Source of the DNA: Cognatishimia maritima
GTDB taxonomy: Bacteria; Pseudomonadota; Alphaproteobacteria; Rhodobacterales; Rhodobacteraceae
Assembly (NCBI RefSeq): GCF_900129685.1
Contig: NZ_FQWM01000007.1
Coordinates: forward strand, 1 to 64,000
Reading direction: 5' to 3'
Length of the DNA: 64,000 bases
This document shows positions 1 through 64,000 of the stretch, one piece after another (position 1 is the first letter of the stretch; every line of letters begins with the position of its first letter). The notes beneath the pieces are model-generated. The model made no database searches, was not told the DNA's origin, and worked only from the letters and a program-made list of their open reading frames with translations. The translations under genes and the position numbers were made by a program.

Positions 1-315
1 CGCTCGCCGCCGAAGGGCTGCATCCATCATACGGATCGCGGATCGCAATATTGTTCTCACGATTATCAGAAGATCTTGCGCCAAAATGGGTTCAAAGTGT
101 CGATGTCAGGCAAGGGAAATTGTTACGACAATGCGGCAGTCGAGACTTTCTTCAAGACCATCAAAGCTGAACTGATCTGGCGGCGTTCATGGGAAACGAG
201 GCGGCAGGCCGAAATGGCAATTTTCGAATACATTAACGGGTTCTATAACTCGCGCCGGCGGCACTCAGCATTGGGCTGGAAAAGCCCGGTCGCTTTCGAA
301 CGGAAAGTAGCCTAA
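1..315 (+). mobile_element. IS3-family transposase OrfB, C-terminal part (cut by window start)
   Basis: The frame is open from base 1 to a TAA at 313-315, so only the last 104 codons are in the window. It encodes the end of an IS3-type DDE integrase core: an IHHTDRGSQYCS stretch (second catalytic Asp region), then GNCYDNAAVETFFKTIKAE (Asn/Asp and the catalytic Glu), and the usual tail INGFYNSRRRHSALGWKSP. In IS3 elements OrfB is made by -1 frameshifting from OrfA; OrfA lies outside the window here. The element's right terminal sequence follows directly at 326-353. A decayed relative lies at 10879-11296 and an orfA fragment of the same general family at 2834-2965. Whether the copy is intact upstream cannot be seen. 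Confidence 0.9.
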
Positions 316-325
316 ACGAGCACAT

Positions 326-353
326 GGGGCGGCACAAAAACGCGACAGGTCCA
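326..353 (+). repeat. Right terminal inverted repeat of the IS3-family element
   Basis: A 28-base segment starting GGGGCGGCACAAAAACG and ending AGGTCCA lies 10 bases after the transposase stop. The same segment, 24 of 28 bases identical, follows the decayed transposase remnant at 11269-11296, so it is very probably the IS right end. An open frame starting at 324 takes its first codons from this repeat, so those codons are not native to the gene downstream. Confidence 0.75.
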
Positions 354-2779
354 GTGGCGCTGGACCTTGGTTGTGAAGACATACTGGATCGCGTCTTTCA
401 GCTGCCATTTGAAGACAAGGCCATCATGCAGTTGGAGTGGGCCATTCGAGAACGCGATTGGGCCGAAGCCATCTCAGTCGTCGAGATGAACGCGGAAGAC
501 ATCGAACGTCCCTCCGAGATTCCGGTGGACACCCTTCTCGAGGTGCTCGGAGCGATTGAGGCGTCTCAGTCGAATGATGCTGAAGCAATCCTTGCAATCG
601 CTGAAGGGCTCAAGGATGCCGCATCAATGCTGACGACGAGCCTGCTCTGCAAACGAGCCGGCATGGACGATGTCGCCGCGGATCTCGTTCGGCGAGCCCT
701 GGATATGGGTCCGCCGGACAGCAGATTCCTGAGGCTTCAACTCGCGGAAGCCGCCGCAAAGCTGGATTGGCAAGAAGACGTGATCGACCTTCTCGATGGG
801 CACGTCGACCCTCAGTTGCCTGGACACGAGCGCTTTCGACTAGCGGTTGCCCATGCGCGCGTGTCGAAACCTAGGCAGTCCGGAGAAACCTTCTTCTCTC
901 AGCTGCGTCGCTACGCTGATGGCGACGTAGATCTTCAACGGGCCGGAGGCCACTTCTTCGTCGCGCTCGGAAAGCCACGGGAGGCCGTTCCATGGTTCAG
1001 ACGCGCTCTGAACCTAGAGCTGACCAACGCGTGCATCATCTTGGCGCTCTGGCAAGCTTTAGGCGCTCCAATCAGAGACGAAGGGCGGACGAACTTCTTG
1101 ATGCGGTCGTAGTCGAAGACCTGAATGGCGAGCCAAGCGACCAACTGAAACTCATTCAACTCCTATGGCGCCGTGGACGTGCGGATGTCCTCGAGCAAGC
1201 CTATGAAGTCGTAACGCACAATGAGGATAATCCAGAGGTTTGCCTGGCGTTCTTCGGGATGATGCTGATGGATGCGTTTGATGACCGCGCTCCGGAGCTT
1301 CCTCAACATGGCGTTGTCGAACGTGGAGCATGGGTGAGCCTTACACGGCCCGATGGTGACCCGTTCGAATTCGTCGTGGCGGAAGAAGAGGACCAAGCGC
1401 GGCAGCATTTTAACGCAACAAACGCAATCGTTGCTGCGGCGGTAGGCCAGTCAGTCGGAAATGTGTTTACAACCGATACAGGCTTGAAACCATCTGAATG
1501 GACGGTGGCGGAGATCAAGCCCAAAGCACTCCACCTCTTTCACAGGCTTACAACGTCCTTCCAAGCTCGCTTCCCGGAACAGCGCGCTTTTCAATTTATG
1601 AGGATGATCGATGGCGATATCGAACCGATCCTCGATGTCATTCGCGAAAGAGGATCATTTGTCGAACAGCTCTTCGCAAAATACCGCGAGCATCCGCTTC
1701 CTCTTGGTGCGTTGGCCCAAATGTCGCCTGCGAGTCTTCCGGAGATTGCTTTCAGCTTGGGGCAGTCGGGCAATACACTCTTTATCGCGACCGGCCATCC
1801 GCATGATAGGGAGGTCGAACGTCTCCCTCTCGGAAAGGACGATTGTGGTCCGCTCGTACTTGATAGCATCACGGCATGGGTACTCGCGAAATTGGATCTT
1901 CTTACCTGTGTCGCGAACACGTTTGGAGGCGTCCTGATTCCTGTTTCCGCAATCGATGAATTGCGCGCATGGTCCGAGCGTATCGGGGAAGCAGCCTCGG
2001 AATCGATGACGTTGCACTCGGAGGGTGACCGCATCGTTCGCACGGATCACACCGAAGACGCGCGCAACTCGATGCGAGCGGAAATCGATGAAGTTGTAGC
2101 AAGAATTGATGAAGGCGTGACTTCGGTCGGCATTGGAATACCCGAGTTCGAAGACACGCAGGTTCGGCAGATGGCTGATCTCCTAGGAGATCAGTTTGAC
2201 ACCGTGTCCGTGGCAACCCGCGAGGGCGGAACAGTGTTGTCCCTCGATCTTCGGTTCCGACAGGTTGCGCGTGAGATCGCGGGCTTGAATGCAGTCGGGA
2301 TCGATGCGCTATTGGATCAACTGCTCGAGGTCGAAGCCATCGACACGGAGCAACATGCCAAGAGCATGATGGACTTGGCGGTGCAGGGCTGCGGGGTTCT
2401 TTCGGTGAATGCCGGTCTACTATTGGCAGCATTCCGAGCTGATCAATCCGACAACAAGCGGGGTTTCCAGATTCTGGTAAGGTTTCTCGGCGGGCGAAAT
2501 GCCGAACCGATAAGTCATCTCACCGTCGCGGCCGCCTTTGCGGATCTCACGTTTCAAGAACTTCCAGCGCTTAAGGCGCAGTCTGCCACCGGACATGTGC
2601 TGCGTGCGTTAGTGCGGTTGAACGGGATTGCGGCAGACCAGATAGTTGAGGCGTTTTCGGCGAGATGTCGTGACTATCGTGTTCGACGATATGCGCGAGA
2701 ATGGACTCGCGGTCATTTCTTTCACTGCAGTCCCAGCACCTCTGATCTGTCTGACGTCAGCGCCTATGGGTCCAAATAG
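354..2779 (+). pseudogene. TPR / GreA-B C-terminal-like / PIN-like protein, 5' end removed by IS, frameshifted
   Basis: Two overlapping frames (324-1112 and 992-2779) join into one protein: the first ends in TPR-like text (FRRALNLEL...LWQALGAP) and the second resumes with RRRADELLDAVV. One base appears to be missing near 1065-1080. The rebuilt protein has three parts. The N-terminal half is rich in degenerate TPR-like helices. A middle segment, encoded at about 1320-1560, contains FNATNAIVAAAVGQSVGNVF followed by EWTVAEIK, which resembles the GreA/GreB C-terminal fold. A PIN-nuclease-like region, encoded at about 1770-2270, carries acidic residues in VLDS, IDEL and LSLDLRFRQ. The native start is lost because the frame runs back into the IS end. 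TPR-GreAB-C-PIN proteins are known from predicted conflict systems; the assignment here is by pattern only. The frameshift could also be a sequencing error. Confidence 0.6.
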
Positions 2780-2833
2780 CGTTATTTGCTAAGAGAGTGT
2801 TTGTTGCTCATCGTATCCACCGAGGAGTGGAAG

Positions 2834-3022
2834 ATGAGAAAGACAACGAAGAGCCCCGGCGAGAAGATCGTCAAAGACATCAAGCGCGCCACGCGCAAAC
2901 ACTATTCATCTGAAGAGAAGATCCGGATCGTGCTGGATGGCCTGCGTGGCGAAGATGTCCGTCGTCAGGTATTAGACTCCAAAGCAGACGCAGCGCCTTT
3001 TTCGCGGCGACTGCTCCAATGA
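2834..3022 (+). pseudogene. IS3-family transposase OrfA, N-terminal fragment
   Basis: An ATG at 2834 after a GAGGAG ribosome site opens a frame with the typical start of an IS3 OrfA helix-turn-helix protein: MRKTTKSPGEKIVKDIKRA, then HYSSEEKIRIVLDGLRGED. Homology is lost after about 2965, where the frame runs into unrelated sequence and stops at 3022. The helix-turn-helix, leucine zipper and all of OrfB are missing. No left terminal repeat matching the right end at 326-353 was found upstream, so the element is truncated on both sides. It bounds the damaged TPR/PIN gene on its 3' side. Confidence 0.75.
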
Positions 3023-3459
3023 CTACATTGTTCCATTTCGTATGATGTGGTCAGTTCCACGCGACGGCACGATAGAGACAGATTCTTTGGCTCGGACTTG
3101 CGCAAAGGAATCGGAAATAGTGCGGAACAACGCTGCGCATCTAGAACGGCTGAGCCTCGCAAAGTGCAACCGTAGACTGCCAACCTGCACTATCACAGGA
3201 AATCAGTCTCCTGCATGAACCCCAAGCAAATAGCATCAATCACAACTCAGCGCGTTCGGCTTTCCGATACCGCCGCATTTCTCGTTATTTCGCGCAAAAA
3301 TTCAGCGAAAGGCCTGTTGTCTGCTAAGAAAAATAGCGTCGCTAGAACATTGCTTAATTCCGCAAGTTATCTTCGTTTATTTGCAATTTTCTCAAGTTAA
3401 CTTTTGCTCTCGAATGGCGTCGAAAACAAAAAACCAGCAACCCAACAGGAGTTTCGGAC
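2966..3459. other. Non-coding stretch, about 490 bp
   Basis: No convincing gene was found on either strand. The first part (about 2966-3185) looks like a junction left after IS decay. The second half is AT-rich and presumably holds the promoter of the polyamine-type transporter starting at 3460. A 61-codon frame at 3215-3400 has low-complexity composition and no recognisable motif. Confidence 0.5.
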
Positions 3460-4545
3460 GTGAAATACACTCTAACAAGACGCGGCCTTCTTAAGACCGG
3501 CGCAGGTGCGGCTGCGGCTTTGGCGGCACCTTCCATCCTAAATGCCAGCGGTAGCCTTTCTGGCAAAGAAATCCGCCTACTGACCTGGTCGGACAATACC
3601 GGTCTCGCGATCCTGGAAAATATTGCCAAACCGTTTGAGGAAATGACCGGCGCTCGGGTGATTGCGGATCGCACGGGCTCAACCTCTGAGATGGTTGCCA
3701 AACTGCGGGCGTCTGGCGGCCGAGCGCAGTATGACGTGATCACGCTTGCAGGTGTCGGCGCGGTTGAACTGGCGGGCGACGGGCTGCTGGCCAAACCCGA
3801 CCTGAATCAATTGCCGAACCTCGCTAAGGTTGATCCGCGTTTCCGTACGGGTGCCGATGGTCACGGCATTGGATATCTCCTTTGGACTGGCGGGCTGATC
3901 TACAACACCAAGACCTTTAAAGAGCCACCAAAATCTTATGCCGAGATGTGGGATGCGTCCTACAATGGCCGCTTGTTCCTGCCACCTGCGACCTGGACCG
4001 ATGCGCTGGACACGATTTATGCAACCGGCAAGATGATTGGCGGCGATGGCACAAACAGCGAAGAGGCCTTTGCCAAACTTGCAGAGTTGCGCAGCAATAT
4101 CCTGACATTTGGCGAAAACCCTGCGCAGTTGTCAGAGCTGTTCCGCTCTGACGCGCTGGACATCGGTGGCGTTTATGCGCCAGCCTTCTTTGCTAAAGAA
4201 CTCGCCAATTCAGAGCAGTCTAATATGGGCGCAACCTATGACGTCGAAGAAGGCTTCTTTGCCGATCTGATGTACACCATCATGCCAAAGGAAAAGCCCG
4301 GTGCGGATGACGCTGTGCATGCCTTCATCAACTACACGCTCGACGCTAAAGTTCAGGGTGTTATGGCCGAGGCCGTTCTGAACGGTCCGATCAACCAGGA
4401 AGCCGTTATGAGCGAAGCAGCCAAAGCCAGCCCATTCATCGTAAAGCCTGAACAGTTGAGTGATAAGGCCGTGGTGCACGACAAAACGTTTATCGCCGAC
4501 GTACGTGAACAATGGATCAGTAAGTATCAGCAGACTCTTTCATGA
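3460..4545 (+). CDS. Polyamine-type ABC transporter, periplasmic substrate-binding protein (PotD/PotF family)
   Basis: 361 aa with a GTG start preceded by AGGAG. The N-terminus carries a Tat-like signal (TRRGLLK at residues 6-12, then an Ala-rich hydrophobic stretch to about residue 27), so export of a folded protein is likely. The mature part matches the extracellular solute-binding family 1 group of spermidine/putrescine binders (LLTWSDNTGLAILENIAKPFE, later LLWTGGLIYNTKTFKEPPKS). It is the first gene of an operon with two permeases and an ATPase at 4566-7317. The ureohydrolase, RidA and cyclodeaminase genes next door suggest a polyamine, guanidino compound or related amine as substrate; the exact ligand cannot be read from the sequence. 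Confidence 0.88.
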   Translation: MKYTLTRRGLLKTGAGAAAALAAPSILNASGSLSGKEIRLLTWSDNTGLAILENIAKPFEEMTGARVIADRTGSTSEMVAKLRASGGRAQYDVITLAGVGAVELAGDGLLAKPDLNQLPNLAKVDPRFRTGADGHGIGYLLWTGGLIYNTKTFKEPPKSYAEMWDASYNGRLFLPPATWTDALDTIYATGKMIGGDGTNSEEAFAKLAELRSNILTFGENPAQLSELFRSDALDIGGVYAPAFFAKELANSEQSNMGATYDVEEGFFADLMYTIMPKEKPGADDAVHAFINYTLDAKVQGVMAEAVLNGPINQEAVMSEAAKASPFIVKPEQLSDKAVVHDKTFIADVREQWISKYQQTLS

Positions 4546-4565
4546 CGTGTACTCTGAGTGAATAG

Positions 4566-5420
4566 ATGTCGACGACAACTCTGAAGACATGGCAGGCGTA
4601 TGCGTTCGCAGCGCCTGCTTTCATTGCCTTGCTGCCGTTTCTGGTGGCTTGTGTATTTATCCTGCGGTTTTCCCTTTCAGGGGAGAGCACCGCGATCGAA
4701 GGCTTCTCAATCCGTGCCTACCAAGACCTAATGACGCCATTTTTCGGGCGTTCAGTGTGGCTCACGTTAAGGCTCGCGCTGATTGCAACCATTGCGGTGA
4801 TGTTCATGGCGGTGCCTTTGGCATTCCTACTGACCAGCCTCACCTCTCCGCTGACGCGACGCCTACTGACCGTTACCATCCTGCTGCCTATGATCCTGAA
4901 CCTGCTGGTGCAGGCCTATGGCTGGACCTTGCTGCTTGGTCCGTCTGGTGCGCTGAACAAGGTACTGCAGTCACTCGGGCTGATTGAGCGCCCACTGTTT
5001 TTGCTCTTTAACGAAACTGGCGTTTTGCTTGGCTTGATCCAGACCTCGTTGCCTTTGGCCGTCTTTCCCATTGTCAGCGCTGTACGCGGCATCTCTCGCG
5101 AACATCTAGAGGCCGCAAGTTCGTTGGGGGCCAACAATTGGCGCGTTCTAAAAGATGTCACGCTGCCCTTGCTGCGCCCTGCATTGGTGGGGGCGGGATC
5201 CATTGTGTTTGCCTTTAATGCCAGTGCATTTGCCATCCCGCTGCTCTTGGGCGGACGTCGTGTGCAGATGTTGGGGGTGGCCATTCGCGACATGATCTCT
5301 CCGTTGTTCAACTGGTCCGGCGCGGCGGCGGCGGGGATGATCTTGATCCTGATGACGCTGTTGGTTTTGGTCACCTCGGCTTGGTTGGTGCGGGTCACGA
5401 CAGAAAAGACGAAAGGTTAG
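4566..5420 (+). CDS. Polyamine-type ABC transporter permease (PotB-like)
   Basis: 284 aa inner-membrane protein with about six hydrophobic segments, the first at residues 12-35. The cytoplasmic EAA loop that docks the ATPase is visible as LEAASSLGANNWRVLKDVTLP in the second half. It starts 21 bases after the binding-protein gene and is followed after 3 bases by the second permease. Length and order match PotB in the spermidine/putrescine system. Confidence 0.88.
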   Translation: MSTTTLKTWQAYAFAAPAFIALLPFLVACVFILRFSLSGESTAIEGFSIRAYQDLMTPFFGRSVWLTLRLALIATIAVMFMAVPLAFLLTSLTSPLTRRLLTVTILLPMILNLLVQAYGWTLLLGPSGALNKVLQSLGLIERPLFLLFNETGVLLGLIQTSLPLAVFPIVSAVRGISREHLEAASSLGANNWRVLKDVTLPLLRPALVGAGSIVFAFNASAFAIPLLLGGRRVQMLGVAIRDMISPLFNWSGAAAAGMILILMTLLVLVTSAWLVRVTTEKTKG

Positions 5421-5423
5421 CCT

Positions 5424-6266
5424 ATGCGTGTTGCGCTTCTTCCCACCGAACATGGCGGCAGCTATCGCTTTGTGATGTTGGCCTTGGCCGTGGTTGGAAT
5501 TCTGGTGTCAGCCCTGCCGGTCTTGGTGGTCACCATCATGTCGTTTTCCGCGACTGACACTTCAGGTTTCCCCCCAAGCTCTTATTCGCTGCGCTGGTAT
5601 GGTGACGTGTTGCAGTTGTTTACGAGCGACGACCCATCCAGTGCACAGTCGGTGGTGGATTCCACTATCACAAGCCTGGTGGTTGCGACGATTGTTATGG
5701 TGATTTCCACCGGCGTCTGTATTCCGCTGGCCTATGCGCTAGCGCGCGGTCAGCGCAAGGTGCGCGCAGGGATGGAACTGTTGTTCACCTTACCATTGGT
5801 GTTTCCTCTTGTGATGCTCGGGATTGCCTTTCTGTTGATCGCAGAGAGTCTCGCTTTGGAACTGGGTATTTGGCGCATAGCCATCCCCCACGTGGCTCTC
5901 GTACTTCCGTTTGTGCTGCGCAATTGTCTAAGCGCAATGAACGGCATCAGCGTGGAACTCGAAGAGGCCGCTATCTCTCTCGGTGCTTCGCCGATGCGCG
6001 CGATTTGGGATGTCGTGATTCCCTTGATGAAGGCGGGGATTTTGGCCGGTCTTATCTTTGCGCTCATCATTAGCTTTAACGAGTTCACGATCACCTTCTT
6101 CATGTACACAATCGACGTGAATACACTGCCGATCTGGATGTACAGCCGCACCGTGTCGTCGCTGGATCCTTCCACGCTTGCGCTTTCGGTTTTCATAATC
6201 GCTGCCGATGTTCTGCTGATTGTCTTGGTCGACAAGCTGATTGCAGGCAAAGGCAATCTCTTTTGA
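5424..6266 (+). CDS. Polyamine-type ABC transporter permease (PotC-like)
   Basis: 280 aa integral membrane protein with about six hydrophobic segments and an EAA loop (LEEAAISLGASPMRAIWDVVI). It pairs with the upstream PotB-like subunit to form the channel. It sits 3 bases after that gene, and the ATPase gene starts 13 bases after its stop, so all are probably co-transcribed. Confidence 0.88.
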   Translation: MRVALLPTEHGGSYRFVMLALAVVGILVSALPVLVVTIMSFSATDTSGFPPSSYSLRWYGDVLQLFTSDDPSSAQSVVDSTITSLVVATIVMVISTGVCIPLAYALARGQRKVRAGMELLFTLPLVFPLVMLGIAFLLIAESLALELGIWRIAIPHVALVLPFVLRNCLSAMNGISVELEEAAISLGASPMRAIWDVVIPLMKAGILAGLIFALIISFNEFTITFFMYTIDVNTLPIWMYSRTVSSLDPSTLALSVFIIAADVLLIVLVDKLIAGKGNLF

Positions 6267-6279
6267 AAGGGTCTTATCA

Positions 6280-7317
6280 ATGACCGATACTCATCTTCAC
6301 ATTGAGGGCGTTTCCAAATCATTTGGCGATGTACAGGCGCTTTCGAACATTGATCTAAAGGTGGACCGAGGCACCTTTGTCTGCCTTCTGGGACCTTCTG
6401 GCTGCGGCAAGACCACTTTGCTGCGGATAATCGCCGGGTTTGAGCAAGCGACCAGGGGGCGACTGTTGCTGGATGGGGCAGACATCACAGCCCTCGCTCC
6501 ACACAAACGCGGGTTTGGGATGGTGTTTCAATCGCTCGCCCTATTTCCGCATATGTCGGTAGCACAAAATATCGCCTACGGGCTGAAGTTGCGCAAAGCG
6601 AGCACGCAAGAGCAGAAAGATCGCGTCGAGGAGCTGTTGAATGTAATCGATCTGCCTCACATTGCAGACCGGCCTGTTTCGGCGCTCTCAGGCGGTCAGC
6701 GCCAGCGTGTGGCGATTGCAAGGGCCTTGGCGATCCGACCAAAATTGTTCTTACTTGATGAGCCCCTGTCGGCGCTCGATGCAAAGCTGCGCGATAGTAT
6801 GCAGATCGAGCTGCGCCGTCTCCAGCAGAGCTTTGGTGTGACGACGGTTTTGGTGACCCATGACCAAACAGAGGCAATGATGCTGGCGGACGAACTGGTT
6901 GTGCTGAGCGAAGGTATTGTGCAGCAGACAGCCGCGCCAAGTGAAGTGTATCAAAACCCGTCCAGTCCGTTTGTCGCGGACTTTATCGGCTCTGCCAATA
7001 TCTTGCCCGGTGTCAGCAGCAATCGCAAAACGCTAGACGTGCTGGGCGTTGATACTGGTGTCTCTGTAGATCAGTCACCTGGTTGCCCTTTGCAGGCCGC
7101 TATACGGTCCGAGGCGATATCGCTGCAAAAGGTGGAAAACGGCGGGATTGGCACCGTGTCATTTGCCCGCGACTTGGGCCCAATAACAGAGTGGCTTGTG
7201 CAAGCGCAGGGGCACGAAATCCGCGTTCGCGGAAATTCAAACGCCCTTTCTCCTCGGGTCGGCGACAACGTGTCATTGGCGTTCGAAAAAGAGCGGATTA
7301 CGGTGTTTTCCGCCTGA
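6280..7317 (+). CDS. Polyamine-type ABC transporter ATP-binding protein (PotA-like)
   Basis: 345 aa. Walker A (GPSGCGKTT), signature (LSGGQRQR) and Walker B (LFLLDEP) are intact, followed by the H-loop histidine in LVTHDQTEAM. A C-terminal extension of about 100 residues fits the TOBE domain of PotA/CysA-type ATPases. The ATG at 6280, after GAAAGGG, is preferred over an in-frame TTG at 6241 that would overlap the permease end. It is the last gene of the operon and is followed by a hairpin shared with the convergent cyclodeaminase gene. Confidence 0.9.
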   Translation: MTDTHLHIEGVSKSFGDVQALSNIDLKVDRGTFVCLLGPSGCGKTTLLRIIAGFEQATRGRLLLDGADITALAPHKRGFGMVFQSLALFPHMSVAQNIAYGLKLRKASTQEQKDRVEELLNVIDLPHIADRPVSALSGGQRQRVAIARALAIRPKLFLLDEPLSALDAKLRDSMQIELRRLQQSFGVTTVLVTHDQTEAMMLADELVVLSEGIVQQTAAPSEVYQNPSSPFVADFIGSANILPGVSSNRKTLDVLGVDTGVSVDQSPGCPLQAAIRSEAISLQKVENGGIGTVSFARDLGPITEWLVQAQGHEIRVRGNSNALSPRVGDNVSLAFEKERITVFSA

Positions 7318-7326
7318 GAAGATCAA

Positions 7327-7358
7327 AGACTTTGGCTGGGGTCAGCCTGCCAAAGTCT
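7327..7358. terminator. Convergent stem-loop between transporter and cyclodeaminase operons
   Basis: A perfect 10-bp inverted repeat (AGACTTTGGC / GCCAAAGTCT) with a 12-base loop overlaps the last codons of the minus-strand cyclodeaminase gene. There is no long T tract, so termination efficiency is uncertain. Confidence 0.5.
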
Positions 7359-8286
7359 GATAGGCCAGCATTGCGCCAGCCAAATCTTCAAGTGCAGCAC
7401 CAACAGATTTGAACAAAGTGATTTCTTGATCCGACACGCGACCAGGGTGCGCGCCGCGGCACAAATCGTATAAGTCGGCCTTCACATGGTCCTTGTGAAT
7501 TGCACCAGCGGCAAGCGGTTGCAAAATGTCGCCTCCCTCTGCGAAAACGCCATCAAAGGTATCTGCAAAAACGGTGGCTTTGCGGACGGCTGAATCGTCG
7601 GTTTCGCGCATGTCCCTTTTGAATGCGCCAATCAAATCCAGATGTACGCCCGGCGCAAGCCAGTCCCCTAAAATCAAGGGTTTTCGCGACAAGGTACAGC
7701 ATGAGATTAGGTCGGCTTCACGCGCCGCAGGCTCCAAAGCTGTTACGGCTGTGGCCGGAAATCCATTGGCCCTGGCTTTGGCTGCCACCGCGTGAGACTG
7801 CTCGGGACGACGCGCCCAAATCGAAATCTCTTCGAAACGGGTCCCAATTGAATGCGCCTCAATCAAGTGCGGTGCCAGCGCACCCGCGCCTACAATCAAT
7901 AGTTTACGTGCATCTTTTCGTGCCAGATATCGTGCAGCCAACGCAGAGGCCGCGGCAGTGCGCCGAGCGGTCAGTTCAGCGCCATCGAGTATGGCTTGAA
8001 TAGCGCCCGTCTTGGCGCAGCTCAGGATATAGACACCGGAAATCGCGGGAAGACCGCGGTCGCCATTGCCTGGCACTACGTTTACCATCTTGACCCCAAG
8101 ATGATCACCAACTTTCCAAGCCGGCATCAACAGCAACGTGCCGGCCTCTTCGCCGGGAATTTCAAACGAGTGATGATGGCGCACCGGCATCTCGCAGCCA
8201 GCCTGAAAAAGCTCACCGATTGCATCAATCAGCGGCCCCATAGGCAGAGCCGCTGCTGTTTGCTGTGCGTTTAACGTAAGCACCAT
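7342..8286 (-). CDS. Ornithine cyclodeaminase / mu-crystallin family protein
   Basis: 314 aa. The nucleotide-binding motif LLIVGAGALAPHLIEAH is at about residues 129-145, followed by an ISIWARRPEQ segment typical of the family. The N-terminal half has the conserved GVKMVNVVPGN and SGVYILSCAKTGAIQAILDG-type segments. Members convert ornithine to proline or act as imine or ketimine reductases on cyclic amino acids. It is the last gene of a three-gene minus-strand operon and starts 3 bases after the RidA stop. RidA proteins hydrolyse reactive imines, which suits a cyclodeaminase or imine reductase partner. Confidence 0.85.
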   Translation of the reverse strand: MVLTLNAQQTAAALPMGPLIDAIGELFQAGCEMPVRHHHSFEIPGEEAGTLLLMPAWKVGDHLGVKMVNVVPGNGDRGLPAISGVYILSCAKTGAIQAILDGAELTARRTAAASALAARYLARKDARKLLIVGAGALAPHLIEAHSIGTRFEEISIWARRPEQSHAVAAKARANGFPATAVTALEPAAREADLISCCTLSRKPLILGDWLAPGVHLDLIGAFKRDMRETDDSAVRKATVFADTFDGVFAEGGDILQPLAAGAIHKDHVKADLYDLCRGAHPGRVSDQEITLFKSVGAALEDLAGAMLAYQTLAG

Positions 8287-8289
8287 GGC

Positions 8290-8634
8290 TTAATCTTTGG
8301 TCGCAACGATCATGACTTCAACCAAAAACTCGGGCGCGACCAGTCTGCTTTCGACACAGGCGCGCGCGGGTGGATTCTCTGGGTCAATCCATGCATCCCA
8401 TACCGCGTTCATCTCACCAACAGTTCCGATGTCTGACAGCCAGATTTGGGCCTGCAGGATGTTGGATTTACTGCTGCCCGCCTCAGCCAGCAGGCGGTCC
8501 ACCTCAGCGAGCATCGAGGTGGTCTGCGCGGTCACATCAGGGCCTTCGCCAATCTGACCGGCGAGGTAGATCATGTCCTTATGTATCACAATCTGGCTCA
8601 TGCGCGTGTCAGGTTCAATACGCGTGATTGTCAT
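8290..8634 (-). CDS. RidA/YjgF/UK114 family imine deaminase
   Basis: 114 aa. It shows the compact chorismate-mutase-like fold pattern of the family: YLAGQIGEGPDVTAQTTSML near the start, the Asn/Ala-rich middle, and PPARACVESRLVAPEFLVEV with the conserved Arg at about residue 90. Family members hydrolyse enamine and imine intermediates released by PLP enzymes or amine-oxidising enzymes. It lies 11 bases downstream of the ureohydrolase gene and immediately upstream of the cyclodeaminase, so a housekeeping role for imines formed in this pathway is likely. Confidence 0.88.
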   Translation of the reverse strand: MTITRIEPDTRMSQIVIHKDMIYLAGQIGEGPDVTAQTTSMLAEVDRLLAEAGSSKSNILQAQIWLSDIGTVGEMNAVWDAWIDPENPPARACVESRLVAPEFLVEVMIVATKD

Positions 8635-8645
8635 ACTTAGTCCTT

Positions 8646-9689
8646 TTATTTCTTAGGAAGGGAGGGGGAAAATTGCATAAGGCTCAGGATCTCAAACAGC
8701 ATTTGAGCCCCGTTCTGAGCGGTATTGGACGTGGCGTCATAGGCAGGGGCGACTTCGACGACATCTGCGCCCACAAAGTTCACTCCTTTGAAGCCACGGA
8801 TCAATTTCATGGCTTCGCGCGGGGTTAGTCCGCCGACTTCGGGCGTGCCTGTTCCAGGCGCAAATGCCGGATCAAGGCTATCAATGTCAAAAGATAGATA
8901 GGTGGGGCCATCACCCACAACATCACGCGCCAAAGCGACAATCTCGGGCAGGCGTTCTTCGGTAATATCTTTGGCTTCAATGACGGTCATGCCTGACAGA
9001 GTCGAAAACTCCCAGATGTAACCTGCTGCACCGCGAATGCCGATTTGAATGGTCCGCTCAGGGTCTAGGACCCCATCAAGCACGGCGTTGCGAAAAGGGC
9101 CGCCGTGGTGAAACTTTTCACCCTCGTAAGAGCCACCTGTGTCGCAATGTGCATCGATATGGATCATGCCGACAGGCCCTTCGGCGCCAACGGCACGCAG
9201 GATGGGATGGGTAATCGAATGATCGCCCCCCACCGCCATGGGCAAGACGTGCTGCGTGACGATGTTTCGGGCGAAGGCTTCAATATCTTCATGGCTTTGA
9301 GCCAGATCGAACCGGCTGCGAAAGGGAACATCGCCGATATCCGCCACCGCCATTTCATGCAGCGGTGCGGTTTCAAGGGCATCATTGTAGGGTCCAACGC
9401 GTTCAATCGCGCGCAAGGCACGTGGACCAAACCGTGCTCCGTTGCGGTTTGTGACGCCCAAGTCCATGGGGACGCCGAACAGTGCGACTTGCAGATCTTG
9501 TATCGTTTCTACAGGTTTCTGAGGTGCATCCAGCAAAGTTGGGATCCCCGCGTAAGGGGCAGGACGACGACCGCCTTCGGAAAAGATTTGATCCGCGATG
9601 CGTTGATATTTAGGTGTGAAAATCGTGCCTCCATCTGCTTCCGCAAACTGTGCTCTCAGATCTTCCAGTTTTTTGGTCTTATCTGTCAA
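8646..9689 (-). CDS. Agmatinase/guanidinobutyrase-family ureohydrolase
   Basis: 347 aa from a TTG start at 9689 with AGGGG upstream; an in-frame ATG at 9773 would add 28 unconserved residues and leave only 28 bp to the divergent regulator. The binuclear manganese site is complete: GGDHS (about residues 154-158), DAHCD (179-183), and SFDIDSLDP (266-274) followed by PGTGTPE. The enzyme hydrolyses a guanidino group to urea plus an amine or amino acid. The family covers agmatine, 4-guanidinobutyrate and 3-guanidinopropionate hydrolases, which the sequence alone does not separate. First gene of an operon with RidA and a cyclodeaminase, divergent from a LysR regulator. Confidence 0.85.
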   Translation of the reverse strand: MTDKTKKLEDLRAQFAEADGGTIFTPKYQRIADQIFSEGGRRPAPYAGIPTLLDAPQKPVETIQDLQVALFGVPMDLGVTNRNGARFGPRALRAIERVGPYNDALETAPLHEMAVADIGDVPFRSRFDLAQSHEDIEAFARNIVTQHVLPMAVGGDHSITHPILRAVGAEGPVGMIHIDAHCDTGGSYEGEKFHHGGPFRNAVLDGVLDPERTIQIGIRGAAGYIWEFSTLSGMTVIEAKDITEERLPEIVALARDVVGDGPTYLSFDIDSLDPAFAPGTGTPEVGGLTPREAMKLIRGFKGVNFVGADVVEVAPAYDATSNTAQNGAQMLFEILSLMQFSPSLPKK

Positions 9690-9767
9690 AAACTCACCCC
9701 TTTCCGTTGCTTCTTTCTGTTTCCAAGAAGTCGATGGTTTTATAAACTGGAAATGAGGCAAATTTAA

Positions 9768-9783
9768 TTGCATTAGATCGCAA
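9768..9783. promoter_or_regulatory. Candidate LysR-type operator (TTGC-N8-GCAA)
   Basis: The short divergent intergenic space between the ureohydrolase and the LysR gene contains TTGC-N8-GCAA with a further GCAA at 9758-9761. Interrupted dyads in this position are typical LysR binding sites. The arms are only 4 bp, so support is weak. Confidence 0.3.
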
Positions 9784-9801
9784 GTAAAATCGGAGGTCGA
9801 G

Positions 9802-10737
9802 TTGGCACGAAGAAAACGGATATTTTCAGGGAATGTAACCGAAGCTGACCTGAAGCTGATGCGGGTTTTTAGAACCGTAATTGAGTGTTCTGGCCTTTCG
9901 GCGGCTCAGATCGAATTGGGTGTCGGGGCGTCGACAATCTCACGCCAACTGTCCGATTTGGAAACCCGATTGGGCATACGTTTGTGCCACCGTGGCCGCG
10001 GAGGTTTTTCGTTGACGCAACAAGGTGAGCTGGCGCTTGAACATATCGATCGCCTGCTTGCCGCCGCAGAGGAATTCTCCACCAATATCGCTGCAATCAA
10101 CAACGAACTGGTGGGGCAAATCAACATTGGCATGATCGATTATACAGTGATCGATACACGTAATCCGCTTGTCCCTGCGATTAGTGCGTTTCGGGAACGC
10201 GCCCCAGAAGTCAATGTCAGCCTGATGACCGGTACACCGACCGAGGTTGAACGGGGAGTCATGGACGGAAAACTGCACATCGGGATCGTCCCAGATTATC
10301 AAAGACATCCAAGTCTGAATTACGCAGAGCTTTATGATGAAGAAGTTGGTCTTTATTGCGCGGCCAATCACCCGATTGCTGCGAAACTCCAAGCGGGGGA
10401 GGATATTTCCGAAAGCCAAGTTACGAAACACGCTTTGGTCCACCGTGGCTATTTTGAAAGCGACCGGCTGCGCGCCCTGAAACAGCATTTTCCTGTGGGA
10501 ACAGTCGCCTATCAAACAGAAGCTGTTATGGCGCTCGTTGGCTTTGGTTTGTACCTCGGATTCTTCCCTGCGCACTGTAAACACACGGCGCAGTTTCAAT
10601 TTTTAGAAGTTCTACCCGATGTTTTCGGCTTTTCGACTCCAATCATGGCGATCTGGCGCAGAGACCGAAACCAGTCGCAGATTTTGCAAGAGTTTTTAGA
10701 TCTCGTGCTCAATAGCAAACAGCGGACTGCGGTCTGA
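9802..10737 (+). CDS. LysR-family transcriptional regulator
   Basis: 311 aa with a TTG start 5 bases after CGGAGG. The N-terminal winged helix-turn-helix is at about residues 14-73 (MRVFRTVIECSGLSAAQIEL, then STISRQLSDLETRLGIRLC), followed by a linker helix and a periplasmic-binding-protein-like effector domain. It is divergent from the ureohydrolase-RidA-cyclodeaminase operon, the classical LysR arrangement, so it probably regulates that operon and possibly the convergent transporter. The inducer is unknown. Confidence 0.88.
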   Translation: MARRKRIFSGNVTEADLKLMRVFRTVIECSGLSAAQIELGVGASTISRQLSDLETRLGIRLCHRGRGGFSLTQQGELALEHIDRLLAAAEEFSTNIAAINNELVGQINIGMIDYTVIDTRNPLVPAISAFRERAPEVNVSLMTGTPTEVERGVMDGKLHIGIVPDYQRHPSLNYAELYDEEVGLYCAANHPIAAKLQAGEDISESQVTKHALVHRGYFESDRLRALKQHFPVGTVAYQTEAVMALVGFGLYLGFFPAHCKHTAQFQFLEVLPDVFGFSTPIMAIWRRDRNQSQILQEFLDLVLNSKQRTAV

Positions 10738-10878
10738 CCTTCGTAGGTCTAATGAACTGCAGGTCCAAATGCAGCGTTCACTGATAAGGACGAGGACCAA
10801 TTGCAGCACATTGTCTGATATTGGGGCAGGGCAGTATATGGCGGTTACCATTCATCGAAATTCCCGACGTGTCCTCGG

Positions 10879-11296
10879 ATGGGCTGGCAGCTACCCAATG
10901 AAACGCGACATAGCGATCCGGATGTTGAGAATGGCTATCACGTAGCACCGACCACCCTAGGTCTGCATCCTCTATTTGGATTGCGGTCGCCAATATTGTT
11001 CGCACGTTTACCAGAGGATCCTGCGCCAACACGGCTCCCCGAAGTCGATAAGAAACAATGGCAATCGCTATGATGCCACGTGGGTTCAAACTTTCTTCAA
11101 GACGATCAGGGTTGAGATGCTGCGGAACATTCGTGGCCGACGCGTCACGGAGCCGTGATGGCTATCTTCCATTGCGTCAAAGGGTTCTACAATCCGCGGC
11201 GAAAGCATTCACCATTGGGCCGTAGACGCTCTTTGCCTTCGAACGAAAAGCGGCCTAATTGAGTAGCAGGGGCGGTACAAAAACGTGGTAGGTCCA
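10879..11296 (+). mobile_element. Degraded IS3-family remnant (orfB 3' half and right end)
   Basis: This stretch matches the element at 1-353 along its whole length but has many substitutions and frame breaks. One frame gives MKRDIAIRMLRMAIT then a stop; another gives PILFARLPEDPAPT where the intact copy has CSHDYQKILRQ. The shared landmarks CAATATTGTTC, ACTTTCTTCAAGAC, GGGTTCTA and the terminal 28 bases are in the same order. No complete transposase can be made. It separates the guanidino locus from the nap operon and is old by its divergence. Confidence 0.8.
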
Positions 11297-11328
11297 GGGT
11301 TCAATGCACCGCCAACGCATACCGGCAG

Positions 11329-11586
11329 TCAAATCAAAACGCCCTTACGGCGGATCGCACAGCCAACAAGGCACGCAATGATACCGATCAAGATAGAAAT
11401 CACCATCTCGATGGCATCAATTTGGCTAAAGTCAAATTTCGCAAATAATAATGCTTCGAGAAGCCCAATGAGCGCGCCGCCCAATGCGGCAAAACCCCAT
11501 TTCCTCGTCATCATGCCGAATGCCAGACCGAGGATGCCCGGAAGGCTCAGCATGTTTGCGCCGATCATACCCAATATTTGCAACAT
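11329..11586 (-). CDS. Small hydrophobic membrane protein downstream of napC
   Basis: 85 aa, mostly hydrophobic, with about three predicted membrane segments (around residues 10-25, 31-48 and 58-78) and a basic C-terminus (RRKG). No known Nap subunit is recognised; it is not NapE, which is shorter and normally lies upstream of napF. The stop codon of napC is 20 bases before its start, so it is probably in the same operon. It could be an accessory nap protein or an unrelated small membrane protein kept next to the IS remnant. Confidence 0.55.
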   Translation of the reverse strand: MLQILGMIGANMLSLPGILGLAFGMMTRKWGFAALGGALIGLLEALLFAKFDFSQIDAIEMVISILIGIIACLVGCAIRRKGVLI

Positions 11587-11606
11587 CTCTTGCCCCTTCT
11601 TTGTTC

Positions 11607-12299
11607 TTATTGATCCAGATAGGTCCTGATTTCGTCGCTTTTGGCCTCGGAAAAGGTCATCTCCTCACCCAGTTTGGGCACCCCCAGCGCCTCTGAAATC
11701 TTTTGATATTCTTCTTGATATCCAGTGGGTAAGCTATGCGCGATGCCTTGGTGGCAATCGATACAGGTCATACCTGTGTCAATCGCGCGTTGGTGTTCAG
11801 CTGCGGCGCGCCGCTCTTGAATCGTGAAATCCATGTATTCGAACTCATGGCAGTTTCGGCATTCGCGGCTATCGCTGGCCTTCATTTTCTTCCAGACAGC
11901 GGCTGCCATCTTTAGCCGTCGCTCTTCGTATTTTTCAGGTGTAGATATGCTACCGATGGCTTCGTGGTAAACGTCCTTCACGGCCACAATCTTGGCTTGC
12001 ACCTTATGCTGCCATTCTTTGGGCACGTGGCAATCAGAACAGATGGCGCGGACGCCGGAATGATTGTTGTAGTGGACTGTTTCGCGATATTCACCAAGGT
12101 TGGTTTCCATCGTATGGCAAGAGACGCAGAACTCCTCGGTATTGGTCATCTCGAGCGACCAGTGGAAACCGCCCCAGAACAGGATTCCGGCCAAAAAGCC
12201 CGCAATCAGGGTGAAGCCAACGCTTAAGACGGCTGCTGGACTCCAAAACCACGTCCAAAGCCGCTGCAGACGATTTTGTTTGTCAGACGAATTTGCCAT
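11607..12299 (-). CDS. napC: Periplasmic nitrate reductase, tetrahaem quinol dehydrogenase NapC
   Basis: 230 aa. A single N-terminal membrane anchor (about residues 20-40) is followed by four haem c motifs: CVSCH, CSDCH, CRNCH and CIDCH. This is the NapC/NirT architecture, which takes electrons from membrane quinol and passes them to NapB and NapA in the periplasm. It starts 24 bases after napB on the same strand. Confidence 0.95.
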   Translation of the reverse strand: MANSSDKQNRLQRLWTWFWSPAAVLSVGFTLIAGFLAGILFWGGFHWSLEMTNTEEFCVSCHTMETNLGEYRETVHYNNHSGVRAICSDCHVPKEWQHKVQAKIVAVKDVYHEAIGSISTPEKYEERRLKMAAAVWKKMKASDSRECRNCHEFEYMDFTIQERRAAAEHQRAIDTGMTCIDCHQGIAHSLPTGYQEEYQKISEALGVPKLGEEMTFSEAKSDEIRTYLDQ

Positions 12300-12323
12300 G
12301 ACAGTCTCTCCTCTTGCTTGGGC

Positions 12324-12776
12324 TTAGTCTGTGCTGGATGGTTGGAAAATATTATCGACCAACGGCAGAGCATCGGCTTGCGGCACATGGCATTGGTTAC
12401 AGAAGTAGCGCGTGCCCGCGATATGATCGAGTTCCGCCCCATCGCGATCCAGATAGTGGGTCATCGACAGGGTTGGTGCATCGCGTTCACCGGCTTTTGT
12501 CCAGTCGTGGCAGGCGAGACATTGGTTCACCTTAAGGTCCATCTGGTACTGGTCGATGGAATGCGGGATCAACGGCGGCTGTTGCCGGTAGTTGCGCTGC
12601 ATCCGTCGGTCAACGGTGCCCGGGATTTCGGCTGTTGTAACCGGCTCATCGACATCGGCACCGCGCAGATTGGTCACTGATTGCGCAACGGCAAAGCCCG
12701 CCAACGTGATTGCTGCTGCAAGAACGCCAGCTCCTAGAACTTTGGTCTTTCTCATGGAAAACAGTTTCTTAGACAT
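12324..12776 (-). CDS. napB: Periplasmic nitrate reductase, dihaem cytochrome subunit NapB
   Basis: 150 aa from the ATG at 12776, which follows GAGGTG at a good distance; an in-frame GTG at 12788 would overlap the napA stop. A signal peptide is present (VLGAGVLAAAITLAGFAVAQ). Two haem c motifs, CLACH and CNQCH, are in the C-terminal half. NapB passes electrons from NapC to NapA. Its start is 8 bases after the napA stop codon. Confidence 0.95.
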   Translation of the reverse strand: MSKKLFSMRKTKVLGAGVLAAAITLAGFAVAQSVTNLRGADVDEPVTTAEIPGTVDRRMQRNYRQQPPLIPHSIDQYQMDLKVNQCLACHDWTKAGERDAPTLSMTHYLDRDGAELDHIAGTRYFCNQCHVPQADALPLVDNIFQPSSTD

Positions 12777-12784
12777 GGGACACC

Positions 12785-15277
12785 TCACGCGCGCTCGACT
12801 TTACAGGCACATTTTTTGAAGTCGGTTTCTTTTGAAAGCGGACAGGTCGCATCCAGCGTCAGCTTGTTGGTCAATTGGCCTTCGTCAAACCAAGGCATGA
12901 ACACCAGGCCGCGTGGCACTTTGTTACGCCCACGGGTTTCCACGCGGCTGTTGACCTCGCCCCGTCGCGTCGACAGTGTGATTTCTTGCCCGCGTCGCAG
13001 CCCACGCTCGCGTGCGTCTTCCGGGTGCATGAAGACAACGGCAGATGGGAACGATTTATGCAGTTCAGGCACACGGCGTGTCATTGAGCCAGAGTGCCAG
13101 TGTTCCAGCACACGCCCAGTGCAGAGCCAAAGATCAAACTCTTCATCAGGCTCTTCCGCAGCGGGTTCGTATGGCGCGAAGATGATATTCGCTTTGCCGT
13201 CCGGCTTCCCGTAAAACCGTACGCCTTCGCCCTCGGGAACATAGGGGTCGTGCCCTTCGCGGAAGCGGTATCGTGTCTCTTTCCCATCAACGACAGGCCA
13301 GCGCAGGCCCGGGACCTCGTGATAGGTGTCAAACGACGCCAGGTCGTGGGCGTGGCCCCGTCCAAATGACGCGTATTCTTCGAAAAGGCCTTTTTGGACA
13401 TAGAACCCGAAGTGCTCGGACTCGTCGTTGTCAAACCCATCGTAGGTTTCTGATAATGGGTATCTGTCGACAGAGCCGTTGGCAAAGAGCACGTCATAGA
13501 GCGTTTTACCTGCCAGCTCAGGCTTCTGAGCAACAAGGTCTTCGCCCCATGCTTCTTCGACAGTGAAGCGCTTTGAGAATTCCATCAGTTGCCAGAGATC
13601 AGATTTTGCCTCACCCGGAGCCTTAACCTGCTGCCGCCAGAACTGTGTCCGGCGCTCGGCATTCCCGTAGGCGCCTTCTTTTTCCACCCACATGGCTGTC
13701 GGCAGGATCAAATCTGCGGATGTCGCTGTAATCGTTGGATATGGGTCAGAGACCGCAATGAAGTTTTCTGGGTTGCGATAGCCCGGAAGGCCTTCTTCGT
13801 TGATATTAGGTGCCGCTTGCATATTGTTGTTGCACTGCACCCAATAGGCGTTCAATTCGCCGTCTTTCAGCTTTCGGTTTTGAAGAACGGCGTGGAAACC
13901 GGGCTTTGCAGGAATGGTGCCGGCGGGAACGTTCCAGGCGGTTTCACAGATCTCTCGGTGCTTGTCGTTCATCACAACCATGTCGGCTGGCAGGCGGTGA
14001 GCGAAGGTGCCCACCTCACGCGCAGTGCCGCAGGCCGATGGTTGGCCGGTCAGTGAGAACGGAGAGTTGCCGGGTTCGGAAATTTTGCCGGTCAATAGGT
14101 GGACGTTGTACATCAACCCGTTCACCCAAGAACCACGCGTGTGCTGGTTGAATCCCATGGTCCAAAGGCTCATGACCTTGCGATTTGGGTCTGCGTACTG
14201 CTGGGCGAGGCGCTCTAGTTTAGCGGCTGGGACACCGGACATCTCGGAGACACGTTCAAGCGTGTATTCGGAAACCGCTTTGGCGTATTCTTCAAAACTG
14301 ATCTTCTCAAGCGCCCCGGAGTTTGGATTTTCTGCTTCTTGCTGCAGCGGGTGCTCATCGCGCAGGCCATAGCCAATATCGGTGGCCGTTTTGGTGAAAT
14401 TGACGTGTTTTGAAACGAACTCTTCGTTCACGGCACCGTTCTGAATGATGTAATTCGCGATGTAGTTCAAAATCGCCAGATCGGTTTGCGGCGTGAACAC
14501 CATGCCATTGTCAGCCAGTTCAAAGGAGCGATGCTCGTAGGTCGACAGAACATGCACCTCTGCACCGGGTTTGGTCAGGCGCGTGTCGGTAAGCCGCGAC
14601 CAAAGGATCGGGTGCATTTCCGCCATGTTAGAGCCCCAGAGAACGAAAGTGTCCGCAGCTTCTAAATCGTCATAACAGCCCATTGGCTCATCAATGCCGA
14701 AGGCGCGAATGAAACCGACCACGGCAGATGCCATACAGTGGCGCGCATTCGGGTCAATGTTATTGGAGCGGAAGCCTGCCTTCATCAGTTTCGCGGCCGC
14801 GTAACCCTCCCAGACTGTCCACTGACCGGAGCCAAACATCCCAACACTGGTTGGGCCTTTCGTGGCCAACGCTTCTTTCCATTTCTGCGCCATAATGTCG
14901 AAGGCTTCGTCCCAGCTGACAGGTTCGAATTCGCCGTTCTTATCGTAGACACCGTTGGTTTTGCGCAGCATCGGCTGGGTCAACCGGTCCTTGCCGTACA
15001 TGATTTTCGATAGGAAATAGCCCTTGATACAATTCAGACCTCGGTTGACCGGCGCGTTCGGATCACCTTGGGTCGCAACGACACGCCCCTCTTTGGTGCC
15101 GACGAGAACTGAACAACCGGTGCCGCAAAACCGACACGCCGCCTTGTCCCAGCGAATGTCCGGCGCGCCTTGCTGTGCGACGGCCCCTGATCCGGAAAGT
15201 GGGATACCTGCAGCCGCAGCAGTCGCAGATACAGCCGAGGCTTTCAAAAAGGTTCGGCGGGAGTCAGAGATGGTCAT
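12785..15277 (-). CDS. napA: Periplasmic nitrate reductase catalytic subunit NapA
   Basis: 830 aa from the ATG at 15277, the usual NapA length; a longer in-frame start at 15325 lies inside napD and adds 16 residues before the Tat signal. The Tat motif is SRRTFLK (residues 6-12). One [4Fe-4S] cluster is held by Cys48, 51, 55 and 83 (CRFCGTGC ... NCIKG), and the molybdenum-ligand cysteine is in [10 protein letters not shown]. The enzyme reduces nitrate to nitrite in the periplasm using bis-MGD. The start overlaps the end of napD by 14 bases, consistent with translational coupling. Confidence 0.97.
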
Positions 15278-15545
15278 GGGCAAGGCCTCCGGCGGGTTGT
15301 GGTATGATTTCGGGGTGTTCTTCAAAGTGATGATAGGTCAGCGTCAGCGACAGCACGCCGGGCACCTGATGCAGTTCCATGATGGTCTCAGAGGCGCGCC
15401 GTTGGTCCGTGTCTTCCACGACAACCACAAATCGCCCGTCCTTGGAAACGGCGTGCACCTCGACGCCCTTGAAAGCTTCAAGCTTGGACCGAACATCTCC
15501 GGTCGTGCTTGGATCAATGTGCACAAGGCAGCCGCAGATGTTCAT
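15264..15545 (-). CDS. napD: NapA maturation chaperone NapD
   Basis: 93 aa, ferredoxin-like fold pattern beginning [12 protein letters not shown], with [24 protein letters not shown] in the middle. NapD binds the Tat signal of NapA and holds back export until the cofactor is loaded. It overlaps napF by 4 bases upstream and napA downstream. Confidence 0.93.
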
Positions 15546-16051
15546 GCCATAGCCTTTTCTTTAGGGAGGATTGTCTGAAGAGTGATGGCCGAAACGGGGC
15601 ACATCGAAAGGCATGCGCCACAGCCATTACAACGGGTGGCATCCACCTTGACCTGACCAACGGGCCCGCTGTGTAGATCAAAACGGAGCGCGCTTATCTC
15701 ACAAACGTCGGTGCAGCTCCGGCACGTCACGCCCTGATGTAGAAGGCAGGTGTTCTGCAGTACGGCTTTCAGCTGCCAAGGTGGCTCAGATAGGTCAAAT
15801 ACATCTTCATCACAGGCCGCAGCACATGCTTCACAGAAGGTGCAAGCCCCAAGCGAAAAATCGACTACCGGTGTCCCTGCGGGCCCTGCGACAAGGATCG
15901 CTTCCGGGCAGCTTCGAATGCAGTCCGCGCATGAAGTGCATGCATGTCTTATTCGCATTTCTGTCGACCAAGGCGGCCGAAACGCTCCGTTACGCGCACG
16001 GCGATTGGCCGATGCGCTTGGCTGTAAACGGGTGTCGTCTGTTAGTTCCAC
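15542..16051 (-). CDS. napF: Ferredoxin-type protein NapF
   Basis: 169 aa with a probable GTG start. Four cysteine clusters for [4Fe-4S] centres are visible: CTSCADCIRSCP, CTFCEACAAACDED, CRSCTDVC and CNGCGACLSMCP. NapF is a cytoplasmic iron-sulfur protein that assists NapA maturation. It is the first recognisable gene of the operon; no napE was found upstream. Confidence 0.92.
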   Translation of the reverse strand: MELTDDTRLQPSASANRRARNGAFRPPWSTEMRIRHACTSCADCIRSCPEAILVAGPAGTPVVDFSLGACTFCEACAAACDEDVFDLSEPPWQLKAVLQNTCLLHQGVTCRSCTDVCEISALRFDLHSGPVGQVKVDATRCNGCGACLSMCPVSAITLQTILPKEKAMA

Positions 16052-16159
16052 TGTTGGCTCAATATTCTTAGAGCGGCGGAAAAATTACGCAGAACACCTA
16101 CGCAATTGTCTCCTCCCAAAGATTCTTGAACAACTTAAATCAGGACGCCGAAATCGCTC

Positions 16160-16173
16160 TTGATCAAAGTCAA
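16160..16173. promoter_or_regulatory. FNR/Dnr-type box upstream of the nap operon
   Basis: TTGATCAAAGTCAA matches the TTGAT-N4-ATCAA consensus at all but one of the ten conserved bases. It lies 109 bases upstream of the napF start and just past the end of the Crp/Fnr gene at 16184. This is the expected site for oxygen- or nitric-oxide-responsive control of nap. Confidence 0.75.
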
Positions 16174-16183
16174 GAACGGGAGC

Positions 16184-16897
16184 CTAAAGGAATTCCGAAG
16201 ACAGTTTTATTAAGGCCTTTCGGTCACGGACCGTGATGACTCTCTTTTCCAGGCTGACACCATGCGATTGTAATTGTTTGAAAAGCCGCGACAATGTCTC
16301 CGGTGTGACGCCCAACAGTGCTGCCAGAATTTTCTTTTCAAAAGGCACCTCAAGCCGCGCTGAAGTTTGCTGATCGTCGGTCGCGGTGAGGATATATTGC
16401 ACCAAGCGTTCCTGCGCAGAGTTGGTTTTCAAACTTTCAATTTGCCGAACAAGCTTGTGCAAATGTAGCACTATGCCCGCCAGCACCGCCTCTGCGGTTT
16501 CGGGCTGTTGCAAGATGGATTGCTTTAGAATTGGTTTGGGCACGCGCAGCACAACGCTGTCTTGCAGTGCCGATGCTGTCGCCGGATAGGTTGCGTCATT
16601 GAAGGCAAGCGCTTCAGCAAAACTGTGACCTTCGTGAAAGATTTCGATGACGGCTTCGCGACCATCGATCTGATTGATTGATAGTTTGACTGTACCTGAA
16701 AGCACGCAATATACGCCGTCGACGGTGTCCCCTTTATGAAAAAGAACCTCCCCCGAACTCATGTGAATGCGATCTGAATTTGAAAGAATGGACCTAAGCA
16801 GCTGATCAGGCAAAGCACCGAAGAAGTGGCTTGAGCAGATCCGTTTCAGCTCGAGTGGAGTGAACGTGTTTTGCAACGCATGTTGTGACATTGGCAT
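16184..16897 (-). CDS. Crp/Fnr-family transcriptional regulator (Dnr/NnrR-like)
   Basis: 237 aa. A cyclic-nucleotide-binding-type sensor domain (about residues 25-140, with LFHKGDTVDGVYCVLSGTVKLS) is followed by a winged helix whose recognition helix reads TPETLSRLFKQL. The E-x2-SR pattern is that of FNR, which reads TTGAT half-sites. The N-terminal cluster of cysteines needed for an FNR-type [4Fe-4S] sensor is absent, so it is more like the Dnr/NnrR group, often haem or NO sensors. It lies directly upstream of the nap operon with a matching box between them. Confidence 0.85.
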   Translation of the reverse strand: MPMSQHALQNTFTPLELKRICSSHFFGALPDQLLRSILSNSDRIHMSSGEVLFHKGDTVDGVYCVLSGTVKLSINQIDGREAVIEIFHEGHSFAEALAFNDATYPATASALQDSVVLRVPKPILKQSILQQPETAEAVLAGIVLHLHKLVRQIESLKTNSAQERLVQYILTATDDQQTSARLEVPFEKKILAALLGVTPETLSRLFKQLQSHGVSLEKRVITVRDRKALIKLSSEFL

Positions 16898-17628
16898 CTG
16901 AACGCCTCCAAATTTGCCTTAAGTAACAGACTTTCATGAGGTTTTGTCAAATGGCGGCTTAAGCCGACGAACTGTTATGTTTTGATCGGAACTTGTCGTC
17001 TGAAGAACTTGAAACTGCCCAAAGCAAACATTTGCTTGCTCCTGAGCGAGCGTCAGGTTCCCGCCATACATGATTTCAAAGGAATTTCCCGCGATGGATC
17101 GTTGTCCTTCCTCGTGAGTTGGCTGATCACGCATCGTGATCTGGTCCCGTGGTTAGGGCAGTCTCAGCTCAACTAAGCGGCATCCTTTTGTGGTTTTATG
17201 TTGGGTTTTGCTTTTTTCCTCCTCCAATGCGTCGCTGGGCCTGTGTATCTCAGGCATGGAATTTGGGGGCATGCAGCGTTACAAAATTTCATCCAGAGCT
17301 TGATGACGCTCAGGCCGTGAAGCTGACACTGTGCACTTCGAAATGGATCGTCCGCAGGCTGATCTTTGCGATCGGTTTTTGCGAGATGTAGCAATGCGAA
17401 ACGCATTTTTAGATGTCTTAAACTCGATGATTCACAGGGAGACTGTCGCGCATCGCGCCCATTGGCGTTCGAGAAAAGATGTAAAAAATATAGTTTTAAC
17501 AGTGGTTTGGGGAAATTTTGTCTTGCGAAAATCTATCTACTAATTTTTTAGTTGACGAAATTTGATTCGTTTGTCACGTTTGTGAAACCGGCCAAGGCTG
17601 GTAAAAATAGTTACATTGGGAGGAAAAG
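16898..17628. other. Intergenic stretch, about 730 bp
   Basis: Only short frames of up to 80 codons occur here, without motifs, and none is supported by a good ribosome site. It must hold the divergent promoters of the Crp/Fnr gene and the glycerol-transporter operon. Two direct repeats of CGTTTGT at about 17567-17584, shortly before the operon, are a possible DeoR/GlpR-type site but too short to claim. Confidence 0.4.
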
Positions 17629-19365
17629 ATGCGGACGTATCTTCTTTCCGCAGTGGCGGCGGCTGCCGTAATTGCGGGTACACACTCGGTTTATGCCGAT
17701 GAGGCGGCAGCCAAACGTTGGATTGATACCGAATTCCAGCCATCCACGCTCAGCAAAGATGAGCAGATGTCTGAGATGCAATGGTTCATCAAGGCAGCAC
17801 AGCCTTATTCGGGCATGGAAATCAACGTTTTGTCCGAAGGCATTCCAACACACGGCTATGAAGCCGAGGTGCTGACGAAAGCCTTTGAGGAAATCACTGG
17901 CATCAAAGTGAACCACCAGATCCTCGGCGAGGGTGAGGTTGTTCAGGCGGTGCAAACCCAGATGCAGACCAAGCGCAACCTCTACGATGGTTACGTAAAT
18001 GACTCCGACTTGATCGGCACACACTCTCGTTTGCAGCTGGCTTACAACCTGACCGACATGATGGCGGGTGACTGGGCAGACACTACGTCCCCGACTCTGG
18101 ATTTGGACGACTTCATGGGCACCCAGTTCACCACCGGCCCAGACGGTGACCTCTATCAGCTGCCAGACCAGCAGTTCGCGAACCTCTATTGGTTCCGCAA
18201 AGACTGGTTTGATCGCGAAGACTTCCAGCAGGCTTTCAAAGCGAAATACGGCTATGATCTGGGTGTTCCAGTCAACTGGTCCGCTTACGAAGATATCGCT
18301 GAGTTCTTCTCTAACGATGTGAAAGAAATCGACGGCACCGCCATCTACGGCCACATGGATTATGGCAAACGCGCCCCTGACTTGGGTTGGCGTATGACCG
18401 ATGCCTGGCTCTCTATGGCAGGCGCTGGCTCCAAGGGGGAACCAAACGGTGTTCCAATCGACGAATGGGGCATTCGCATGGAAGCGGGGTCTTGTAACCC
18501 AGCCGGCGCAAGCGTAACGCGTGGTGGTGCGGCGAACGGCCCAGCAGCGGTCTATGCGATCCGCAAATGGGACGAATGGCTGCGGAACTATGCCCCTCCT
18601 GGTGCGGCTTCCTTTGACTTCTATCAGTCCTTGCCAGCTTTGAGCCAAGGCAACGTCGCGCAGCAGATCTTCTGGTACACAGCCTTCACTGCAGACATGG
18701 TGAAACCACAGTCTGAAGGCAACAACACGGTGGATGCCGATGGCAACCCACTGTGGCGCATGGCTCCATCTCCGCATGGCCCATATTGGGAAAAAGGCCA
18801 GAAGGTTGGCTATCAGGACGTGGGGTCTTGGACCTTCCTGAAGTCCACACCATCTGAGCGCGCACAAGCGGCATGGCTCTATGCTCAGTTCGTGACGTCC
18901 AAGACCGTTGATGTGAAGAAATCCCACGTTGGTCTGACGTTCACACGCGACTCTTCCGTGAACCATGCGTCCTTCACTGAACGTGCCCCAAAACTGGGCG
19001 GTCTGGTTGAGTTCTACCGCTCCCCTGACCGTGTTGCATGGTCTCCAACCGGTGTGAACGTGCCTGACTATCCAAAGCTGGCACAGATCTGGTGGCAGCA
19101 GATTGGTGATGTGAACTCCGGTGCATTTACTCCGCAAGAGGCGATGGATCGTCTGGCTGAGGAAATGGACATCACTATGGCCCGTATGCAGCGTGCGGAC
19201 GAAGCTCAGAACGTCTACGGCGGCTGCGGTCCTCGTCTGAACGAAGAGCGTGACGCCGAGTGGTGGTTTGAAAACGGCGGCGCAAAGCCAAAACTGGCGA
19301 ACGAAAAGCCACAGGGTGAAACCGTGAAATACGACGATCTCGTCGCGCGCTGGAACTCTAACTAA
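17629..19365 (+). CDS. glpV: Glycerol-type ABC transporter, periplasmic substrate-binding protein (GlpV-like)
   Basis: 578 aa with GGGAGG before the ATG and a Sec signal peptide (residues 1-24, cleavage near VYADE). It is unusually long for a sugar-binding protein, as is GlpV of the Rhizobium glpSTPQV system. Sequence features include a first lobe with GMEINVLSEGIPTHGYEAEV and a long insert rich in Trp and Tyr. The following order of two ATPases, two permeases and a DUF2160 membrane protein is that of the glycerol transporter, here with the binding protein placed first. No glycerol kinase or glycerol-3-phosphate dehydrogenase gene is in the window. Confidence 0.85.
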   Translation: MRTYLLSAVAAAAVIAGTHSVYADEAAAKRWIDTEFQPSTLSKDEQMSEMQWFIKAAQPYSGMEINVLSEGIPTHGYEAEVLTKAFEEITGIKVNHQILGEGEVVQAVQTQMQTKRNLYDGYVNDSDLIGTHSRLQLAYNLTDMMAGDWADTTSPTLDLDDFMGTQFTTGPDGDLYQLPDQQFANLYWFRKDWFDREDFQQAFKAKYGYDLGVPVNWSAYEDIAEFFSNDVKEIDGTAIYGHMDYGKRAPDLGWRMTDAWLSMAGAGSKGEPNGVPIDEWGIRMEAGSCNPAGASVTRGGAANGPAAVYAIRKWDEWLRNYAPPGAASFDFYQSLPALSQGNVAQQIFWYTAFTADMVKPQSEGNNTVDADGNPLWRMAPSPHGPYWEKGQKVGYQDVGSWTFLKSTPSERAQAAWLYAQFVTSKTVDVKKSHVGLTFTRDSSVNHASFTERAPKLGGLVEFYRSPDRVAWSPTGVNVPDYPKLAQIWWQQIGDVNSGAFTPQEAMDRLAEEMDITMARMQRADEAQNVYGGCGPRLNEERDAEWWFENGGAKPKLANEKPQGETVKYDDLVARWNSN

Positions 19366-19397
19366 CCGCTAGCAGCAACTCCCCGTTGCTAGGCCAA

Positions 19398-19422
19398 GGC
19401 TGGGGTCCGCGAGGCCCCAGCC
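19398..19422 (+). other. Intercistronic stem-loop after the binding-protein gene
   Basis: A perfect 8-bp inverted repeat (GGCTGGGG / CCCCAGCC) with a 9-base loop sits between glpV and the first ATPase. There is no T tract, so it more likely stabilises or partly terminates the upstream message than ends the operon. Confidence 0.6.
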
Positions 19423-19464
19423 GCTTTAGCCGGAAACGGCACTCTCCAAATCCAAAGGTGCACA

Positions 19465-20526
19465 ATGGCACTTGTATTGAACAATATCACCAAGGTGGTG
19501 CGGGGTGTGACGCACATCAAACCCACCAGCCTGACGTTGGAAAAAGGTCACTTCAACGTGTTGCTCGGCGAAACGGGCGCAGGCAAAACTTCCCTCATCA
19601 AGATGATGGCTGGGATTGACCCCATCGCATCCGGCACGGTTGTGATGGATGGCAATGACATCACGAAACTGAACACACAGAAACGGCGTATTAGCCTCGT
19701 GCATCAGTTCTTTGTGAACTACCCACACATGACGGTTTTTGACAACATCGCCTCCCCGCTACGCGTGGCTGGCATGTCGAAGTCAGAAATTGAAGGGCGC
19801 GTGGGAGAAGCCGCTGATATTTTGAAGCTTGGCCCAATGCTGCATCGTCGCCCGCATGAGCTTTCTGGCGGTCAACAACAGCGCTGCGCCTTGGCGCGTG
19901 CGATTGCCAAAGACAGCCAGGCAGTATTTCTCGATGAGCCGCTGGCGAACCTCGACTATAAGCTCCGTGAAGAACTACGCGAGCTGCTACCTGAACTCTT
20001 TGCCGATCGCGGCGCTGTGGTTGTCTATGCGACCTCAGAACCTGAAGAAGCCCTCTTGCTGGGTGGTGAAACAGCGCTGATGGTGGACGGCAAGGTCGCG
20101 CAATTTGGCCCAACCGCTGAGATTTATCGCGCGCCAAGCAGCCTGATGGCGGCGCAGGTCTTCTCTGATCCGCCCATCAACCACGCCACCGTCCGCAAGC
20201 AGGGCAGCGCCTTTCATTTGGGCGAGGTTTCTTGGGCCGCTGTTGGTGATGCCGCGGGGCTGACTGATGGTGACTACACCGTCGCCATTCGCCCAAACCA
20301 TGTGCTGCCAAACGTCTCTGCTGAGGCGCGCGTGGCCGTGACGGGTACTGTTGGCGTGACTGAGCTGTCCGGTTCTGAAAGTTCCGCGCACTTTGAGTTT
20401 GGCGACAACGGTTGGGTTTCCCTGGCGCATGGCACCCATCCTTACAGCCTGGGTGAAGATCACACTTTCTACATGAACACCGACGCGTGCCTTTACTTTG
20501 CACTCGACGGAAATCGCGTGGCCTAG
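19465..20526 (+). CDS. glpS: Glycerol-type ABC transporter ATP-binding protein 1 (GlpS-like)
   Basis: 353 aa. Walker A is GETGAGKTS, the signature is LSGGQQQR, and Walker B reads AVFLDEPLANLD. The usual H-loop THD is replaced (VVVYATSEPEEAL), so the switch histidine is not where expected. A C-terminal TOBE-like region follows. It starts 99 bases after glpV and is followed after 9 bases by a second, different ATPase, with which it probably forms a heterodimer. Confidence 0.83.
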   Translation: MALVLNNITKVVRGVTHIKPTSLTLEKGHFNVLLGETGAGKTSLIKMMAGIDPIASGTVVMDGNDITKLNTQKRRISLVHQFFVNYPHMTVFDNIASPLRVAGMSKSEIEGRVGEAADILKLGPMLHRRPHELSGGQQQRCALARAIAKDSQAVFLDEPLANLDYKLREELRELLPELFADRGAVVVYATSEPEEALLLGGETALMVDGKVAQFGPTAEIYRAPSSLMAAQVFSDPPINHATVRKQGSAFHLGEVSWAAVGDAAGLTDGDYTVAIRPNHVLPNVSAEARVAVTGTVGVTELSGSESSAHFEFGDNGWVSLAHGTHPYSLGEDHTFYMNTDACLYFALDGNRVA

Positions 20527-20535
20527 GGGGACATT

Positions 20536-21642
20536 ATGGCCAAAATCACACTTAAAAATCTCAGGCATTCCTACTACACCAATCCAAAGGGGCCACAGGA
20601 CTTTGCCTTGAAAGAAGTCGATCTAGACTGGCAAGACGGCGGCGCCTACGCGCTGCTCGGGCCATCTGGTTGCGGCAAATCCACTTTGCTAAACATTATC
20701 TCGGGCCTGTTGGTGCCCTCTGAGGGGCAAATCCTCTTTGACGGCAACGACATGACCACGGCGACGCCTGATCAGCGCAACATTGCACAGGTGTTCCAGT
20801 TCCCGGTGATCTACGACACGATGACGGTGCGCGAGAACCTAGCGTTTCCGCTGAAAAACCGGGGCGTGGACCCGGCGACCATTGATCAGCGTGTTTATGA
20901 AATCGCTGAGATGTTGGAAGTCACCGACATGCTTGACCGCCGCGCGGCGGGCCTGTCCCCGGACAACAAGCAAAAGATCTCTATGGGTCGTGGCCTCGTA
21001 CGTGATGACGTGAACGTTGTGATGTTTGATGAGCCACTGACCGTGATCGACCCGCATCTGAAATGGAAGCTGCGCACCAAGCTCAAGGAACTGCACCAGC
21101 GCGTTGGTCGCACCATGATCTACGTGACCCATGACCAGACCGAAGCCCTGACTTTTGCGGATCAGGTTGTTGTTATGGAACTCGGCGAAGTGGTTCAGGT
21201 TGGCACACCTGTGGAACTGTTTGAGCGTCCAGCCCATACCTTTGTGGGCCACTTCATTGGCTCTCCAGGCATGAATGTTCTGCCTGCTGAGATTAAAAAC
21301 GGTGTCGCTCATTTCTATGGGCATCCGGTCGAACTGGAAGGGCCAATAAAAGAAGGCACCTCTGGCAAGCTCGAAGTGGGCATTCGTCCGGAGTTTGTGG
21401 GTCTTGGCGATACAGGCATCGAAGCACATGTGCGCAAGGTTTCTGACATTGGCAAACACACAGTTGTTGACGTTGAAGTCGGCGAGCATCGCGTCTCCGC
21501 GATCCTGAATGGTGCACCGCCTGCCAAAGGCGACATCGTTCATCTGCAATTCAAACCAAGCCAAACGCGCCTTTATGCGGACGGGTGGCTTGCGACTGAC
21601 GTTGTTCCTGAAAGCACTGCGACTGGGGAGGATGCAGCATGA
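20536..21642 (+). CDS. glpT: Glycerol-type ABC transporter ATP-binding protein 2 (GlpT-like), unusual signature motif
   Basis: 368 aa. Walker A is GPSGCGKST, Walker B is VVMFDEP and the H-loop is VTHDQTEAL. The signature, normally LSGGQ, reads LSPDNKQ here. Together with the missing H-loop histidine in the GlpS-like partner, this suggests an asymmetric ATPase pair with one consensus and one degenerate ATP site. The stop overlaps the start of the first permease by 4 bases. Confidence 0.83.
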   Translation: MAKITLKNLRHSYYTNPKGPQDFALKEVDLDWQDGGAYALLGPSGCGKSTLLNIISGLLVPSEGQILFDGNDMTTATPDQRNIAQVFQFPVIYDTMTVRENLAFPLKNRGVDPATIDQRVYEIAEMLEVTDMLDRRAAGLSPDNKQKISMGRGLVRDDVNVVMFDEPLTVIDPHLKWKLRTKLKELHQRVGRTMIYVTHDQTEALTFADQVVVMELGEVVQVGTPVELFERPAHTFVGHFIGSPGMNVLPAEIKNGVAHFYGHPVELEGPIKEGTSGKLEVGIRPEFVGLGDTGIEAHVRKVSDIGKHTVVDVEVGEHRVSAILNGAPPAKGDIVHLQFKPSQTRLYADGWLATDVVPESTATGEDAA

Positions 21643-22502
21643 AAACCGAAAACCAAAAGGCATGGTTCTTTGTCCTGCCGGTCCTCTTATTGGTTGCCTT
21701 CAACGCTTTGATCCCGATGATGACGGTGGTCAACTACTCGGTACAGGAAACCTTTGGCGATAACCTTTTCTTCTGGGAAGGCCTGACATGGTTTGAACAG
21801 ATACTTAGGTCTGATCGCTTCCACGCGGCGCTTGGGCGTCAGTTCATGTTCACCGCATTGATCCTGATTATCGAGATCCCTCTGGGCATCGCCATCGCGC
21901 TCTCTATGCCGCGCAAAGGCTTCTGGGTGCCGGTCTGTCTGGTTCTGATGGCTCTGCCGATGCTGATCCCTTGGAACGTTGTTGGTGCGATGTGGAACAT
22001 CTTTGCACTGCCAGACATTGGCCTCATGGGCTACTTCCTGAACCACGTTCTGGGCATCAACTATGACATGACCCAAGACCCTGTGGCGGCCTGGGTGACC
22101 ATCATCACCATGGACGTCTGGCACTGGACCTCGCTGGTTGTTCTGCTGGCCTACGCAGGCCTCGTTTCGATCCCAGACGCCTACTATCAGGCGGCCAAGA
22201 TCGACGGCGCCAGCAACTGGAGCGTCTTCCGCTTCATCCAGCTTCCAAAGATGAAGAACGTCCTGACCATCGCGATCCTGCTGCGGTTTATGGACAGCTT
22301 CAACATCTACACAGAGCCGTTTGTTCTGACCGGCGGCGGGCCTGGCAACTCGACCACGCTCTTGTCCATCGACCTCGTGAAAATCGCCCTTGGGCAGTTT
22401 GACCTTGGCCCGGCGGCAGCGATGTCTCTGATTTACTTTGCAATCACGCTTTTGGTGTCTTGGCTGTTCTACACGCTGATGACCAAAGACGATCTGAACT
22501 AA
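21639..22502 (+). CDS. glpP: Glycerol-type ABC transporter permease 1 (GlpP-like)
   Basis: 287 aa, about six membrane segments, MalF-like type. The EAA loop is YYQAAKIDGASNWSVFRFIQLP in the C-terminal third. Overlaps the second ATPase by ATGA and is followed 13 bases later, after AGGAGG, by permease 2. Confidence 0.87.
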   Translation: MKTENQKAWFFVLPVLLLVAFNALIPMMTVVNYSVQETFGDNLFFWEGLTWFEQILRSDRFHAALGRQFMFTALILIIEIPLGIAIALSMPRKGFWVPVCLVLMALPMLIPWNVVGAMWNIFALPDIGLMGYFLNHVLGINYDMTQDPVAAWVTIITMDVWHWTSLVVLLAYAGLVSIPDAYYQAAKIDGASNWSVFRFIQLPKMKNVLTIAILLRFMDSFNIYTEPFVLTGGGPGNSTTLLSIDLVKIALGQFDLGPAAAMSLIYFAITLLVSWLFYTLMTKDDLN

Positions 22503-22515
22503 GGAGGGCGATCAC

Positions 22516-23313
22516 ATGCAAAAACGATCTCTCGTTCCCATTCTCTACATCTTCTTCCTGATGCTGCCGATCTACTGGCTCGTCGCGATGAGCTTCAAAA
22601 CCACCAATGAAATTCTGTCGGGATTTTCTTTGTTCCCTCAGACGTTTACCTTGGAGGCCTATAAAACGATCTTCACCGATCCGACCTGGTATTGGGGTTA
22701 CATCAACTCGATCCTTTACGTTTCGATCAACACGGTGATCTCCATCGCGGTGGCCTTGCCGGCAGCCTATGCCTTCAGTCGATACCGCTTTCTGGGTGAC
22801 AAGCAGCTATTTTTCTGGCTGCTGACCAACCGGATGGCACCTGCTGCTGTCTTTGCTTTGCCCTTCTTCCAGCTTTACTCGGCTGTGGGCATCTTTGACA
22901 CGCATCTTGCGGTGGCTCTCGCACACTGTCTTTTCAACATTCCGCTGGCGGTGTGGATTTTGGAAGGATTCATGGGCGGCGTTCCAAAGGAGTTGGACGA
23001 AACAGCCTTTGTCGACGGTTACAGCTTCCCACGTTTCTTTGTTGCGATCTTCATCCCAACGATCAAAGCCGGGGTAGGCGTCGCTGCATTCTTCTGCTTC
23101 ATGTTCTCATGGGTGGAACTGCTGCTCGCGAAAACCCTGACAGCCGTGGAGGCCAAACCAATTGCCGCCACGATGACCAAAACTGCCTCCAGCGCGGGCT
23201 ATGAACTTGGGCTTCTCGCGGCGGCCGGGACATTGACCATCATTCCGGGGGCCATCGTGATTTACTTTGTCCGTAATTACATCGCGAAGGGCTTCGCGAT
23301 GGGGAGGGTTTGA
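22516..23313 (+). CDS. glpQ: Glycerol-type ABC transporter permease 2 (GlpQ-like)
   Basis: 265 aa with about six membrane segments and an EAA loop (LDETAFVDGYSFPRFFVAIFIP). It matches the MalG-type partner permease. The strong GGAGGG before its start and tight spacing show it is co-transcribed with the other subunits. Confidence 0.87.
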   Translation: MQKRSLVPILYIFFLMLPIYWLVAMSFKTTNEILSGFSLFPQTFTLEAYKTIFTDPTWYWGYINSILYVSINTVISIAVALPAAYAFSRYRFLGDKQLFFWLLTNRMAPAAVFALPFFQLYSAVGIFDTHLAVALAHCLFNIPLAVWILEGFMGGVPKELDETAFVDGYSFPRFFVAIFIPTIKAGVGVAAFFCFMFSWVELLLAKTLTAVEAKPIAATMTKTASSAGYELGLLAAAGTLTIIPGAIVIYFVRNYIAKGFAMGRV

Positions 23314-23314
23314 T

Positions 23315-23593
23315 ATGCTGAGTTGGATGGCATGGACCTGGCCAACAGCGGCCGTTTTCATCGGAATTTTCAGCGCCATTGGCATTCTGGTCATGCTGGA
23401 AATCCGCAACCCCGGTGGGGATGAACGTCAAGGTATTCTGGGTCTCACCACCACTCGAGGAGATCGCCTGTTCCTGACCTGTCTGGGGACAAGCTATATC
23501 TTCCTGCTCTGGATTGGCCTCTTTGGCATGCCCCTTTGGGTGCCTTTGGGATTGGCGATTTTGTGGGGGATCATCGCTTTCTGGAAAGTCTGA
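23315..23593 (+). CDS. DUF2160 small membrane protein of the glycerol transporter operon
   Basis: 92 aa from the ATG 1 base after the glpQ stop, with the ribosome site GGGGAGG inside the end of glpQ. Two to three membrane segments are predicted, with the conserved middle MLEIRNPGGDERQGILGL and a C-terminal FGMPLWVPLGLAILWG stretch. Proteins of this family are found beside glpQ in rhizobial glycerol operons; their role is not established. A terminator follows. Confidence 0.82.
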   Translation: MLSWMAWTWPTAAVFIGIFSAIGILVMLEIRNPGGDERQGILGLTTTRGDRLFLTCLGTSYIFLLWIGLFGMPLWVPLGLAILWGIIAFWKV

Positions 23594-23619
23594 GTTTCCG
23601 CTTTTCTCAGACCTTTCGC

Positions 23620-23649
23620 AAAGGCTCGGCGTTTTCGTCGGGCCTTTTT
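23620..23649 (+). terminator. Rho-independent terminator of the glycerol transporter operon
   Basis: A stem AAAGGCTCGGCG / CGTCGGGCCTTT with a TTTT loop runs into a T-rich tail. It lies 27 bases after the DUF2160 stop. Confidence 0.8.
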
Positions 23650-23730
23650 ATGTCCGCTTAGCGGGACGAAGCGGACTATCCCGTTGAGAATTTGAATGTC
23701 CGCTCCGTACTGACTAACCAATTGACTGGT

Positions 23731-24216
23731 TCAAAGCTTCATAGACATCTCGTGCCAAGTCATTCCTCCGTGGTCGGAAGCGGATGGCTGTAAGTAGCTG
23801 TATCCAAATCTCTCGTAGAGTGGGACGTGATGCTCCTTGCACATGAGATAGATTGTGGATTTACCCATCCTTTTCATACGCCTGACGAATTCGACCATCA
23901 ATGCACGTGATAGACCTTTTCCCTGATGCGCGGGATCAACAACGACAGACATTATGACCACATTTGGAGCATCGGGGTCATGCCCAACAAGCTCTTTGAA
24001 CTCCTCATCAGACATTTCGACGTCATGTGCACATCCGCAATTCACAAAGCCAACTATCTCGCCTTCTACCAAAAGAATTAGGAAGCCATCGGGGTAGATT
24101 TCTATCCTCTTGGAAATTTTTTCGAGGGTCGCTGCCTCGTCACCTTCGTAGGCGTCGGTCTCTATTTCAAAGCAGCGCGTTGCGTCGGTAGGTTTGGCGT
24201 TTCGAAATTCGTTCAT
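23731..24216 (-). CDS. GNAT-family N-acetyltransferase (arylalkylamine-type)
   Basis: 161 aa. Acetyl-CoA-binding motif A is VVVDPAHQGKGLSRALM (about residues 91-107), and motif B ends in the tyrosine of LYERFGYSYLQPSASDHG. The C-terminal DHGGMTWHEM resembles the serotonin N-acetyltransferase subgroup. The acceptor amine is unknown. It stands alone between the glycerol operon and the BlaI/MecR1-like pair. Confidence 0.8.
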   Translation of the reverse strand: MNEFRNAKPTDATRCFEIETDAYEGDEAATLEKISKRIEIYPDGFLILLVEGEIVGFVNCGCAHDVEMSDEEFKELVGHDPDAPNVVIMSVVVDPAHQGKGLSRALMVEFVRRMKRMGKSTIYLMCKEHHVPLYERFGYSYLQPSASDHGGMTWHEMSMKL

Positions 24217-24390
24217 GCGCCTACACTATTTGGGATGGAACGAGTTGCAAAGCCACCGTTCCTACTCTTCGCAGCATCCGGTGATTTGGGGCTCAAACGG
24301 ACCTTCGTCATCGCGAGGATAATAATCTGGGTTCTCAGATCGACCTGTAGGAAGAAAGAAATAGAAAATCCCAGACCGGCCAGACGAGCC

Positions 24391-25503
24391 TCACCAACTC
24401 CGCTGAGCCAACGTATTCAGCTCATTCAATCGATCCAAATTCGCCACGGTCGATAGCATGATCCGATCATGACTCCACTCTGGTGGTTCAGCCAAAGCAG
24501 CGGCCCCGAACAGAACTCCTGCTGCCATGAACACCGACAAAGCAAAGGCGAACCAGATCGTCTCACGCTTCGGGTCTTCCTGATCATGCGCGATCTCAAG
24601 AATGCGCTCTTTCAGGATCGAGCGACGACCGATGAATGGAATGCTGCGCCCGACCAGAGGTACGCCCAGCGCCGTTGGTTGCGCACGTGTCGCGAGGCTT
24701 TGGCGCGCAATGCTGAGTAGGCGTAGAGAATAGCCATGCGCGTCAAAACCGCTGCGCGCGAGGTAGGCGCGATCACACGCCAACTCGCCCAGCTTCCGCA
24801 AGCGGCTGGAAAGGAACCAGAAGCCGGGGTTCAATACGACCAATGGAGAGAGGAAAGAGAGCAGTACCTCAGCATCCACATCGCCTTGACGAATGTGCTG
24901 CATTTCATGACCCAGCGACATTTGCATCGCTTTGCGATCGCCGCCAAATCCCTGCGGGATAACGATGTAGTAGTACCACAGCCCACGCGTCGAGAACGGC
25001 ACCGTGATATGTGGGCTCATGATTAGTTTCATGCGGCGCGAACGGTGCAGTACGCGGCCTTGATAGATGGAACGGCGGACGCGCCAGAGATTCAATAGTA
25101 TATAGCCAAGGCGCAGGATCAGTGCAGATAGGAAGGCTGCAATCACCAACTGCGCAACCAAGGTGCGACCCGTTGTCAGTTGCTCCATCACTCGGGCTTT
25201 GATCTGGAAGAGATTATTCATCTCAATCGCTGAAATGCCAATATTGCCTTTCAGGACCTGCGCAACGATCACGTCGGTGGCGTTCACCGACGCGGCATAG
25301 GACGTCTTAGAGAGATACGGCATAATGAAGGGCAGGGTGCTCAGACATGCGATGGTCGCAACACCCAAACGTCGTCGCGTCAGGAAATGGCGTCTGTTGC
25401 CAGACAACCAAAGTATCCCTTCAAACACTGCAAAAACCAGTGCGGCCAACAGGATCATCAATTGGATCCAGATCGCCCCCCCTACGATTTGATCAACCGT
25501 CAT
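24391..25503 (-). CDS. BlaR1/MecR1-like M56-family membrane metallopeptidase
   Basis: 370 aa. Several membrane segments at the N-terminus (about residues 10-33, 45-64, 115-138) precede the zinc-protease motif HEMQH (199-203) and a downstream GELACDRAYL segment supplying the third zinc ligand. A further membrane segment lies near residue 330. The large extracellular beta-lactam sensor domain of true BlaR1 is missing, so the signal is unknown. It overlaps the BlaI-like gene by 11 bases; in such pairs the protease inactivates the repressor. No beta-lactamase gene is adjacent. Confidence 0.85.
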   Translation of the reverse strand: MTVDQIVGGAIWIQLMILLAALVFAVFEGILWLSGNRRHFLTRRRLGVATIACLSTLPFIMPYLSKTSYAASVNATDVIVAQVLKGNIGISAIEMNNLFQIKARVMEQLTTGRTLVAQLVIAAFLSALILRLGYILLNLWRVRRSIYQGRVLHRSRRMKLIMSPHITVPFSTRGLWYYYIVIPQGFGGDRKAMQMSLGHEMQHIRQGDVDAEVLLSFLSPLVVLNPGFWFLSSRLRKLGELACDRAYLARSGFDAHGYSLRLLSIARQSLATRAQPTALGVPLVGRSIPFIGRRSILKERILEIAHDQEDPKRETIWFAFALSVFMAAGVLFGAAALAEPPEWSHDRIMLSTVANLDRLNELNTLAQRSW

Positions 25504-25885
25504 CCTTTCTGATCCTTGTATCGATGATCTCTTTTATTTCCTGGATCATTTCGTCCGTCAGGTCTTCGTTATCCACCAGCCGTGCCACCAGCGCGGTTGG
25601 TGTTCCTCCAAACAAAGAGTCTGACAAATTCTTGAGGGACCTTCCCTCATAGTCTGCTCGTTGGATGACGGGGCTGTAGATCAGACTGCGATCTTTACGC
25701 TCTGAGCTGACATATCCCTTGTCTTCCAATATCTTCAATACAGTTGCAACCGAAGTGTAGGCGCGTTTGATGTCGCCCTCGAGTACTGCCATCACGTCGC
25801 GCACGGAACCGGTCTCGATCTCCCACAGGGCGACCATGAACTCCAATTCAACATCTGTGAGCATTTCACTTCGGCGACGTACCAA
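25493..25885 (-). CDS. BlaI/MecI-family transcriptional repressor
   Basis: 130 aa from the TTG at 25885, chosen because GGAG lies 7 bases upstream and the product then begins MVRRRSEMLTDVELEFMVALW, as in other family members; another TTG at 25903 is possible. The winged helix contains AYTSVATVLKILEDKGYV. It is the partner of the M56 protease just downstream. A TACTA-N6-TAGTA dyad lies immediately upstream. Confidence 0.87.
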   Translation of the reverse strand: MVRRRSEMLTDVELEFMVALWEIETGSVRDVMAVLEGDIKRAYTSVATVLKILEDKGYVSSERKDRSLIYSPVIQRADYEGRSLKNLSDSLFGGTPTALVARLVDNEDLTDEMIQEIKEIIDTRIRKDDG

Positions 25886-25904
25886 TTTTGATCTCCACGG
25901 CAAT

Positions 25905-25920
25905 TACTATATACTTAGTA
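25905..25920. promoter_or_regulatory. Candidate BlaI-type operator
   Basis: TACTATATACTTAGTA contains a perfect TACTA / TAGTA inverted repeat with a 6-base AT-rich centre, 20 bases upstream of the repressor start. BlaI/MecI repressors bind AT-rich dyads with similar TACA/TGTA or ACTA/TAGT arms at their own promoters. Confidence 0.55.
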
Positions 25921-26088
25921 GCGCAAGTCGGACGTGATGGGAAGTCTCTTCTTTTTTGACGCTTTCGCGCGCTATTGAACGTTGCGTGAACGAAGGATTT
26001 ATGTCCCTTTCAGGGTGGGTTTCTGCGTGTCTCTTTCGGTTTTAATGCCCACCTCTGACTCGACTCTGTATTCCCATGATTTTATAAA

Positions 26089-26103
26089 GAACAAATAGGG
26101 AAC
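26089..26103. promoter_or_regulatory. LexA (SOS) box upstream of imuB
   Basis: GAACAAATAGGGAAC is an exact GAAC-N7-GAAC, the alphaproteobacterial LexA box. It ends 13 bases before the imuB start codon, so bound LexA would block transcription or its start. Confidence 0.85.
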
Positions 26104-26116
26104 ATTTGGTGTCTGC

Positions 26117-27595
26117 ATGTTCGACGGGATTCAACGTCGCCTCGTTTCGGTCTGGTTTCCCCGGCTCGCAAGTGACCGGGTATTACGGCTGTGTCCGATT
26201 GAGGGGCCGTTTGTCCTGACGCTGAAACAGCAGAATGCCAACCGGATTTACTGCCTGAACGACGCCGCCCTGCGCGAGGGGCTGCATCGGGGGATGTCTT
26301 ATGCCGACGCGCGGGCCTTTTGTCCTGAGTTGCAAAGCCAAGAGGCCGCGCCAGAACAAGATCAGCGGTTTCTGCGTGTTCTCGTGCGCTGGGCAGAGCG
26401 GTATTGCCCTTGGGTGGGGCTGGAAGAGGACAATGGTTTGGTGATGGATATCACCGGGTCCTCCCATCTGTTCGGCGGCGAGGCGGCGCTGCTGGCGGAC
26501 ATGCGCGCGCGGTTAATGCGGGCAGGGGTGTCGGTGCAGTTGGGGCTTGCTGACACGCGCGGCGCGGCTTGGGCATTGGCGCGCCATGGCGAAGGCGTGG
26601 CCCCATCGGGGGCGGCGCTGTCGGCCATAAAAACCTTGCCGGTGGCCGCGCTGCGGATTGACGACAAGACGTCGCTCTCCCTTCAGCGTCTGGGGCTGCG
26701 CACCATCGGCGATTTGGCCGGGGCGGCGCGGGGCCCGTTGACCCGCCGCTTTGGGCCTTCGCTTTTGATGCGACTTGATCAGGCGCTGGGCGACCTCGGA
26801 GAAGAGATTTCCCCCCATGCACCGCCGCCCCATTATGCGGTGCGCATGACGCTGCCCGAACCCATTGGTCTGATTGGCGATGTGACGGCGGGCACCGAGC
26901 GGCTGTTGCAGCAGCTTTGCAGCAAGTTGAAAGACCAAGAGATGGGCGCGCGCCAACTGTGCCTGACCCTGCGCCGGGTCGATCAGGGGCACCAGCAGGT
27001 CGAGTTGCGATTGGCCCGTGCGTTGCGGGATGCGCAGCGTATATTGCCGCTGTTTGAACGCGGATTGTCCGAGATCGACGCCGGTTTCGGCATTGACCAA
27101 ATGCGGCTTGAAGCCACGCAGGTCGAAGTCGTGCCCGTCAAACAGATCAGCCATGTCGCGGATGGGAGCAAGGATCAAGTAGATGATCTGATTTCGCGCC
27201 TTGGGACGCGGATCGGGCTGGAAAGCATCCTGCGGTTTCTGCCCGCCGATAGCCATATTCCCGAACGCAGTTTTTTATTGGCCGCTGCGGCCTATTCGGA
27301 CCCAGCGCCGCCTTGGGGCATGGGGCAATCCCGACCGATCTGCCTCTTTCCTGCCGAGGCAATGGCCGCCACCGGACCACATCCTCCCAAACGCTTTCGC
27401 TGGCGGCGGATGTCGCTCAGCACGGCGCGGGTGACCGGACCGGAACGGATCGCGCCGGAATGGTGGTTGGAGGACGAAAACTGGCGGTCGGGCCTGAGGG
27501 ACTATTGGCAGGTCGACACCCATCAGGGGCGGCGGCTTTGGCTGTTTCACACGCCACAAAATCCCGGTTGGTTTGTGCAGGGGGAATTTGCATGA
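26117..27595 (+). CDS. imuB: ImuB, Y-family polymerase-like mutasome protein
   Basis: 492 aa. The N-terminus (VSVWFPRLASDRVLRLCP) and the LEEDNGLVMDITGSSHLFGG stretch mark the ImuB branch of the Y family. The catalytic acidic triad of active Y-family polymerases is not complete, as is usual for ImuB, which acts as an adaptor linking DnaE2 to the beta clamp. A LexA box precedes it, and its stop overlaps the dnaE2 start by 4 bases. The imuA gene that usually precedes imuB is absent. Confidence 0.9.
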   Translation: MFDGIQRRLVSVWFPRLASDRVLRLCPIEGPFVLTLKQQNANRIYCLNDAALREGLHRGMSYADARAFCPELQSQEAAPEQDQRFLRVLVRWAERYCPWVGLEEDNGLVMDITGSSHLFGGEAALLADMRARLMRAGVSVQLGLADTRGAAWALARHGEGVAPSGAALSAIKTLPVAALRIDDKTSLSLQRLGLRTIGDLAGAARGPLTRRFGPSLLMRLDQALGDLGEEISPHAPPPHYAVRMTLPEPIGLIGDVTAGTERLLQQLCSKLKDQEMGARQLCLTLRRVDQGHQQVELRLARALRDAQRILPLFERGLSEIDAGFGIDQMRLEATQVEVVPVKQISHVADGSKDQVDDLISRLGTRIGLESILRFLPADSHIPERSFLLAAAAYSDPAPPWGMGQSRPICLFPAEAMAATGPHPPKRFRWRRMSLSTARVTGPERIAPEWWLEDENWRSGLRDYWQVDTHQGRRLWLFHTPQNPGWFVQGEFA

Positions 27596-30500
27596 GACCG
27601 GTCAATCACACAACGCCATCCACCGATGTGGTGAGGCCTCAGCCACAAAATAGCGATGCCGCCGGACAGGGCTATGCTGAACTTTGTGTGACCACGAATT
27701 TCACCTTCCTGACGGGGGCCTCTCATCCCGAAGAACTGGTGCTGCGTGCCGCCGAACTTGGTTTGTCCGCCATCGCCATCACGGACCGTAATTCTCTGGC
27801 TGGGGTGGTGCGTGCATGGTCGGCTTTGAAAGAGTTGAAGCGAGAAACCCAAGAGGCGCTGCAGATCCGGTCTGAACAGAAAAAGGATTCCTCATCGCGG
27901 CAAGACGTGGGCCTGCGGCATCTGCTGGAACGGCCCGCAGTGACCCGCTTTCCCAAGCTGATCGTGGGCTGTCGCCTGGTTCTGCAGGACAGCGGCGTTG
28001 AATGGCTGGCCCTGCCACGAGACCGCGCGGCCTATCAGCGCCTGACCCGGCTATTGACCCTTGGAAAGCGGCGGGCGGAAAAGGGGCAGTGCACGCTTTA
28101 TACCAAAGATGTCATGGCGGGTTGCAAAGGTATGATCCTGATCGCAATTCCACAGGGCGGGCTGACCTCTGCACGGGATGATATCCGCACCATCGCACGA
28201 CAATTTCCCAACCACGTCTTTCTGGGCGCGGTGCCGCCCTATGATGGGCGGGATCAACGCTATCTGGCGGCCTGCGCGCAGCTGGCGCAAAAGACCTCGG
28301 CGCCGATGGTGGCGCTGGGGGATGTGCTGATGCACCGGGCCAGCCGCCGGCAATTGGCCGATGTGCTGACCTGCATGCGCGAGCACATCACCATCGATCA
28401 GATCGGCACCCGCGCCTTGCCCAATGCTGAACGCCGTCTGAAATCCGGCACCGACATGGCACGTCTTTTTCGGGAACACCCCGCCGCCCTGCGTCGCACC
28501 TTGGAAATCGCCGACCGCTGCAGCTTTGATCTGGGAGAGCTGTCCTATGAATACCCGCACGAAGAAGCCGATGGCGAAACCCCGCTTGCACGGCTGACGC
28601 GGCTGGCTGAAGAGGGGCTTAAACGCCGCTATCCCGATGGCCCTCCGGACCGCGCGCTGGACTTGATGGCAAAAGAACTGTCCGTGGTCAAAGACCTCAA
28701 TTTTCCGGCCTATTTCCTGACCGTCTATGACATCGTGCAATTCGCCAAATCCAAGGGCATCCTCTGTCAGGGGCGCGGTTCGGCGGCGAATTCGATCCTC
28801 TGTTACCTTCTGGGCATCACGGACGTCAGCCCGGATATGATCGCCATGGTGTTTGAACGGTTCGTGTCCAAACATCGGGGTGAGCCGCCGGATATCGACG
28901 TCGATTTCGAACACGAACGCCGCGAAGAGGTGATCCAGTGGATCTATGAAAAATATGGCCGCCACCGGGCAGGGCTTTGCGCAACGGTGATCCATTTCCG
29001 CACCCGCGCCGCCATTCGTGAGGTCGGCAAGGTCATGGGGCTGTCACAGGATGTCACGGCGGGCCTCTCTGGGCAGATCTGGGGCCTAAGCGACGGTGGC
29101 GTTGATCTGGACCGCATCCGCGAACTGGGCCTTGATCCCGAAGACCGCCGCCTGATGCAGACCATCCGCCTGATCGGCGAAGTCATTGGCTTTCCCCGCC
29201 ACCTTTCGCAGCATGTGGGCGGCTTTGTCATCACGCGCGGGCGGCTGGACGAACTCGCACCGATTGAAAACGCCGCGATGGAGGATCGCACGGTGATTTG
29301 CTGGGACAAGGACGACATCGATGCGCTGTGTATTCTAAAGGTCGATGTACTGGGGCTGGGCATGCTGAGTTGCATTCGCAAATCTTTTGCCCTGCTAGAG
29401 CAGCATGAAAACATCACCCACAGCATCGCCACGATCCCGCAGGGGGATACAACGACCTATGACATGCTGTGCCGTGCGGACGCGGTTGGGGTGTTTCAGG
29501 TGGAAAGCCGGGCACAGATGAACTTTCTGCCCCGGATGCGCCCGCGCGAATTCTATGATCTGGTGATCGAGGTCGCCATTGTGCGGCCCGGGCCTATTCA
29601 GGGGGATATGGTGCAGCCCTATATCCGCCGCCGCAATGGGCAGGAAAAGATCGAACCCTTTGGTCCCGCATTGGAGGCCGTGACCAAACGCACCCTCGGC
29701 GTGCCGCTTTTTCAGGAACAGGCATTGCAAATTGCCGTGGTCGGGGCGGGGTTCTCGGCAGAAGAGGCCGACCATCTGCGCCGCTCGCTGGCTTCGTTCC
29801 GGCGCATGGGCACCATTGGCAAACACCGCGAGAAATTCATCGCGGGTATGTTGGCCAATGGCTACAGTCCTGAGGTGGCGGAACGGTGCTTTGGCCAGAT
29901 CGAGGGCTTTGCCGACTATGGGTTCCCCGAAAGCCATGCGGCGGCTTTTGCCATGCTGGCCTATGTGTCGGCCTGGCTGAAACGCCATCACCCGGCGATC
30001 TTTGCCTGCGCCCTGCTGAATTCGCAGCCGATGGGGTTTTACGCGCCCGCACAGATCGTGCGGGATGTGCGCGAACACGGGATCGAGGTGCGCCCGATCT
30101 GCATCAACCAATCTGAGTGGGACAACACGCTAGAGCGCCGCTCGGATGGCGCGCTGGCGCTGCGGCTGGGGTTCCGGCAGATCAAAGGCTTCCGCGAAGA
30201 AGATGCGGGTTGGGTCGTTGCGGCGCGTGGCAATGGCTACCCGGACCCAGAGGCGCTGTGGCTGCGGGCAGGGCTGCGGCCTGACGTGCTGGCACGTCTG
30301 GCAGAGGCCGATGCCTTTGCCGACACGGGTCTCAAACGGCGCGACGCGCTTTGGCAGGTCAAAGCGATCCAAAGTCCCAAACCCCTACCGCTGTTTAATG
30401 ACCCGATTGACGGGGAAGGGGTGCAGGAACCGGATGTCATCCTGCCCAATATGCAGCTTGGCGAAGAGGTGGTCGAAGACTACGTGACCACCCGCCTGAC

Positions 30501-30975
30501 CCTGCGCGCGCATCCGATGGAACTTTTGCGTCCCAGCCTGCCGGGGCTGGTGACCCACGCATCCTTGCCCGACATCCCGCTGGGTCAGCACAGTGTCTGC
30601 GGCCTTGTCATCACCCGGCAGCGGCCGGGCACGGCCTCGGGGGTGATCTTTCTGACGCTTGAGGATGAAACCGGGGTCAGCAATATCGTGGTCTGGCCCA
30701 AGGTCTATGAGCAGTTCCGGCGTATTGTGATGGGGGGGCGATTGCTGCGCGTCAAAGGCTATTTGCAACGCGAAGGCATCGTGGTGCACCTGATCGCACA
30801 GGACATTCAGGACCTGTCGCATATGCTGTCAGATCTGGGTCACCCCCAACCCGAGGCGCTGACCACCGAAGGCCCGCGCGCCGACGATACGCCCAAACAA
30901 GCCCGCTATCCTGCGCGGGCCATGCACCCACGCGATCAGGCCAAGCGGTTGTTTCCAAGCCGAGATTTCCACTGA
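27592..30975 (+). CDS. dnaE2: Error-prone DNA polymerase DnaE2 (ImuC)
   Basis: 1127 aa from the ATG that overlaps the imuB stop; a longer frame upstream is just overlap with imuB. It begins with a PHP domain (YAELCVTTNFTFLTGASHPEELV, then ITDRNSLAGVV). The polymerase active-site region includes GRGSAANSILCYLLGITDV and PPDIDVDFEHERREEVI, followed by fingers and an OB domain near the C-terminus (GVIFLTLEDETGVSNIVVW). DnaE2 performs SOS-induced translesion synthesis together with ImuB. Confidence 0.95.
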   Translation: MRPVNHTTPSTDVVRPQPQNSDAAGQGYAELCVTTNFTFLTGASHPEELVLRAAELGLSAIAITDRNSLAGVVRAWSALKELKRETQEALQIRSEQKKDSSSRQDVGLRHLLERPAVTRFPKLIVGCRLVLQDSGVEWLALPRDRAAYQRLTRLLTLGKRRAEKGQCTLYTKDVMAGCKGMILIAIPQGGLTSARDDIRTIARQFPNHVFLGAVPPYDGRDQRYLAACAQLAQKTSAPMVALGDVLMHRASRRQLADVLTCMREHITIDQIGTRALPNAERRLKSGTDMARLFREHPAALRRTLEIADRCSFDLGELSYEYPHEEADGETPLARLTRLAEEGLKRRYPDGPPDRALDLMAKELSVVKDLNFPAYFLTVYDIVQFAKSKGILCQGRGSAANSILCYLLGITDVSPDMIAMVFERFVSKHRGEPPDIDVDFEHERREEVIQWIYEKYGRHRAGLCATVIHFRTRAAIREVGKVMGLSQDVTAGLSGQIWGLSDGGVDLDRIRELGLDPEDRRLMQTIRLIGEVIGFPRHLSQHVGGFVITRGRLDELAPIENAAMEDRTVICWDKDDIDALCILKVDVLGLGMLSCIRKSFALLEQHENITHSIATIPQGDTTTYDMLCRADAVGVFQVESRAQMNFLPRMRPREFYDLVIEVAIVRPGPIQGDMVQPYIRRRNGQEKIEPFGPALEAVTKRTLGVPLFQEQALQIAVVGAGFSAEEADHLRRSLASFRRMGTIGKHREKFIAGMLANGYSPEVAERCFGQIEGFADYGFPESHAAAFAMLAYVSAWLKRHHPAIFACALLNSQPMGFYAPAQIVRDVREHGIEVRPICINQSEWDNTLERRSDGALALRLGFRQIKGFREEDAGWVVAARGNGYPDPEALWLRAGLRPDVLARLAEADAFADTGLKRRDALWQVKAIQSPKPLPLFNDPIDGEGVQEPDVILPNMQLGEEVVEDYVTTRLTLRAHPMELLRPSLPGLVTHASLPDIPLGQHSVCGLVITRQRPGTASGVIFLTLEDETGVSNIVVWPKVYEQFRRIVMGGRLLRVKGYLQREGIVVHLIAQDIQDLSHMLSDLGHPQPEALTTEGPRADDTPKQARYPARAMHPRDQAKRLFPSRDFH

Positions 30976-31013
30976 CGCCGCGCCACAGCCTGACCCGGTA
31001 GAAGCCGTCAGTG
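30970..31013. terminator. Possible convergent terminator hairpin
   Basis: CACTGACG and CGTCAGTG form an 8-bp inverted repeat across the 32-bp gap between dnaE2 and the convergent dehydratase gene. The loop is long (28 bases) and there is no T tract, so function is uncertain. Confidence 0.3.
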
Positions 31014-32789
31014 ATTGTCGCGGGGCACGCCAAAGGTTTGAGCGATCCGTTGATATTTGGGGGCCGGTTTCAGAACCATGCCTTCATTCAACTGGCCAAC
31101 CATGCCGCGCTGAATCTCTTGCCACGGGGTCTGACTCGCGGGCATCTGGTAACCACCCGCCGCCTCAAGCGCTTCTCGGCGTTTGCTCATCTCCTCCTCG
31201 GAAATCAGCAGGTCGACCCGTCGTTTGGTCAAATCAATCCGCAGCCCGTCACCGGTTTGCAGTAAGGCAAGATTGCCGCCTGCCGCTGCCTCGGGGCTGG
31301 CGTTCAGGATCGATGGGCTGCCCGAAGTGCCGGATTGCCGCCCATCGCCCAAGGTGGGCAGTTCCGAGATGCCGCGTTTGATCAGCGCTGCGGGCGGCTG
31401 CATGTTCACCACCTCTGCCGCCCCGGGATGCCCCAATGGGCCCGCGCCGCGCATCACCAGAACACAGTTTTCATCAATTTTCAGCGCGGGGTCTTCGATC
31501 CGGGCGTGGTAATCCTCGGGACCATCAAACACGATGGCACGGGCCTCAAACGCATTGGGATCATCCGGGTTGGACAGGTACCGCTGCCGGAAATCTGGGC
31601 TGATCACCGATGTTTTCAGGATCGCGCTGTCAAACAGGTTGCCTTTCATGTTCAGGAAACCCGATGCGGGTTTAAGCGGTGCATCAAAGCTGCGGATGAC
31701 GTCTTCATCGACGATCTTTGCGCCCTGATAAAGCGCTGCAATCGGGCGGCCTGATACGGTCATCGCCTCTGGATGGGGCAGGGCTTTGGCATCAAGCAAT
31801 TCGGACAACACGGCAGGTACGCCCCCGGCACGATGGAAATCTTCGGCCAGATAGTCCCCCGAGGGCTGCACATTGCAAAGCAGGGGAATCTCATGGCCAA
31901 TCTGTTCCCAATCGTCCGTGCTGAGATCAACGCCCATCTGCGTAGCCACGGCGTTCATGTGGATCGGGGCGTTTGTGCTGCCGCCGATGGCTGAATTCAG
32001 GGCGATGGCGTTTTCAAAGGCGCCGCGCGTCATGATGTCAGATGGCTTGAGGTCCTCGTGCACCATTTCGACGATGCGACGTCCGGTGGCATAGGCCATC
32101 TGGCCGCGTTCACGGTAGGGTGCTGGGATGGAGGCCGATCCCGGCAACTGCATGCCGACCGCCTCAGCCAGGCTGTTCATCGTGCTGGCGGTGCCCATCG
32201 TGTTGCAGAACCCAACCGAAGGAACCGACGCCGTTGCCATCTCCATAAAGGTGGCAAAATCAATCTCGCCCGTGGCAAGTTGTTTGCGTGCAGTCCAGAT
32301 GGTCGATCCCGTGCCCGCGCGCTCTTTGCCGTGCCAGCCGTTCAGCATTGGCCCAACAGACAAAGCGATAGCCGGAATATTCACCGTCGCCGCCCCCATC
32401 AAGAGCGCTGGCGTGGTCTTGTCGCAGCCAATCGTCAGGACAACCCCATCCAATGGATAGCCAAACAGGCACTCCACCAGACTAAGGTAAGTCAGATTGC
32501 GATCCAGCGATGCCGTTGGTCGTTTTCCGGTTTCCTGAATGGGATGCACGGGGAACTCCATGCAAATCCCACCCGCGGCCTCGATGCCAGAACGGACACG
32601 TTTGGCCAGCTCGATATGGTGGCGGTTGCATGGGCTAAGGTCACTGCCGGTCTGGGCGATGCCGATGATCGGCTTGCCAGAGGTCAGCTCCTCCAGCGTC
32701 AGGCCGAAATTCAGGTAATGCCCGACATAAATCGCCGTCAGATCCGGGTGGTCCGGGTTGTCGAACCATTCTTGAGATCGCAGTTTCAT
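31008..32789 (-). CDS. IlvD/Edd-family sugar-acid dehydratase (xylonate/arabinonate type)
   Basis: 593 aa. Three cysteines expected to hold the iron-sulfur cluster are in [15 protein letters not shown] and LLCNVQPSG. Length and the N-terminal [21 protein letters not shown] follow pentonate/hexonate dehydratases (XylD, AraC-type) rather than dihydroxyacid dehydratase of branched-chain synthesis. It would convert an aldonate to a 2-keto-3-deoxy acid in the cytoplasm. It is downstream of a sugar ABC transporter on the same strand (27-base gap), and a sugar 1-dehydrogenase lies beyond, so a non-phosphorylative sugar oxidation route is likely. The substrate is not certain. Confidence 0.85.
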
Positions 32790-32816
32790 AATAGCCCCGC
32801 AGTTTGCGATGTGACG

Positions 32817-33920
32817 TTAAGCAGAGAGACGCAGTTCGGTTGAGGGATCAAACAGGCAGACCTTGCTCATGTTGATCGCCAATTCGATGGTTTCGCCCTC
32901 TTTCGGGGCGTCGTCCGGTTCGACGCTGGCAACAACATCCTGACCAGCGACCGTAGTCATCAAGATCGTCTCCGCGCCCGTTGGTTCGACCATATCCACC
33001 AGAACTTTCATGCGCGCAGAGGTATCCCCCCGATGCGCATGCACCGGGTTAAAGTGTTCGGGGCGGACCCCGAAAATCACTGATTGCCCGGCAGCCAGAT
33101 TGGCGGTGTGGTCCGCAGGCAGCGGCAGAATGGTCCCGTCGCCGCCGTCGATCGTCACGCCAAAACCAGCGTCGCTCTGCACGACCTTGGCATTCAAGAA
33201 GTTCATCGTTGGTGACCCCATGAAGCCAGCGACAAACTTGTTGCGCGGACGCTCATAGATTTCTTTCGGCGTGTCATACTGCTGCAAAACACCCTTGAAC
33301 ATCACCGCGATGCGGCTGGCGAGGGTCATCGCCTCGACCTGATCGTGGGTCACGTAAACGGTGGTTTTGCCAACGCGATTGTGCAGCTTCTTGATTTCAG
33401 ACCGCATTTCGATCCGCAGTTTGGCGTCGAGATTTGACAGCGGTTCGTCAAATAGAAACAGCTTCGGATCACGCACCAAGGCCCGGCCCATGGCGACCCG
33501 TTGGCGCTGCCCGCCAGAGAGTTGGCTTGGCTTACGATCCAGCAGCGGTCCGATCTGCAAGAGGTCAGCAACCCGTGCGACGGTGTCTTTTTGCTCGGCT
33601 TTGGGGATATTGCGGCACTCCATGCCAAAAGTCATGTTCTCGCGCACGGTCATGGTTGGGTAAAGCGCATAGGATTGGAACACCATGGCGATATCGCGGT
33701 CCTTGGGCGCGTCGTTGTTGACCAAACGGTCCTCGATCTTGACCTCACCAGAGGTGACACTTTCCAGCCCTGCGATGATGCTTAGCAGGGTGGATTTCCC
33801 GCAACCAGATGGCCCGACAAGGGCGATGAACTCTCCGCTGTCGGCTTCAAGATTGATGTCCGTCAGAACTTCGACTTCTCCGTAGCTTTTGCGCAGGTCT
33901 TTGATGGTAAGAGATGACAT
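32817..33920 (-). CDS. CUT1 sugar ABC transporter ATP-binding protein (MsmK/UgpC type)
   Basis: 367 aa. Walker A GPSGCGKST, signature LSGGQRQR, Walker B LFLFDEPLSNLD and H-loop VTHDQVEAM are all intact. The C-terminal region after residue 240 is the TOBE regulatory domain of MalK-like ATPases. It follows the MalG-type permease by 12 bases and precedes the dehydratase gene. Confidence 0.92.
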   Translation of the reverse strand: MSSLTIKDLRKSYGEVEVLTDINLEADSGEFIALVGPSGCGKSTLLSIIAGLESVTSGEVKIEDRLVNNDAPKDRDIAMVFQSYALYPTMTVRENMTFGMECRNIPKAEQKDTVARVADLLQIGPLLDRKPSQLSGGQRQRVAMGRALVRDPKLFLFDEPLSNLDAKLRIEMRSEIKKLHNRVGKTTVYVTHDQVEAMTLASRIAVMFKGVLQQYDTPKEIYERPRNKFVAGFMGSPTMNFLNAKVVQSDAGFGVTIDGGDGTILPLPADHTANLAAGQSVIFGVRPEHFNPVHAHRGDTSARMKVLVDMVEPTGAETILMTTVAGQDVVASVEPDDAPKEGETIELAINMSKVCLFDPSTELRLSA

Positions 33921-33932
33921 ATCAAGCGGTTC

Positions 33933-34841
33933 CTATTTGACGGCGCCTTGGGTGAGGCCACGTACAAAGTACTTGCCCCCAGCGATGTAGATGAACAGAG
34001 GCGGCAGGGCGGCCATGATGACGGCGGCGGCTTCGATATTGTAGTGCCGCTCCCCCGTGCCGCTGCCTGAAAAGGCCACGATGGCAGAGGTGATGGGCTG
34101 GTTCCCGCCCGAGGTAAAGACTGTCCCGAAGAGGAACTCATTCCAGATACCAGTGAACTGCCAGATCACGGTCACGATCACGATGGGCGGGGATAGCGGC
34201 AGAATGATCCTGCGGAAAATCCGCCAGAATCCGGCACCGTCGATGCGCGCGGCTTTGATCAGATCGTCGGGGATCGAGACAAAATAGTTGCGGCAAAAGA
34301 GCGTGGTAAAGGAAATCCCTTGCACCGTGTGCACAAAAACCAGACCGGCGATGGTGTTTGACAGTCCCAACTTGCCCAGCACGAAGGCCCATGGCAGTAG
34401 GGTCATCTGCTGTGGCATGAAGACGCCCAGCGTGATCAAGCCAAAGATCAGGCCGTCATACCGAAAGCGCCATTTCGACAGGATATACCCATTCAACAGC
34501 CCAATCATGGTGGACAGGATGGTCGCCGGGATCGTCATCAAAAGCGAGTTTTTGTAGAACCGCGACACCCCTTCGCAGGTGCCGCCGATACAGAAGGAAC
34601 CCCAAGCTTCACCCCAATAACGCAGAGTCATTGTTTCTGCATCGGGCAAGGCAATGAAACCAGTGCGCACGATGTCTTCGAGTGGGCGCAGGGTGTTCAG
34701 CAGGATAATCAGAAGCGGCGCGATGTAGATCAGCGCAAATACGCTGAGCGCGCCATAGACGATGCCTTTTGACGTGATCCGACGGCGCATGCCTCCGGTG
34801 GCCAAGGGATCGAACTGTTCGTGCGTTGACGTATCAGCCAT
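33933..34841 (-). CDS. CUT1 sugar ABC transporter permease (MalG-like)
   Basis: 302 aa from the ATG at 34841, which overlaps the stop of the upstream permease by 8 bases; a longer frame to 34916 lies inside that gene. About six membrane segments and an EAA loop (LIKAARIDGAGFWRIFRRIILP) are visible. A loop with Cys-Ile-Gly-Gly-Thr-Cys between early segments is a family feature of glucose-type transporters. Confidence 0.9.
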   Translation of the reverse strand: MADTSTHEQFDPLATGGMRRRITSKGIVYGALSVFALIYIAPLLIILLNTLRPLEDIVRTGFIALPDAETMTLRYWGEAWGSFCIGGTCEGVSRFYKNSLLMTIPATILSTMIGLLNGYILSKWRFRYDGLIFGLITLGVFMPQQMTLLPWAFVLGKLGLSNTIAGLVFVHTVQGISFTTLFCRNYFVSIPDDLIKAARIDGAGFWRIFRRIILPLSPPIVIVTVIWQFTGIWNEFLFGTVFTSGGNQPITSAIVAFSGSGTGERHYNIEAAAVIMAALPPLFIYIAGGKYFVRGLTQGAVK

Positions 34842-35766
34842 GACGCGCGCCCTCCTTACGAGATTGCCAAGCTGACCAGAGTGCGTAGGGCACCAGAACA
34901 AAGGCCAGTGCCACAAGGATCATAACGGCTGCTGCTGCACCCTGCGCGATTTGTCCGCGTTGGAACATCAAATCGTAAACCACGATCGCGGGGACAGTTG
35001 TTGCGACGCCCGGCCCCCCCTGAGTCAGCGCCACAACGAGATCGTAGGTTTTAATCGCAAATTGCAGCAGCACCACCGTCACCGCGATGAAGATCGGCCA
35101 AATGGTTGGCAGAACGACCTTGCGGTAAATTCGAGGCATCGAAGCCCCATCGATTTGCGCGGCTTTGACAAGGTCTCCGTCCACCGAACGCAGGCCCGCG
35201 AGGATCAGCGCCATGGCAAAGCCAGAGGCATGCCACATGCCCGTGATCACAACCACATAAAGGGCAAGGTCCCTATCTGTGATCCAGTCAAATTTCGCAG
35301 CCAGCCAGCCCATGTCGTGCAGGGCGCGCTCAACACCCGTATTAGGGTGGAAAATCCATCGCCAGACGGTGCCCGTTACGATGAAAGAGATTGCCAGCGG
35401 ATAGAGGTAGATTGTGCGCCAGACGGCTTCAAACTTGACGCGTTGGTCGATCAGAACCGCAAGAACTGTGCCCGCAGCCAAAGAGCCGACCACGTATAGC
35501 GCGCCAAAAACGAACAGGTTCTGATAAGCAACGGTCCAGCGTTTGCTGCCCCAAAGCTTGGCGTATTCCTCAAAGCCCTGGTAGGTCGGGTCAGGCAATA
35601 GTGTGGACGTCGACAGGGAGATCCAGATCGTCCAGATCGAGAAGCCGACCACATAGGCAAACGCCAGAAAAATCGTCGGCGCCAGAACCATTTGGGGCGT
35701 CAGATTGGCCAGACGCTGACCCAAACTGGCCTGTGATGTCTGTGAATTGGGTGTATGTGCCTGCAC
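34834..35766 (-). CDS. CUT1 sugar ABC transporter permease (MalF-like)
   Basis: 310 aa with about six membrane segments, the first at residues 30-55, and an EAA loop (LVKAAQIDGASMPRIYRKVVLP). It lies 72 bases downstream of the binding-protein gene; the gap holds a strong stem-loop. Confidence 0.9.
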   Translation of the reverse strand: MQAHTPNSQTSQASLGQRLANLTPQMVLAPTIFLAFAYVVGFSIWTIWISLSTSTLLPDPTYQGFEEYAKLWGSKRWTVAYQNLFVFGALYVVGSLAAGTVLAVLIDQRVKFEAVWRTIYLYPLAISFIVTGTVWRWIFHPNTGVERALHDMGWLAAKFDWITDRDLALYVVVITGMWHASGFAMALILAGLRSVDGDLVKAAQIDGASMPRIYRKVVLPTIWPIFIAVTVVLLQFAIKTYDLVVALTQGGPGVATTVPAIVVYDLMFQRGQIAQGAAAAVMILVALAFVLVPYALWSAWQSRKEGARHG

Positions 35767-35799
35767 GGGTGACCCTCCGACCTTGCGGCTTTCAAAACG

Positions 35800-35829
35800 T
35801 GCCCCGACCTCACAACGAAGGCCGGGGCA
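35800..35829 (-). other. Intercistronic stem-loop after the binding-protein gene
   Basis: TGCCCCGACCT and AGGCCGGGGCA pair over 11 positions with one wobble, with an 8-base loop, directly after the binding-protein stop on the minus strand. It is in the same position as the loops at 19398-19422 and 41731-41759. Confidence 0.65.
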
Positions 35830-35838
35830 ACAGGGAGG

Positions 35839-37116
35839 TTACATTTGCAGTTCGACTGCGTCAGCCAACTGATTGGCTGCTTCTTCCGGTGAGATACTGT
35901 CGTCGGCCACGAACTCTGTGATGACTTCCATCATCGCGCCGCGATACTTCTGCAGGACGGTCATGTTATGCGCCATAGAGCGCACCAAAGAACCTTCAGA
36001 CACAGAGGCTTTCAGGTCCTCGAGGCCCTGTTGCTGACATTTGGTGAACCCACCGACAGAAAGGTCAACATCGGTCCGCGCCGGGATCGACCCTTTGGCG
36101 ACGTTGAAGGTCGCTTGGAACTCTGGCGACATGATGATCTCTGCCAGCAGTTTCTGGCCTTCGACGTAGTCAGGATCGTTCTGCTTAAAGAACACAACCG
36201 AATCCGAGTTCAGGATAAAGCCGTTGCCGCCCCAATCGACCGGGGTTTGGGTGCAGTAATAGTCGGTGTCTTCTGAAAAGCCTGCAAGGTTTGCAGACGC
36301 AACCGTCCAGTCGCCCATCAGGAAGAACGCCGCTTCCCCTGTCATGGTCATGGTCATGGACTCTTCCCAGGACCGGCCATTGATGCCGTCATCCATGTAG
36401 CCGATCATCTTGCGCAGCTGCGCAAAGGCGTCGATCATGCCTTGGCTGCGCAGGGCCTCTAGGTCGGCTTCTTGGAAGGCTTTGCGATACAGGTCTTGGT
36501 CCATGCCATAGACAACGCTGTCAAAGGTTGTCGTGTCAGACCAATCCGCCGCCCCATGGGCGATACAGGTCTTGCCTGCCGCTACGATCTGATCGCAGGC
36601 CGCGTTGAATTCGGCCCAGGTTTTCGGCACGTCGATGCCCAGATCGTCCAAAATCTCACGTGAGGAATAAAGCCAGTTCACGCGGTGAATGTTCATCGGT
36701 GCGGCCACCCAGTTGCCGGTTGGCTTCATCACCGTCAGCAGTTCCGGCGCTACCACGTCGTCCCAGCCTTGCTCTGCCGCAGTTGCGTCCAGATTTGCTG
36801 TCGCGCCTGTGGCGTTCCATTCTGCAATTTCAGGGCCCTTCAACTGAACCGCCGCCGGGGCATTGCCCGCCACAACGTCTGACCGAAGCTTTGCAAGCGT
36901 GTTGGACGTATGGCCAGAGATCGCAGTCTGTTCCCATGTGCCGCCTGCGGCCTCAAACATTTCGCCCAGTTTGGCGATGGCTGCCGCCTCAGAGCCTTGC
37001 GCCCATTGGTGCATCATGTTGGTCTTTGGTTCCGCATGCGCAAAAGACGCGCCGAGGCTAAGGGCTGCAATTGCGGCTCCGGTGGAACGCAATGCGCGTG
37101 TCGTTTTCGTCTTCAT
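35839..37116 (-). CDS. CUT1 sugar ABC transporter substrate-binding protein (glucose/mannose-type)
   Basis: 425 aa from the ATG at 37116 after GGGAGGAC. A Sec signal peptide is at residues 1-29 (cleavage near FAHAE). The mature sequence (MMHQWAQGSEAAAIAKLGEMFE, later PMNIHRVNWLYSSREILDDLG and FFLMGDWTVASANL) is that of solute-binding family 1 proteins for glucose and related aldoses. First gene of the transporter-dehydratase operon and divergent from a sugar dehydrogenase. A TTGAAAA-C-TTTTCAA palindrome lies between. Confidence 0.9.
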   Translation of the reverse strand: MKTKTTRALRSTGAAIAALSLGASFAHAEPKTNMMHQWAQGSEAAAIAKLGEMFEAAGGTWEQTAISGHTSNTLAKLRSDVVAGNAPAAVQLKGPEIAEWNATGATANLDATAAEQGWDDVVAPELLTVMKPTGNWVAAPMNIHRVNWLYSSREILDDLGIDVPKTWAEFNAACDQIVAAGKTCIAHGAADWSDTTTFDSVVYGMDQDLYRKAFQEADLEALRSQGMIDAFAQLRKMIGYMDDGINGRSWEESMTMTMTGEAAFFLMGDWTVASANLAGFSEDTDYYCTQTPVDWGGNGFILNSDSVVFFKQNDPDYVEGQKLLAEIIMSPEFQATFNVAKGSIPARTDVDLSVGGFTKCQQQGLEDLKASVSEGSLVRSMAHNMTVLQKYRGAMMEVITEFVADDSISPEEAANQLADAVELQM

Positions 37117-37238
37117 TCGTAGTCCTCCCAATATCAATACCCGTCTGCGACATCGGCGGATCCTCCACCCGGCACGTGTCTGCGGTGATCTTGTGAGAAT
37201 CGTTTGGCGAATCTCACACCAAAATTGTTAAGTAGGAT

Positions 37239-37253
37239 TTGAAAACTTTTCAA
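37239..37253. promoter_or_regulatory. Palindromic operator candidate between transporter and dehydrogenase operons
   Basis: TTGAAAACTTTTCAA is a perfect 7-1-7 palindrome in the 225-bp divergent gap, flanked by AAGTAGGA and AAGTAGTA. The GntR-family regulator encoded at 38121 in the adjacent operon is the obvious candidate to bind it; that link is inference. Confidence 0.5.
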
Positions 37254-37341
37254 GTAGTATTTAACTGGACAATCCAAACAAGGGATGTCACTTTACGGCA
37301 ACGCAAGCAGCAAAGGTGCATTGCGCAAGGGAGGACAATCT

Positions 37342-38118
37342 ATGGCAAGTCAAACCGAAGCATTCGGCCGTTATCCAAGCCTTGTGGATCGCCACATTCT
37401 TGTAACGGGCGGCGGCAGTGGTATTGGCGCAAGCATTGTGGAAGCGTTGGTCGCGCAGGGTGCGCGGGTGTCGTTCATCGATATCGACGCCGACGCCAGC
37501 GCAGTGCTTTGCGATGCTCTTTCTGATGCGCGCCATCGACCGGTGTTTCGGCAGGTCGACATCACAGACATAACTGCCTTCCAGGGGGCGATTTCAGATT
37601 TGGAACAACAGCTTGGCCCCATCCGTGGCCTTGTGAACAACGCCGCAAATGACACCCGGCACCTGACCGAGGACGTCACGCCAGAGTTCTGGCGCAAAGC
37701 ATTTGCAGTCAATCTGGACCACCAATTTTTCGCCGCGCAGGCTGTGGCAGAGGGCATGGCCAAAGCAGGCGGTGGGTCGATTGTGAATATGGGGTCGATC
37801 AGTTGGCGCGTTGGCATGGCGGGCATGCCTGCCTATGTGTCGGCCAAATCGGGTATTGAAGGGCTGACCAACGGCCTCGCACGCGAATTGGGGCCAAAGA
37901 AAATCCGGGTCAATTGCCTGACGCCGGGATTTGTGCGCACTGCGCGTCAGGTTGAGTTGTGGCTCACCCCTGACCTAGAACGCGAAGTGTTCGACAGCCA
38001 ATGCCTGCAAGAGTACATAGAGCCGCAATACGTCGCCAATATGGTGACTTTCCTACTCTCTGAGGACTCGCGCATGTGCACATCGGGCGTCTTCCCTGTG
38101 CATGCCGGGTGGATCTGA
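37342..38118 (+). CDS. SDR-family sugar 1-dehydrogenase (xylose dehydrogenase-like)
   Basis: 258 aa from the ATG at 37342 after GGGAGGAC. Classical SDR motifs are present: TGGGSGIG (NAD-binding), NNAAND, a serine in NMGSISW, and the catalytic Tyr and Lys in YVSAKSG. The overall pattern, including GSISW, LARELGPKKIRVNCL and a C-terminal HAGWI, closely resembles the Caulobacter NAD-dependent D-xylose 1-dehydrogenase. It would oxidise an aldose to its lactone, feeding the dehydratase at 31008. It is followed after 2 bases by a GntR regulator. Confidence 0.82.
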   Translation: MASQTEAFGRYPSLVDRHILVTGGGSGIGASIVEALVAQGARVSFIDIDADASAVLCDALSDARHRPVFRQVDITDITAFQGAISDLEQQLGPIRGLVNNAANDTRHLTEDVTPEFWRKAFAVNLDHQFFAAQAVAEGMAKAGGGSIVNMGSISWRVGMAGMPAYVSAKSGIEGLTNGLARELGPKKIRVNCLTPGFVRTARQVELWLTPDLEREVFDSQCLQEYIEPQYVANMVTFLLSEDSRMCTSGVFPVHAGWI

Positions 38119-38120
38119 TT

Positions 38121-38867
38121 ATGGCCGGACTTGAACGATCTCAGGGTCAGAACATCACACAGCGCATTGTTGATGCGTTGGGCCGGCGGATCGTTGCGGG
38201 GAAATACATCCCCGAAGAAACCTTTCTCTTCGAACAAGACCTGATCGATGAATTCGGTGCCAGCCGCAATGCCGTCCGCGAGGCGGTTAAGACACTTGCG
38301 GGCAAAAACATGGTGGTCTCTGCTCGCAAAAAAGGGACCAGCGTGCGACCGGCCGAGGATTGGAACCTGCTGGACGCGCAGATCATTGACTGGATGATTG
38401 ACGAAAAAAGCACGTCCGAGAAACTGATCGCGGCCCTTTCAGAACTTCGCAAGATCATTGAGCCAGAAGCCGCCGCGCTCGCCGCACGTAAGGCCAGCTC
38501 AAAACAAATCCTACGCTTGTTTGAATGCTATGAGATGATGGTTGAGAACACCGACGACGTTGAATTGTCCGTGTTTTGGGATGCCGAGTATCACAAGGCC
38601 CTGCTCGAGGCGAGCGGCAACCCCCTTTTGCGGTCTTTGGCGCAAGCAATAGAACGGTTGCTGCGCAGCAACTTCAACCTGTTCACCAATGCCAACGAAG
38701 GGTTCATTCGGAATATTCCTGACCATCTGTGGATCGCCGAAGCCATCCGTGATCGAGATCCTAACCTCGCCCGCCAACGCGCGGCTGACCTCCTCAATAA
38801 GAACGAAAACGATATTGAAGAACTCAAGCAGGGCATGGACGAGGTGGTGTTGCCGCCAACGGCTTGA
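38121..38867 (+). CDS. GntR-family (FadR subfamily) transcriptional regulator
   Basis: 248 aa from the ATG at 38121. The N-terminal winged helix (about residues 10-70: QRIVDALGRRIVAGKYIPEE, then FGASRNAVREAVKTLAGKNM) is followed by an all-helical FCD effector domain with metal-binding-type Asp/His positions (FWDAEYHKALLEASGN). It is translationally close to the sugar dehydrogenase and probably controls this and the neighbouring sugar operons in response to an aldonate or keto-deoxy acid. Confidence 0.87.
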   Translation: MAGLERSQGQNITQRIVDALGRRIVAGKYIPEETFLFEQDLIDEFGASRNAVREAVKTLAGKNMVVSARKKGTSVRPAEDWNLLDAQIIDWMIDEKSTSEKLIAALSELRKIIEPEAAALAARKASSKQILRLFECYEMMVENTDDVELSVFWDAEYHKALLEASGNPLLRSLAQAIERLLRSNFNLFTNANEGFIRNIPDHLWIAEAIRDRDPNLARQRAADLLNKNENDIEELKQGMDEVVLPPTA

Positions 38868-39289
38868 TGTCCTGCTGTAGTCTTCAGCTTGGAAGCGGGA
38901 CCCAGTGCGCTCCACAAACTTCCTGAAAGAGCTTGAGCGGATTTTTCCAGAATTGATGTCGCCGTTTGATTCCTTTCCAGAACCAAAAGGCTGAATCCTG
39001 CACAACCAAACGTGCGAATTTGCTCCAATTATCACCCCTACGGTCGTTTATGTTGCATGATTTCCTCTGGGTTCCGCTCTGGAAACTCTGAGTAAAACCA
39101 ATGTTTCCTCAAGGCTTTTGATCTAAAAATTCGCAAATATCCTGCAAAAATATAAAAATAATATACAATCTAGTACCGTTTAGTATAAAATATCCTCAAC
39201 ACCCGCTGTGACTCGTTTAAAACAACGAGAATCGCGAAGGCAAAGATGTGGCCTAGGGAGAGGCCGCGAGGATGAGGAGACCTGATGTT
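38868..39289. other. Intergenic stretch, about 420 bp, with operator-like dyad
   Basis: No gene was found. The 3' half is AT-rich and should hold the promoter of the second sugar transporter operon. A CTCGTT-N6-AACGAG inverted repeat is at 39212-39229, about 60 bases before the first start codon, and is a possible regulator site. Confidence 0.4.
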
Positions 39290-40483
39290 ATGGCATCGGT
39301 GACAACGCGCGCGTTGACGAAGACCTATGAAGGCAGTGAAAAGCCAGCGCTGGATGCGCTTGATCTTGAAATCAAAGACGGTGAATTTCTGGTGCTTGTC
39401 GGCCCCTCGGGCTGCGGCAAATCCACGGCGCTGAAAATGATCGGCGGACTTGAGGATGTGACCTCGGGTGACATTCTGATCGGAGAACAGCGGGTCAATG
39501 ACTATGCATCCCGTGATCGGGATATCGCCATGGTGTTCCAGTCTTATGCGCTTTATCCGCATATGACGGTTTTTGATAATATCGCCTTCCCATTGCAGAT
39601 CGCCAAAGTCCCAAAGGACGAAATCGCGCGCAAGGTCGAAGAGGTCGCAAATATCCTGCAACTTCAGGCGCTTCTACACCGCAAACCCGGTCGATTGTCC
39701 GGTGGCCAACGCCAACGCGTCGCCATGGGCCGCGCCATTATCCGCCGCCCGTCGGTCTTTCTGATGGACGAACCGCTGTCAAACCTGGATGCCAAACTGC
39801 GCGTGAAGATGCGTTCTGAAGTGGCGCAGATTCAGCGCACTTTGGGCGTCACCACCATTTACGTGACCCATGATCAGGTCGAAGCCATGACCATGGGCGA
39901 CCGTGTTGCGCTGATGCGGGCAGGGGTGCTGCAACAGGTCGATACGCCTGACAATATGTACCACGCGCCGGCAAATACCTTTGTTGCGTCCTTCATCGGG
40001 TCCCCGGCGATGAACCTGTTCCACGCCGCTTGTGAAAACACTGCCGATGGGGCTGTGCTGACGCTTGGTGGTCAGAAGATCGCAGTGCCAAGTGCCGCGC
40101 TTGATCGCTACCCGGGCCTAAAGGATCGCGCATCTGGACCTGTGATTGTTGGGGTCCGCCCCGAAGACCTCGAAGATGCGCGCCTTAAACCGGATCACCC
40201 GACGGATCAGGTGATCGAGGCTGAGATTCAGCTGCTCGAAAGCCTTGGGTCAGATCATATGGCTCACGTCGCTTTGAACGCGACCCCCGTGCATGACGAT
40301 GAGGAACTCGGCCAAGAGGATCTCGATCTCACGACCGGTTCACACGAAGGCATTTGCATTTGCCGCTTTTCATCGCAGTCCCGCGCCACCCGAGGAGAAA
40401 CGGTGCGCATCGCGGTCGCTGCCGACAGGCTGCATTTCTTTGACCCAGACACGCGGCAGGCGCTGCGCCCGCTGGGTGACTGA
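39290..40483 (+). CDS. CUT1 sugar ABC transporter ATP-binding protein (second system)
   Basis: 397 aa from the ATG at 39290 with GAGGAG upstream; an ATG at 39272 is also in frame. Walker A GPSGCGKST, signature LSGGQRQR, Walker B FLMDEPLSNLD and H-loop VTHDQVEAM are intact. The TOBE region is longer than in the ATPase at 32817. First gene of an ATPase, binding protein, permease, permease operon. Confidence 0.92.
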   Translation: MASVTTRALTKTYEGSEKPALDALDLEIKDGEFLVLVGPSGCGKSTALKMIGGLEDVTSGDILIGEQRVNDYASRDRDIAMVFQSYALYPHMTVFDNIAFPLQIAKVPKDEIARKVEEVANILQLQALLHRKPGRLSGGQRQRVAMGRAIIRRPSVFLMDEPLSNLDAKLRVKMRSEVAQIQRTLGVTTIYVTHDQVEAMTMGDRVALMRAGVLQQVDTPDNMYHAPANTFVASFIGSPAMNLFHAACENTADGAVLTLGGQKIAVPSAALDRYPGLKDRASGPVIVGVRPEDLEDARLKPDHPTDQVIEAEIQLLESLGSDHMAHVALNATPVHDDEELGQEDLDLTTGSHEGICICRFSSQSRATRGETVRIAVAADRLHFFDPDTRQALRPLGD

Positions 40484-40509
40484 CAAAAAAAACCAGAGGA
40501 GGAAGGACT

Positions 40510-41721
40510 ATGAATAAAACAACAACATGGCTCGCGGCCCTCGCCCTAAGTGCAGGCGCGGCTCAGGCGGACGATGTAACGCTGACAATGTGGCACCAGC
40601 ACCCGGAATGGAAAGCAGCGACACAAGCGATCCTTGATGCGTTTGAGGCGGAAAACCCCGGCATCAAAATTGACCTCGAAGAAATCGCAGGCACCAACTA
40701 TTCGGCCCGCCTAAACACTGCGCTGGCAGCTGGCGAAGCGCCTGATCTTTTTGCGCTTCCTGCAGGTCCAGAGACACTCGCAGCAGCAGAGGCCGGATAT
40801 GTCGCGGAACTGACCGGTAAGGTCGATACGTCCACCCTACGTGAAGCTGCGCGCGGCGCGGTTGTGGGTGCAGACGGCAAAGTCTACGGCGTGCCGATCC
40901 TTGGGTCCTACTCGGTGGGCCTTTACTATCACCGCGACAAGTTTGCGGAACTGGGCATCGAGCCACCATCCACGCATGACGAACTGATGGCAATGTGCCG
41001 CTCTTTGAATGAACAGGGCGTCACGCCGATGGTTGTGCCAGCCTCTGACGGGATTGTACCGTCCTTCATGTATATGATGTTGACCGCATCTGTGATGGGC
41101 GCGGACGGTTTTGAGGCGCTGCGCCATGGCGAACGGTCATTTACAGACCCAGACATGGTCGAAGCGGCGAAGGCGCTGCAGGAAATGGGGCAGGAATGCT
41201 TCCAGCCGGGCGCTCTGTCGACACCCTATGTCGAAGGCAAGGCAATGGCTGCCATTGGTCGTGGTGTGATGATGCCGGGCGGGTCCGCAGACTATGTCGG
41301 CTATCTGGAAATCAACCCAAAGGCTGATTTGGGCGTCATGCCGTTCCCGGGTGTTGGTGACAACCCACCATCGACCGTGACCGGTCTGGAATATATCTTC
41401 CTGGTCAACTCAAAGTCCGAAGAACAAGACGCGGCTGTTACCTTCCTGAACTGGATGATGGGGGAAACCGCACAGCAGATGGTCGTCGACACCATCACAA
41501 TGACCACTCACAACGAGGTGAACCCACAGGGCAATCGCATTCTGGATGAATTCACCAACGCGGCGAAATCCAAAGACGTGCGCGTCTGGTACGAACTGCC
41601 AGAAACCGGTGGTGTTTGGTCTGTGGTCCAGCAGAACACAGCAGCGCTGATCTTGGGTGAAATGACTCCGGAAGAGTTCGCTCAGGCGGCTCAGGACGCA
41701 GTTTCGCCGTCTGCACGCTAA
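40510..41721 (+). CDS. CUT1 sugar ABC transporter substrate-binding protein (second system)
   Basis: 403 aa, with AGGAGGAAGG before the ATG and a Sec signal peptide (residues 1-21, cleavage near AQADD). The mature start VTLTMWHQHPEWKAATQAILDAFE is typical of solute-binding family 1. Its ligand is unknown. A hairpin follows before the permease genes. This system and the one at 32817-37116 flank the dehydrogenase and regulator, so they may bring in related sugars. Confidence 0.9.
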   Translation: MNKTTTWLAALALSAGAAQADDVTLTMWHQHPEWKAATQAILDAFEAENPGIKIDLEEIAGTNYSARLNTALAAGEAPDLFALPAGPETLAAAEAGYVAELTGKVDTSTLREAARGAVVGADGKVYGVPILGSYSVGLYYHRDKFAELGIEPPSTHDELMAMCRSLNEQGVTPMVVPASDGIVPSFMYMMLTASVMGADGFEALRHGERSFTDPDMVEAAKALQEMGQECFQPGALSTPYVEGKAMAAIGRGVMMPGGSADYVGYLEINPKADLGVMPFPGVGDNPPSTVTGLEYIFLVNSKSEEQDAAVTFLNWMMGETAQQMVVDTITMTTHNEVNPQGNRILDEFTNAAKSKDVRVWYELPETGGVWSVVQQNTAALILGEMTPEEFAQAAQDAVSPSAR

Positions 41722-41730
41722 GGACGACAA

Positions 41731-41759
41731 AATTGGGCGGCCCCTTGGGTCGCCCATTT
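41731..41759 (+). other. Intercistronic stem-loop after the binding-protein gene
   Basis: A 13-position stem (AATTGGGCGGCCC against GGGTCGCCCATTT, one mismatch and one wobble) with a CTT loop directly follows the binding-protein gene. It may protect the upstream message or lower permease expression. Confidence 0.65.
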
Positions 41760-41778
41760 GACGAAGAAGGACGGTGAA

Positions 41779-42702
41779 ATGTCAGCACGCCCCGTTTCAA
41801 GCTTTTCCAAAACCTACGGCCATCTTTGGTTCGTTCTGCCCGGATTTGCATTTTTTCTGGCGGTGATGATTTTTCCGCTGCTCTTTGCAACCGGCCTGTC
41901 CATGACCAATTGGTCGGGGCTGGGCAATGATGTGTCCTTCATTGGATTGGCGAATTACGTCGAAATCCTGACCCATTGGCCCTTCTATCGCGCCGCAATG
42001 CACAATGCCTTCATCTTCTTGGCGATCTTGGTGTTTCAACACACGGTCGGGCTTTATTTAGCGGTTTTGCTGAACGAAAAACCGCGCTTCATGCAATTCT
42101 ACCGGACCGTATTGTTCCTGCCTGTCATTATGTCGCTGGTGGCAACCGGCTTTGTCTGGACGCTGATGCTGTCGCCCAATATCGGTCTGATCAACCCGAT
42201 GCTGGAAAAGATCGGTCTTGGCTTTCTGGCACAGCAATGGCTGTCAAACCCGACATGGGCGCTGATCATGATCATCATGGTTACGGCCTGGAACTCGATG
42301 GGCTGGGCGATCATCATCTACCTGGCTGGTTTGCAGAATGTGCCCGAGGAGTTGCGGCAAGCGGCTGAAATGGATGGCGCGAACTCGCGGCAGGTGTTCT
42401 GGCGCGTGGTCTTCCCGCAGCTGTCGCCGGCCTTTACGGCGCTGACCGTTCTGACCTTTATTGGCACATTCCGCACCTTTGATGTGGTCTATGTTCTGAC
42501 AGGCCCTCTGGGCGCGCCGAATTTTGCAACCGATGTGCTTGGCACCTTGATTTACCGCACCGCCTTTGGGGGATCGTCCTTCTCTAGCGCGGACATCCGC
42601 TTTGCCTTTGGTGTGGCCATGGCGCTGCTGACCATGGTGATCATGGCGGTGATCTGCTGGGGGCTGATCCGCATCCTGCGCAAGAGAGAGATTGAATCAT
42701 GA
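41779..42702 (+). CDS. CUT1 sugar ABC transporter permease (MalF-like, second system)
   Basis: 307 aa from the ATG at 41779 (a TTG at 41758 is in frame but lies in the stem-loop). About six membrane segments and an EAA loop (LRQAAEMDGANSRQVFWRVVFP) are present. It overlaps the next permease by ATGA. Confidence 0.9.
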   Translation: MSARPVSSFSKTYGHLWFVLPGFAFFLAVMIFPLLFATGLSMTNWSGLGNDVSFIGLANYVEILTHWPFYRAAMHNAFIFLAILVFQHTVGLYLAVLLNEKPRFMQFYRTVLFLPVIMSLVATGFVWTLMLSPNIGLINPMLEKIGLGFLAQQWLSNPTWALIMIIMVTAWNSMGWAIIIYLAGLQNVPEELRQAAEMDGANSRQVFWRVVFPQLSPAFTALTVLTFIGTFRTFDVVYVLTGPLGAPNFATDVLGTLIYRTAFGGSSFSSADIRFAFGVAMALLTMVIMAVICWGLIRILRKREIES

Positions 42703-43589
42703 GTGAGATCACGCAGAACCTGCCACAGGACACGTCCCGAGGCCCAAAGCGCCGTCAAAGCGACTTGTCGGTGCTGGCAGGGCGCTCTGTGCGCACGGCC
42801 ATTCTGGTTATTGCCACGCTCTGGGTGTTGGTGCCGCTGTTTTTCATGGTGATCGCCTCGTTCAAATCCGTGGCGGATTTCTTTATCAACCCGTTTGGGC
42901 TGCCGGACGAATGGCTGTGGTCCAACTACACGCGGGCATGGGATGAAGCCAATCTGCGCCTGACGCTACCGAACACGATCATCGTAACCTTCTGTGCGGT
43001 TTTGGGGTCGTCGCTGTTGTCGGCCATGGTGGCCTATGGCTTGTCGCGCAAAGAGAAGAAATACGCTTTGCCGCTTTATACGCTCTTTGTTTCAGGCCTG
43101 TTGGTGCCGGTGCACGCAATCATCCTGCCACTTTTCATTGTTCTGAAAGCGATTGGCTTGTTTGGTACATTGCTTGCACTGATCGTGCCTTATATCGCGA
43201 TGGGGCTGCCGCTTGGGGTTCTGGTTCTGACGCCACTCGCAGCGTCCCTGCCCAAAGAGCTGATGCAAGCCGCGCGAATGGACGGGGCCAGTGAATGGCA
43301 GGTGTTCCGCCGCATTGTGCTGCCGCTTTTGAAACCGGGGCTGCTGTCCGTCGCGATTCTGAACGGCGTCTGGATGTGGAACGAATTCTTCATCCCGCTG
43401 ATCCTTGCCTTCAAACCCGAAGTCCAGACCATGCCGGTTGGCATTGTGTCCTTCATCGGGTCCTATTCCACCGAATGGGGTTTGGTTTTCGCATCGGTTC
43501 TGGTGTCAACGTTGCCGGTGGTCGTCGCCTACCTTCTGATGACACGCCAGTTCCAGTCCGGACTGACCGCCGGCGCGGTCAAAGGCTAG
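42699..43589 (+). CDS. CUT1 sugar ABC transporter permease (MalG-like, second system)
   Basis: 296 aa with about six membrane segments and an EAA loop (LMQAARMDGASEWQVFRRIVLP). Last gene of the operon; a strong terminator follows after 29 bases. Confidence 0.9.
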   Translation: MSEITQNLPQDTSRGPKRRQSDLSVLAGRSVRTAILVIATLWVLVPLFFMVIASFKSVADFFINPFGLPDEWLWSNYTRAWDEANLRLTLPNTIIVTFCAVLGSSLLSAMVAYGLSRKEKKYALPLYTLFVSGLLVPVHAIILPLFIVLKAIGLFGTLLALIVPYIAMGLPLGVLVLTPLAASLPKELMQAARMDGASEWQVFRRIVLPLLKPGLLSVAILNGVWMWNEFFIPLILAFKPEVQTMPVGIVSFIGSYSTEWGLVFASVLVSTLPVVVAYLLMTRQFQSGLTAGAVKG

Positions 43590-43618
43590 GTCACAGTTTC
43601 ACTCAAAAGGTCACGGGG

Positions 43619-43653
43619 GACGGGCGATCAATGGTCGCCCGTCTTTTCATTTT
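43619..43653 (+). terminator. Rho-independent terminator of the second sugar transporter operon
   Basis: A perfect 9-bp stem GACGGGCGA / TCGCCCGTC with a 7-base loop is followed by a T-rich tail (TTTTCATTTT). It separates the transporter from the sulfatase gene. Confidence 0.85.
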
Positions 43654-43748
43654 GGCGTAATCTCGTTGACGATTGTTTACGCGCCGGATTTGATGGCTGC
43701 CGCCACTGGCGGGCAACGCTGCCTATATGAAATTTACAATAGGCAAAA

Positions 43749-43768
43749 ATTTTTACAATTGTAAAAAT
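43749..43768. promoter_or_regulatory. Palindromic operator upstream of the sulfatase (site 1 of 3)
   Basis: ATTTTTACAATTGTAAAAAT is a perfect 20-bp palindrome 50 bases upstream of the sulfatase start. The core TTTTACA-WW-TGTAAAA recurs at 48324-48339 and, with one change, at 54994-55009. A half-site ATTTACAAT lies 19 bases upstream (43732-43740). The SorC-family regulator encoded at 53923 is the likely binder. Confidence 0.75.
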
Positions 43769-43818
43769 CCACATCAGCCGGTACATTACGCCAAACGCCC
43801 CTGACTTCGGAGAATGGC

Positions 43819-45354
43819 ATGAATATCATTCTGGTCCTCGTTGACAGTCTGAACAAGGATTGTCTTAGCACCTATAACCCGAACACAGAGTGCAAGGCGC
43901 CCAATGTTCAGGCGCTTGCTGAGCGGGGCCATGTCTTTGATGATCACTATGTCGGCAGCCTGCCATGCATGCCCGCGCGGCGTGAAATCATGGCGGGGCG
44001 CAAAGAGTTCCTTTGGCGGCCATGGGGCGGGATGGAAGTCTTTGACCCGCGTATGCCCAAGGAAATTTCCAAGACTGGCATGAACACCGCTATGGTCACC
44101 GACCACTACCACTATTGGGAAGAAGAGGCGAACGGCTACATGCAGGGCTTTGGGAACCTGCAACTGGTGCGCGGGCATGAAGTCGACAGCTGGAAGATGC
44201 ACGACCCAAACGCGGACGATCCGCAATGGGTCAAGAACGTGATGAAATACCGCGCGGCGGAACATATCCGGCAGTACGCGGCCAATGTGAAAGACTTCAA
44301 AGGCGAAGAAGACTATTTCGCGCCCAAGGTCTTTCAAGGGGCGATGGATTGGCTGGATGAAAACGCAGGCAAGGGCGACTTTTTCTTGCAGGTCGAATGT
44401 TTCGACGTGCACGAACCCTTCGAGGTGCCCGAACCCTATGCCAGCATGTACACCGATGGCGACAAAAACGATTTTAACATCTGGCCGCCCTATCAAGTCT
44501 ATGCAGACCTAGAGCGTTTTATGGATGAAACCACGCCAGAAGAACTGGCGTTCCTGAAAGCGCAGTACATGGGCAAGGTCACCATGATGGACACTTGGCT
44601 GGGCAAGTTCATGGCCAAGCTCGACGCCATGAACCTCTGGGAAGACACGATGGTTGTCTTTACCACCGACCATGGCCATGACCTTGGCGCGCGCCGTGCT
44701 TTTGGCAAACAATTCCCGCATTACGACAGCCATGCCAATATCCCGATGATCGTCTGGCACCCCGGCAGTCCGGGCAAAGGCAGACGGGTCAAGGGACTGA
44801 CGCAGACCGTAGACCTTTTCGCCACGCTGATCGATGCGGCGGGCGGCGCAATTCCCGCAAGCAATCGCCATTCGAAATCCATCTTGCCAATGATCACCGA
44901 CAACGCCGACAGCCCACATGAGGCGCTGATCTATGGCACCTTTGGGCAAGGGCTGTGCGTGACCGATGGCGACTACACGCTGTTCCGCGCCCCGGTCGAA
45001 GGCAAACCCTTGTTCACCTATTCCACCGCGATCTTTCGGCCCTTGATTGTTGACAACCCGGTGGACGGGCGCGTCGGCAAACCGCCAGAGACACCGGCAG
45101 AGCAGGGGATGTTTGACCCATCGGTTGATCTGCCACTTTGGAAGACACCGATCTCAATTGATCCGCGCACCTATGATTGCTTCCTCTACAATCGCGCCGA
45201 CGATCCCGGACAGGTCCATAACCTTTGGGACAGCGATCCGGCGCAGAAACAGCGTATGTTGCACTTAGCGCGCAAACTGATGGATGCCGAAGGCTATCCG
45301 GCCGAACAACTGGAACGTCTGGGCATGACAGATGCGGATTTGGCGGCGGCCTAG
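43819..45354 (+). CDS. Type I (formylglycine-dependent) sulfatase
   Basis: 511 aa, no signal peptide, so cytoplasmic. The active-site motif is CMPAR at residues 50-54, matching C-x-P-x-R, where the cysteine is converted to formylglycine. Metal-binding positions include Asp9 near the N-terminus (VLVDSLNKD) and the TTDHGHD segment in the middle. It would remove a sulfate ester from an imported organic compound. The converging gene 2 bases away encodes the matching formylglycine-generating enzyme. A palindromic operator upstream links it to the split transketolase, BisC-like and TauABC-like operons. Confidence 0.9.
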   Translation: MNIILVLVDSLNKDCLSTYNPNTECKAPNVQALAERGHVFDDHYVGSLPCMPARREIMAGRKEFLWRPWGGMEVFDPRMPKEISKTGMNTAMVTDHYHYWEEEANGYMQGFGNLQLVRGHEVDSWKMHDPNADDPQWVKNVMKYRAAEHIRQYAANVKDFKGEEDYFAPKVFQGAMDWLDENAGKGDFFLQVECFDVHEPFEVPEPYASMYTDGDKNDFNIWPPYQVYADLERFMDETTPEELAFLKAQYMGKVTMMDTWLGKFMAKLDAMNLWEDTMVVFTTDHGHDLGARRAFGKQFPHYDSHANIPMIVWHPGSPGKGRRVKGLTQTVDLFATLIDAAGGAIPASNRHSKSILPMITDNADSPHEALIYGTFGQGLCVTDGDYTLFRAPVEGKPLFTYSTAIFRPLIVDNPVDGRVGKPPETPAEQGMFDPSVDLPLWKTPISIDPRTYDCFLYNRADDPGQVHNLWDSDPAQKQRMLHLARKLMDAEGYPAEQLERLGMTDADLAAA

Positions 45355-45356
45355 GC

Positions 45357-46211
45357 CTATCGGTCAAATGCCACGCGGAAGCCGCCGTTGGATGTGCCGT
45401 TGTCGGCCTGCCGACCGCTGCGCGCTGCGATCCGGTAGCGCCAGCAGGTTGAGGCATGACACAGGAATGATCCACCCTTAAGGACCCGTTCGTTTTCTTT
45501 CTTGGCGTGCAGGTTCCGCGCCTTGGCCTGCGCGCTTAATGATCGGACCTTGAACAGGTCCTCGCACCACTCCCAGACATTGCCCGAGAGATTGTAAAGC
45601 CCCGCAGCATTGGGCGGAAAGCTCCGGGCGGGCGCTGTACCGTAAAAGCCGTCTGCCTCGGTGTTGTGGTCGGGAAAGTTGCCTTGCCAGATATTGCAAT
45701 GACGGGCGTTTTCGTCGCTTGGTTCGTCCTCGCCCCAAGGATAGCGCATCGGTTCAGGCCCGCCGCGCGCAGCATGTTCCCATTCCGCCTCAGTCGGCAG
45801 GCGGCCACCCAGCCAGGCGGCATAGGCTTTGGCATCATTCCAGGACACGTGCACCACCGGATGGTCTGCCATGTCGCCAAAATCAGACCCCGGCCCGAGT
45901 GGCGTGCGCCATGTGGCTCCGTCCACCGCGTTCCACCAGGGCAGGCCGGGAGGTTGTGGGCCGGTAGCGTCCTGTCTCAGTCCGCGAAACACAAAGGACC
46001 AGCCATAGATCTCGGCGTCGGTGACATGACCCGTTGCATCGCAGAACTGTTGGAAATCAGCGAAGGTGACCGTGGTTGCGCCAATAGCAAACGGTTTTAA
46101 CGTGACCTTGCGCGCCGGGCTTTCCCCATCAGATTTGATCTCTGGTTGATCGGTTCCGATGTGGCTTTTGCCCCCGGCAAAGCTGACAATATCAAATGAA
46201 GGGTCCGGCAT
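45357..46211 (-). CDS. Formylglycine-generating enzyme (FGE/SUMF1 family)
   Basis: 284 aa from the ATG at 46211; the longer frame to 46259 begins with TTG and adds unconserved residues. The catalytic region near the C-terminus reads [21 protein letters not shown], with the two cysteines spaced as in proven FGEs, so this is a real sulfatase activator rather than one of the many Cys-less paralogues. It oxidises the CxPxR cysteine of the sulfatase on the opposite strand. Convergent with it, gap 2 bases; its own promoter must lie in the 102-bp space before the transketolase genes. Confidence 0.9.
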
Positions 46212-46257
46212 ATCGATTGAATGGCAGTGGCGTGATCTATTGTCAAATGCTCCGGAC

Positions 46258-46292
46258 AAATGGAAAGACCGCGCCCAGAACAGAGCGCGGTC
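46258..46292 (-). terminator. Terminator after the split transketolase genes (minus strand)
   Basis: GACCGCGC and GCGCGGTC form a perfect 8-bp stem with a 10-base loop. Read on the minus strand it is followed by TTTCCATTT. It lies 22 bases beyond the transketolase C-subunit stop. Confidence 0.65.
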
Positions 46293-46313
46293 AACCGGGG
46301 AGGTCTCAGATGA

Positions 46314-47318
46314 TCAGAGCGCTTCGGCCTTGACCAGAGAGTGCACGTCTTCGACGCGCGCTGTATCGAGATCGTCTTCTGTGATCCCGAATTCCTGACC
46401 CATCAGGTCCTCGATCCCACGCACCATCGCCGTGGCATCCAACCCGTAGTAGCGCATCAGGTAGGCCCGTGAGCCACCATGCGCGTAGGTGTCTTTCAAC
46501 CCAAGACGCACGAGCCGCTTGCCAACACCGGCGTCGGCCATGGTTTCTGCCACAAGTGAGCCGATGCCGCCTTCGGTCACGTGGTTTTCAAGCGTGACAA
46601 CACCGTGCTTTACCGAAGAGATGTGATCAAGCAACGCTTTGGAATCAAACGGTTTGATTGTGTGCAGGTGCAGGTGGCGGATCGAAAGCCCCGCCTTTTG
46701 CAGCGCCGACCGGGCGCGCATGGCTTCTTCGGTGCAGATGCCGGATGTGACGACCAGAATGTCATCGCCCGACGATAGCTCGCGCATTTCGCCGACCTTG
46801 ATCGGCGTATCAAACAGACGGGGCACGGAGCCGCGAAGAACCCGGCACCAGACCGGACCATCGATGCTATCGGCGGCTTCGCAGATACTTTCCACCTCGG
46901 TCGCGTCGCCCGTTTCCAGAATGGTCATGTTCGGAATTGACCGCATGACCGAGATATCTTCGATCGCTTGGTGGGTCATGCCGCCGGGGGTCGTGACGCC
47001 GGGCAGAAAACCCATCAGCCGCACCTTGCGGCGTGGGTAGGCAATCGAGGCCATCAGCTGATCATAGGGGCGGCGATACATAAAGACGCCGAATGTATGA
47101 ATGAAAGGCCGGAAGCCTGCGAGGCCCAGACCTCCGGCGAAGCTTAGCATGTTCTGTTCTGCCATACCCATCGACAGAAACTGGTCGGGGTGACGATCAC
47201 GAAAGCCGTCTATCTCGCAAGAAGATGTCAGGTCCGCGCTGAGGCAAAGGATGTCCTTGTTGCCTGCGGCGTATTTCTCGAAGGCCGAGGCGTAGGGGCG
47301 GGATACCATTTCAACCAT
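46314..47318 (-). CDS. Transketolase, C-terminal subunit (split enzyme)
   Basis: 334 aa. It corresponds to the pyrimidine-binding and C-terminal domains of transketolase: SMGMAEQNMLSFAGGLGLAG carries the catalytic glutamate, followed by TFGVFMYRRPYDQL and a C-terminal Rossmann-like region (DDILVVTSGICTEEAM). The N-terminal subunit is encoded 11 bases upstream. Split transketolases are used in several specialised sugar pathways, including the two-subunit enzyme of the sulfo-transketolase route for sulfoquinovose; no other gene of that route is obvious here. Confidence 0.88.
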   Translation of the reverse strand: MVEMVSRPYASAFEKYAAGNKDILCLSADLTSSCEIDGFRDRHPDQFLSMGMAEQNMLSFAGGLGLAGFRPFIHTFGVFMYRRPYDQLMASIAYPRRKVRLMGFLPGVTTPGGMTHQAIEDISVMRSIPNMTILETGDATEVESICEAADSIDGPVWCRVLRGSVPRLFDTPIKVGEMRELSSGDDILVVTSGICTEEAMRARSALQKAGLSIRHLHLHTIKPFDSKALLDHISSVKHGVVTLENHVTEGGIGSLVAETMADAGVGKRLVRLGLKDTYAHGGSRAYLMRYYGLDATAMVRGIEDLMGQEFGITEDDLDTARVEDVHSLVKAEAL

Positions 47319-47329
47319 GTCTCGGCTCC

Positions 47330-48256
47330 TTAATGTGCGTAATCGATTGGATCGACGCCAAGGTCTTTGGCAATCGACGTATTCATGCGGGCGCGTTCAT
47401 CTTCGGATTTGAAACGCACGTAATGCAGGCGGGGGAACCGTTCCTCGAGGATCGACATGCTGTGGAACGGGTTGGTCCGTGCGAGGATGATCAGGGGCTT
47501 GCCGTCGTGCTTTTCCTTGACCGCATCACGCATGGCGTTGATGTCGTGGCCGTCGATCTCGATACAAGCGGCACCAAAGTTTTCGAACTTGGTCTTGATG
47601 TCGCCAACTTCCATGACGCTGTCCATCGCGCCGTCACATTGCTGGTCGTTCACATCCATGATGGCATATAGGTTGTCGATGCCGTGGAAGGCGGCGGCTT
47701 GAACAGCCTCCCAGGTCTGGCCTTCCTGCACTTCGCCGTCTGACATAAAGACCCATGTGCGTCCCGGTTCGCCACGCAGTTTGCGGCCATAGGCCAGTCC
47801 TGCACCAGTCGAAAGGCCAATGCCAAGCGTGCCGTTGTGCACCTCCATGCCGGGGCTGTGTTCTGCGCCGATCATTTCGACGCTGGAGCCATCCTTGTTG
47901 AACATCTCCAGCCCTTCAGGGGCCATGCGGCCAACTTCGATCAGCGTGGCATAGGCCACAAGTGCGTAATGGGCCGGGGCGATGAACAGGCGGTCAAATT
48001 CTGGGGCAGCGGGGCCATTATAGCCTGCGCCCGTGTGGTAGTCTGGGTTGCTCGGCGATGGGACGCCCGCAAAATCCTTGGGGATCATAGGAAGGGTCGG
48101 CGCGCCGAGGTTGAGCTCTTCATTATAAAGCCAAGCCAGTTGTTCGCCCGCGGAACACGCCTGCGAGAGATACCCGCCGTTGTTCCGCATGGAATGTTCA
48201 AAGACACGGCGGCGGATGCCGAGGGCGACCTCTTCAGTCGTCTTTTCGTTGCGCAT
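47330..48256 (-). CDS. Transketolase, N-terminal subunit (split enzyme)
   Basis: 308 aa. The thiamine-diphosphate pyrophosphate-binding domain is visible: HNGTLGIGLSTGAGLAYG, then SDGEVQEGQTWEAVQAAAFH and DVNDQQCDG, where SDGE replaces the usual GDGE. It starts 68 bases from the shared palindrome at 48324-48339 and is divergent from the BisC-like operon. It forms one enzyme with the C-terminal subunit that follows. Confidence 0.88.
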   Translation of the reverse strand: MRNEKTTEEVALGIRRRVFEHSMRNNGGYLSQACSAGEQLAWLYNEELNLGAPTLPMIPKDFAGVPSPSNPDYHTGAGYNGPAAPEFDRLFIAPAHYALVAYATLIEVGRMAPEGLEMFNKDGSSVEMIGAEHSPGMEVHNGTLGIGLSTGAGLAYGRKLRGEPGRTWVFMSDGEVQEGQTWEAVQAAAFHGIDNLYAIMDVNDQQCDGAMDSVMEVGDIKTKFENFGAACIEIDGHDINAMRDAVKEKHDGKPLIILARTNPFHSMSILEERFPRLHYVRFKSEDERARMNTSIAKDLGVDPIDYAH

Positions 48257-48323
48257 TGCGCGACCTCCTATTCAAAAAACGAGGATTTCGATATTGTCCA
48301 TTTGGGTAACATATGACATACTA

Positions 48324-48339
48324 TTTTACAAATGTAAAA
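48324..48339. promoter_or_regulatory. Palindromic operator between transketolase and BisC-like operons (site 2 of 3)
   Basis: TTTTACAAATGTAAAA has perfect 7-bp arms around an AA centre. It ends 12 bases before the likely start codon of the molybdoenzyme at 48352, so it overlaps the expected transcription start; a TTGTCC / CATACT promoter pair upstream is possible but weak. The site can serve both divergent operons. Confidence 0.75.
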
Positions 48340-48351
48340 GTGAGTTGTCGA

Positions 48352-50700
48352 ATGACATCGAATAAATCACCTGTCAAATCGCCGAAAACAGTGGCGCATT
48401 GGGGTGGCTATGAAATCAAAGACAGCCCTGTTGGCACCGTGCTGGTGCCAAACGCGGCGGATGACTCGCCCTCGGTCATCGGGCGAGGTTGGGTGTCTGC
48501 GATGCAAGACAAAAAGGCGCGAATCCTGCGCCCTGCGGTCCGCTGGGGCTGGCTTCGGGGTGATGGCGGCGCTGCGCGCAACGATGATGCCTATGTCGAG
48601 GTCCCTTGGGACGAAGCGCTGGACATCACGGCATCAGAGCTTGCGCGTGTGCGCGATCTTTATGGCAATCAGGCGATCTTTGGCGGCTCTTATGGCTGGG
48701 CAAGCGCGGGACGCTTTCATCACTGCCATTCGCAACTGCGGCGGTTTCTGAACCTTGCCGGAGGGTATGTTGGCCAGAAAGACACCTATTCCCATGCGGC
48801 GGCTGAGGTGCTGTTTCCCTTTATCACCGGCCTGTCCAACAAGCAGATCGAAGAAGGCGCTACCAGTTGGCCGCTGATCGCGGACCATTGCACCTTGATG
48901 CTGGCATTCGGAGGGGTCTCCGGGCGCACGGCGCAGATTGCCTCTGGCGGGACCTGGGCGCATGAAGTGGACAGTTGGGTTGAGCGCGCTGCGCAAAACG
49001 GAATGCAGACCGTTAATATTTCGCCGCTGAAAAGCGACTATTTGCCCGGTGCAAACCCGATGTGGCTATCGATTCGGCCCGGCACCGATGTAGCCCTGAT
49101 GATGGCATTGACCTATGAGATCATGGCGGCCGGAGAACATGACCAAGCTTTTCTGGATCGCTACACCACGGGCAGCGCGGAGTATCAACGCTATCTAAAG
49201 GGCGATCAGGACGGGGTCGCCAAAACCGCCGACTGGGCCGCGCAAATATGTGACATCGCCGCCGATGATATCAGGGCGCTGGCCCGTCGCCTGCCCAAAG
49301 AACGGGTCATGATCTCGGTCGCATGGGGTGTGCAGCGTGCCGATCATGGCGAGCAACCCATCTGGGCGGCATTGGCGCTGGCGTGTTTCCTTGGCCAGAT
49401 TGGCCTGCCGGGACAGGGCTTTGGCTTTGGCTACGGCTCGACCGCGCCGCCGGGGCGCCCAAAGCGATTTATCAGTTGGCCATCGGTGCCACAGGGGCGC
49501 AACCCTGTTTCAGATCAGATCCCGGTTTCACGTGTGGCCGACATGCTGCTGTCACCCGGGGCGGCCTATTCATATGACGGTGGGCAATGGATCTATCCCG
49601 ATATCAAGCTGATCTACTGGGGTGGTGGAAACCCGTTTCACCATCACCAAGACCTGAATCGACTAGAAAAGGCGTGGCAGCTGCCCGAAACCGTGATCGT
49701 TCAGGATCACAGCTGGACCGCCACGGCGCGGCGCGCGGATATCGTGCTGCCCGCAACTTCGGCGCTTGAACGGGAAGATCTGTTTCTCAACAGGCGTGAT
49801 CCCAATCTGATCCTGATGCAGAAGGTGATGGAGCCAATGGGCGATGCGCGCAGTGATCATGAAATTTTCAAAGGCCTGGCAGCGCGACTTGGCATAGAAG
49901 AGGCCTTTACCGAAGGCCGTGACGAAGCGGGCTGGAAGGCTTGGCTTTGGGCAGGCTGCCAAGAGGTCGCCAAGGAGGCGGGATTTGATCTTCCCGATTA
50001 TGAAACGTTCCGCGAGATAGGCCATTTGACCATTCCGGAAGAGGACCAGACACGCATTCTGTTTTCTGATTTCATTGCCGATCCCAAGGCCAACGCGTTG
50101 CCCACACCGAGCGGCAAGATAGAGTTGTATTGCCAGAGGATTGCCGATCTTTCTCTGACTGATTGTCCGGGTCATCCGGTTTGGCTCCCCCCGGCAGAGT
50201 GGTTGGGTGCCGCAAACACGGGACAATTGCATCTGGTGTCGAACCAACCGACAGCGCGGCTGCACAGCCAGTTGGACAACGGGGCTGAAAGCCAGTCCCG
50301 GAAGGTGCAGGGACGGGAGGTCTGTACCTTGCATCCTGAAACCGCAGCGCAATTTGGGCTGCAAACCGGCGACGTTGCGCGATTGTTCAACGCACGGGGG
50401 AGCTGCCTCGCTGCGGTGCACTGTGATGCCGGTATGCGACCTGACGTGATTGTTTTGCCAACCGGTGCGTGGCTGGATTTGCAGGATACGCCCCATGGGC
50501 GGATCGATGTGCACGGCAACCCAAATGTTCTGACCATCGACAAGGGCACCTCGGGGCTGGCGCAGGGCAATATCGCGCATACCACTTTGGTCAATGTTGA
50601 AAAATGGACGGACCCGCTGCCGCCCATCCGGGTGTTTGAACCGCCGCGCATGGTCGCGCGCGACGAACATCCTTCAGATCCACAAGGAGACGCCGCATGA
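48352..50700 (+). CDS. Molybdopterin oxidoreductase of the DMSO reductase family (BisC-like, cytoplasmic)
   Basis: 782 aa from the ATG at 48352; a start at 48313 would place the operator inside the gene. No Tat signal and no [4Fe-4S] cysteine motif are present, which is the type III (BisC/TorA/DorA) pattern. The segment GGSYGWASAGRFHH carries the serine expected to bind molybdenum. BisC reduces biotin and methionine sulfoxides in the cytoplasm; this homologue may act on an S-oxide or N-oxide or in the opposite, oxidising direction. It is first of a kinase-dehydrogenase-aldolase-regulator operon, an unusual setting for such an enzyme. Confidence 0.85.
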   Translation: MTSNKSPVKSPKTVAHWGGYEIKDSPVGTVLVPNAADDSPSVIGRGWVSAMQDKKARILRPAVRWGWLRGDGGAARNDDAYVEVPWDEALDITASELARVRDLYGNQAIFGGSYGWASAGRFHHCHSQLRRFLNLAGGYVGQKDTYSHAAAEVLFPFITGLSNKQIEEGATSWPLIADHCTLMLAFGGVSGRTAQIASGGTWAHEVDSWVERAAQNGMQTVNISPLKSDYLPGANPMWLSIRPGTDVALMMALTYEIMAAGEHDQAFLDRYTTGSAEYQRYLKGDQDGVAKTADWAAQICDIAADDIRALARRLPKERVMISVAWGVQRADHGEQPIWAALALACFLGQIGLPGQGFGFGYGSTAPPGRPKRFISWPSVPQGRNPVSDQIPVSRVADMLLSPGAAYSYDGGQWIYPDIKLIYWGGGNPFHHHQDLNRLEKAWQLPETVIVQDHSWTATARRADIVLPATSALEREDLFLNRRDPNLILMQKVMEPMGDARSDHEIFKGLAARLGIEEAFTEGRDEAGWKAWLWAGCQEVAKEAGFDLPDYETFREIGHLTIPEEDQTRILFSDFIADPKANALPTPSGKIELYCQRIADLSLTDCPGHPVWLPPAEWLGAANTGQLHLVSNQPTARLHSQLDNGAESQSRKVQGREVCTLHPETAAQFGLQTGDVARLFNARGSCLAAVHCDAGMRPDVIVLPTGAWLDLQDTPHGRIDVHGNPNVLTIDKGTSGLAQGNIAHTTLVNVEKWTDPLPPIRVFEPPRMVARDEHPSDPQGDAA

Positions 50701-52205
50701 CGCCACTTTGGCTGGGAATCGATGTGGGCACGACTGCCATCAAGGCTGCGGTCTATCAAAGTGATGGCACGCAGATCAGTCATGGCGAGTGCCCCAGCCG
50801 CGTGTCAACGCCGCGCCCCGGACATTCCGAACAGAATATGTCTGATGTCTGGGACGGGGTCTGTACCGCGCTGAAGAAAGCCGTTGCATCGGTAGACGTG
50901 TCGCAGATTCAAAGCCTTGGTGTGGCCGCACAGGGCGATGGCCTCTGGGCGCTTGACGCAGACGGGGCGCCGGTCGGTCCGGCGCTCTTGTGGAATGACA
51001 CCCGCGCGGCGCGTGTCCTGTCTGATCTTGACGATGCTGCCTTGGGTACGATTGCAAAAGCCTGCCGCACGGCGCTTTGGCCAGGCACGCTGGGGCCGCT
51101 GTATCGCTGGATGCGCGATCGTGAACCAGAGCGCGCCGCACGTGTGTCCCATGTCATGCATTGCGCGGGTTGGGTCGGCTATTGCCTAACCGGCAAAATG
51201 GCGGTCGATTTCTCGGATGCGTCGATCCCGTTTCTTGACCTCGGCACCGGGCATTATTCAGACGCCGCCCTTGCGGCGCTGGGCGTGCCAGAATTGCATT
51301 CGGCACTTTTGCCGCCGCAATCAGCGGAAAGCCAATTGGGAACACTCAGTGCTAAAGCAGCGGCGGCCACCGGGTTGCCAGAGGGGTTGCCGGTTTCGGT
51401 TGGGACATTGGACCTGTCGGCTATGATTGTCGGCATGGGCATGGATCAGCCCGGCGACACGATGATGATCCTTGGCACGACAGCGGTTGTAAACATACTG
51501 CGCGACGCCATTGATCCGAGCGAAACGCCTGTTGGGGCCTCGGCCTACCACGCGAACGGGCGCACGCTAACGCGCATTCTTGCCCCCACAACCGGGGCCG
51601 CGGCCTTTGACTGGTTCTGCGCCTTGCATCCGCAAACGCTGGGCGGAGAAACACCTGCCGAAATCGCCGGGAAGCTGAACGCGCTGGCGCAAGAGGTGCC
51701 TGCCGGGGCCAATGGCGTGACCTTCCTGCCGCATCTGAACGGCGAGCGCGCGCCTTTTGTCGCGCCCGAAGCTACAGGGGCTTTCTTTGGCCTGCGCAGC
51801 ACCAGCACCAAGGCTGATATGGGTCGTGCCGTGATGGAAGGTGCCGCGTTTAGCTTGCGCGATTGTTACCTGTCTGAATGTGGCACTTTGCCGGATACAC
51901 CGATCCGCCTGACCGGGGGAGGGGCAAAAAACGCGCTTTGGTGCCAGATCATCGCGGATGTCATGCAAACCCGAATTGAGGTCAGCGCGGCCTCTGATCA
52001 CGGGCTATGGGGCGCGGCGTGCCTAGGTGCGGCGGCTAACGGAAAAGGCGTCGCCAGCTCTCTGGCCGCGCGCGAAGAAACCAGCCTGATCTATGATCCT
52101 GATCCGGCAGATAGGCCGGCATATGACGCGGCTTTCGCCCGTTACAAATCCCTCTCACACGCGGCGCAGGCGCTCTGGGCCGAAACTTCCAAGGAAACCT
52201 CATGA
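50697..52205 (+). CDS. FGGY-family carbohydrate kinase
   Basis: 502 aa. The N-terminal phosphate-binding loop is GIDVGTTAIKAAVY, and the second ATPase-fold signature is in LTGGGAKNALWCQIIADVMQ with a catalytic-Asp-type GTLDLSAM segment in between. The family phosphorylates xylulose, ribulose, glycerol, erythritol and similar compounds; this one cannot be placed more closely. It overlaps both neighbours by ATGA, so it is translationally coupled to the molybdoenzyme and the dehydrogenase. Confidence 0.87.
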   Translation: MTPLWLGIDVGTTAIKAAVYQSDGTQISHGECPSRVSTPRPGHSEQNMSDVWDGVCTALKKAVASVDVSQIQSLGVAAQGDGLWALDADGAPVGPALLWNDTRAARVLSDLDDAALGTIAKACRTALWPGTLGPLYRWMRDREPERAARVSHVMHCAGWVGYCLTGKMAVDFSDASIPFLDLGTGHYSDAALAALGVPELHSALLPPQSAESQLGTLSAKAAAATGLPEGLPVSVGTLDLSAMIVGMGMDQPGDTMMILGTTAVVNILRDAIDPSETPVGASAYHANGRTLTRILAPTTGAAAFDWFCALHPQTLGGETPAEIAGKLNALAQEVPAGANGVTFLPHLNGERAPFVAPEATGAFFGLRSTSTKADMGRAVMEGAAFSLRDCYLSECGTLPDTPIRLTGGGAKNALWCQIIADVMQTRIEVSAASDHGLWGAACLGAAANGKGVASSLAAREETSLIYDPDPADRPAYDAAFARYKSLSHAAQALWAETSKETS

Positions 52206-53263
52206 CCAAGATGATGAAAGCAGCCGTGTATCACGCGCTGGATGATATCCGCCTCGAAGACCGGCCTGTGCCGGACATTGGGCCAGATGAAATTCTGCTC
52301 AAGACCTTGGCCTGTGGCCTTTGTGGCGGCGAAACCATGGCCTGGTACAAAAAGTCCGACCCCAAAGTTCTGGGCCATGAGCCGATTGGTGAGGTTGTCG
52401 AGGTTGGCGCAGATGTGACCGACTATAAGATTGGCGACCGGCTGTTCATCAATCACCACGTGGGACGTGTCGACAGCCATCTGTCGCGGCGTGGGCATTT
52501 CACCCGCGACCCGTTTTATGCGTCGATGAAGCTCGATCCGGGTGGGGTCTGTGAATATTATCGCGTGACCGCGCAGCATTTGCGGATGGATGCGCATAAA
52601 GTGCCTGACAATGTCTCTACCGAGGCGGCTGTCACCATTGAACCATGGTCCTGTGTGCTATCAGGCCTGAAGGTTTGTAACATCCAACCAGGCGATACCG
52701 TTGCTGTCGTTGGGGCCGGGTTCATGGGGCAGGGGTTTGTGCACCTCGCGCCGCTGTTTGGGGCTGGCAAGGTGATTGCGCTGGATTTCTCGAACTGGCG
52801 GCTTGAGAAGGCCAAGTTCTTTGGGGCGACCCACACGATCAACCCAAAAACCGAAGACGCGGTCGAGGCACTGCGGGCGATAAATAACGGGCGCTTGGCG
52901 GATACAGTCATTGTGATCGCACCGTTCCCGCAGGCTTGGGCGGATGCTGAAAAGCTGGTCGAGGTCGGTGGCACATTGCATCTGGGAGCGCCGCTGGCAC
53001 CCGGCACGGATTGGGTGCGCGAAGGCAGTCGGGCGTACTTTGATCAGATCACCATCACCTCGCGCTACAGTTCCGATCACACGGACACCTATAGTTACAT
53101 TCGCCTGCTTGAAGCGGGGCGGATCAAGGCGGATGAGGCGATCTCGCACCGGTTTGAGATCGAAGACAGCGCTGAGGCGTTTGAGATGCTGCGACTGGCA
53201 GAGAAGTCTCTGAAAATTGTGGTCTATCCGCATGGTATTCCGGAGGACAAAAAAGATGCTTAA
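52202..53263 (+). CDS. Zinc-dependent medium-chain dehydrogenase, without structural zinc site
   Basis: 353 aa. The catalytic zinc ligands are in ACGLCGGET and LGHEPIGEV (Cys and His-Glu), and the NAD-binding motif is VGAGFMGQG at about residue 178. The lobe that normally holds a structural zinc with four cysteines is replaced by a His-Arg-rich stretch (NHHVGRVDSHLSRRGHFTR) with no cysteine. The closest general type is sorbitol or threonine dehydrogenase. It would oxidise a polyol or sugar-alcohol intermediate before or after the kinase. Confidence 0.83.
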   Translation: MTKMMKAAVYHALDDIRLEDRPVPDIGPDEILLKTLACGLCGGETMAWYKKSDPKVLGHEPIGEVVEVGADVTDYKIGDRLFINHHVGRVDSHLSRRGHFTRDPFYASMKLDPGGVCEYYRVTAQHLRMDAHKVPDNVSTEAAVTIEPWSCVLSGLKVCNIQPGDTVAVVGAGFMGQGFVHLAPLFGAGKVIALDFSNWRLEKAKFFGATHTINPKTEDAVEALRAINNGRLADTVIVIAPFPQAWADAEKLVEVGGTLHLGAPLAPGTDWVREGSRAYFDQITITSRYSSDHTDTYSYIRLLEAGRIKADEAISHRFEIEDSAEAFEMLRLAEKSLKIVVYPHGIPEDKKDA

Positions 53264-53921
53264 TGCACTGAAAGAAGAGGTTTGCGAGCAAAACCATGAG
53301 TTGCCAGCAAACGGGCTGGTCGTGGGGTCAGGCGGCAATGTGTCTGGACGCGATCCTGAAACCGGGTTGATTGTCATCAAGCCTTCGGGCGTGAAATTTA
53401 AGAAACTGACGCCTGACACGATGGTGGTCGTGGATATCGACGGCAATGTCATTGAGGGCGACAAGAAACCGTCGGTTGATACCGGGGTGCATCTTTATAT
53501 CTACAAGAACCGCCCGGATGTCTTTGGCATCACACATACGCATTCGCCTTATGCAACGTCCTTCGCGGCGCGCGGCGAGCGTATTCCGGCGGTGCTGACA
53601 CCAATCACCCATATTCTTGGCCGGGACGTGCCGTGCTCGCGCTACGCCACGCCGGGCGAGGTTGATACCGGGCAGGCCGTGATCGAGGCGGCAGATGGCG
53701 GATATGCGGCGCTGGTTCAGGCGCATGGGGTCTTTACGATGGGCAAATCCGCGACCGAGGCGACATCCATTGCAATGTACCTCGAAGAGGCGGCGATGAC
53801 GACACATTTGGCGATGTGCCGTGGTCCAGTCGAGGAACTGCCCCAAGAAGAGATCGACCGTTGCTTTCAGTGGTTCCGCAAGAACTATGGTCAAGGGGGG
53901 CAGAAGAAAGTAAACGCATAG
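53256..53921 (+). CDS. Class II aldolase / epimerase family protein (FucA/AraD type)
   Basis: 221 aa from the ATG at 53256, overlapping the dehydrogenase by 8 bases. The phosphate-binding loop is SGGNVSGR, zinc-binding histidines are in THTHSPYATSF and in QAHGVFTMG, and an acidic residue lies between. Members cleave L-fuculose- or ribulose-1-phosphates or epimerise L-ribulose 5-phosphate. In this operon it would cleave the phosphorylated ketose made by the kinase into dihydroxyacetone phosphate or glycolaldehyde-type products, which transketolase could use. Confidence 0.86.
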   Translation: MLNALKEEVCEQNHELPANGLVVGSGGNVSGRDPETGLIVIKPSGVKFKKLTPDTMVVVDIDGNVIEGDKKPSVDTGVHLYIYKNRPDVFGITHTHSPYATSFAARGERIPAVLTPITHILGRDVPCSRYATPGEVDTGQAVIEAADGGYAALVQAHGVFTMGKSATEATSIAMYLEEAAMTTHLAMCRGPVEELPQEEIDRCFQWFRKNYGQGGQKKVNA

Positions 53922-53922
53922 T

Positions 53923-54885
53923 ATGGCTCGTAACGATCAAAACCGACAAAAAGACAAAGATGCGCAACTCGCCAATGTCGCCTTGCTGTACTACGGCGAG
54001 GGGCTGACACAAAGCGAGATCGCCAAACGGATCGGCGTGTCGCGCCCAACCGTCGTCAACATGTTGAAAGACTGCCGGGATAGGGGGATCGTTGAGATCA
54101 GGGTCGGTGGCGACGTCTTGTCTGGGTCGAACTTGTCTCGTCAACTGTGTGAAAGATTTGGTCTGCAGGATGCCTATGTTGCGCAGGTGAGCGGCAGCAA
54201 GTCACGGGCTGACATGCTGACCCAAGTCGCAAGAGTTGGTGCAATGGCCGTTGGCGATGTTGTACGGTCGGGCGACCTCGTTGGTGTGGCGTGGGGTGAG
54301 ACCATAAAGGCGGTGTCCCTTGCGATGCCGCAGTGCGAGTTTCAGGACGTCACGGTCTGTCAGATGATCGGTTCGATGGTGTCTGACCGGGTGCCTACGT
54401 CCGAAGATTGTTCCATCCGCATCGCAAATTCGCTGAACGGAGAATGCTACACGCTGCACGCGCCAGCGGTCTTATCTACGGCAGAGCTGGCCCATCAGTT
54501 GCGCCAAGAACCAACGATTGCGGCGCAACTGAAGCGTTTGCAGAACTTGGATGTAGCTGTGTTTTCCGTCGGCAATACGGAAATGGACACACATCTTGTG
54601 GCTGCCGGAATCGCGGATGAAATGGAACTGCTGGCAGCGCTGCGCAGTGGGGCTAAGGGCATCGTGTGTGGACGCTATGTCAGTTTTGCTGGAAGGGGCA
54701 TGGATTTGCCACCCGAAGACCGGTTGATCGCGATAGAGTTGGAACATCTGCGTCAGGCGCACCGAAAACTGCTGATCGCAACGGGCGCCGACCGCGTAGA
54801 CGCCGTGCGGGCCGCATTGGCTGGCGATCTTGTGACCCATCTCTGCGTCGACGATGCCATGGCCGAGGCCCTTCTGGGACAATAG
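53923..54885 (+). CDS. SorC-family sugar-responsive transcriptional regulator
   Basis: 320 aa from the ATG 1 base after the aldolase stop. An N-terminal helix-turn-helix (LTQSEIAKRIGVSRPTVVNM, about residues 28-47) is followed by a SorC/DeoR-type effector domain (residues 60-320) with a ribose-5-phosphate-isomerase-like fold (VGVAWGETIKAV, later GIVCGRY). Such regulators bind phosphorylated sugars. It is the last gene of the operon and is the natural candidate for the palindromes at 43749, 48324 and 54994, as SorC/DeoR proteins use AT-rich ACA-N2-TGT dyads. Confidence 0.87.
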   Translation: MARNDQNRQKDKDAQLANVALLYYGEGLTQSEIAKRIGVSRPTVVNMLKDCRDRGIVEIRVGGDVLSGSNLSRQLCERFGLQDAYVAQVSGSKSRADMLTQVARVGAMAVGDVVRSGDLVGVAWGETIKAVSLAMPQCEFQDVTVCQMIGSMVSDRVPTSEDCSIRIANSLNGECYTLHAPAVLSTAELAHQLRQEPTIAAQLKRLQNLDVAVFSVGNTEMDTHLVAAGIADEMELLAALRSGAKGIVCGRYVSFAGRGMDLPPEDRLIAIELEHLRQAHRKLLIATGADRVDAVRAALAGDLVTHLCVDDAMAEALLGQ

Positions 54886-54993
54886 CTGCCAAACACCGGT
54901 AAATTGTGTCGCGTGGCTCCTTTGGGCCATCGCATCTCTGCGCCATTGGCACGTGCGACCGCTTGCTGTTTGAACCTTTCTTATGACAAAACA

Positions 54994-55009
54994 TTTGACA
55001 AATGTAAAA
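54994..55009. promoter_or_regulatory. Palindromic operator upstream of the TauABC-like operon (site 3 of 3)
   Basis: TTTGACAAATGTAAAA differs from site 2 at one base only and keeps the 12 bases GACAAATGTAAAA-type core in register. It lies 75 bases before the binding-protein start and 108 bases after the SorC gene stop. Confidence 0.7.
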
Positions 55010-55083
55010 GTAAGGCGCTAACCTGCCTGCAACTCTGAAGGGGACAGAGCACATTGGACAGATAAATCCATAGGGAGGATACA

Positions 55084-56118
55084 ATGTCGAATTCCAAGGT
55101 AAGTTACATCTCGCGCCGTGGCGTGTTGAAAGGTGGCGTCGCGGCTGGTGCTGCGTTGGCAGCACCGACGTTTTTTGTGGGCAAAGCCCACGCCGCCACA
55201 GAGAAGCTGAAAATCGGGATTATTCCGGCCTACTCCTTCGGGATTTACTGGCTGATACAGGATCAGGGCTTTGCGCCCGGCGTTGAAATGGAGTTCAGCG
55301 TGTTCCCATCCGGACCACCGGCAATCGAAGCCATGGTGGGCGGCTCGGTGGATGCAATCACTGTTGGATCAGTGCCACCGCTTGCGGCGATGGCGCGCAA
55401 GGTGGCCGACTTCCGTGAGATTTCGATCTGCGGCGATGCATCGGGCCTGTTTACCATCGTTGGTCAGCCGGGGCTCGAAAAGCTCGAAGATCTGGAAGGC
55501 AAACGGATCGCCGTGACCTCTGGGTCGAACTTCGACTTCTTCCTTGGTGTCGCGCTTGAGCAGGCCGGTCTTTCCGACATGCCACACAAGCGTATCAATA
55601 TGGAGCCGATTGATGCACAGGCCGCTCTAATTGCGGGCGCTGTGGATGCCACGGTTCCATTGGCCACTTCCCGTCAGTTGATCTTTGACAAACTCCCTGG
55701 CGCAAGCATGCTGGCGGAAGGGGCCGCAATGCCGATTGATGCCCGCCCGTCGATCATGGACGTCTTCATGACGACGCAGCAGACCATGGACGCCAAGGAA
55801 GAAGCCATGACTGAAATCGTTGCAGCCTTCCATCGCGATGGCGTTGGCATGTTGCGCGAAGATAATGACGCCGTGGTGCAGCGCATGATCGCGTGGCAAG
55901 AAAGCGTCGGCCGAGCCGGTGTCACCGCAGGTGAGGTCGCGCCACTGTTGAATGGCTACTTCTATTTCGACACGGACGAGATCAAAGATGTCTACGCTAG
56001 GGGTGTTCTGAACAAGGCTTTGCAAGTGCAGTCAGAGTTCCTTGTCGCCAATGATCGTATCCCTGCGGTGCCGGATCTGGACGCGCTGGTCAGCGATCAA
56101 ATCGTAAGCAAACTCTAA
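55084..56118 (+). CDS. NMT1/TauA-type ABC transporter substrate-binding protein
   Basis: 344 aa after GGGAGG. A Tat signal is present (SRRGVLK near residues 11-17, then an Ala-rich stretch to about residue 37). The mature protein starts KLKIGIIPAYSFGIYWLIQD and contains GGSVDAITVGSVPPLAAM and LEGKRIAVTSGSNFDFFL, typical of the NitT/TauT family (taurine, alkanesulfonate, nitrate, thiamine precursor binding). The ligand may be a small organosulfur compound, given the sulfatase regulon. First of three genes. Confidence 0.85.
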   Translation: MSNSKVSYISRRGVLKGGVAAGAALAAPTFFVGKAHAATEKLKIGIIPAYSFGIYWLIQDQGFAPGVEMEFSVFPSGPPAIEAMVGGSVDAITVGSVPPLAAMARKVADFREISICGDASGLFTIVGQPGLEKLEDLEGKRIAVTSGSNFDFFLGVALEQAGLSDMPHKRINMEPIDAQAALIAGAVDATVPLATSRQLIFDKLPGASMLAEGAAMPIDARPSIMDVFMTTQQTMDAKEEAMTEIVAAFHRDGVGMLREDNDAVVQRMIAWQESVGRAGVTAGEVAPLLNGYFYFDTDEIKDVYARGVLNKALQVQSEFLVANDRIPAVPDLDALVSDQIVSKL

Positions 56119-56119
56119 A

Positions 56120-56896
56120 ATGAATGTGTTGGACACATTGACCTCAAGACGCCTTTGGTTAGGCGTCTTGTCGGTCGCGGTCTGTTTTGCCGCCTATATC
56201 TGGGTGACAAACAGGCCAGACAATAACCCGGCGCTGTTGCCGCCGATTTCAGATATCGTCAAATCCTTCTTCGTAAATATTGAATCCGGCAGCCTTCATA
56301 CCGCGCTCGGCGCGAGCCTGTTCCGTATTTTCATGGGGTTCTTCATCGGCACGACAATGGCGCTGATCGTTGGTTGTCTTGTCGGGTGGTATAAGACGAT
56401 TGAATTCCTTGTCGATCCGCTGATCGAAGCGCTGCGTCCGATCCCGCCGCTGGCCTATATTCCGATCATTATCATCTGGTTCGGGATTGAAGAATTCAGT
56501 CGGGTTTTGATCATATCAATCGCCTGTTTCATGGTTTGCGTGGTCAATGTGATCGCGGGGATGAAAAACGTTCCGCAGGTCTATGTCGATGCGGCCTCAA
56601 CCATGGGTGCAAGCCGCTTCCAAGTGTTCCGCACCGTGGCAGTGCCTGCGGCGACGCCTTTCATTATCACAGGGTATCGCATTGCGCTGGGCGCAGCTTG
56701 GACGACGTTGGTTGCTTCTGAATTGCTGGCAGCACAGAACGGCCTTGGATTCCTTCTGCAAGAGGGCCGGCGGTATTTCCTGACCGATCAGGTTATGATG
56801 GTGATCGTGATCATTGGGGCCTGTGCCTTCCTGATGGACCGGGCATTCCGCCGCATCCAAGCCTATCTCATGCAATGGTCGGAGGCGCGTGAATAA
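56120..56896 (+). CDS. NitT/TauT-type ABC transporter permease
   Basis: 258 aa with about six membrane segments and an EAA loop (YVDAASTMGASRFQVFRTVAVP). It starts 1 base after the binding-protein stop and overlaps the ATPase by 1 base (TAATG). It is the SsuC/TauC type of permease. Confidence 0.9.
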   Translation: MNVLDTLTSRRLWLGVLSVAVCFAAYIWVTNRPDNNPALLPPISDIVKSFFVNIESGSLHTALGASLFRIFMGFFIGTTMALIVGCLVGWYKTIEFLVDPLIEALRPIPPLAYIPIIIIWFGIEEFSRVLIISIACFMVCVVNVIAGMKNVPQVYVDAASTMGASRFQVFRTVAVPAATPFIITGYRIALGAAWTTLVASELLAAQNGLGFLLQEGRRYFLTDQVMMVIVIIGACAFLMDRAFRRIQAYLMQWSEARE

Positions 56897-57651
56897 TGCC
56901 AGAGATCAAGACAAACAACCTGACCCATACCTTTGGCAAAGGTGGTGAAAACGCTCTGACGGTGCTTGAAGATATCGACCTCACGTTTGAGTCCGGCAGT
57001 TTCAACTCCATCATCGGAACCTCTGGGTGCGGGAAGTCGACCCTGCTGAAGATGATGGCGGGGCTGTTTGACCCATCGGACGGCGCGATGACGCTGGATG
57101 GCACCGTCATTCACGGTACGGATCGCCGTCGTGGTATGGTTTTTCAGCAAGACGCGGTGTTTCCATGGATGACCGTGGCAAAGAACATCTCTTACGGACC
57201 GCGTCTGCGTGGGGCCTCTAAGGCGCAACAAGCAGAGATCGAAGCCAAGTGGACCGAAATGGTTGGCTTGAAAGGGTTCGAAGATCGCTGGCCGAGGGAG
57301 TTGTCAGGCGGGATGCGGAAACGTGTCGACATCGGGCGCGTGTATGCCAACGATCCTGACGTCCTTTTGATGGATGAACCGTTTGGGGCATTGGATGCGC
57401 AGACCAAAGAGCGCATGCAATCTGATCTTTTGCAGACGTGGAACCAGACGAAAAAAACCGTGATCTTCGTGACCCACGACATCGAAGAAGCGATCTTTCT
57501 GTCGGATAAGATTGTTGTTCTGTCGTCGCGGCCGGGCCGGGTGCATCACATTGAAGAGGTGAGCCTGCCTCGTCCACGCACAGACGACATGCGCCTGACC
57601 GAAGAGTTCCTGGAAATCAAGCGACGTCTTTGGGCGATGTTGGATCACTAG
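56896..57651 (+). CDS. NitT/TauT-type ABC transporter ATP-binding protein
   Basis: 251 aa. Walker A is GTSGCGKST, the signature LSGGMRKR, Walker B LLMDEPFGALD and H-loop VTHDIEEAI. The short length without a TOBE domain is usual for TauB/SsuB. Last gene of the operon; a terminator follows after 29 bases. Confidence 0.92.
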   Translation: MPEIKTNNLTHTFGKGGENALTVLEDIDLTFESGSFNSIIGTSGCGKSTLLKMMAGLFDPSDGAMTLDGTVIHGTDRRRGMVFQQDAVFPWMTVAKNISYGPRLRGASKAQQAEIEAKWTEMVGLKGFEDRWPRELSGGMRKRVDIGRVYANDPDVLLMDEPFGALDAQTKERMQSDLLQTWNQTKKTVIFVTHDIEEAIFLSDKIVVLSSRPGRVHHIEEVSLPRPRTDDMRLTEEFLEIKRRLWAMLDH

Positions 57652-57680
57652 CCCCAGTAAACGCCGGCAAAACAAAGGGT

Positions 57681-57705
57681 AAAGGCGCGGTTTCGCGCCT
57701 TTTTT
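57681..57705. terminator. Rho-independent terminator between TauABC-like operon and aldose epimerase
   Basis: The stem AAAGGCGCG / CGCGCCTTT with a 4-base loop is followed by a run of T. The A run on the other side means it can also end the convergent epimerase message. Confidence 0.85.
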
Positions 57706-58691
57706 CATGCGTCTTCGAGCTGTAGAACCTCCAGCCTCAGAACCTGCCGATACGGCGCGTCGGGCGTCGCCATCACCGAGGGGAATGCGGCAATATTGAC
57801 CGCATTGGGATGGCCCTGTGGCTCGACACACAGTCCGGCGCCCCGGCCATAGGTCTGTCCGTTCAGGCCGCCGGGGACGCTGTCCAGCCCATGGGCCGTA
57901 TAGATTTGCGCGCCCAATTGGTCAGAAAACACCCGCAGGCCCAAACCATTCGGCGCGCGCATTTCTGCCACGGTAGGTAGGTCGTCAGCTTCTAGCGCGT
58001 TGGCGTCAAAAACAAAGTGTCCGTCTAAGCCGGTCTCTTTAAACGCAGCCATACTTTGGCCTGCGCGAAAATCCTCAATGCTGCCGGTGGTATCGACGAT
58101 ATTGCCCGTTGAGACGCCGATGTCGCTTTGCTCTAGCACCTGATGGCTTGGCATTTTCAACCTGTAATCCCAGATATCTGCCGTGCCGCCGAAGTTATAA
58201 TAGTTGTGCTGCGCAAGGCTGATCGGGGTGGGGCGGTCAACGGTGGCGCTCATGTCATAGGCCAGGCTTTTCTCGGTCAAGGTCACGACCACTTTGACGT
58301 CGACACAGCCCGGAAAGCCGCCTTCGCCGTCTTCAGAGCGATACGTCAGTTCTGCGCGATCCTCGGCGGTTTTGCTGAGGGACCAATAAACACTGCCCAG
58401 CCCGTTTGGCCCGCCGTGCAAGGTGGTTGCGCCTTCGTTTGTCGCAAGCTTGGCAATGGTTCCATCTGGCAGCGCGAACCGCCCGCCACCGATGCGATTT
58501 GAGACGCGGCCAACAATGGCACCGAAATAGTAGGGCGAGCGTGGATAGTCGTTCAGGTCCTGATAGCCGAGGATCATGGGGGTCGCGGTGCCGTCAACGT
58601 CTATGCGCCAGTCCGCAGTAATGGCACCGTAGTTGATCAGTGTCACATGTGCTCCGTCGCAGCTTAGGGTCACAGAGGTCAGTTCGGTCAC
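57705..58691 (-). CDS. Aldose 1-epimerase (GalM family)
   Basis: 328 aa from the GTG at 58691, preceded by AAGGA; an ATG at 58754 would add 21 residues without conservation. Conserved mutarotase features are GRVSNRIGGGRF near residue 65, TLHGGPNGL near 95 with the catalytic-type His, and AQHNYYNFGG near 165. It interconverts anomers of a free sugar in the cytoplasm. It is convergent with the TauABC-like operon. Confidence 0.87.
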   Translation of the reverse strand: MTELTSVTLSCDGAHVTLINYGAITADWRIDVDGTATPMILGYQDLNDYPRSPYYFGAIVGRVSNRIGGGRFALPDGTIAKLATNEGATTLHGGPNGLGSVYWSLSKTAEDRAELTYRSEDGEGGFPGCVDVKVVVTLTEKSLAYDMSATVDRPTPISLAQHNYYNFGGTADIWDYRLKMPSHQVLEQSDIGVSTGNIVDTTGSIEDFRAGQSMAAFKETGLDGHFVFDANALEADDLPTVAEMRAPNGLGLRVFSDQLGAQIYTAHGLDSVPGGLNGQTYGRGAGLCVEPQGHPNAVNIAAFPSVMATPDAPYRQVLRLEVLQLEDA

Positions 58692-58830
58692 ATTGATATC
58701 CTTTTGGAAGGCGGCAGGAGGGCTTGCGCGGGCGATGGGGGCGGACCACCACATTACCCCTCGTAGCCCAAAATGGCGGGGCAGAGCAATTCAGCGCACG
58801 TGCCAAAATTGCTGGGCTCGTTCCCGTTAT

Positions 58831-59748
58831 CTAACCCTGCTGTCGCTTGAGCGGTGTGCTGACTTGTTTGCGCAGCCAGTCGCCAAAGTCCTTGGCCAAG
58901 GCATTGCGTAGTCCAGAGGGGCGGGCGATGTAATAGGCGTCGGTCGTGTCGATCTGGACCGGTGCCAGTTTCACCAACGCGCCACTGCGCAACTCGTCCT
59001 CGATCAGGTAGGTCGGCAGGATCGCCGCACCCATCCCGGCCACAGCGGCTGAGATGATCAGTGATATCTGGTCAAAGTAGCTCCCTGTGCGCAGGGGCTG
59101 CGGGTCAGGTCCAAGCGGGGCTAAGAAGTCAGGCCAAAGACCGGTGCGGTTGGCATTGTGCAAAAGTGGCAGGTCAAGGCAGACCTCGGCGCTGAGCGGG
59201 CTGCCCTTTGGGATCAATGAGGGCGCGGCCACGGCGACCAGGTTTTCAGGGCAAAGCGGCGTGATCGCAGCACCGGGCCAGTTGCCTTGGCCAAAATGAA
59301 TGGCGACGTCCACTTTTTCGGTCAGGAGATCAAAGGGTTCTGATCGGCTGAGTACATAAAGTTCTAAGGCTGGGCGTGTTGCTTTGAACGCCTTCAGGCG
59401 CGGCACCAGCCAGCGGGCGGCGAATGTCGGTGGGGCGGCGATGGTTAGAACTTCGCGGTCTGCTCCACCGGCGATGGCACGGGTGATGGTGGCGCGCAGG
59501 GCGTCAAGGTCGGCTCCGACTTGTTGTGCCAGCAGTCGGCCCGCTTGGCTCAGGCGCACGCCGCGCCCCTCGCGTAGAAAGAGCGCAGAGCCAACGTGGT
59601 TCTCCAACTCCTTCACCTGACGGCTCAACGCGCCTTGGGTCATCCCCAGTTCCTGCGCAGCGTCCGTAAAGCTTTCGTGCCGGGCTGCAGCTTCGAAGCA
59701 GCGCAGGACCGAGATGCTGGGCAAAGGTGTGTTTAGAGGTTTGTGCAT
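58831..59748 (-). CDS. LysR-family transcriptional regulator (GcvA-like)
   Basis: 305 aa. The DNA-binding domain is at residues 10-68 (LPSISVLRCFEAAARHESFT, then MTQGALSRQVKELENHVGSALF), followed by a substrate-binding-like effector domain. It is divergent from the aldehyde dehydrogenase gene and the intergenic space holds a strong TTATGCA dyad. Confidence 0.9.
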   Translation of the reverse strand: MHKPLNTPLPSISVLRCFEAAARHESFTDAAQELGMTQGALSRQVKELENHVGSALFLREGRGVRLSQAGRLLAQQVGADLDALRATITRAIAGGADREVLTIAAPPTFAARWLVPRLKAFKATRPALELYVLSRSEPFDLLTEKVDVAIHFGQGNWPGAAITPLCPENLVAVAAPSLIPKGSPLSAEVCLDLPLLHNANRTGLWPDFLAPLGPDPQPLRTGSYFDQISLIISAAVAGMGAAILPTYLIEDELRSGALVKLAPVQIDTTDAYYIARPSGLRNALAKDFGDWLRKQVSTPLKRQQG

Positions 59749-59763
59749 GGGTTTGAATGCCTT

Positions 59764-59785
59764 TTATGCATCGAAAATTGCATAA
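59764..59785. promoter_or_regulatory. LysR-type operator between the regulator and the aldehyde dehydrogenase
   Basis: TTATGCA-N8-TGCATAA is a perfect 7-bp interrupted dyad, with an extra TTATGC half-site at 59788-59793. It lies 16 bases from the LysR start and about 94 bases from the dehydrogenase start, the normal layout for an autoregulating LysR activator. Confidence 0.65.
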
Positions 59786-59878
59786 GTTATGCCTTTTTGT
59801 CCAGTGTCGGCGCGTTTAGTCTGAAACCAATGCCCATGCAACGCTATGCCGAGCGTTGCCCTAGCCTAGGAGCCCTCA

Positions 59879-61372
59879 ATGTCACACGCCGATGTTCTGA
59901 AAAATCTGGGATTTACGGATGCCGAGCTTACGGGAGGAACGCTTGCTGTGCGTTCTCCGATTGATGGGGCAGAGGTCGCGCAGGTTCGGGAAACTACGGT
60001 GGATGAGATGACAGCGGTCATTGCGAATGCGCAGGCCGCATTTCGTGCTTGGCGGACGGTGCCAGCTCCGCGTCGCGGCGAACTGGTACGTTTGTTGGGG
60101 GAGGAACTGCGCGCCTCGAAAGAAGACCTCGCGGCATTGGTGACATTGGAGGCAGGTAAGATTGTTTCTGAGGGTCTTGGTGAAGTGCAGGAGATGATTG
60201 ATATCTGCGACTTTGCCGTCGGGATCAGTCGTCAATTGTACGGGCTGACCATCGCCTCTGAACGTCCCGGGCATACGATGACGGAGACCTGGCACCCGAT
60301 GGGGCCATGCGGCGTGATTTCTGCGTTCAACTTCCCGGTCGCGGTCTGGTCCTGGAACGCAGCACTTGCGCTTGTTTGCGGCAACCCAGTGATCTGGAAA
60401 CCGTCCGAGAAAACACCGCTGACAGCACTCGCCTGCCAGAAAATCATGGAGCGCGCTTTGGTACGGTTTGGCGATGCCCCCGCGCATCTGTCGCAGGTTG
60501 TGATTGGCGGCGCAGAGATTGGCGACGCCCTGGTGCAAAGCAAAGATGTTCCGGTTCTGTCGGCCACCGGGTCCACCCGCATGGGGTCCATCGTTGGCCC
60601 GCGCGTTGCGGCACGTTGGGGCCGGTCGATTCTGGAACTTGGCGGCAACAACGCGATGATCGTCGCGCCTTCTGCGGATCTGGAGATGGCGGTGCGTGCG
60701 ATTGTCTTTTCGGCGGTGGGCACAGCAGGGCAGCGTTGCACCAGCCTACGTCGCCTGATTGTGCACAATTCGGTGCGTGACGATCTGGTGGGTCGCCTGA
60801 AAAAGGCCTACGCCAGCCTACCTGTCGGCGACCCGCGCGATGCTGCGACATTGATCGGGCCACTGGTCGATCAAGCCTCTGGTGAAGCCATGCAATCGGC
60901 CCTTGCGCAAGCCAAGGAACAGGGCGGGGCGGTCTTTGGCGGTGCCCCGGCAGAAGGCCCAAAAGGCGGCGTCTATGTGCAGCCTGCCTTGGTGGAAATG
61001 CCGGGTCAAAGCGCAATTGTGAAACACGAAACCTTTGCGCCAATCCTTTATGTGATGAGTTACGACACTTTGGACGAAGCCATCGCGATGCAAAACGACG
61101 TGCCGCAGGGGCTGTCATCTTGCATCTTCACGCTTGATCTGCGCGAGGCCAATCAGTTCCTGTCGGCAGCCGGGTCTGATTGCGGTATTGCCAATGTGAA
61201 TATCGGCCCGTCCGGGGCAGAGATCGGCGGGGCGTTCGGCGGAGAGAAAGAAACCGGTGGCGGACGCGAAAGCGGGGCTGACGCGTGGAAAGGCTATATG
61301 CGCCGTCAGACCTCGACCGTGAATTTCTCTGCGGAATTGCCCTTGGCGCAGGGTGTGAAATTCGACATCTGA
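59879..61372 (+). CDS. Antiquitin-type aldehyde dehydrogenase (2-aminoadipate-6-semialdehyde dehydrogenase family)
   Basis: 497 aa. The NAD-binding region contains WNAALALVCGNPVIWKPSEKTP, the catalytic glutamate is in LELGGNNAM, and the catalytic cysteine is in GTAGQRCTSLRR. The tail GGAFGGEKETGGGRESG and the N-terminal SHADVLKNLG point to the ALDH7 (antiquitin/AmaB) branch, which oxidises 2-aminoadipate semialdehyde in lysine breakdown. No other lysine catabolic gene is in the window, so the physiological substrate is inferred from family. Confidence 0.85.
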   Translation: MSHADVLKNLGFTDAELTGGTLAVRSPIDGAEVAQVRETTVDEMTAVIANAQAAFRAWRTVPAPRRGELVRLLGEELRASKEDLAALVTLEAGKIVSEGLGEVQEMIDICDFAVGISRQLYGLTIASERPGHTMTETWHPMGPCGVISAFNFPVAVWSWNAALALVCGNPVIWKPSEKTPLTALACQKIMERALVRFGDAPAHLSQVVIGGAEIGDALVQSKDVPVLSATGSTRMGSIVGPRVAARWGRSILELGGNNAMIVAPSADLEMAVRAIVFSAVGTAGQRCTSLRRLIVHNSVRDDLVGRLKKAYASLPVGDPRDAATLIGPLVDQASGEAMQSALAQAKEQGGAVFGGAPAEGPKGGVYVQPALVEMPGQSAIVKHETFAPILYVMSYDTLDEAIAMQNDVPQGLSSCIFTLDLREANQFLSAAGSDCGIANVNIGPSGAEIGGAFGGEKETGGGRESGADAWKGYMRRQTSTVNFSAELPLAQGVKFDI

Positions 61373-61378
61373 TGTCTT

Positions 61379-61420
61379 GCGGGCGTTGCAAGGCGAAACC
61401 AACGCCCGCTTGACTTATCT
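61379..61420 (+). terminator. Terminator after the aldehyde dehydrogenase
   Basis: GCGGGCGTT and AACGCCCGC form a perfect 9-bp stem with a 13-base loop, followed by a moderately T-rich segment. It lies 6 bases past the stop. Confidence 0.6.
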
Positions 61421-61525
61421 TTGCCCAGATTGCTCATTAGTGGCATCGGACATCACCCCTTTGGGGGCAGACCGAAGTTGAAGCCCGAACAACCGGGCCG
61501 AGCAGTTACAGAGGCACGCGCGCCC

Positions 61526-63532
61526 ATGTCGCCATCATCCCAAATGCCCTATCGGCCCGAAATTGATGGCTTGCGGGCCATCGCTGTTCTGTCGGTGGTG
61601 CTGTATCATTTTGGGGTTCCGCTTCGGGGTGGCTTTATCGGGGTCGACGTCTTTTTTGTCATTTCGGGCTTTCTGATTGGCGGCATCCTGTGGCGCGAAT
61701 TGAAAGCCACGGGCAGCATCCGCATTGGGGCGTTCTACATGCGTCGTTTCCGGCGACTGGCCCCAGCCTTTTTTGCAATGCTGTTTGCAGTTTTAGCGGT
61801 CGGTTGGGTCATTTTACTGCCGTTTGAATATCGGGAGCTGGGCAAATCGGCGATTGCGGCGACGGTCTATTTGTCCAATGTGCTGTTTTTCCGAAGCGCT
61901 GGCTATTTCGATACCCTGTCCGAGGAAAAGCCACTGCTGCACACGTGGTCTTTGGCCGTCGAAGAGCAGTTCTATATCGTGCTGCCTTTGTTGCTGATCC
62001 TGTTAGTGCGCATGTCGGGGCGTGTGCCAGCGATATTGGCCGGCTTGGCTGCCCTATCGCTGATCGGGTGTATCTGGCTGACGCCGTCGATGCCAACGGC
62101 GACGTTTTACCTGTTTCCATTCCGGGCGTGGGAGTTGTTGGCGGGGGTTCTGCTTGCCATCTTTTTGGCTGAAAGGCCCGCGCATGCTCTGCCGAGTTTG
62201 GTTTCCTACATTGGACTTCTTTTGGTCCTCGTCTCGGTGCTGATCATACCAGCGGGCGGGGCATTTCCCGGCGCTTGGGCCTTGATGCCGGTGGTTGGGA
62301 CGGTATTGCTTTTGGCAAATGTGACTTCGGCGAATGGCGTCAATCGCGGATTGGCGCATCCGTTACCTGTCTTCTTTGGCAAGATTTCTTATTCGCTCTA
62401 CCTGTGGCATTGGCCGGTCTTTGTGCTGGCGCTTTACTACCGTGCTGAGTTTGCTTCGCCCTTAGAAACTCTGGGTTGGCTGACGGTCGCCTTCCTTCTG
62501 TCGGTTCTGAGTTGGCGGTTTGTGGAACGGCCGGTGCGCGAGGCTCGAGCGCTATCGGCGCGCGCGGTTGTCGGCGGAACGGCTGTGGCAACGGTGGGGG
62601 CACTGGCACTCGCCGGGATGATTTTCAAAAACGACGGCCTACAGACCCGGTTTTCTGACGAGGCGCAGGTGCATATCGCGGCCTCGGCGGATTTTTTGCA
62701 GGATTGGAGCCGGTGTGAGATCGCGCCAGACGGCCCCTTCGCTGGGCTGGAACTTTGCCCCATTGGCCCTGAAGGCACGCCCGAGGTTCTGATCTGGGGA
62801 GACAGCCATGTGCGCGCGCTGCGCGAGGGGCTGGACCTTGCCAGTTTGGAAGCTGGCGTGCCCGGTGTGATCATTTGGCGCGCTGGCTGTCCGCCATTCT
62901 TTGGAATTGAGAAAGAAGAGACGGCCGCAACCCCCGCCCAAAACCGCGCTTGCGGGGATGCGAACCGCCAAATTGAGGTGGCTATGACCGAAATGGATCA
63001 GTTCCAGTCTGTCCTGCTGGTCGGGCGCTGGGCTTATTATTGGAACGGGCAGGGCGTCGGGCGAGATGCTGTGAATGAAATCCGCGTTTGGGCCTCCTCT
63101 GCACCGGATCAGAACCAGCAAGAGGCATTGACGCAGACGGCGCGTGACACGGTCGCGAAACTAGGCGCTGGCGGCGCGCAGGTTTTTGTTTTTCAGCAAC
63201 CGCCGGAGGTTGAAAACTACGACAGTCGCCATGCCGCACGGGCATTTGCGTTGAAGCACCTGCCGGGGTCGGTGGTCGACGAGGTCGCGCAAGATGTGGC
63301 CCGCGCTGATGTGGAGCGGCGACAGGGGACGGCGAACTCCCTTTGGGAGGGCCTGTCTGCCGGGGGGGCGATCAAAGCCTTGCAAAGTTGGGACGCCTTC
63401 TGTGTCGAAGGAAGCTGCAACGCTGTCATCGACGGCGTCGGGCAGTATTTTGACAACAACCACCTGACCAATCTGGCCGCTTTACGCATCCGCGCTGTCT
63501 TTGCCCCGCTTTTTGAGGCCACGCGCCCATGA
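61526..63532 (+). CDS. Membrane acyltransferase with C-terminal SGNH domain (OafA/YrhL family)
   Basis: 668 aa from the ATG at 61526; a longer frame to 61421 adds residues that do not look conserved. The N-terminal half is an acyltransferase-3 membrane domain of about ten segments, beginning YRPEIDGLRAIAVLSVVLYH and with GVDVFFVISGFLIGG and WSLAVEEQFYIVLP. The C-terminal half (from about residue 390) is an SGNH hydrolase-like domain with GDSH and a DNNH segment near the end. Such proteins O-acetylate surface polysaccharides or lipids. It overlaps the next gene by ATGA. Confidence 0.88.
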   Translation: MSPSSQMPYRPEIDGLRAIAVLSVVLYHFGVPLRGGFIGVDVFFVISGFLIGGILWRELKATGSIRIGAFYMRRFRRLAPAFFAMLFAVLAVGWVILLPFEYRELGKSAIAATVYLSNVLFFRSAGYFDTLSEEKPLLHTWSLAVEEQFYIVLPLLLILLVRMSGRVPAILAGLAALSLIGCIWLTPSMPTATFYLFPFRAWELLAGVLLAIFLAERPAHALPSLVSYIGLLLVLVSVLIIPAGGAFPGAWALMPVVGTVLLLANVTSANGVNRGLAHPLPVFFGKISYSLYLWHWPVFVLALYYRAEFASPLETLGWLTVAFLLSVLSWRFVERPVREARALSARAVVGGTAVATVGALALAGMIFKNDGLQTRFSDEAQVHIAASADFLQDWSRCEIAPDGPFAGLELCPIGPEGTPEVLIWGDSHVRALREGLDLASLEAGVPGVIIWRAGCPPFFGIEKEETAATPAQNRACGDANRQIEVAMTEMDQFQSVLLVGRWAYYWNGQGVGRDAVNEIRVWASSAPDQNQQEALTQTARDTVAKLGAGGAQVFVFQQPPEVENYDSRHAARAFALKHLPGSVVDEVAQDVARADVERRQGTANSLWEGLSAGGAIKALQSWDAFCVEGSCNAVIDGVGQYFDNNHLTNLAALRIRAVFAPLFEATRP

Positions 63533-64000
63533 GCCATCCTCTGATCCAAGAGCATTGGGACGTCATTGTAGTCGGCGCTGGTTTGGGCGGTGGCACCGTA
63601 GGGCGCGCTTTGGCAGAGGTGGGCAAGAAGGTGCTCTTTGTCGAATTCGGCTCGGACGGGCACCGGATGGAGACCAACGGCCTGTCCGAAACGCCCTTGC
63701 CTGCCGCGCGGTTGGCACGGGGTTTGTGGCCATACCCGATGGAGGTGCAGGTCGATGGGCAAACCTCGCAAGTCTTTGCGCCCATCGGTGCTGGGGTGGG
63801 CGGGTCTTCGGTGTTTTATGCCGCCACACTTGAGCGACCTGAACCGCATGATCTTGAGGCCTCGCCAACGATGCCACATCCGACGGGGGGATGGCCCGTC
63901 AGCTTTCAAGACATGCAGTCATGGTATGACCGTGCTGCGCGGCAGTTTCAGGTTTATGGGACTGCAGATCCCTTGTCGGATCACGCGCCGGTCGAGTTGC
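63529..64000 (+). CDS. GMC-type FAD-dependent oxidoreductase, N-terminal part (cut by window end)
   Basis: The frame starts at an ATG overlapping the acyltransferase stop and remains open to the last base (157 codons). A dinucleotide-binding motif VVGAGLGGGTVGRAL is at residues 14-28, followed by GKKVLFVEFG and, at about residue 87, GAGVGGSSVFYAATLERP, as in choline dehydrogenase-like GMC enzymes. The substrate cannot be judged from this part. Confidence 0.75.
   Translation, partial: MSHPLIQEHWDVIVVGAGLGGGTVGRALAEVGKKVLFVEFGSDGHRMETNGLSETPLPAARLARGLWPYPMEVQVDGQTSQVFAPIGAGVGGSSVFYAATLERPEPHDLEASPTMPHPTGGWPVSFQDMQSWYDRAARQFQVYGTADPLSDHAPVEL

Follow-up and report, generated by a model that had tools for sequence, protein, structure and literature searches.

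In the sulfo-transketolase and apiose/apulose pathways, sugar derivatives are catabolized with the participation of a kinase and a split transketolase, as also appears to be the case in the locus described here; none of these pathways is known to include a sulfatase, a molybdoenzyme, or an AraD-type epimerase. The closest solved relative of the transketolase from this locus, the enzyme of Carboxydothermus hydrogenoformans (6yaj/6yak), likewise consists of two chains but differs in the GHP and THxG..GEDG active-site motifs, which are replaced in the protein studied here.

On the regulatory side, PMC11229326 describes two-part operators for SorC-family tetramers, such as CggR and DeoR of Bacillus subtilis. 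As presented there, these regulators resemble the SorC protein of this locus in having a sugar-binding SorC domain, an N-terminal helix-turn-helix (HTH) domain, two-part operators, and control of sugar-phosphate genes (the last two being predictions here), whereas the operator letters and the genes differ, and here three operators would serve four divergent units.

Two sulfur-sugar salvage routes also offer close parallels. In the MTA-isoprenoid shunt of Rhodospirillum and Rhodopseudomonas, RLP1 of R. palustris catalyzes the 1,3-isomerization of 5-(methylthio)ribulose-1-P (PMC5893883), of which 1-methylthioxylulose 5-P is the chief product in R. rubrum (PMC6302742). The shunt resembles a group of related gene clusters (type B) that encode MtnK, MtnA, and a RuBisCO-like protein, except that their neighboring gene codes for a split transketolase; in the cluster analyzed here, the corresponding intermediate would be reached via desulfation, oxidation, a kinase, and an epimerase. 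The DHAP shunt (mtnK-mtnA-ald2; PMC10986504) has in common with this cluster a member of the class II aldolase superfamily and (predicted, in this case) 5-substituted pentulose phosphates, but the cluster has Asp rather than Glu at the aldolase position, and MtnK and MtnA are not among its genes. Literature searches, which left most subscription papers outside their reach, returned nothing on a sulfated 5-substituted pentitol, nothing relevant on dimethylsulfonio- or dimethylarsinoyl-ribitol or on split transketolases, and, judged by titles, no report on a system that combines a sulfatase, a transketolase, and SorC in Roseobacter.

Paired palindromes in the window and in related clusters

The window, a stretch of 64,000 nucleotides from Cognatishimia maritima, contains a cluster of 12 genes and three candidate operators (Table 1). 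The original prediction had noted three palindromes, and all three match TTTKACAAWTGTAAAA without a mismatch; reading of the sequence confirmed that the first extends to a perfect 20-bp palindrome (43749-43768) and that sites 2 and 3 are identical in 15 of 16 bases. Its observation that this form occurs nowhere else in the window can be extended to the whole 3.28-Mb genome, in which only these three places match with 0 or 1 mismatch. Four further places have 2 mismatches (the reversed control pattern gave one match), and at none of them do the best two companions lie at 19 or 20 bp. Within the window, 7 matches with up to 3 mismatches were counted on both strands versus 0.85 expected, a number reached in 0 of 100 shuffles.

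Each palindrome proved to be one half of a putative operator, with a weaker second match 19 bp upstream. This offset ranked 1st, 2nd, and 1st among 72 at the three sites, respectively, the companions being weak at site 2 (4.5 bits) and site 3 (2.6 bits). The second halves were absent from the original prediction, which also made no mention of the formylglycine-generating enzyme (FGE), of the residue typical of epimerases, or of a connection with the MtnA/RuBisCO-like clusters. The assertion that the transcription units are separated by terminators could not be established, with 18 terminator-like matches in the region versus 15.2 in shuffles; promoter-like matches (6 versus 7.1 in shuffles) were not in excess either.

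Table 1. Predicted operators and genes of the cluster, with positions in the window
Feature	Coordinates	Strand	Remarks
Operator 1	43732..43766	.	Weaker match 43732-43747 and palindrome 43751-43766; upstream of sulfatase
Type I sulfatase	43819..45354	+	PF00884, 1.9e-34; CMPAR (CxPxR) motif
Formylglycine-generating enzyme (FGE)	45357..46259	-	PF03781, both active-site cysteines
Split transketolase, C-terminal subunit	46314..47318	-	Atypical FLPG..TPGG.THQ motif
Split transketolase, N-terminal subunit (tktN)	47330..48256	-	Atypical VEMIGAEHSPGME motif
Operator 2	48305..48339	.	Weak companion 48305-48320 and palindrome 48324-48339; between divergent transketolase and molybdoenzyme operons
DMSO-reductase/BisC-type molybdoenzyme	48352..50700	+	Start probably at 48352, not 48313
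FGGY kinase, xylulokinase-like	50697..52205	+	TIGR01312, 294 bits, below cutoff of 380
Zinc alcohol/polyol dehydrogenase	52202..53263	+	PF08240 and PF00107
Class II aldolase/AraD family protein	53256..53921	+	AraD-type Asp
SorC-family regulator	53923..54885	+	Final gene of bisC operon; PF04198, 3.6e-54
Operator 3	54975..55009	.	Weak companion 54975-54990 (chiefly right half) and palindrome 54994-55009; upstream of importer operon
NitT/TauT-type substrate-binding protein	55084..56118	+	Tat-signal match just below cutoff
TauC-like permease	56120..56896	+	
TauB-like ATPase	56896..57651	+	

The same spacing was found in related clusters. An earlier spacing test rested on 46 sites hand-picked from top matches and was repeated for that reason, with the single best match per locus, on 31 loci (35 less the window and three overlapping loci). 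A companion at 19-20 bp was the best one for the top match in 23 of these 31 loci but in 0 of 93 shuffles. Several of the loci share one genome (G303, G207), and two (L038 and L040) had been used to train the matrix; after removal of these two and restriction to one locus per genome, the companion was seen at 19-20 bp in 20 of 27. The top match had no companion at 19 or 20 bp in 8 of the 31 loci (L043, L063, L064, L069, L070, L071, L075, and L077), five of which have that match outside any expected promoter.

Sites also recur at equivalent promoters in other genera that have an orthologous SorC gene. The counterpart of operator 1 is found in the orthologous promoter of G257, which carries TTTTACAATTGGTAAT at L081:2676, while operators 2 and 3 have counterparts at equivalent positions in L038 and L040, operator 3 also having a weaker one in L039. 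In G257, G201, and M. algicola, the site before the sulfatase gene scores 14.3 to 18.8 bits. On the 420-kb plasmid of P. seriniphilus, the only two matches with up to 2 mismatches lie at the two orthologous promoters (reversed control, 2), and 2 of the 3 such matches on the M. algicola plasmid fall in promoters of the cluster (reversed control, 0). No operator was found before the sulfatase gene of P. seriniphilus (-5.0 bits), although there this gene comes after those for the transketolase, in the same orientation.

The SorC protein itself matches several HTH models within residues 15-63, N-terminal to the sugar-binding domain, and its best solved relatives include DeoR (8r7y, 124 bits), SorC (2w48, 104 bits), and LsrR. 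A scan of the genome contigs with this protein found no relatives; those used here came from the family genomes and a plasmid collection, and the 9 type A proteins among them form a single clade (support 100/97). The confinement of the sites to the cluster, their recurrence with a SorC ortholog, and the 19-20 bp pairing support the proposal of a single SorC regulon that spans four transcription units as the best reading, and what had been put at about 12 genes comes to 12, the FGE gene included. Judged by these sequence features, the three palindrome pairs are very probably operators bound by SorC.

Gene content and the split transketolase

The gene assignments of the original prediction mostly stand but need correcting in three respects: an FGE gene follows those for the transketolase, the operon includes a zinc alcohol dehydrogenase, and the presumed aldolase looks AraD-like. 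The SLPCMPAR motif of the sulfatase is present in the window protein and in 5 of 5 relatives inspected; at an E value of 1e-90, such relatives occur in 6 of 394 family genomes, the window genome counted. The enzyme is probably cytoplasmic, as suggested by the start of its domain at residue 2. The FGE, which is expected to activate it, aligns with the FGE structure 6s07 (282 bits), keeps both cysteines of SFLCHxSxC, and is the strongest PF03781 match of the genome (251 bits; the others score 88, 78, and 35 bits). Apart from the FGE gene, which was not found within the 31 kb read, the same genes are present in P. seriniphilus and M. algicola. Presence of the sulfatase goes along with the type of importer: in type A clusters, it accompanies the NitT/TauT importer (5 of 5), and 4 of 5 genomes with an RbsABC-type importer yielded no such sulfatase at 1e-90, the exception being G109, which has both.

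Relatives of the transketolase N-terminal subunit were detected in 33 of 394 genomes at 1e-90. In the tree of these proteins, clusters of types A, B, and B' interleave, and well-supported branches force at least two changes. In the type B clusters, the transketolase genes adjoin those for MtnA and the RuBisCO-like protein, which are also present in type B' but do not figure in the gene content of the window cluster; the one type B RuBisCO-like protein tested (L077) is nearest to 3qfw. Since type B clusters include MtnK, MtnA, and a RuBisCO-like protein, 1-methylthioxylulose 5-phosphate is a likely kind of intermediate, and a 1-substituted xylulose 5-phosphate is the likely common substrate of this transketolase subfamily.

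The SYGW motif and the Mo-ligand Ser are functional elements of the S-oxide reductases of the BisC/DMSO-reductase group. Both (the latter in YSxAAA) are kept in the molybdoenzyme, a probable S-oxide reductase that scores 569 bits against 1eu1 and 834 bits against TIGR00509, below the curated cutoff of 1017.55. It did not turn up in the operons of type B.

A proposed route for a sulfated pentitol and its alternatives

The best overall explanation, to which we give an even chance, is a SorC tetramer regulon with a 12-gene catabolic unit for a sulfated 5-X-pentitol degraded via 1-X-xylulose 5-phosphate. A SorC tetramer would bind the three operators, each made up of two 16-bp sites at a spacing of 19 bp, and repress the four transcription units until released by a sugar phosphate made in the pathway, so that the 12 genes would act as a single unit. 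The NitT/TauT-type importer would take up the anionic sulfate ester, and the cytoplasmic sulfatase, activated by its own FGE, would strip the sulfate; the zinc dehydrogenase would convert the freed polyol to a ketose, which the FGGY kinase would phosphorylate. The AraD-type protein would then epimerize C4 to give 1-X-D-xylulose 5-phosphate, with X a non-hydroxyl group at C1, and the atypical split transketolase would cleave this compound to glyceraldehyde 3-phosphate and an X-bearing two-carbon unit, while the molybdoenzyme would reduce X from its oxide form. The sequences themselves show the operators with their recurrence and spacing, which genes are present, the motifs for catalysis, and a transketolase subfamily common to the clusters; that SorC is the binding protein, how the steps are ordered, and what the intermediate and X are is what we infer.

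Ribitol sulfates of arsenosugars are known from algae. The best guess for X in this cluster is S-methyl or S-methyl-oxide. The link between the molybdoenzyme and X is weak. Relatives of this enzyme at 52-59% identity occur in varied gene contexts, and its neighborhood was dropped as a pointer to X after nine loci (L084-L091 and L094) showed no common theme; all of these except the one from G158 come from genomes without the transketolase at 1e-90, and for L087 and L091 the gene filter failed to pick out the molybdoenzyme itself.

A tentative and rather speculative elaboration specifies the substrate, for this organism and its relatives, as a sulfated 5-(methylthio/methylsulfinyl)-5-deoxy-pentitol derived from a 5-thio-substituted ribose. 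Its degradation would meet methylthioadenosine salvage at 1-methylthio-D-xylulose 5-phosphate, where the new split-transketolase subfamily would replace the methylsulfurylase, cleaving this intermediate, in a phosphoketolase-like manner, to glyceraldehyde 3-phosphate and an acetyl unit, with methanethiol expelled from the two-carbon carbanion; one ancestral SorC bipartite operator would underlie both branches.

The alternative that fares best, possible if not likely, is that the SorC regulon serves the use of an ordinary sugar alcohol sulfate (X = OH), which desulfation, oxidation, phosphorylation, and epimerization would turn into plain xylulose 5-phosphate, with an extra transketolase and a molybdoenzyme for general oxide repair. 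The xylulokinase-like kinase and the AraD-like protein would suit plain pentulose chemistry, and members of the molybdoenzyme's family occur widely (109 of 394 genomes at 1e-200). However, a dedicated transketolase would then be superfluous, and its canonical GHP and THxG..GEDG motifs are replaced, with small variations, in 28 of 28 subfamily members examined, a feature shared with the MtnA/RuBisCO-like clusters; the active (donor) site appears to be remodeled in this subfamily, which types A, B, and B' share.

It is rather unlikely that the cluster encodes a route similar to the DHAP shunt, in which a class II aldolase would cleave 5-X-ribulose 1-phosphate to DHAP and X-acetaldehyde and the transketolase would take a side product. 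Glu73 of FucA marks the aldolase position, and Asp120 of AraD is a catalytic residue. The Glu73 position, occupied by Glu in FucA and in the aligned type B and type C aldolases, is taken by Asp in each of 10 type A proteins, for which reason a plain aldolase role was downgraded; the best solved relatives are AraD structures (1k0w/1jdi). The aldolase of the original prediction keeps its place in the class II aldolase/AraD family but is nearer to AraD than to FucA and is, from its sequence, a probable sugar-phosphate 4-epimerase (246.7 bits against PRK06557, just below the cutoff of 251). Asp120 is not kept, and the His that aligns there in type A makes the epimerase activity uncertain. In favor of cleavage, the family does include aldolases, the type C cluster of G328, with the same sulfatase and importer, has a FucA-type aldolase, a PfkB kinase, and an SDR, and the DHAP shunt is known (PMC10986504).

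It is improbable that the palindromes serve another regulator that coordinates the cluster, with SorC acting on its own operon alone or on some other target. SorC binding is a prediction, and in 24 other genomes single palindromes outside the clusters are at background level (20 of 25 places; reversed control, 19). Two genomes have sites but no SorC relative at 1e-20 (G109, where a good site precedes the importer gene, and G029, where a weak one lies at tktN), which slightly lowers the odds of SorC operators and slightly raises those of another regulator; in G002, the SorC gene lies just outside L061. Nevertheless, of the regulator genes, only that for SorC repeatedly accompanies the sites across types A, B, and B', and its recognition helix is similar among them. 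The SorC reading is also favored by two type C genomes, in which a GntR gene stands instead at the sulfatase/importer promoter and no good site was found there (3.6 and 5.2 bits).

Sulfonate (taurine-like) catabolism, suggested by the resemblance to TauABC, is highly improbable and was rejected: the importer belongs to the SsuA/TauA family but falls short of the taurine and sulfonate cutoffs (TauA, 68.8 of 304.25 bits; TauC, 185.2 of 342; TauB, 227.1 of 357), no desulfonating enzyme was recognized in the gene set, and the sulfur-handling enzyme is a CxPxR sulfatase.

With the SorC-controlled sulfated-pentitol route as the preferred reading, the cluster probably allows this bacterium, likely a marine one, to import and consume a sugar alcohol that carries sulfate, and the enzymatic route seems to join that of methylthio-sugar recycling. 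Both the regulon and the enzyme predicted here lend themselves to testing, and the importer swap points to a protein for substrate tests. A split-transketolase subfamily with a predicted remodeled donor site is common to apparent methylthio-ribose salvage clusters and to a sulfatase-led route. Should this subfamily act on a 1-substituted xylulose 5-phosphate, it would provide a further outlet for sulfur-sugar salvage and could tie sulfate esters, perhaps of algal origin, to the release of volatile sulfur.

Palindromes and their companion sites

A pattern search of the window confirms the positions originally predicted for the three palindromes (7 matches at up to three mismatches versus 0.85 expected), and in the 3.28-Mb genome copies with zero or one mismatch occur at these three places only. 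Two mismatches admit four further places (one match for the reversed control, the reversed pattern used as background count), none of which has a companion at 19 or 20 bp among its best two. The palindromes are real, but the operator is larger than originally reported, with a second match 19 bp upstream.

Predicted operator elements and other features with coordinates
Feature	Position	Companion score (bits)	Companion rank	Distance from palindrome
Site 1 palindrome (sulfatase)	43751-43766
Site 1 upstream companion	43732-43747	13.4	best	exactly 19 bp
Site 2 palindrome (transketolase/molybdoenzyme)	48324-48339
Site 2 upstream companion	48305-48320	4.5	second-best	exactly 19 bp
Site 3 palindrome (importer)	54994-55009
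Site 3 upstream companion	54975-54990	2.6	best	exactly 19 bp
Terminator-like stem	46267-46292
Genes beyond the importer	57705-61372
Type B' cluster, Ponticoccus alexandrii plasmid p-SCP4	L076:5809-18110
Type C cluster, G328	L083:4408-11947
Partial type C cluster, G014	L093:4754-10008
Palindrome trio, Ponticoccus plasmid	NZ_CP047170.1:324411-326711

The operator matrix was trained on seven sites (three from the window, two from genome G257 and two from P. seriniphilus). With each locus represented by its single best match at any position and companions scored at offsets of 10 to 45 bp on either side, a spacing of 19 or 20 bp was best in 23 of 31 related loci versus 0 of 93 shuffled copies, and in 20 of 27 once training loci were removed and one locus per genome was kept. 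The same peak appears in an earlier hand-picked set (n = 46 sites); the top match lacks such a companion in eight loci (L043, L063, L064, L069, L070, L071, L075, and L077). Divergent promoters hold most of the top matches in related loci: in type A clusters, those of tktN/bisC, tauA, sulfatase, and fggy/rbsB; in type B, those of mtnK/rbsA, aldolase/sorC, and tktN (transketolase N-terminal subunit); and in type B', that of bmp/PNP. The SorC-family repressors CggR and DeoR are described in PMC11229326 as tetramers on two-part operators.

At up to one mismatch, TTTKACANNTGTMAAA is found at 28 places in 25 genomes, including 3 in the window; 5 of the 25 others fall in related clusters (G257 twice, G250, G109, and G319). 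Since the reversed control yields 19 places in the 24 non-window genomes, isolated palindromes that fall outside the clusters amount to background. At up to two mismatches, two orthologous promoters are the only matches on the P. seriniphilus plasmid (reversed control, 2), and cluster promoters hold two of the three on the M. algicola plasmid (reversed control, 0). A Ponticoccus plasmid carries three GTTTACANNTGTAAAC-like palindromes inside 2.3 kb, far from its cluster, perhaps another regulator's operator set.

SorC and the genes under predicted control

Judged from sequence, the palindromes are very probably operators of the window's SorC protein. SorC is the regulator gene that recurs together with the sites in related clusters, the type A SorC proteins (9 rows) form one clade in the tree (support, 100/97), and their recognition helix closely resembles that of types B and B' and DeoR. 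A GntR gene adjoins a related sulfatase and the same importer in G328 and G014; there, the top matches fall elsewhere and the sulfatase-importer promoter reaches only 3.6 and 5.2 bits, compared with 14.3 to 18.8 bits for the promoters before the sulfatase genes of M. algicola, G257, and G201. At E 1e-20, no SorC relative was found in G109, despite a site upstream of the importer gene, or in G029, despite a weak site at tktN; in G002, one lies directly beyond the edge of locus L061. In P. seriniphilus, where the sulfatase gene lies behind the transketolase genes in the same orientation, the matrix scan found no operator in front of it. Together, the genome scan, related-genome scan, and operator spacing support the predicted regulon well.

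Its 12 genes encode the sulfatase (CMPAR motif, sulfatase domain starting at residue 2), a formylglycine-generating enzyme (FGE; both cysteines present, strongest PF03781 match in the genome), a two-chain transketolase, a molybdoenzyme of the DMSO-reductase/BisC type in which the ligand Ser and SYGW are conserved, an FGGY kinase, a zinc alcohol dehydrogenase, an AraD-like protein, SorC, and the three components of a NitT/TauT-type importer. Between the transketolase and FGE genes is a stem that resembles a terminator, although such matches are not above chance. Beyond the importer, a galM-like gene is found with those of a LysR regulator (scoring 247 of 288 bits as GcvA-like and 199 of 325 as the choline-sulfate type) and of an L-piperidine-6-carboxylate dehydrogenase (817 bits, above the cut-off of 730).

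Related clusters

Type A, the window's kind, is found in ten places (the window, P. seriniphilus, M. algicola, G257, G201, G151, G303, G250, G207, and G109), several of them incomplete, with a contig end inside the cluster. The NitT/TauT importer and the sulfatase occur together in five of five type A clusters, the importer of G201 being a more distantly related one and the G257 sulfatase (90% identical) lying at the opposite end of the same 44-kb contig. Clusters with a ribose-type importer are those of G303, G250, G207, G151, and G109; a sulfatase of this kind was not found at E 1e-90 in four of these five genomes (G207 is 83% complete).

Type B clusters of the window's family and Rhizobiales (e.g., L077, L078, L080, L057, L058, L065-L070, and L072-L074) encode MtnK, MtnA, a RuBisCO-like protein, the split transketolase, SorC, and mostly an aldolase, often SDR-fused; they are apparently a methylthioribose salvage variant. 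Type B' (Ponticoccus; L061 of G002) is a nucleoside salvage cluster with a nucleoside-type importer, purine nucleoside phosphorylase, 5'-deoxyadenosine-deaminase-like protein, MtnA, molybdoenzyme, transketolase, RuBisCO-like protein, and a 336-aa protein of no confident family. Type C, in G328, combines the sulfatase and importer with a GntR-type regulator, after which come an aldolase of the FucA type, a PfkB kinase, and an SDR, apparently an alternative route for the substrate of the same sulfatase and importer; G014 shares the sulfatase, importer, and GntR-type regulator. The G014 sulfatase shows two stops in one match listing, yet an open frame of 547 aa in the locus. In L079 (Vibrio nigripulchritudo plasmid) and L092 (G158), the gene for an FGGY kinase neighbors those of a RuBisCO-like protein and of a transketolase from the same subfamily.

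Likely substrate, proposed route, and distribution

The transketolase tree (28 rows, with the Vibrio row a very long branch and L062 counted as type A, context not known) interleaves types A, B, and B', and well-supported branches force at least two changes. Compared with the split enzyme 6yaj/6yak, all 28 transketolases examined have VEMIGAEHSPGME in the GHP region and FLPG..TPGG in the TH..GEDG region (FLPGLSTPGG in Vibrio), whereas HQ in THQ and Arg in RG are retained. In transketolases generally, residues at the replaced positions contact the donor C1 hydroxyl and the phosphate/stereo region. In type B, the transketolase gene adjoins that of the RuBisCO-like protein, whose best solved relative in the one protein compared (L077) is 3qfw (230 bits), which we infer to be RLP1. 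PMC5893883 reports R. palustris RLP1 as catalyst of 5-(methylthio)ribulose-1-P 1,3-isomerization, and PMC6302742 gives 1-methylthioxylulose 5-P as the main product of 5-(methylthio)ribulose-1-P isomerization in R. rubrum. On these grounds, the likeliest common transketolase substrate of the clusters is a 1-substituted xylulose 5-phosphate.

The type A route would start from a ribose-derived pentitol whose opposite ends carry a sulfate and a non-hydroxyl substituent X; desulfation and then oxidation next to X would give 1-X-L-ribulose, which the kinase and a 4-epimerase would turn into 1-X-D-xylulose 5-phosphate. Where FucA has Glu73, the AraD-like protein carries Asp, as seen in all 10 type A proteins (Glu in the aligned type B and C aldolases), but AraD Asp120 is replaced by His. 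The molybdoenzyme encoded by type A and B' clusters points to an S-oxide as the form of X, although its relatives are spread over many gene contexts. S-oxides of such fragments do arise, since 2-methylsulfinylethanol was detected in E. coli given methylthioadenosine in air, according to PMC10986504. As a frame for the type A cluster, this pathway is plausible, its chances being about even.

The named relatives of the window's organism suggest that it belongs to marine Rhodobacterales. Among 394 family genomes, SorC is found in 47 at E 1e-55 (7 of these type A), and, at E 1e-90, the transketolase in 33 and the sulfatase in 6; the sole other genome of the genus has none of the three at those cut-offs. 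Two type A copies are plasmid-borne in Rhodobacterales, and the type A unit is patchy and probably mobile.
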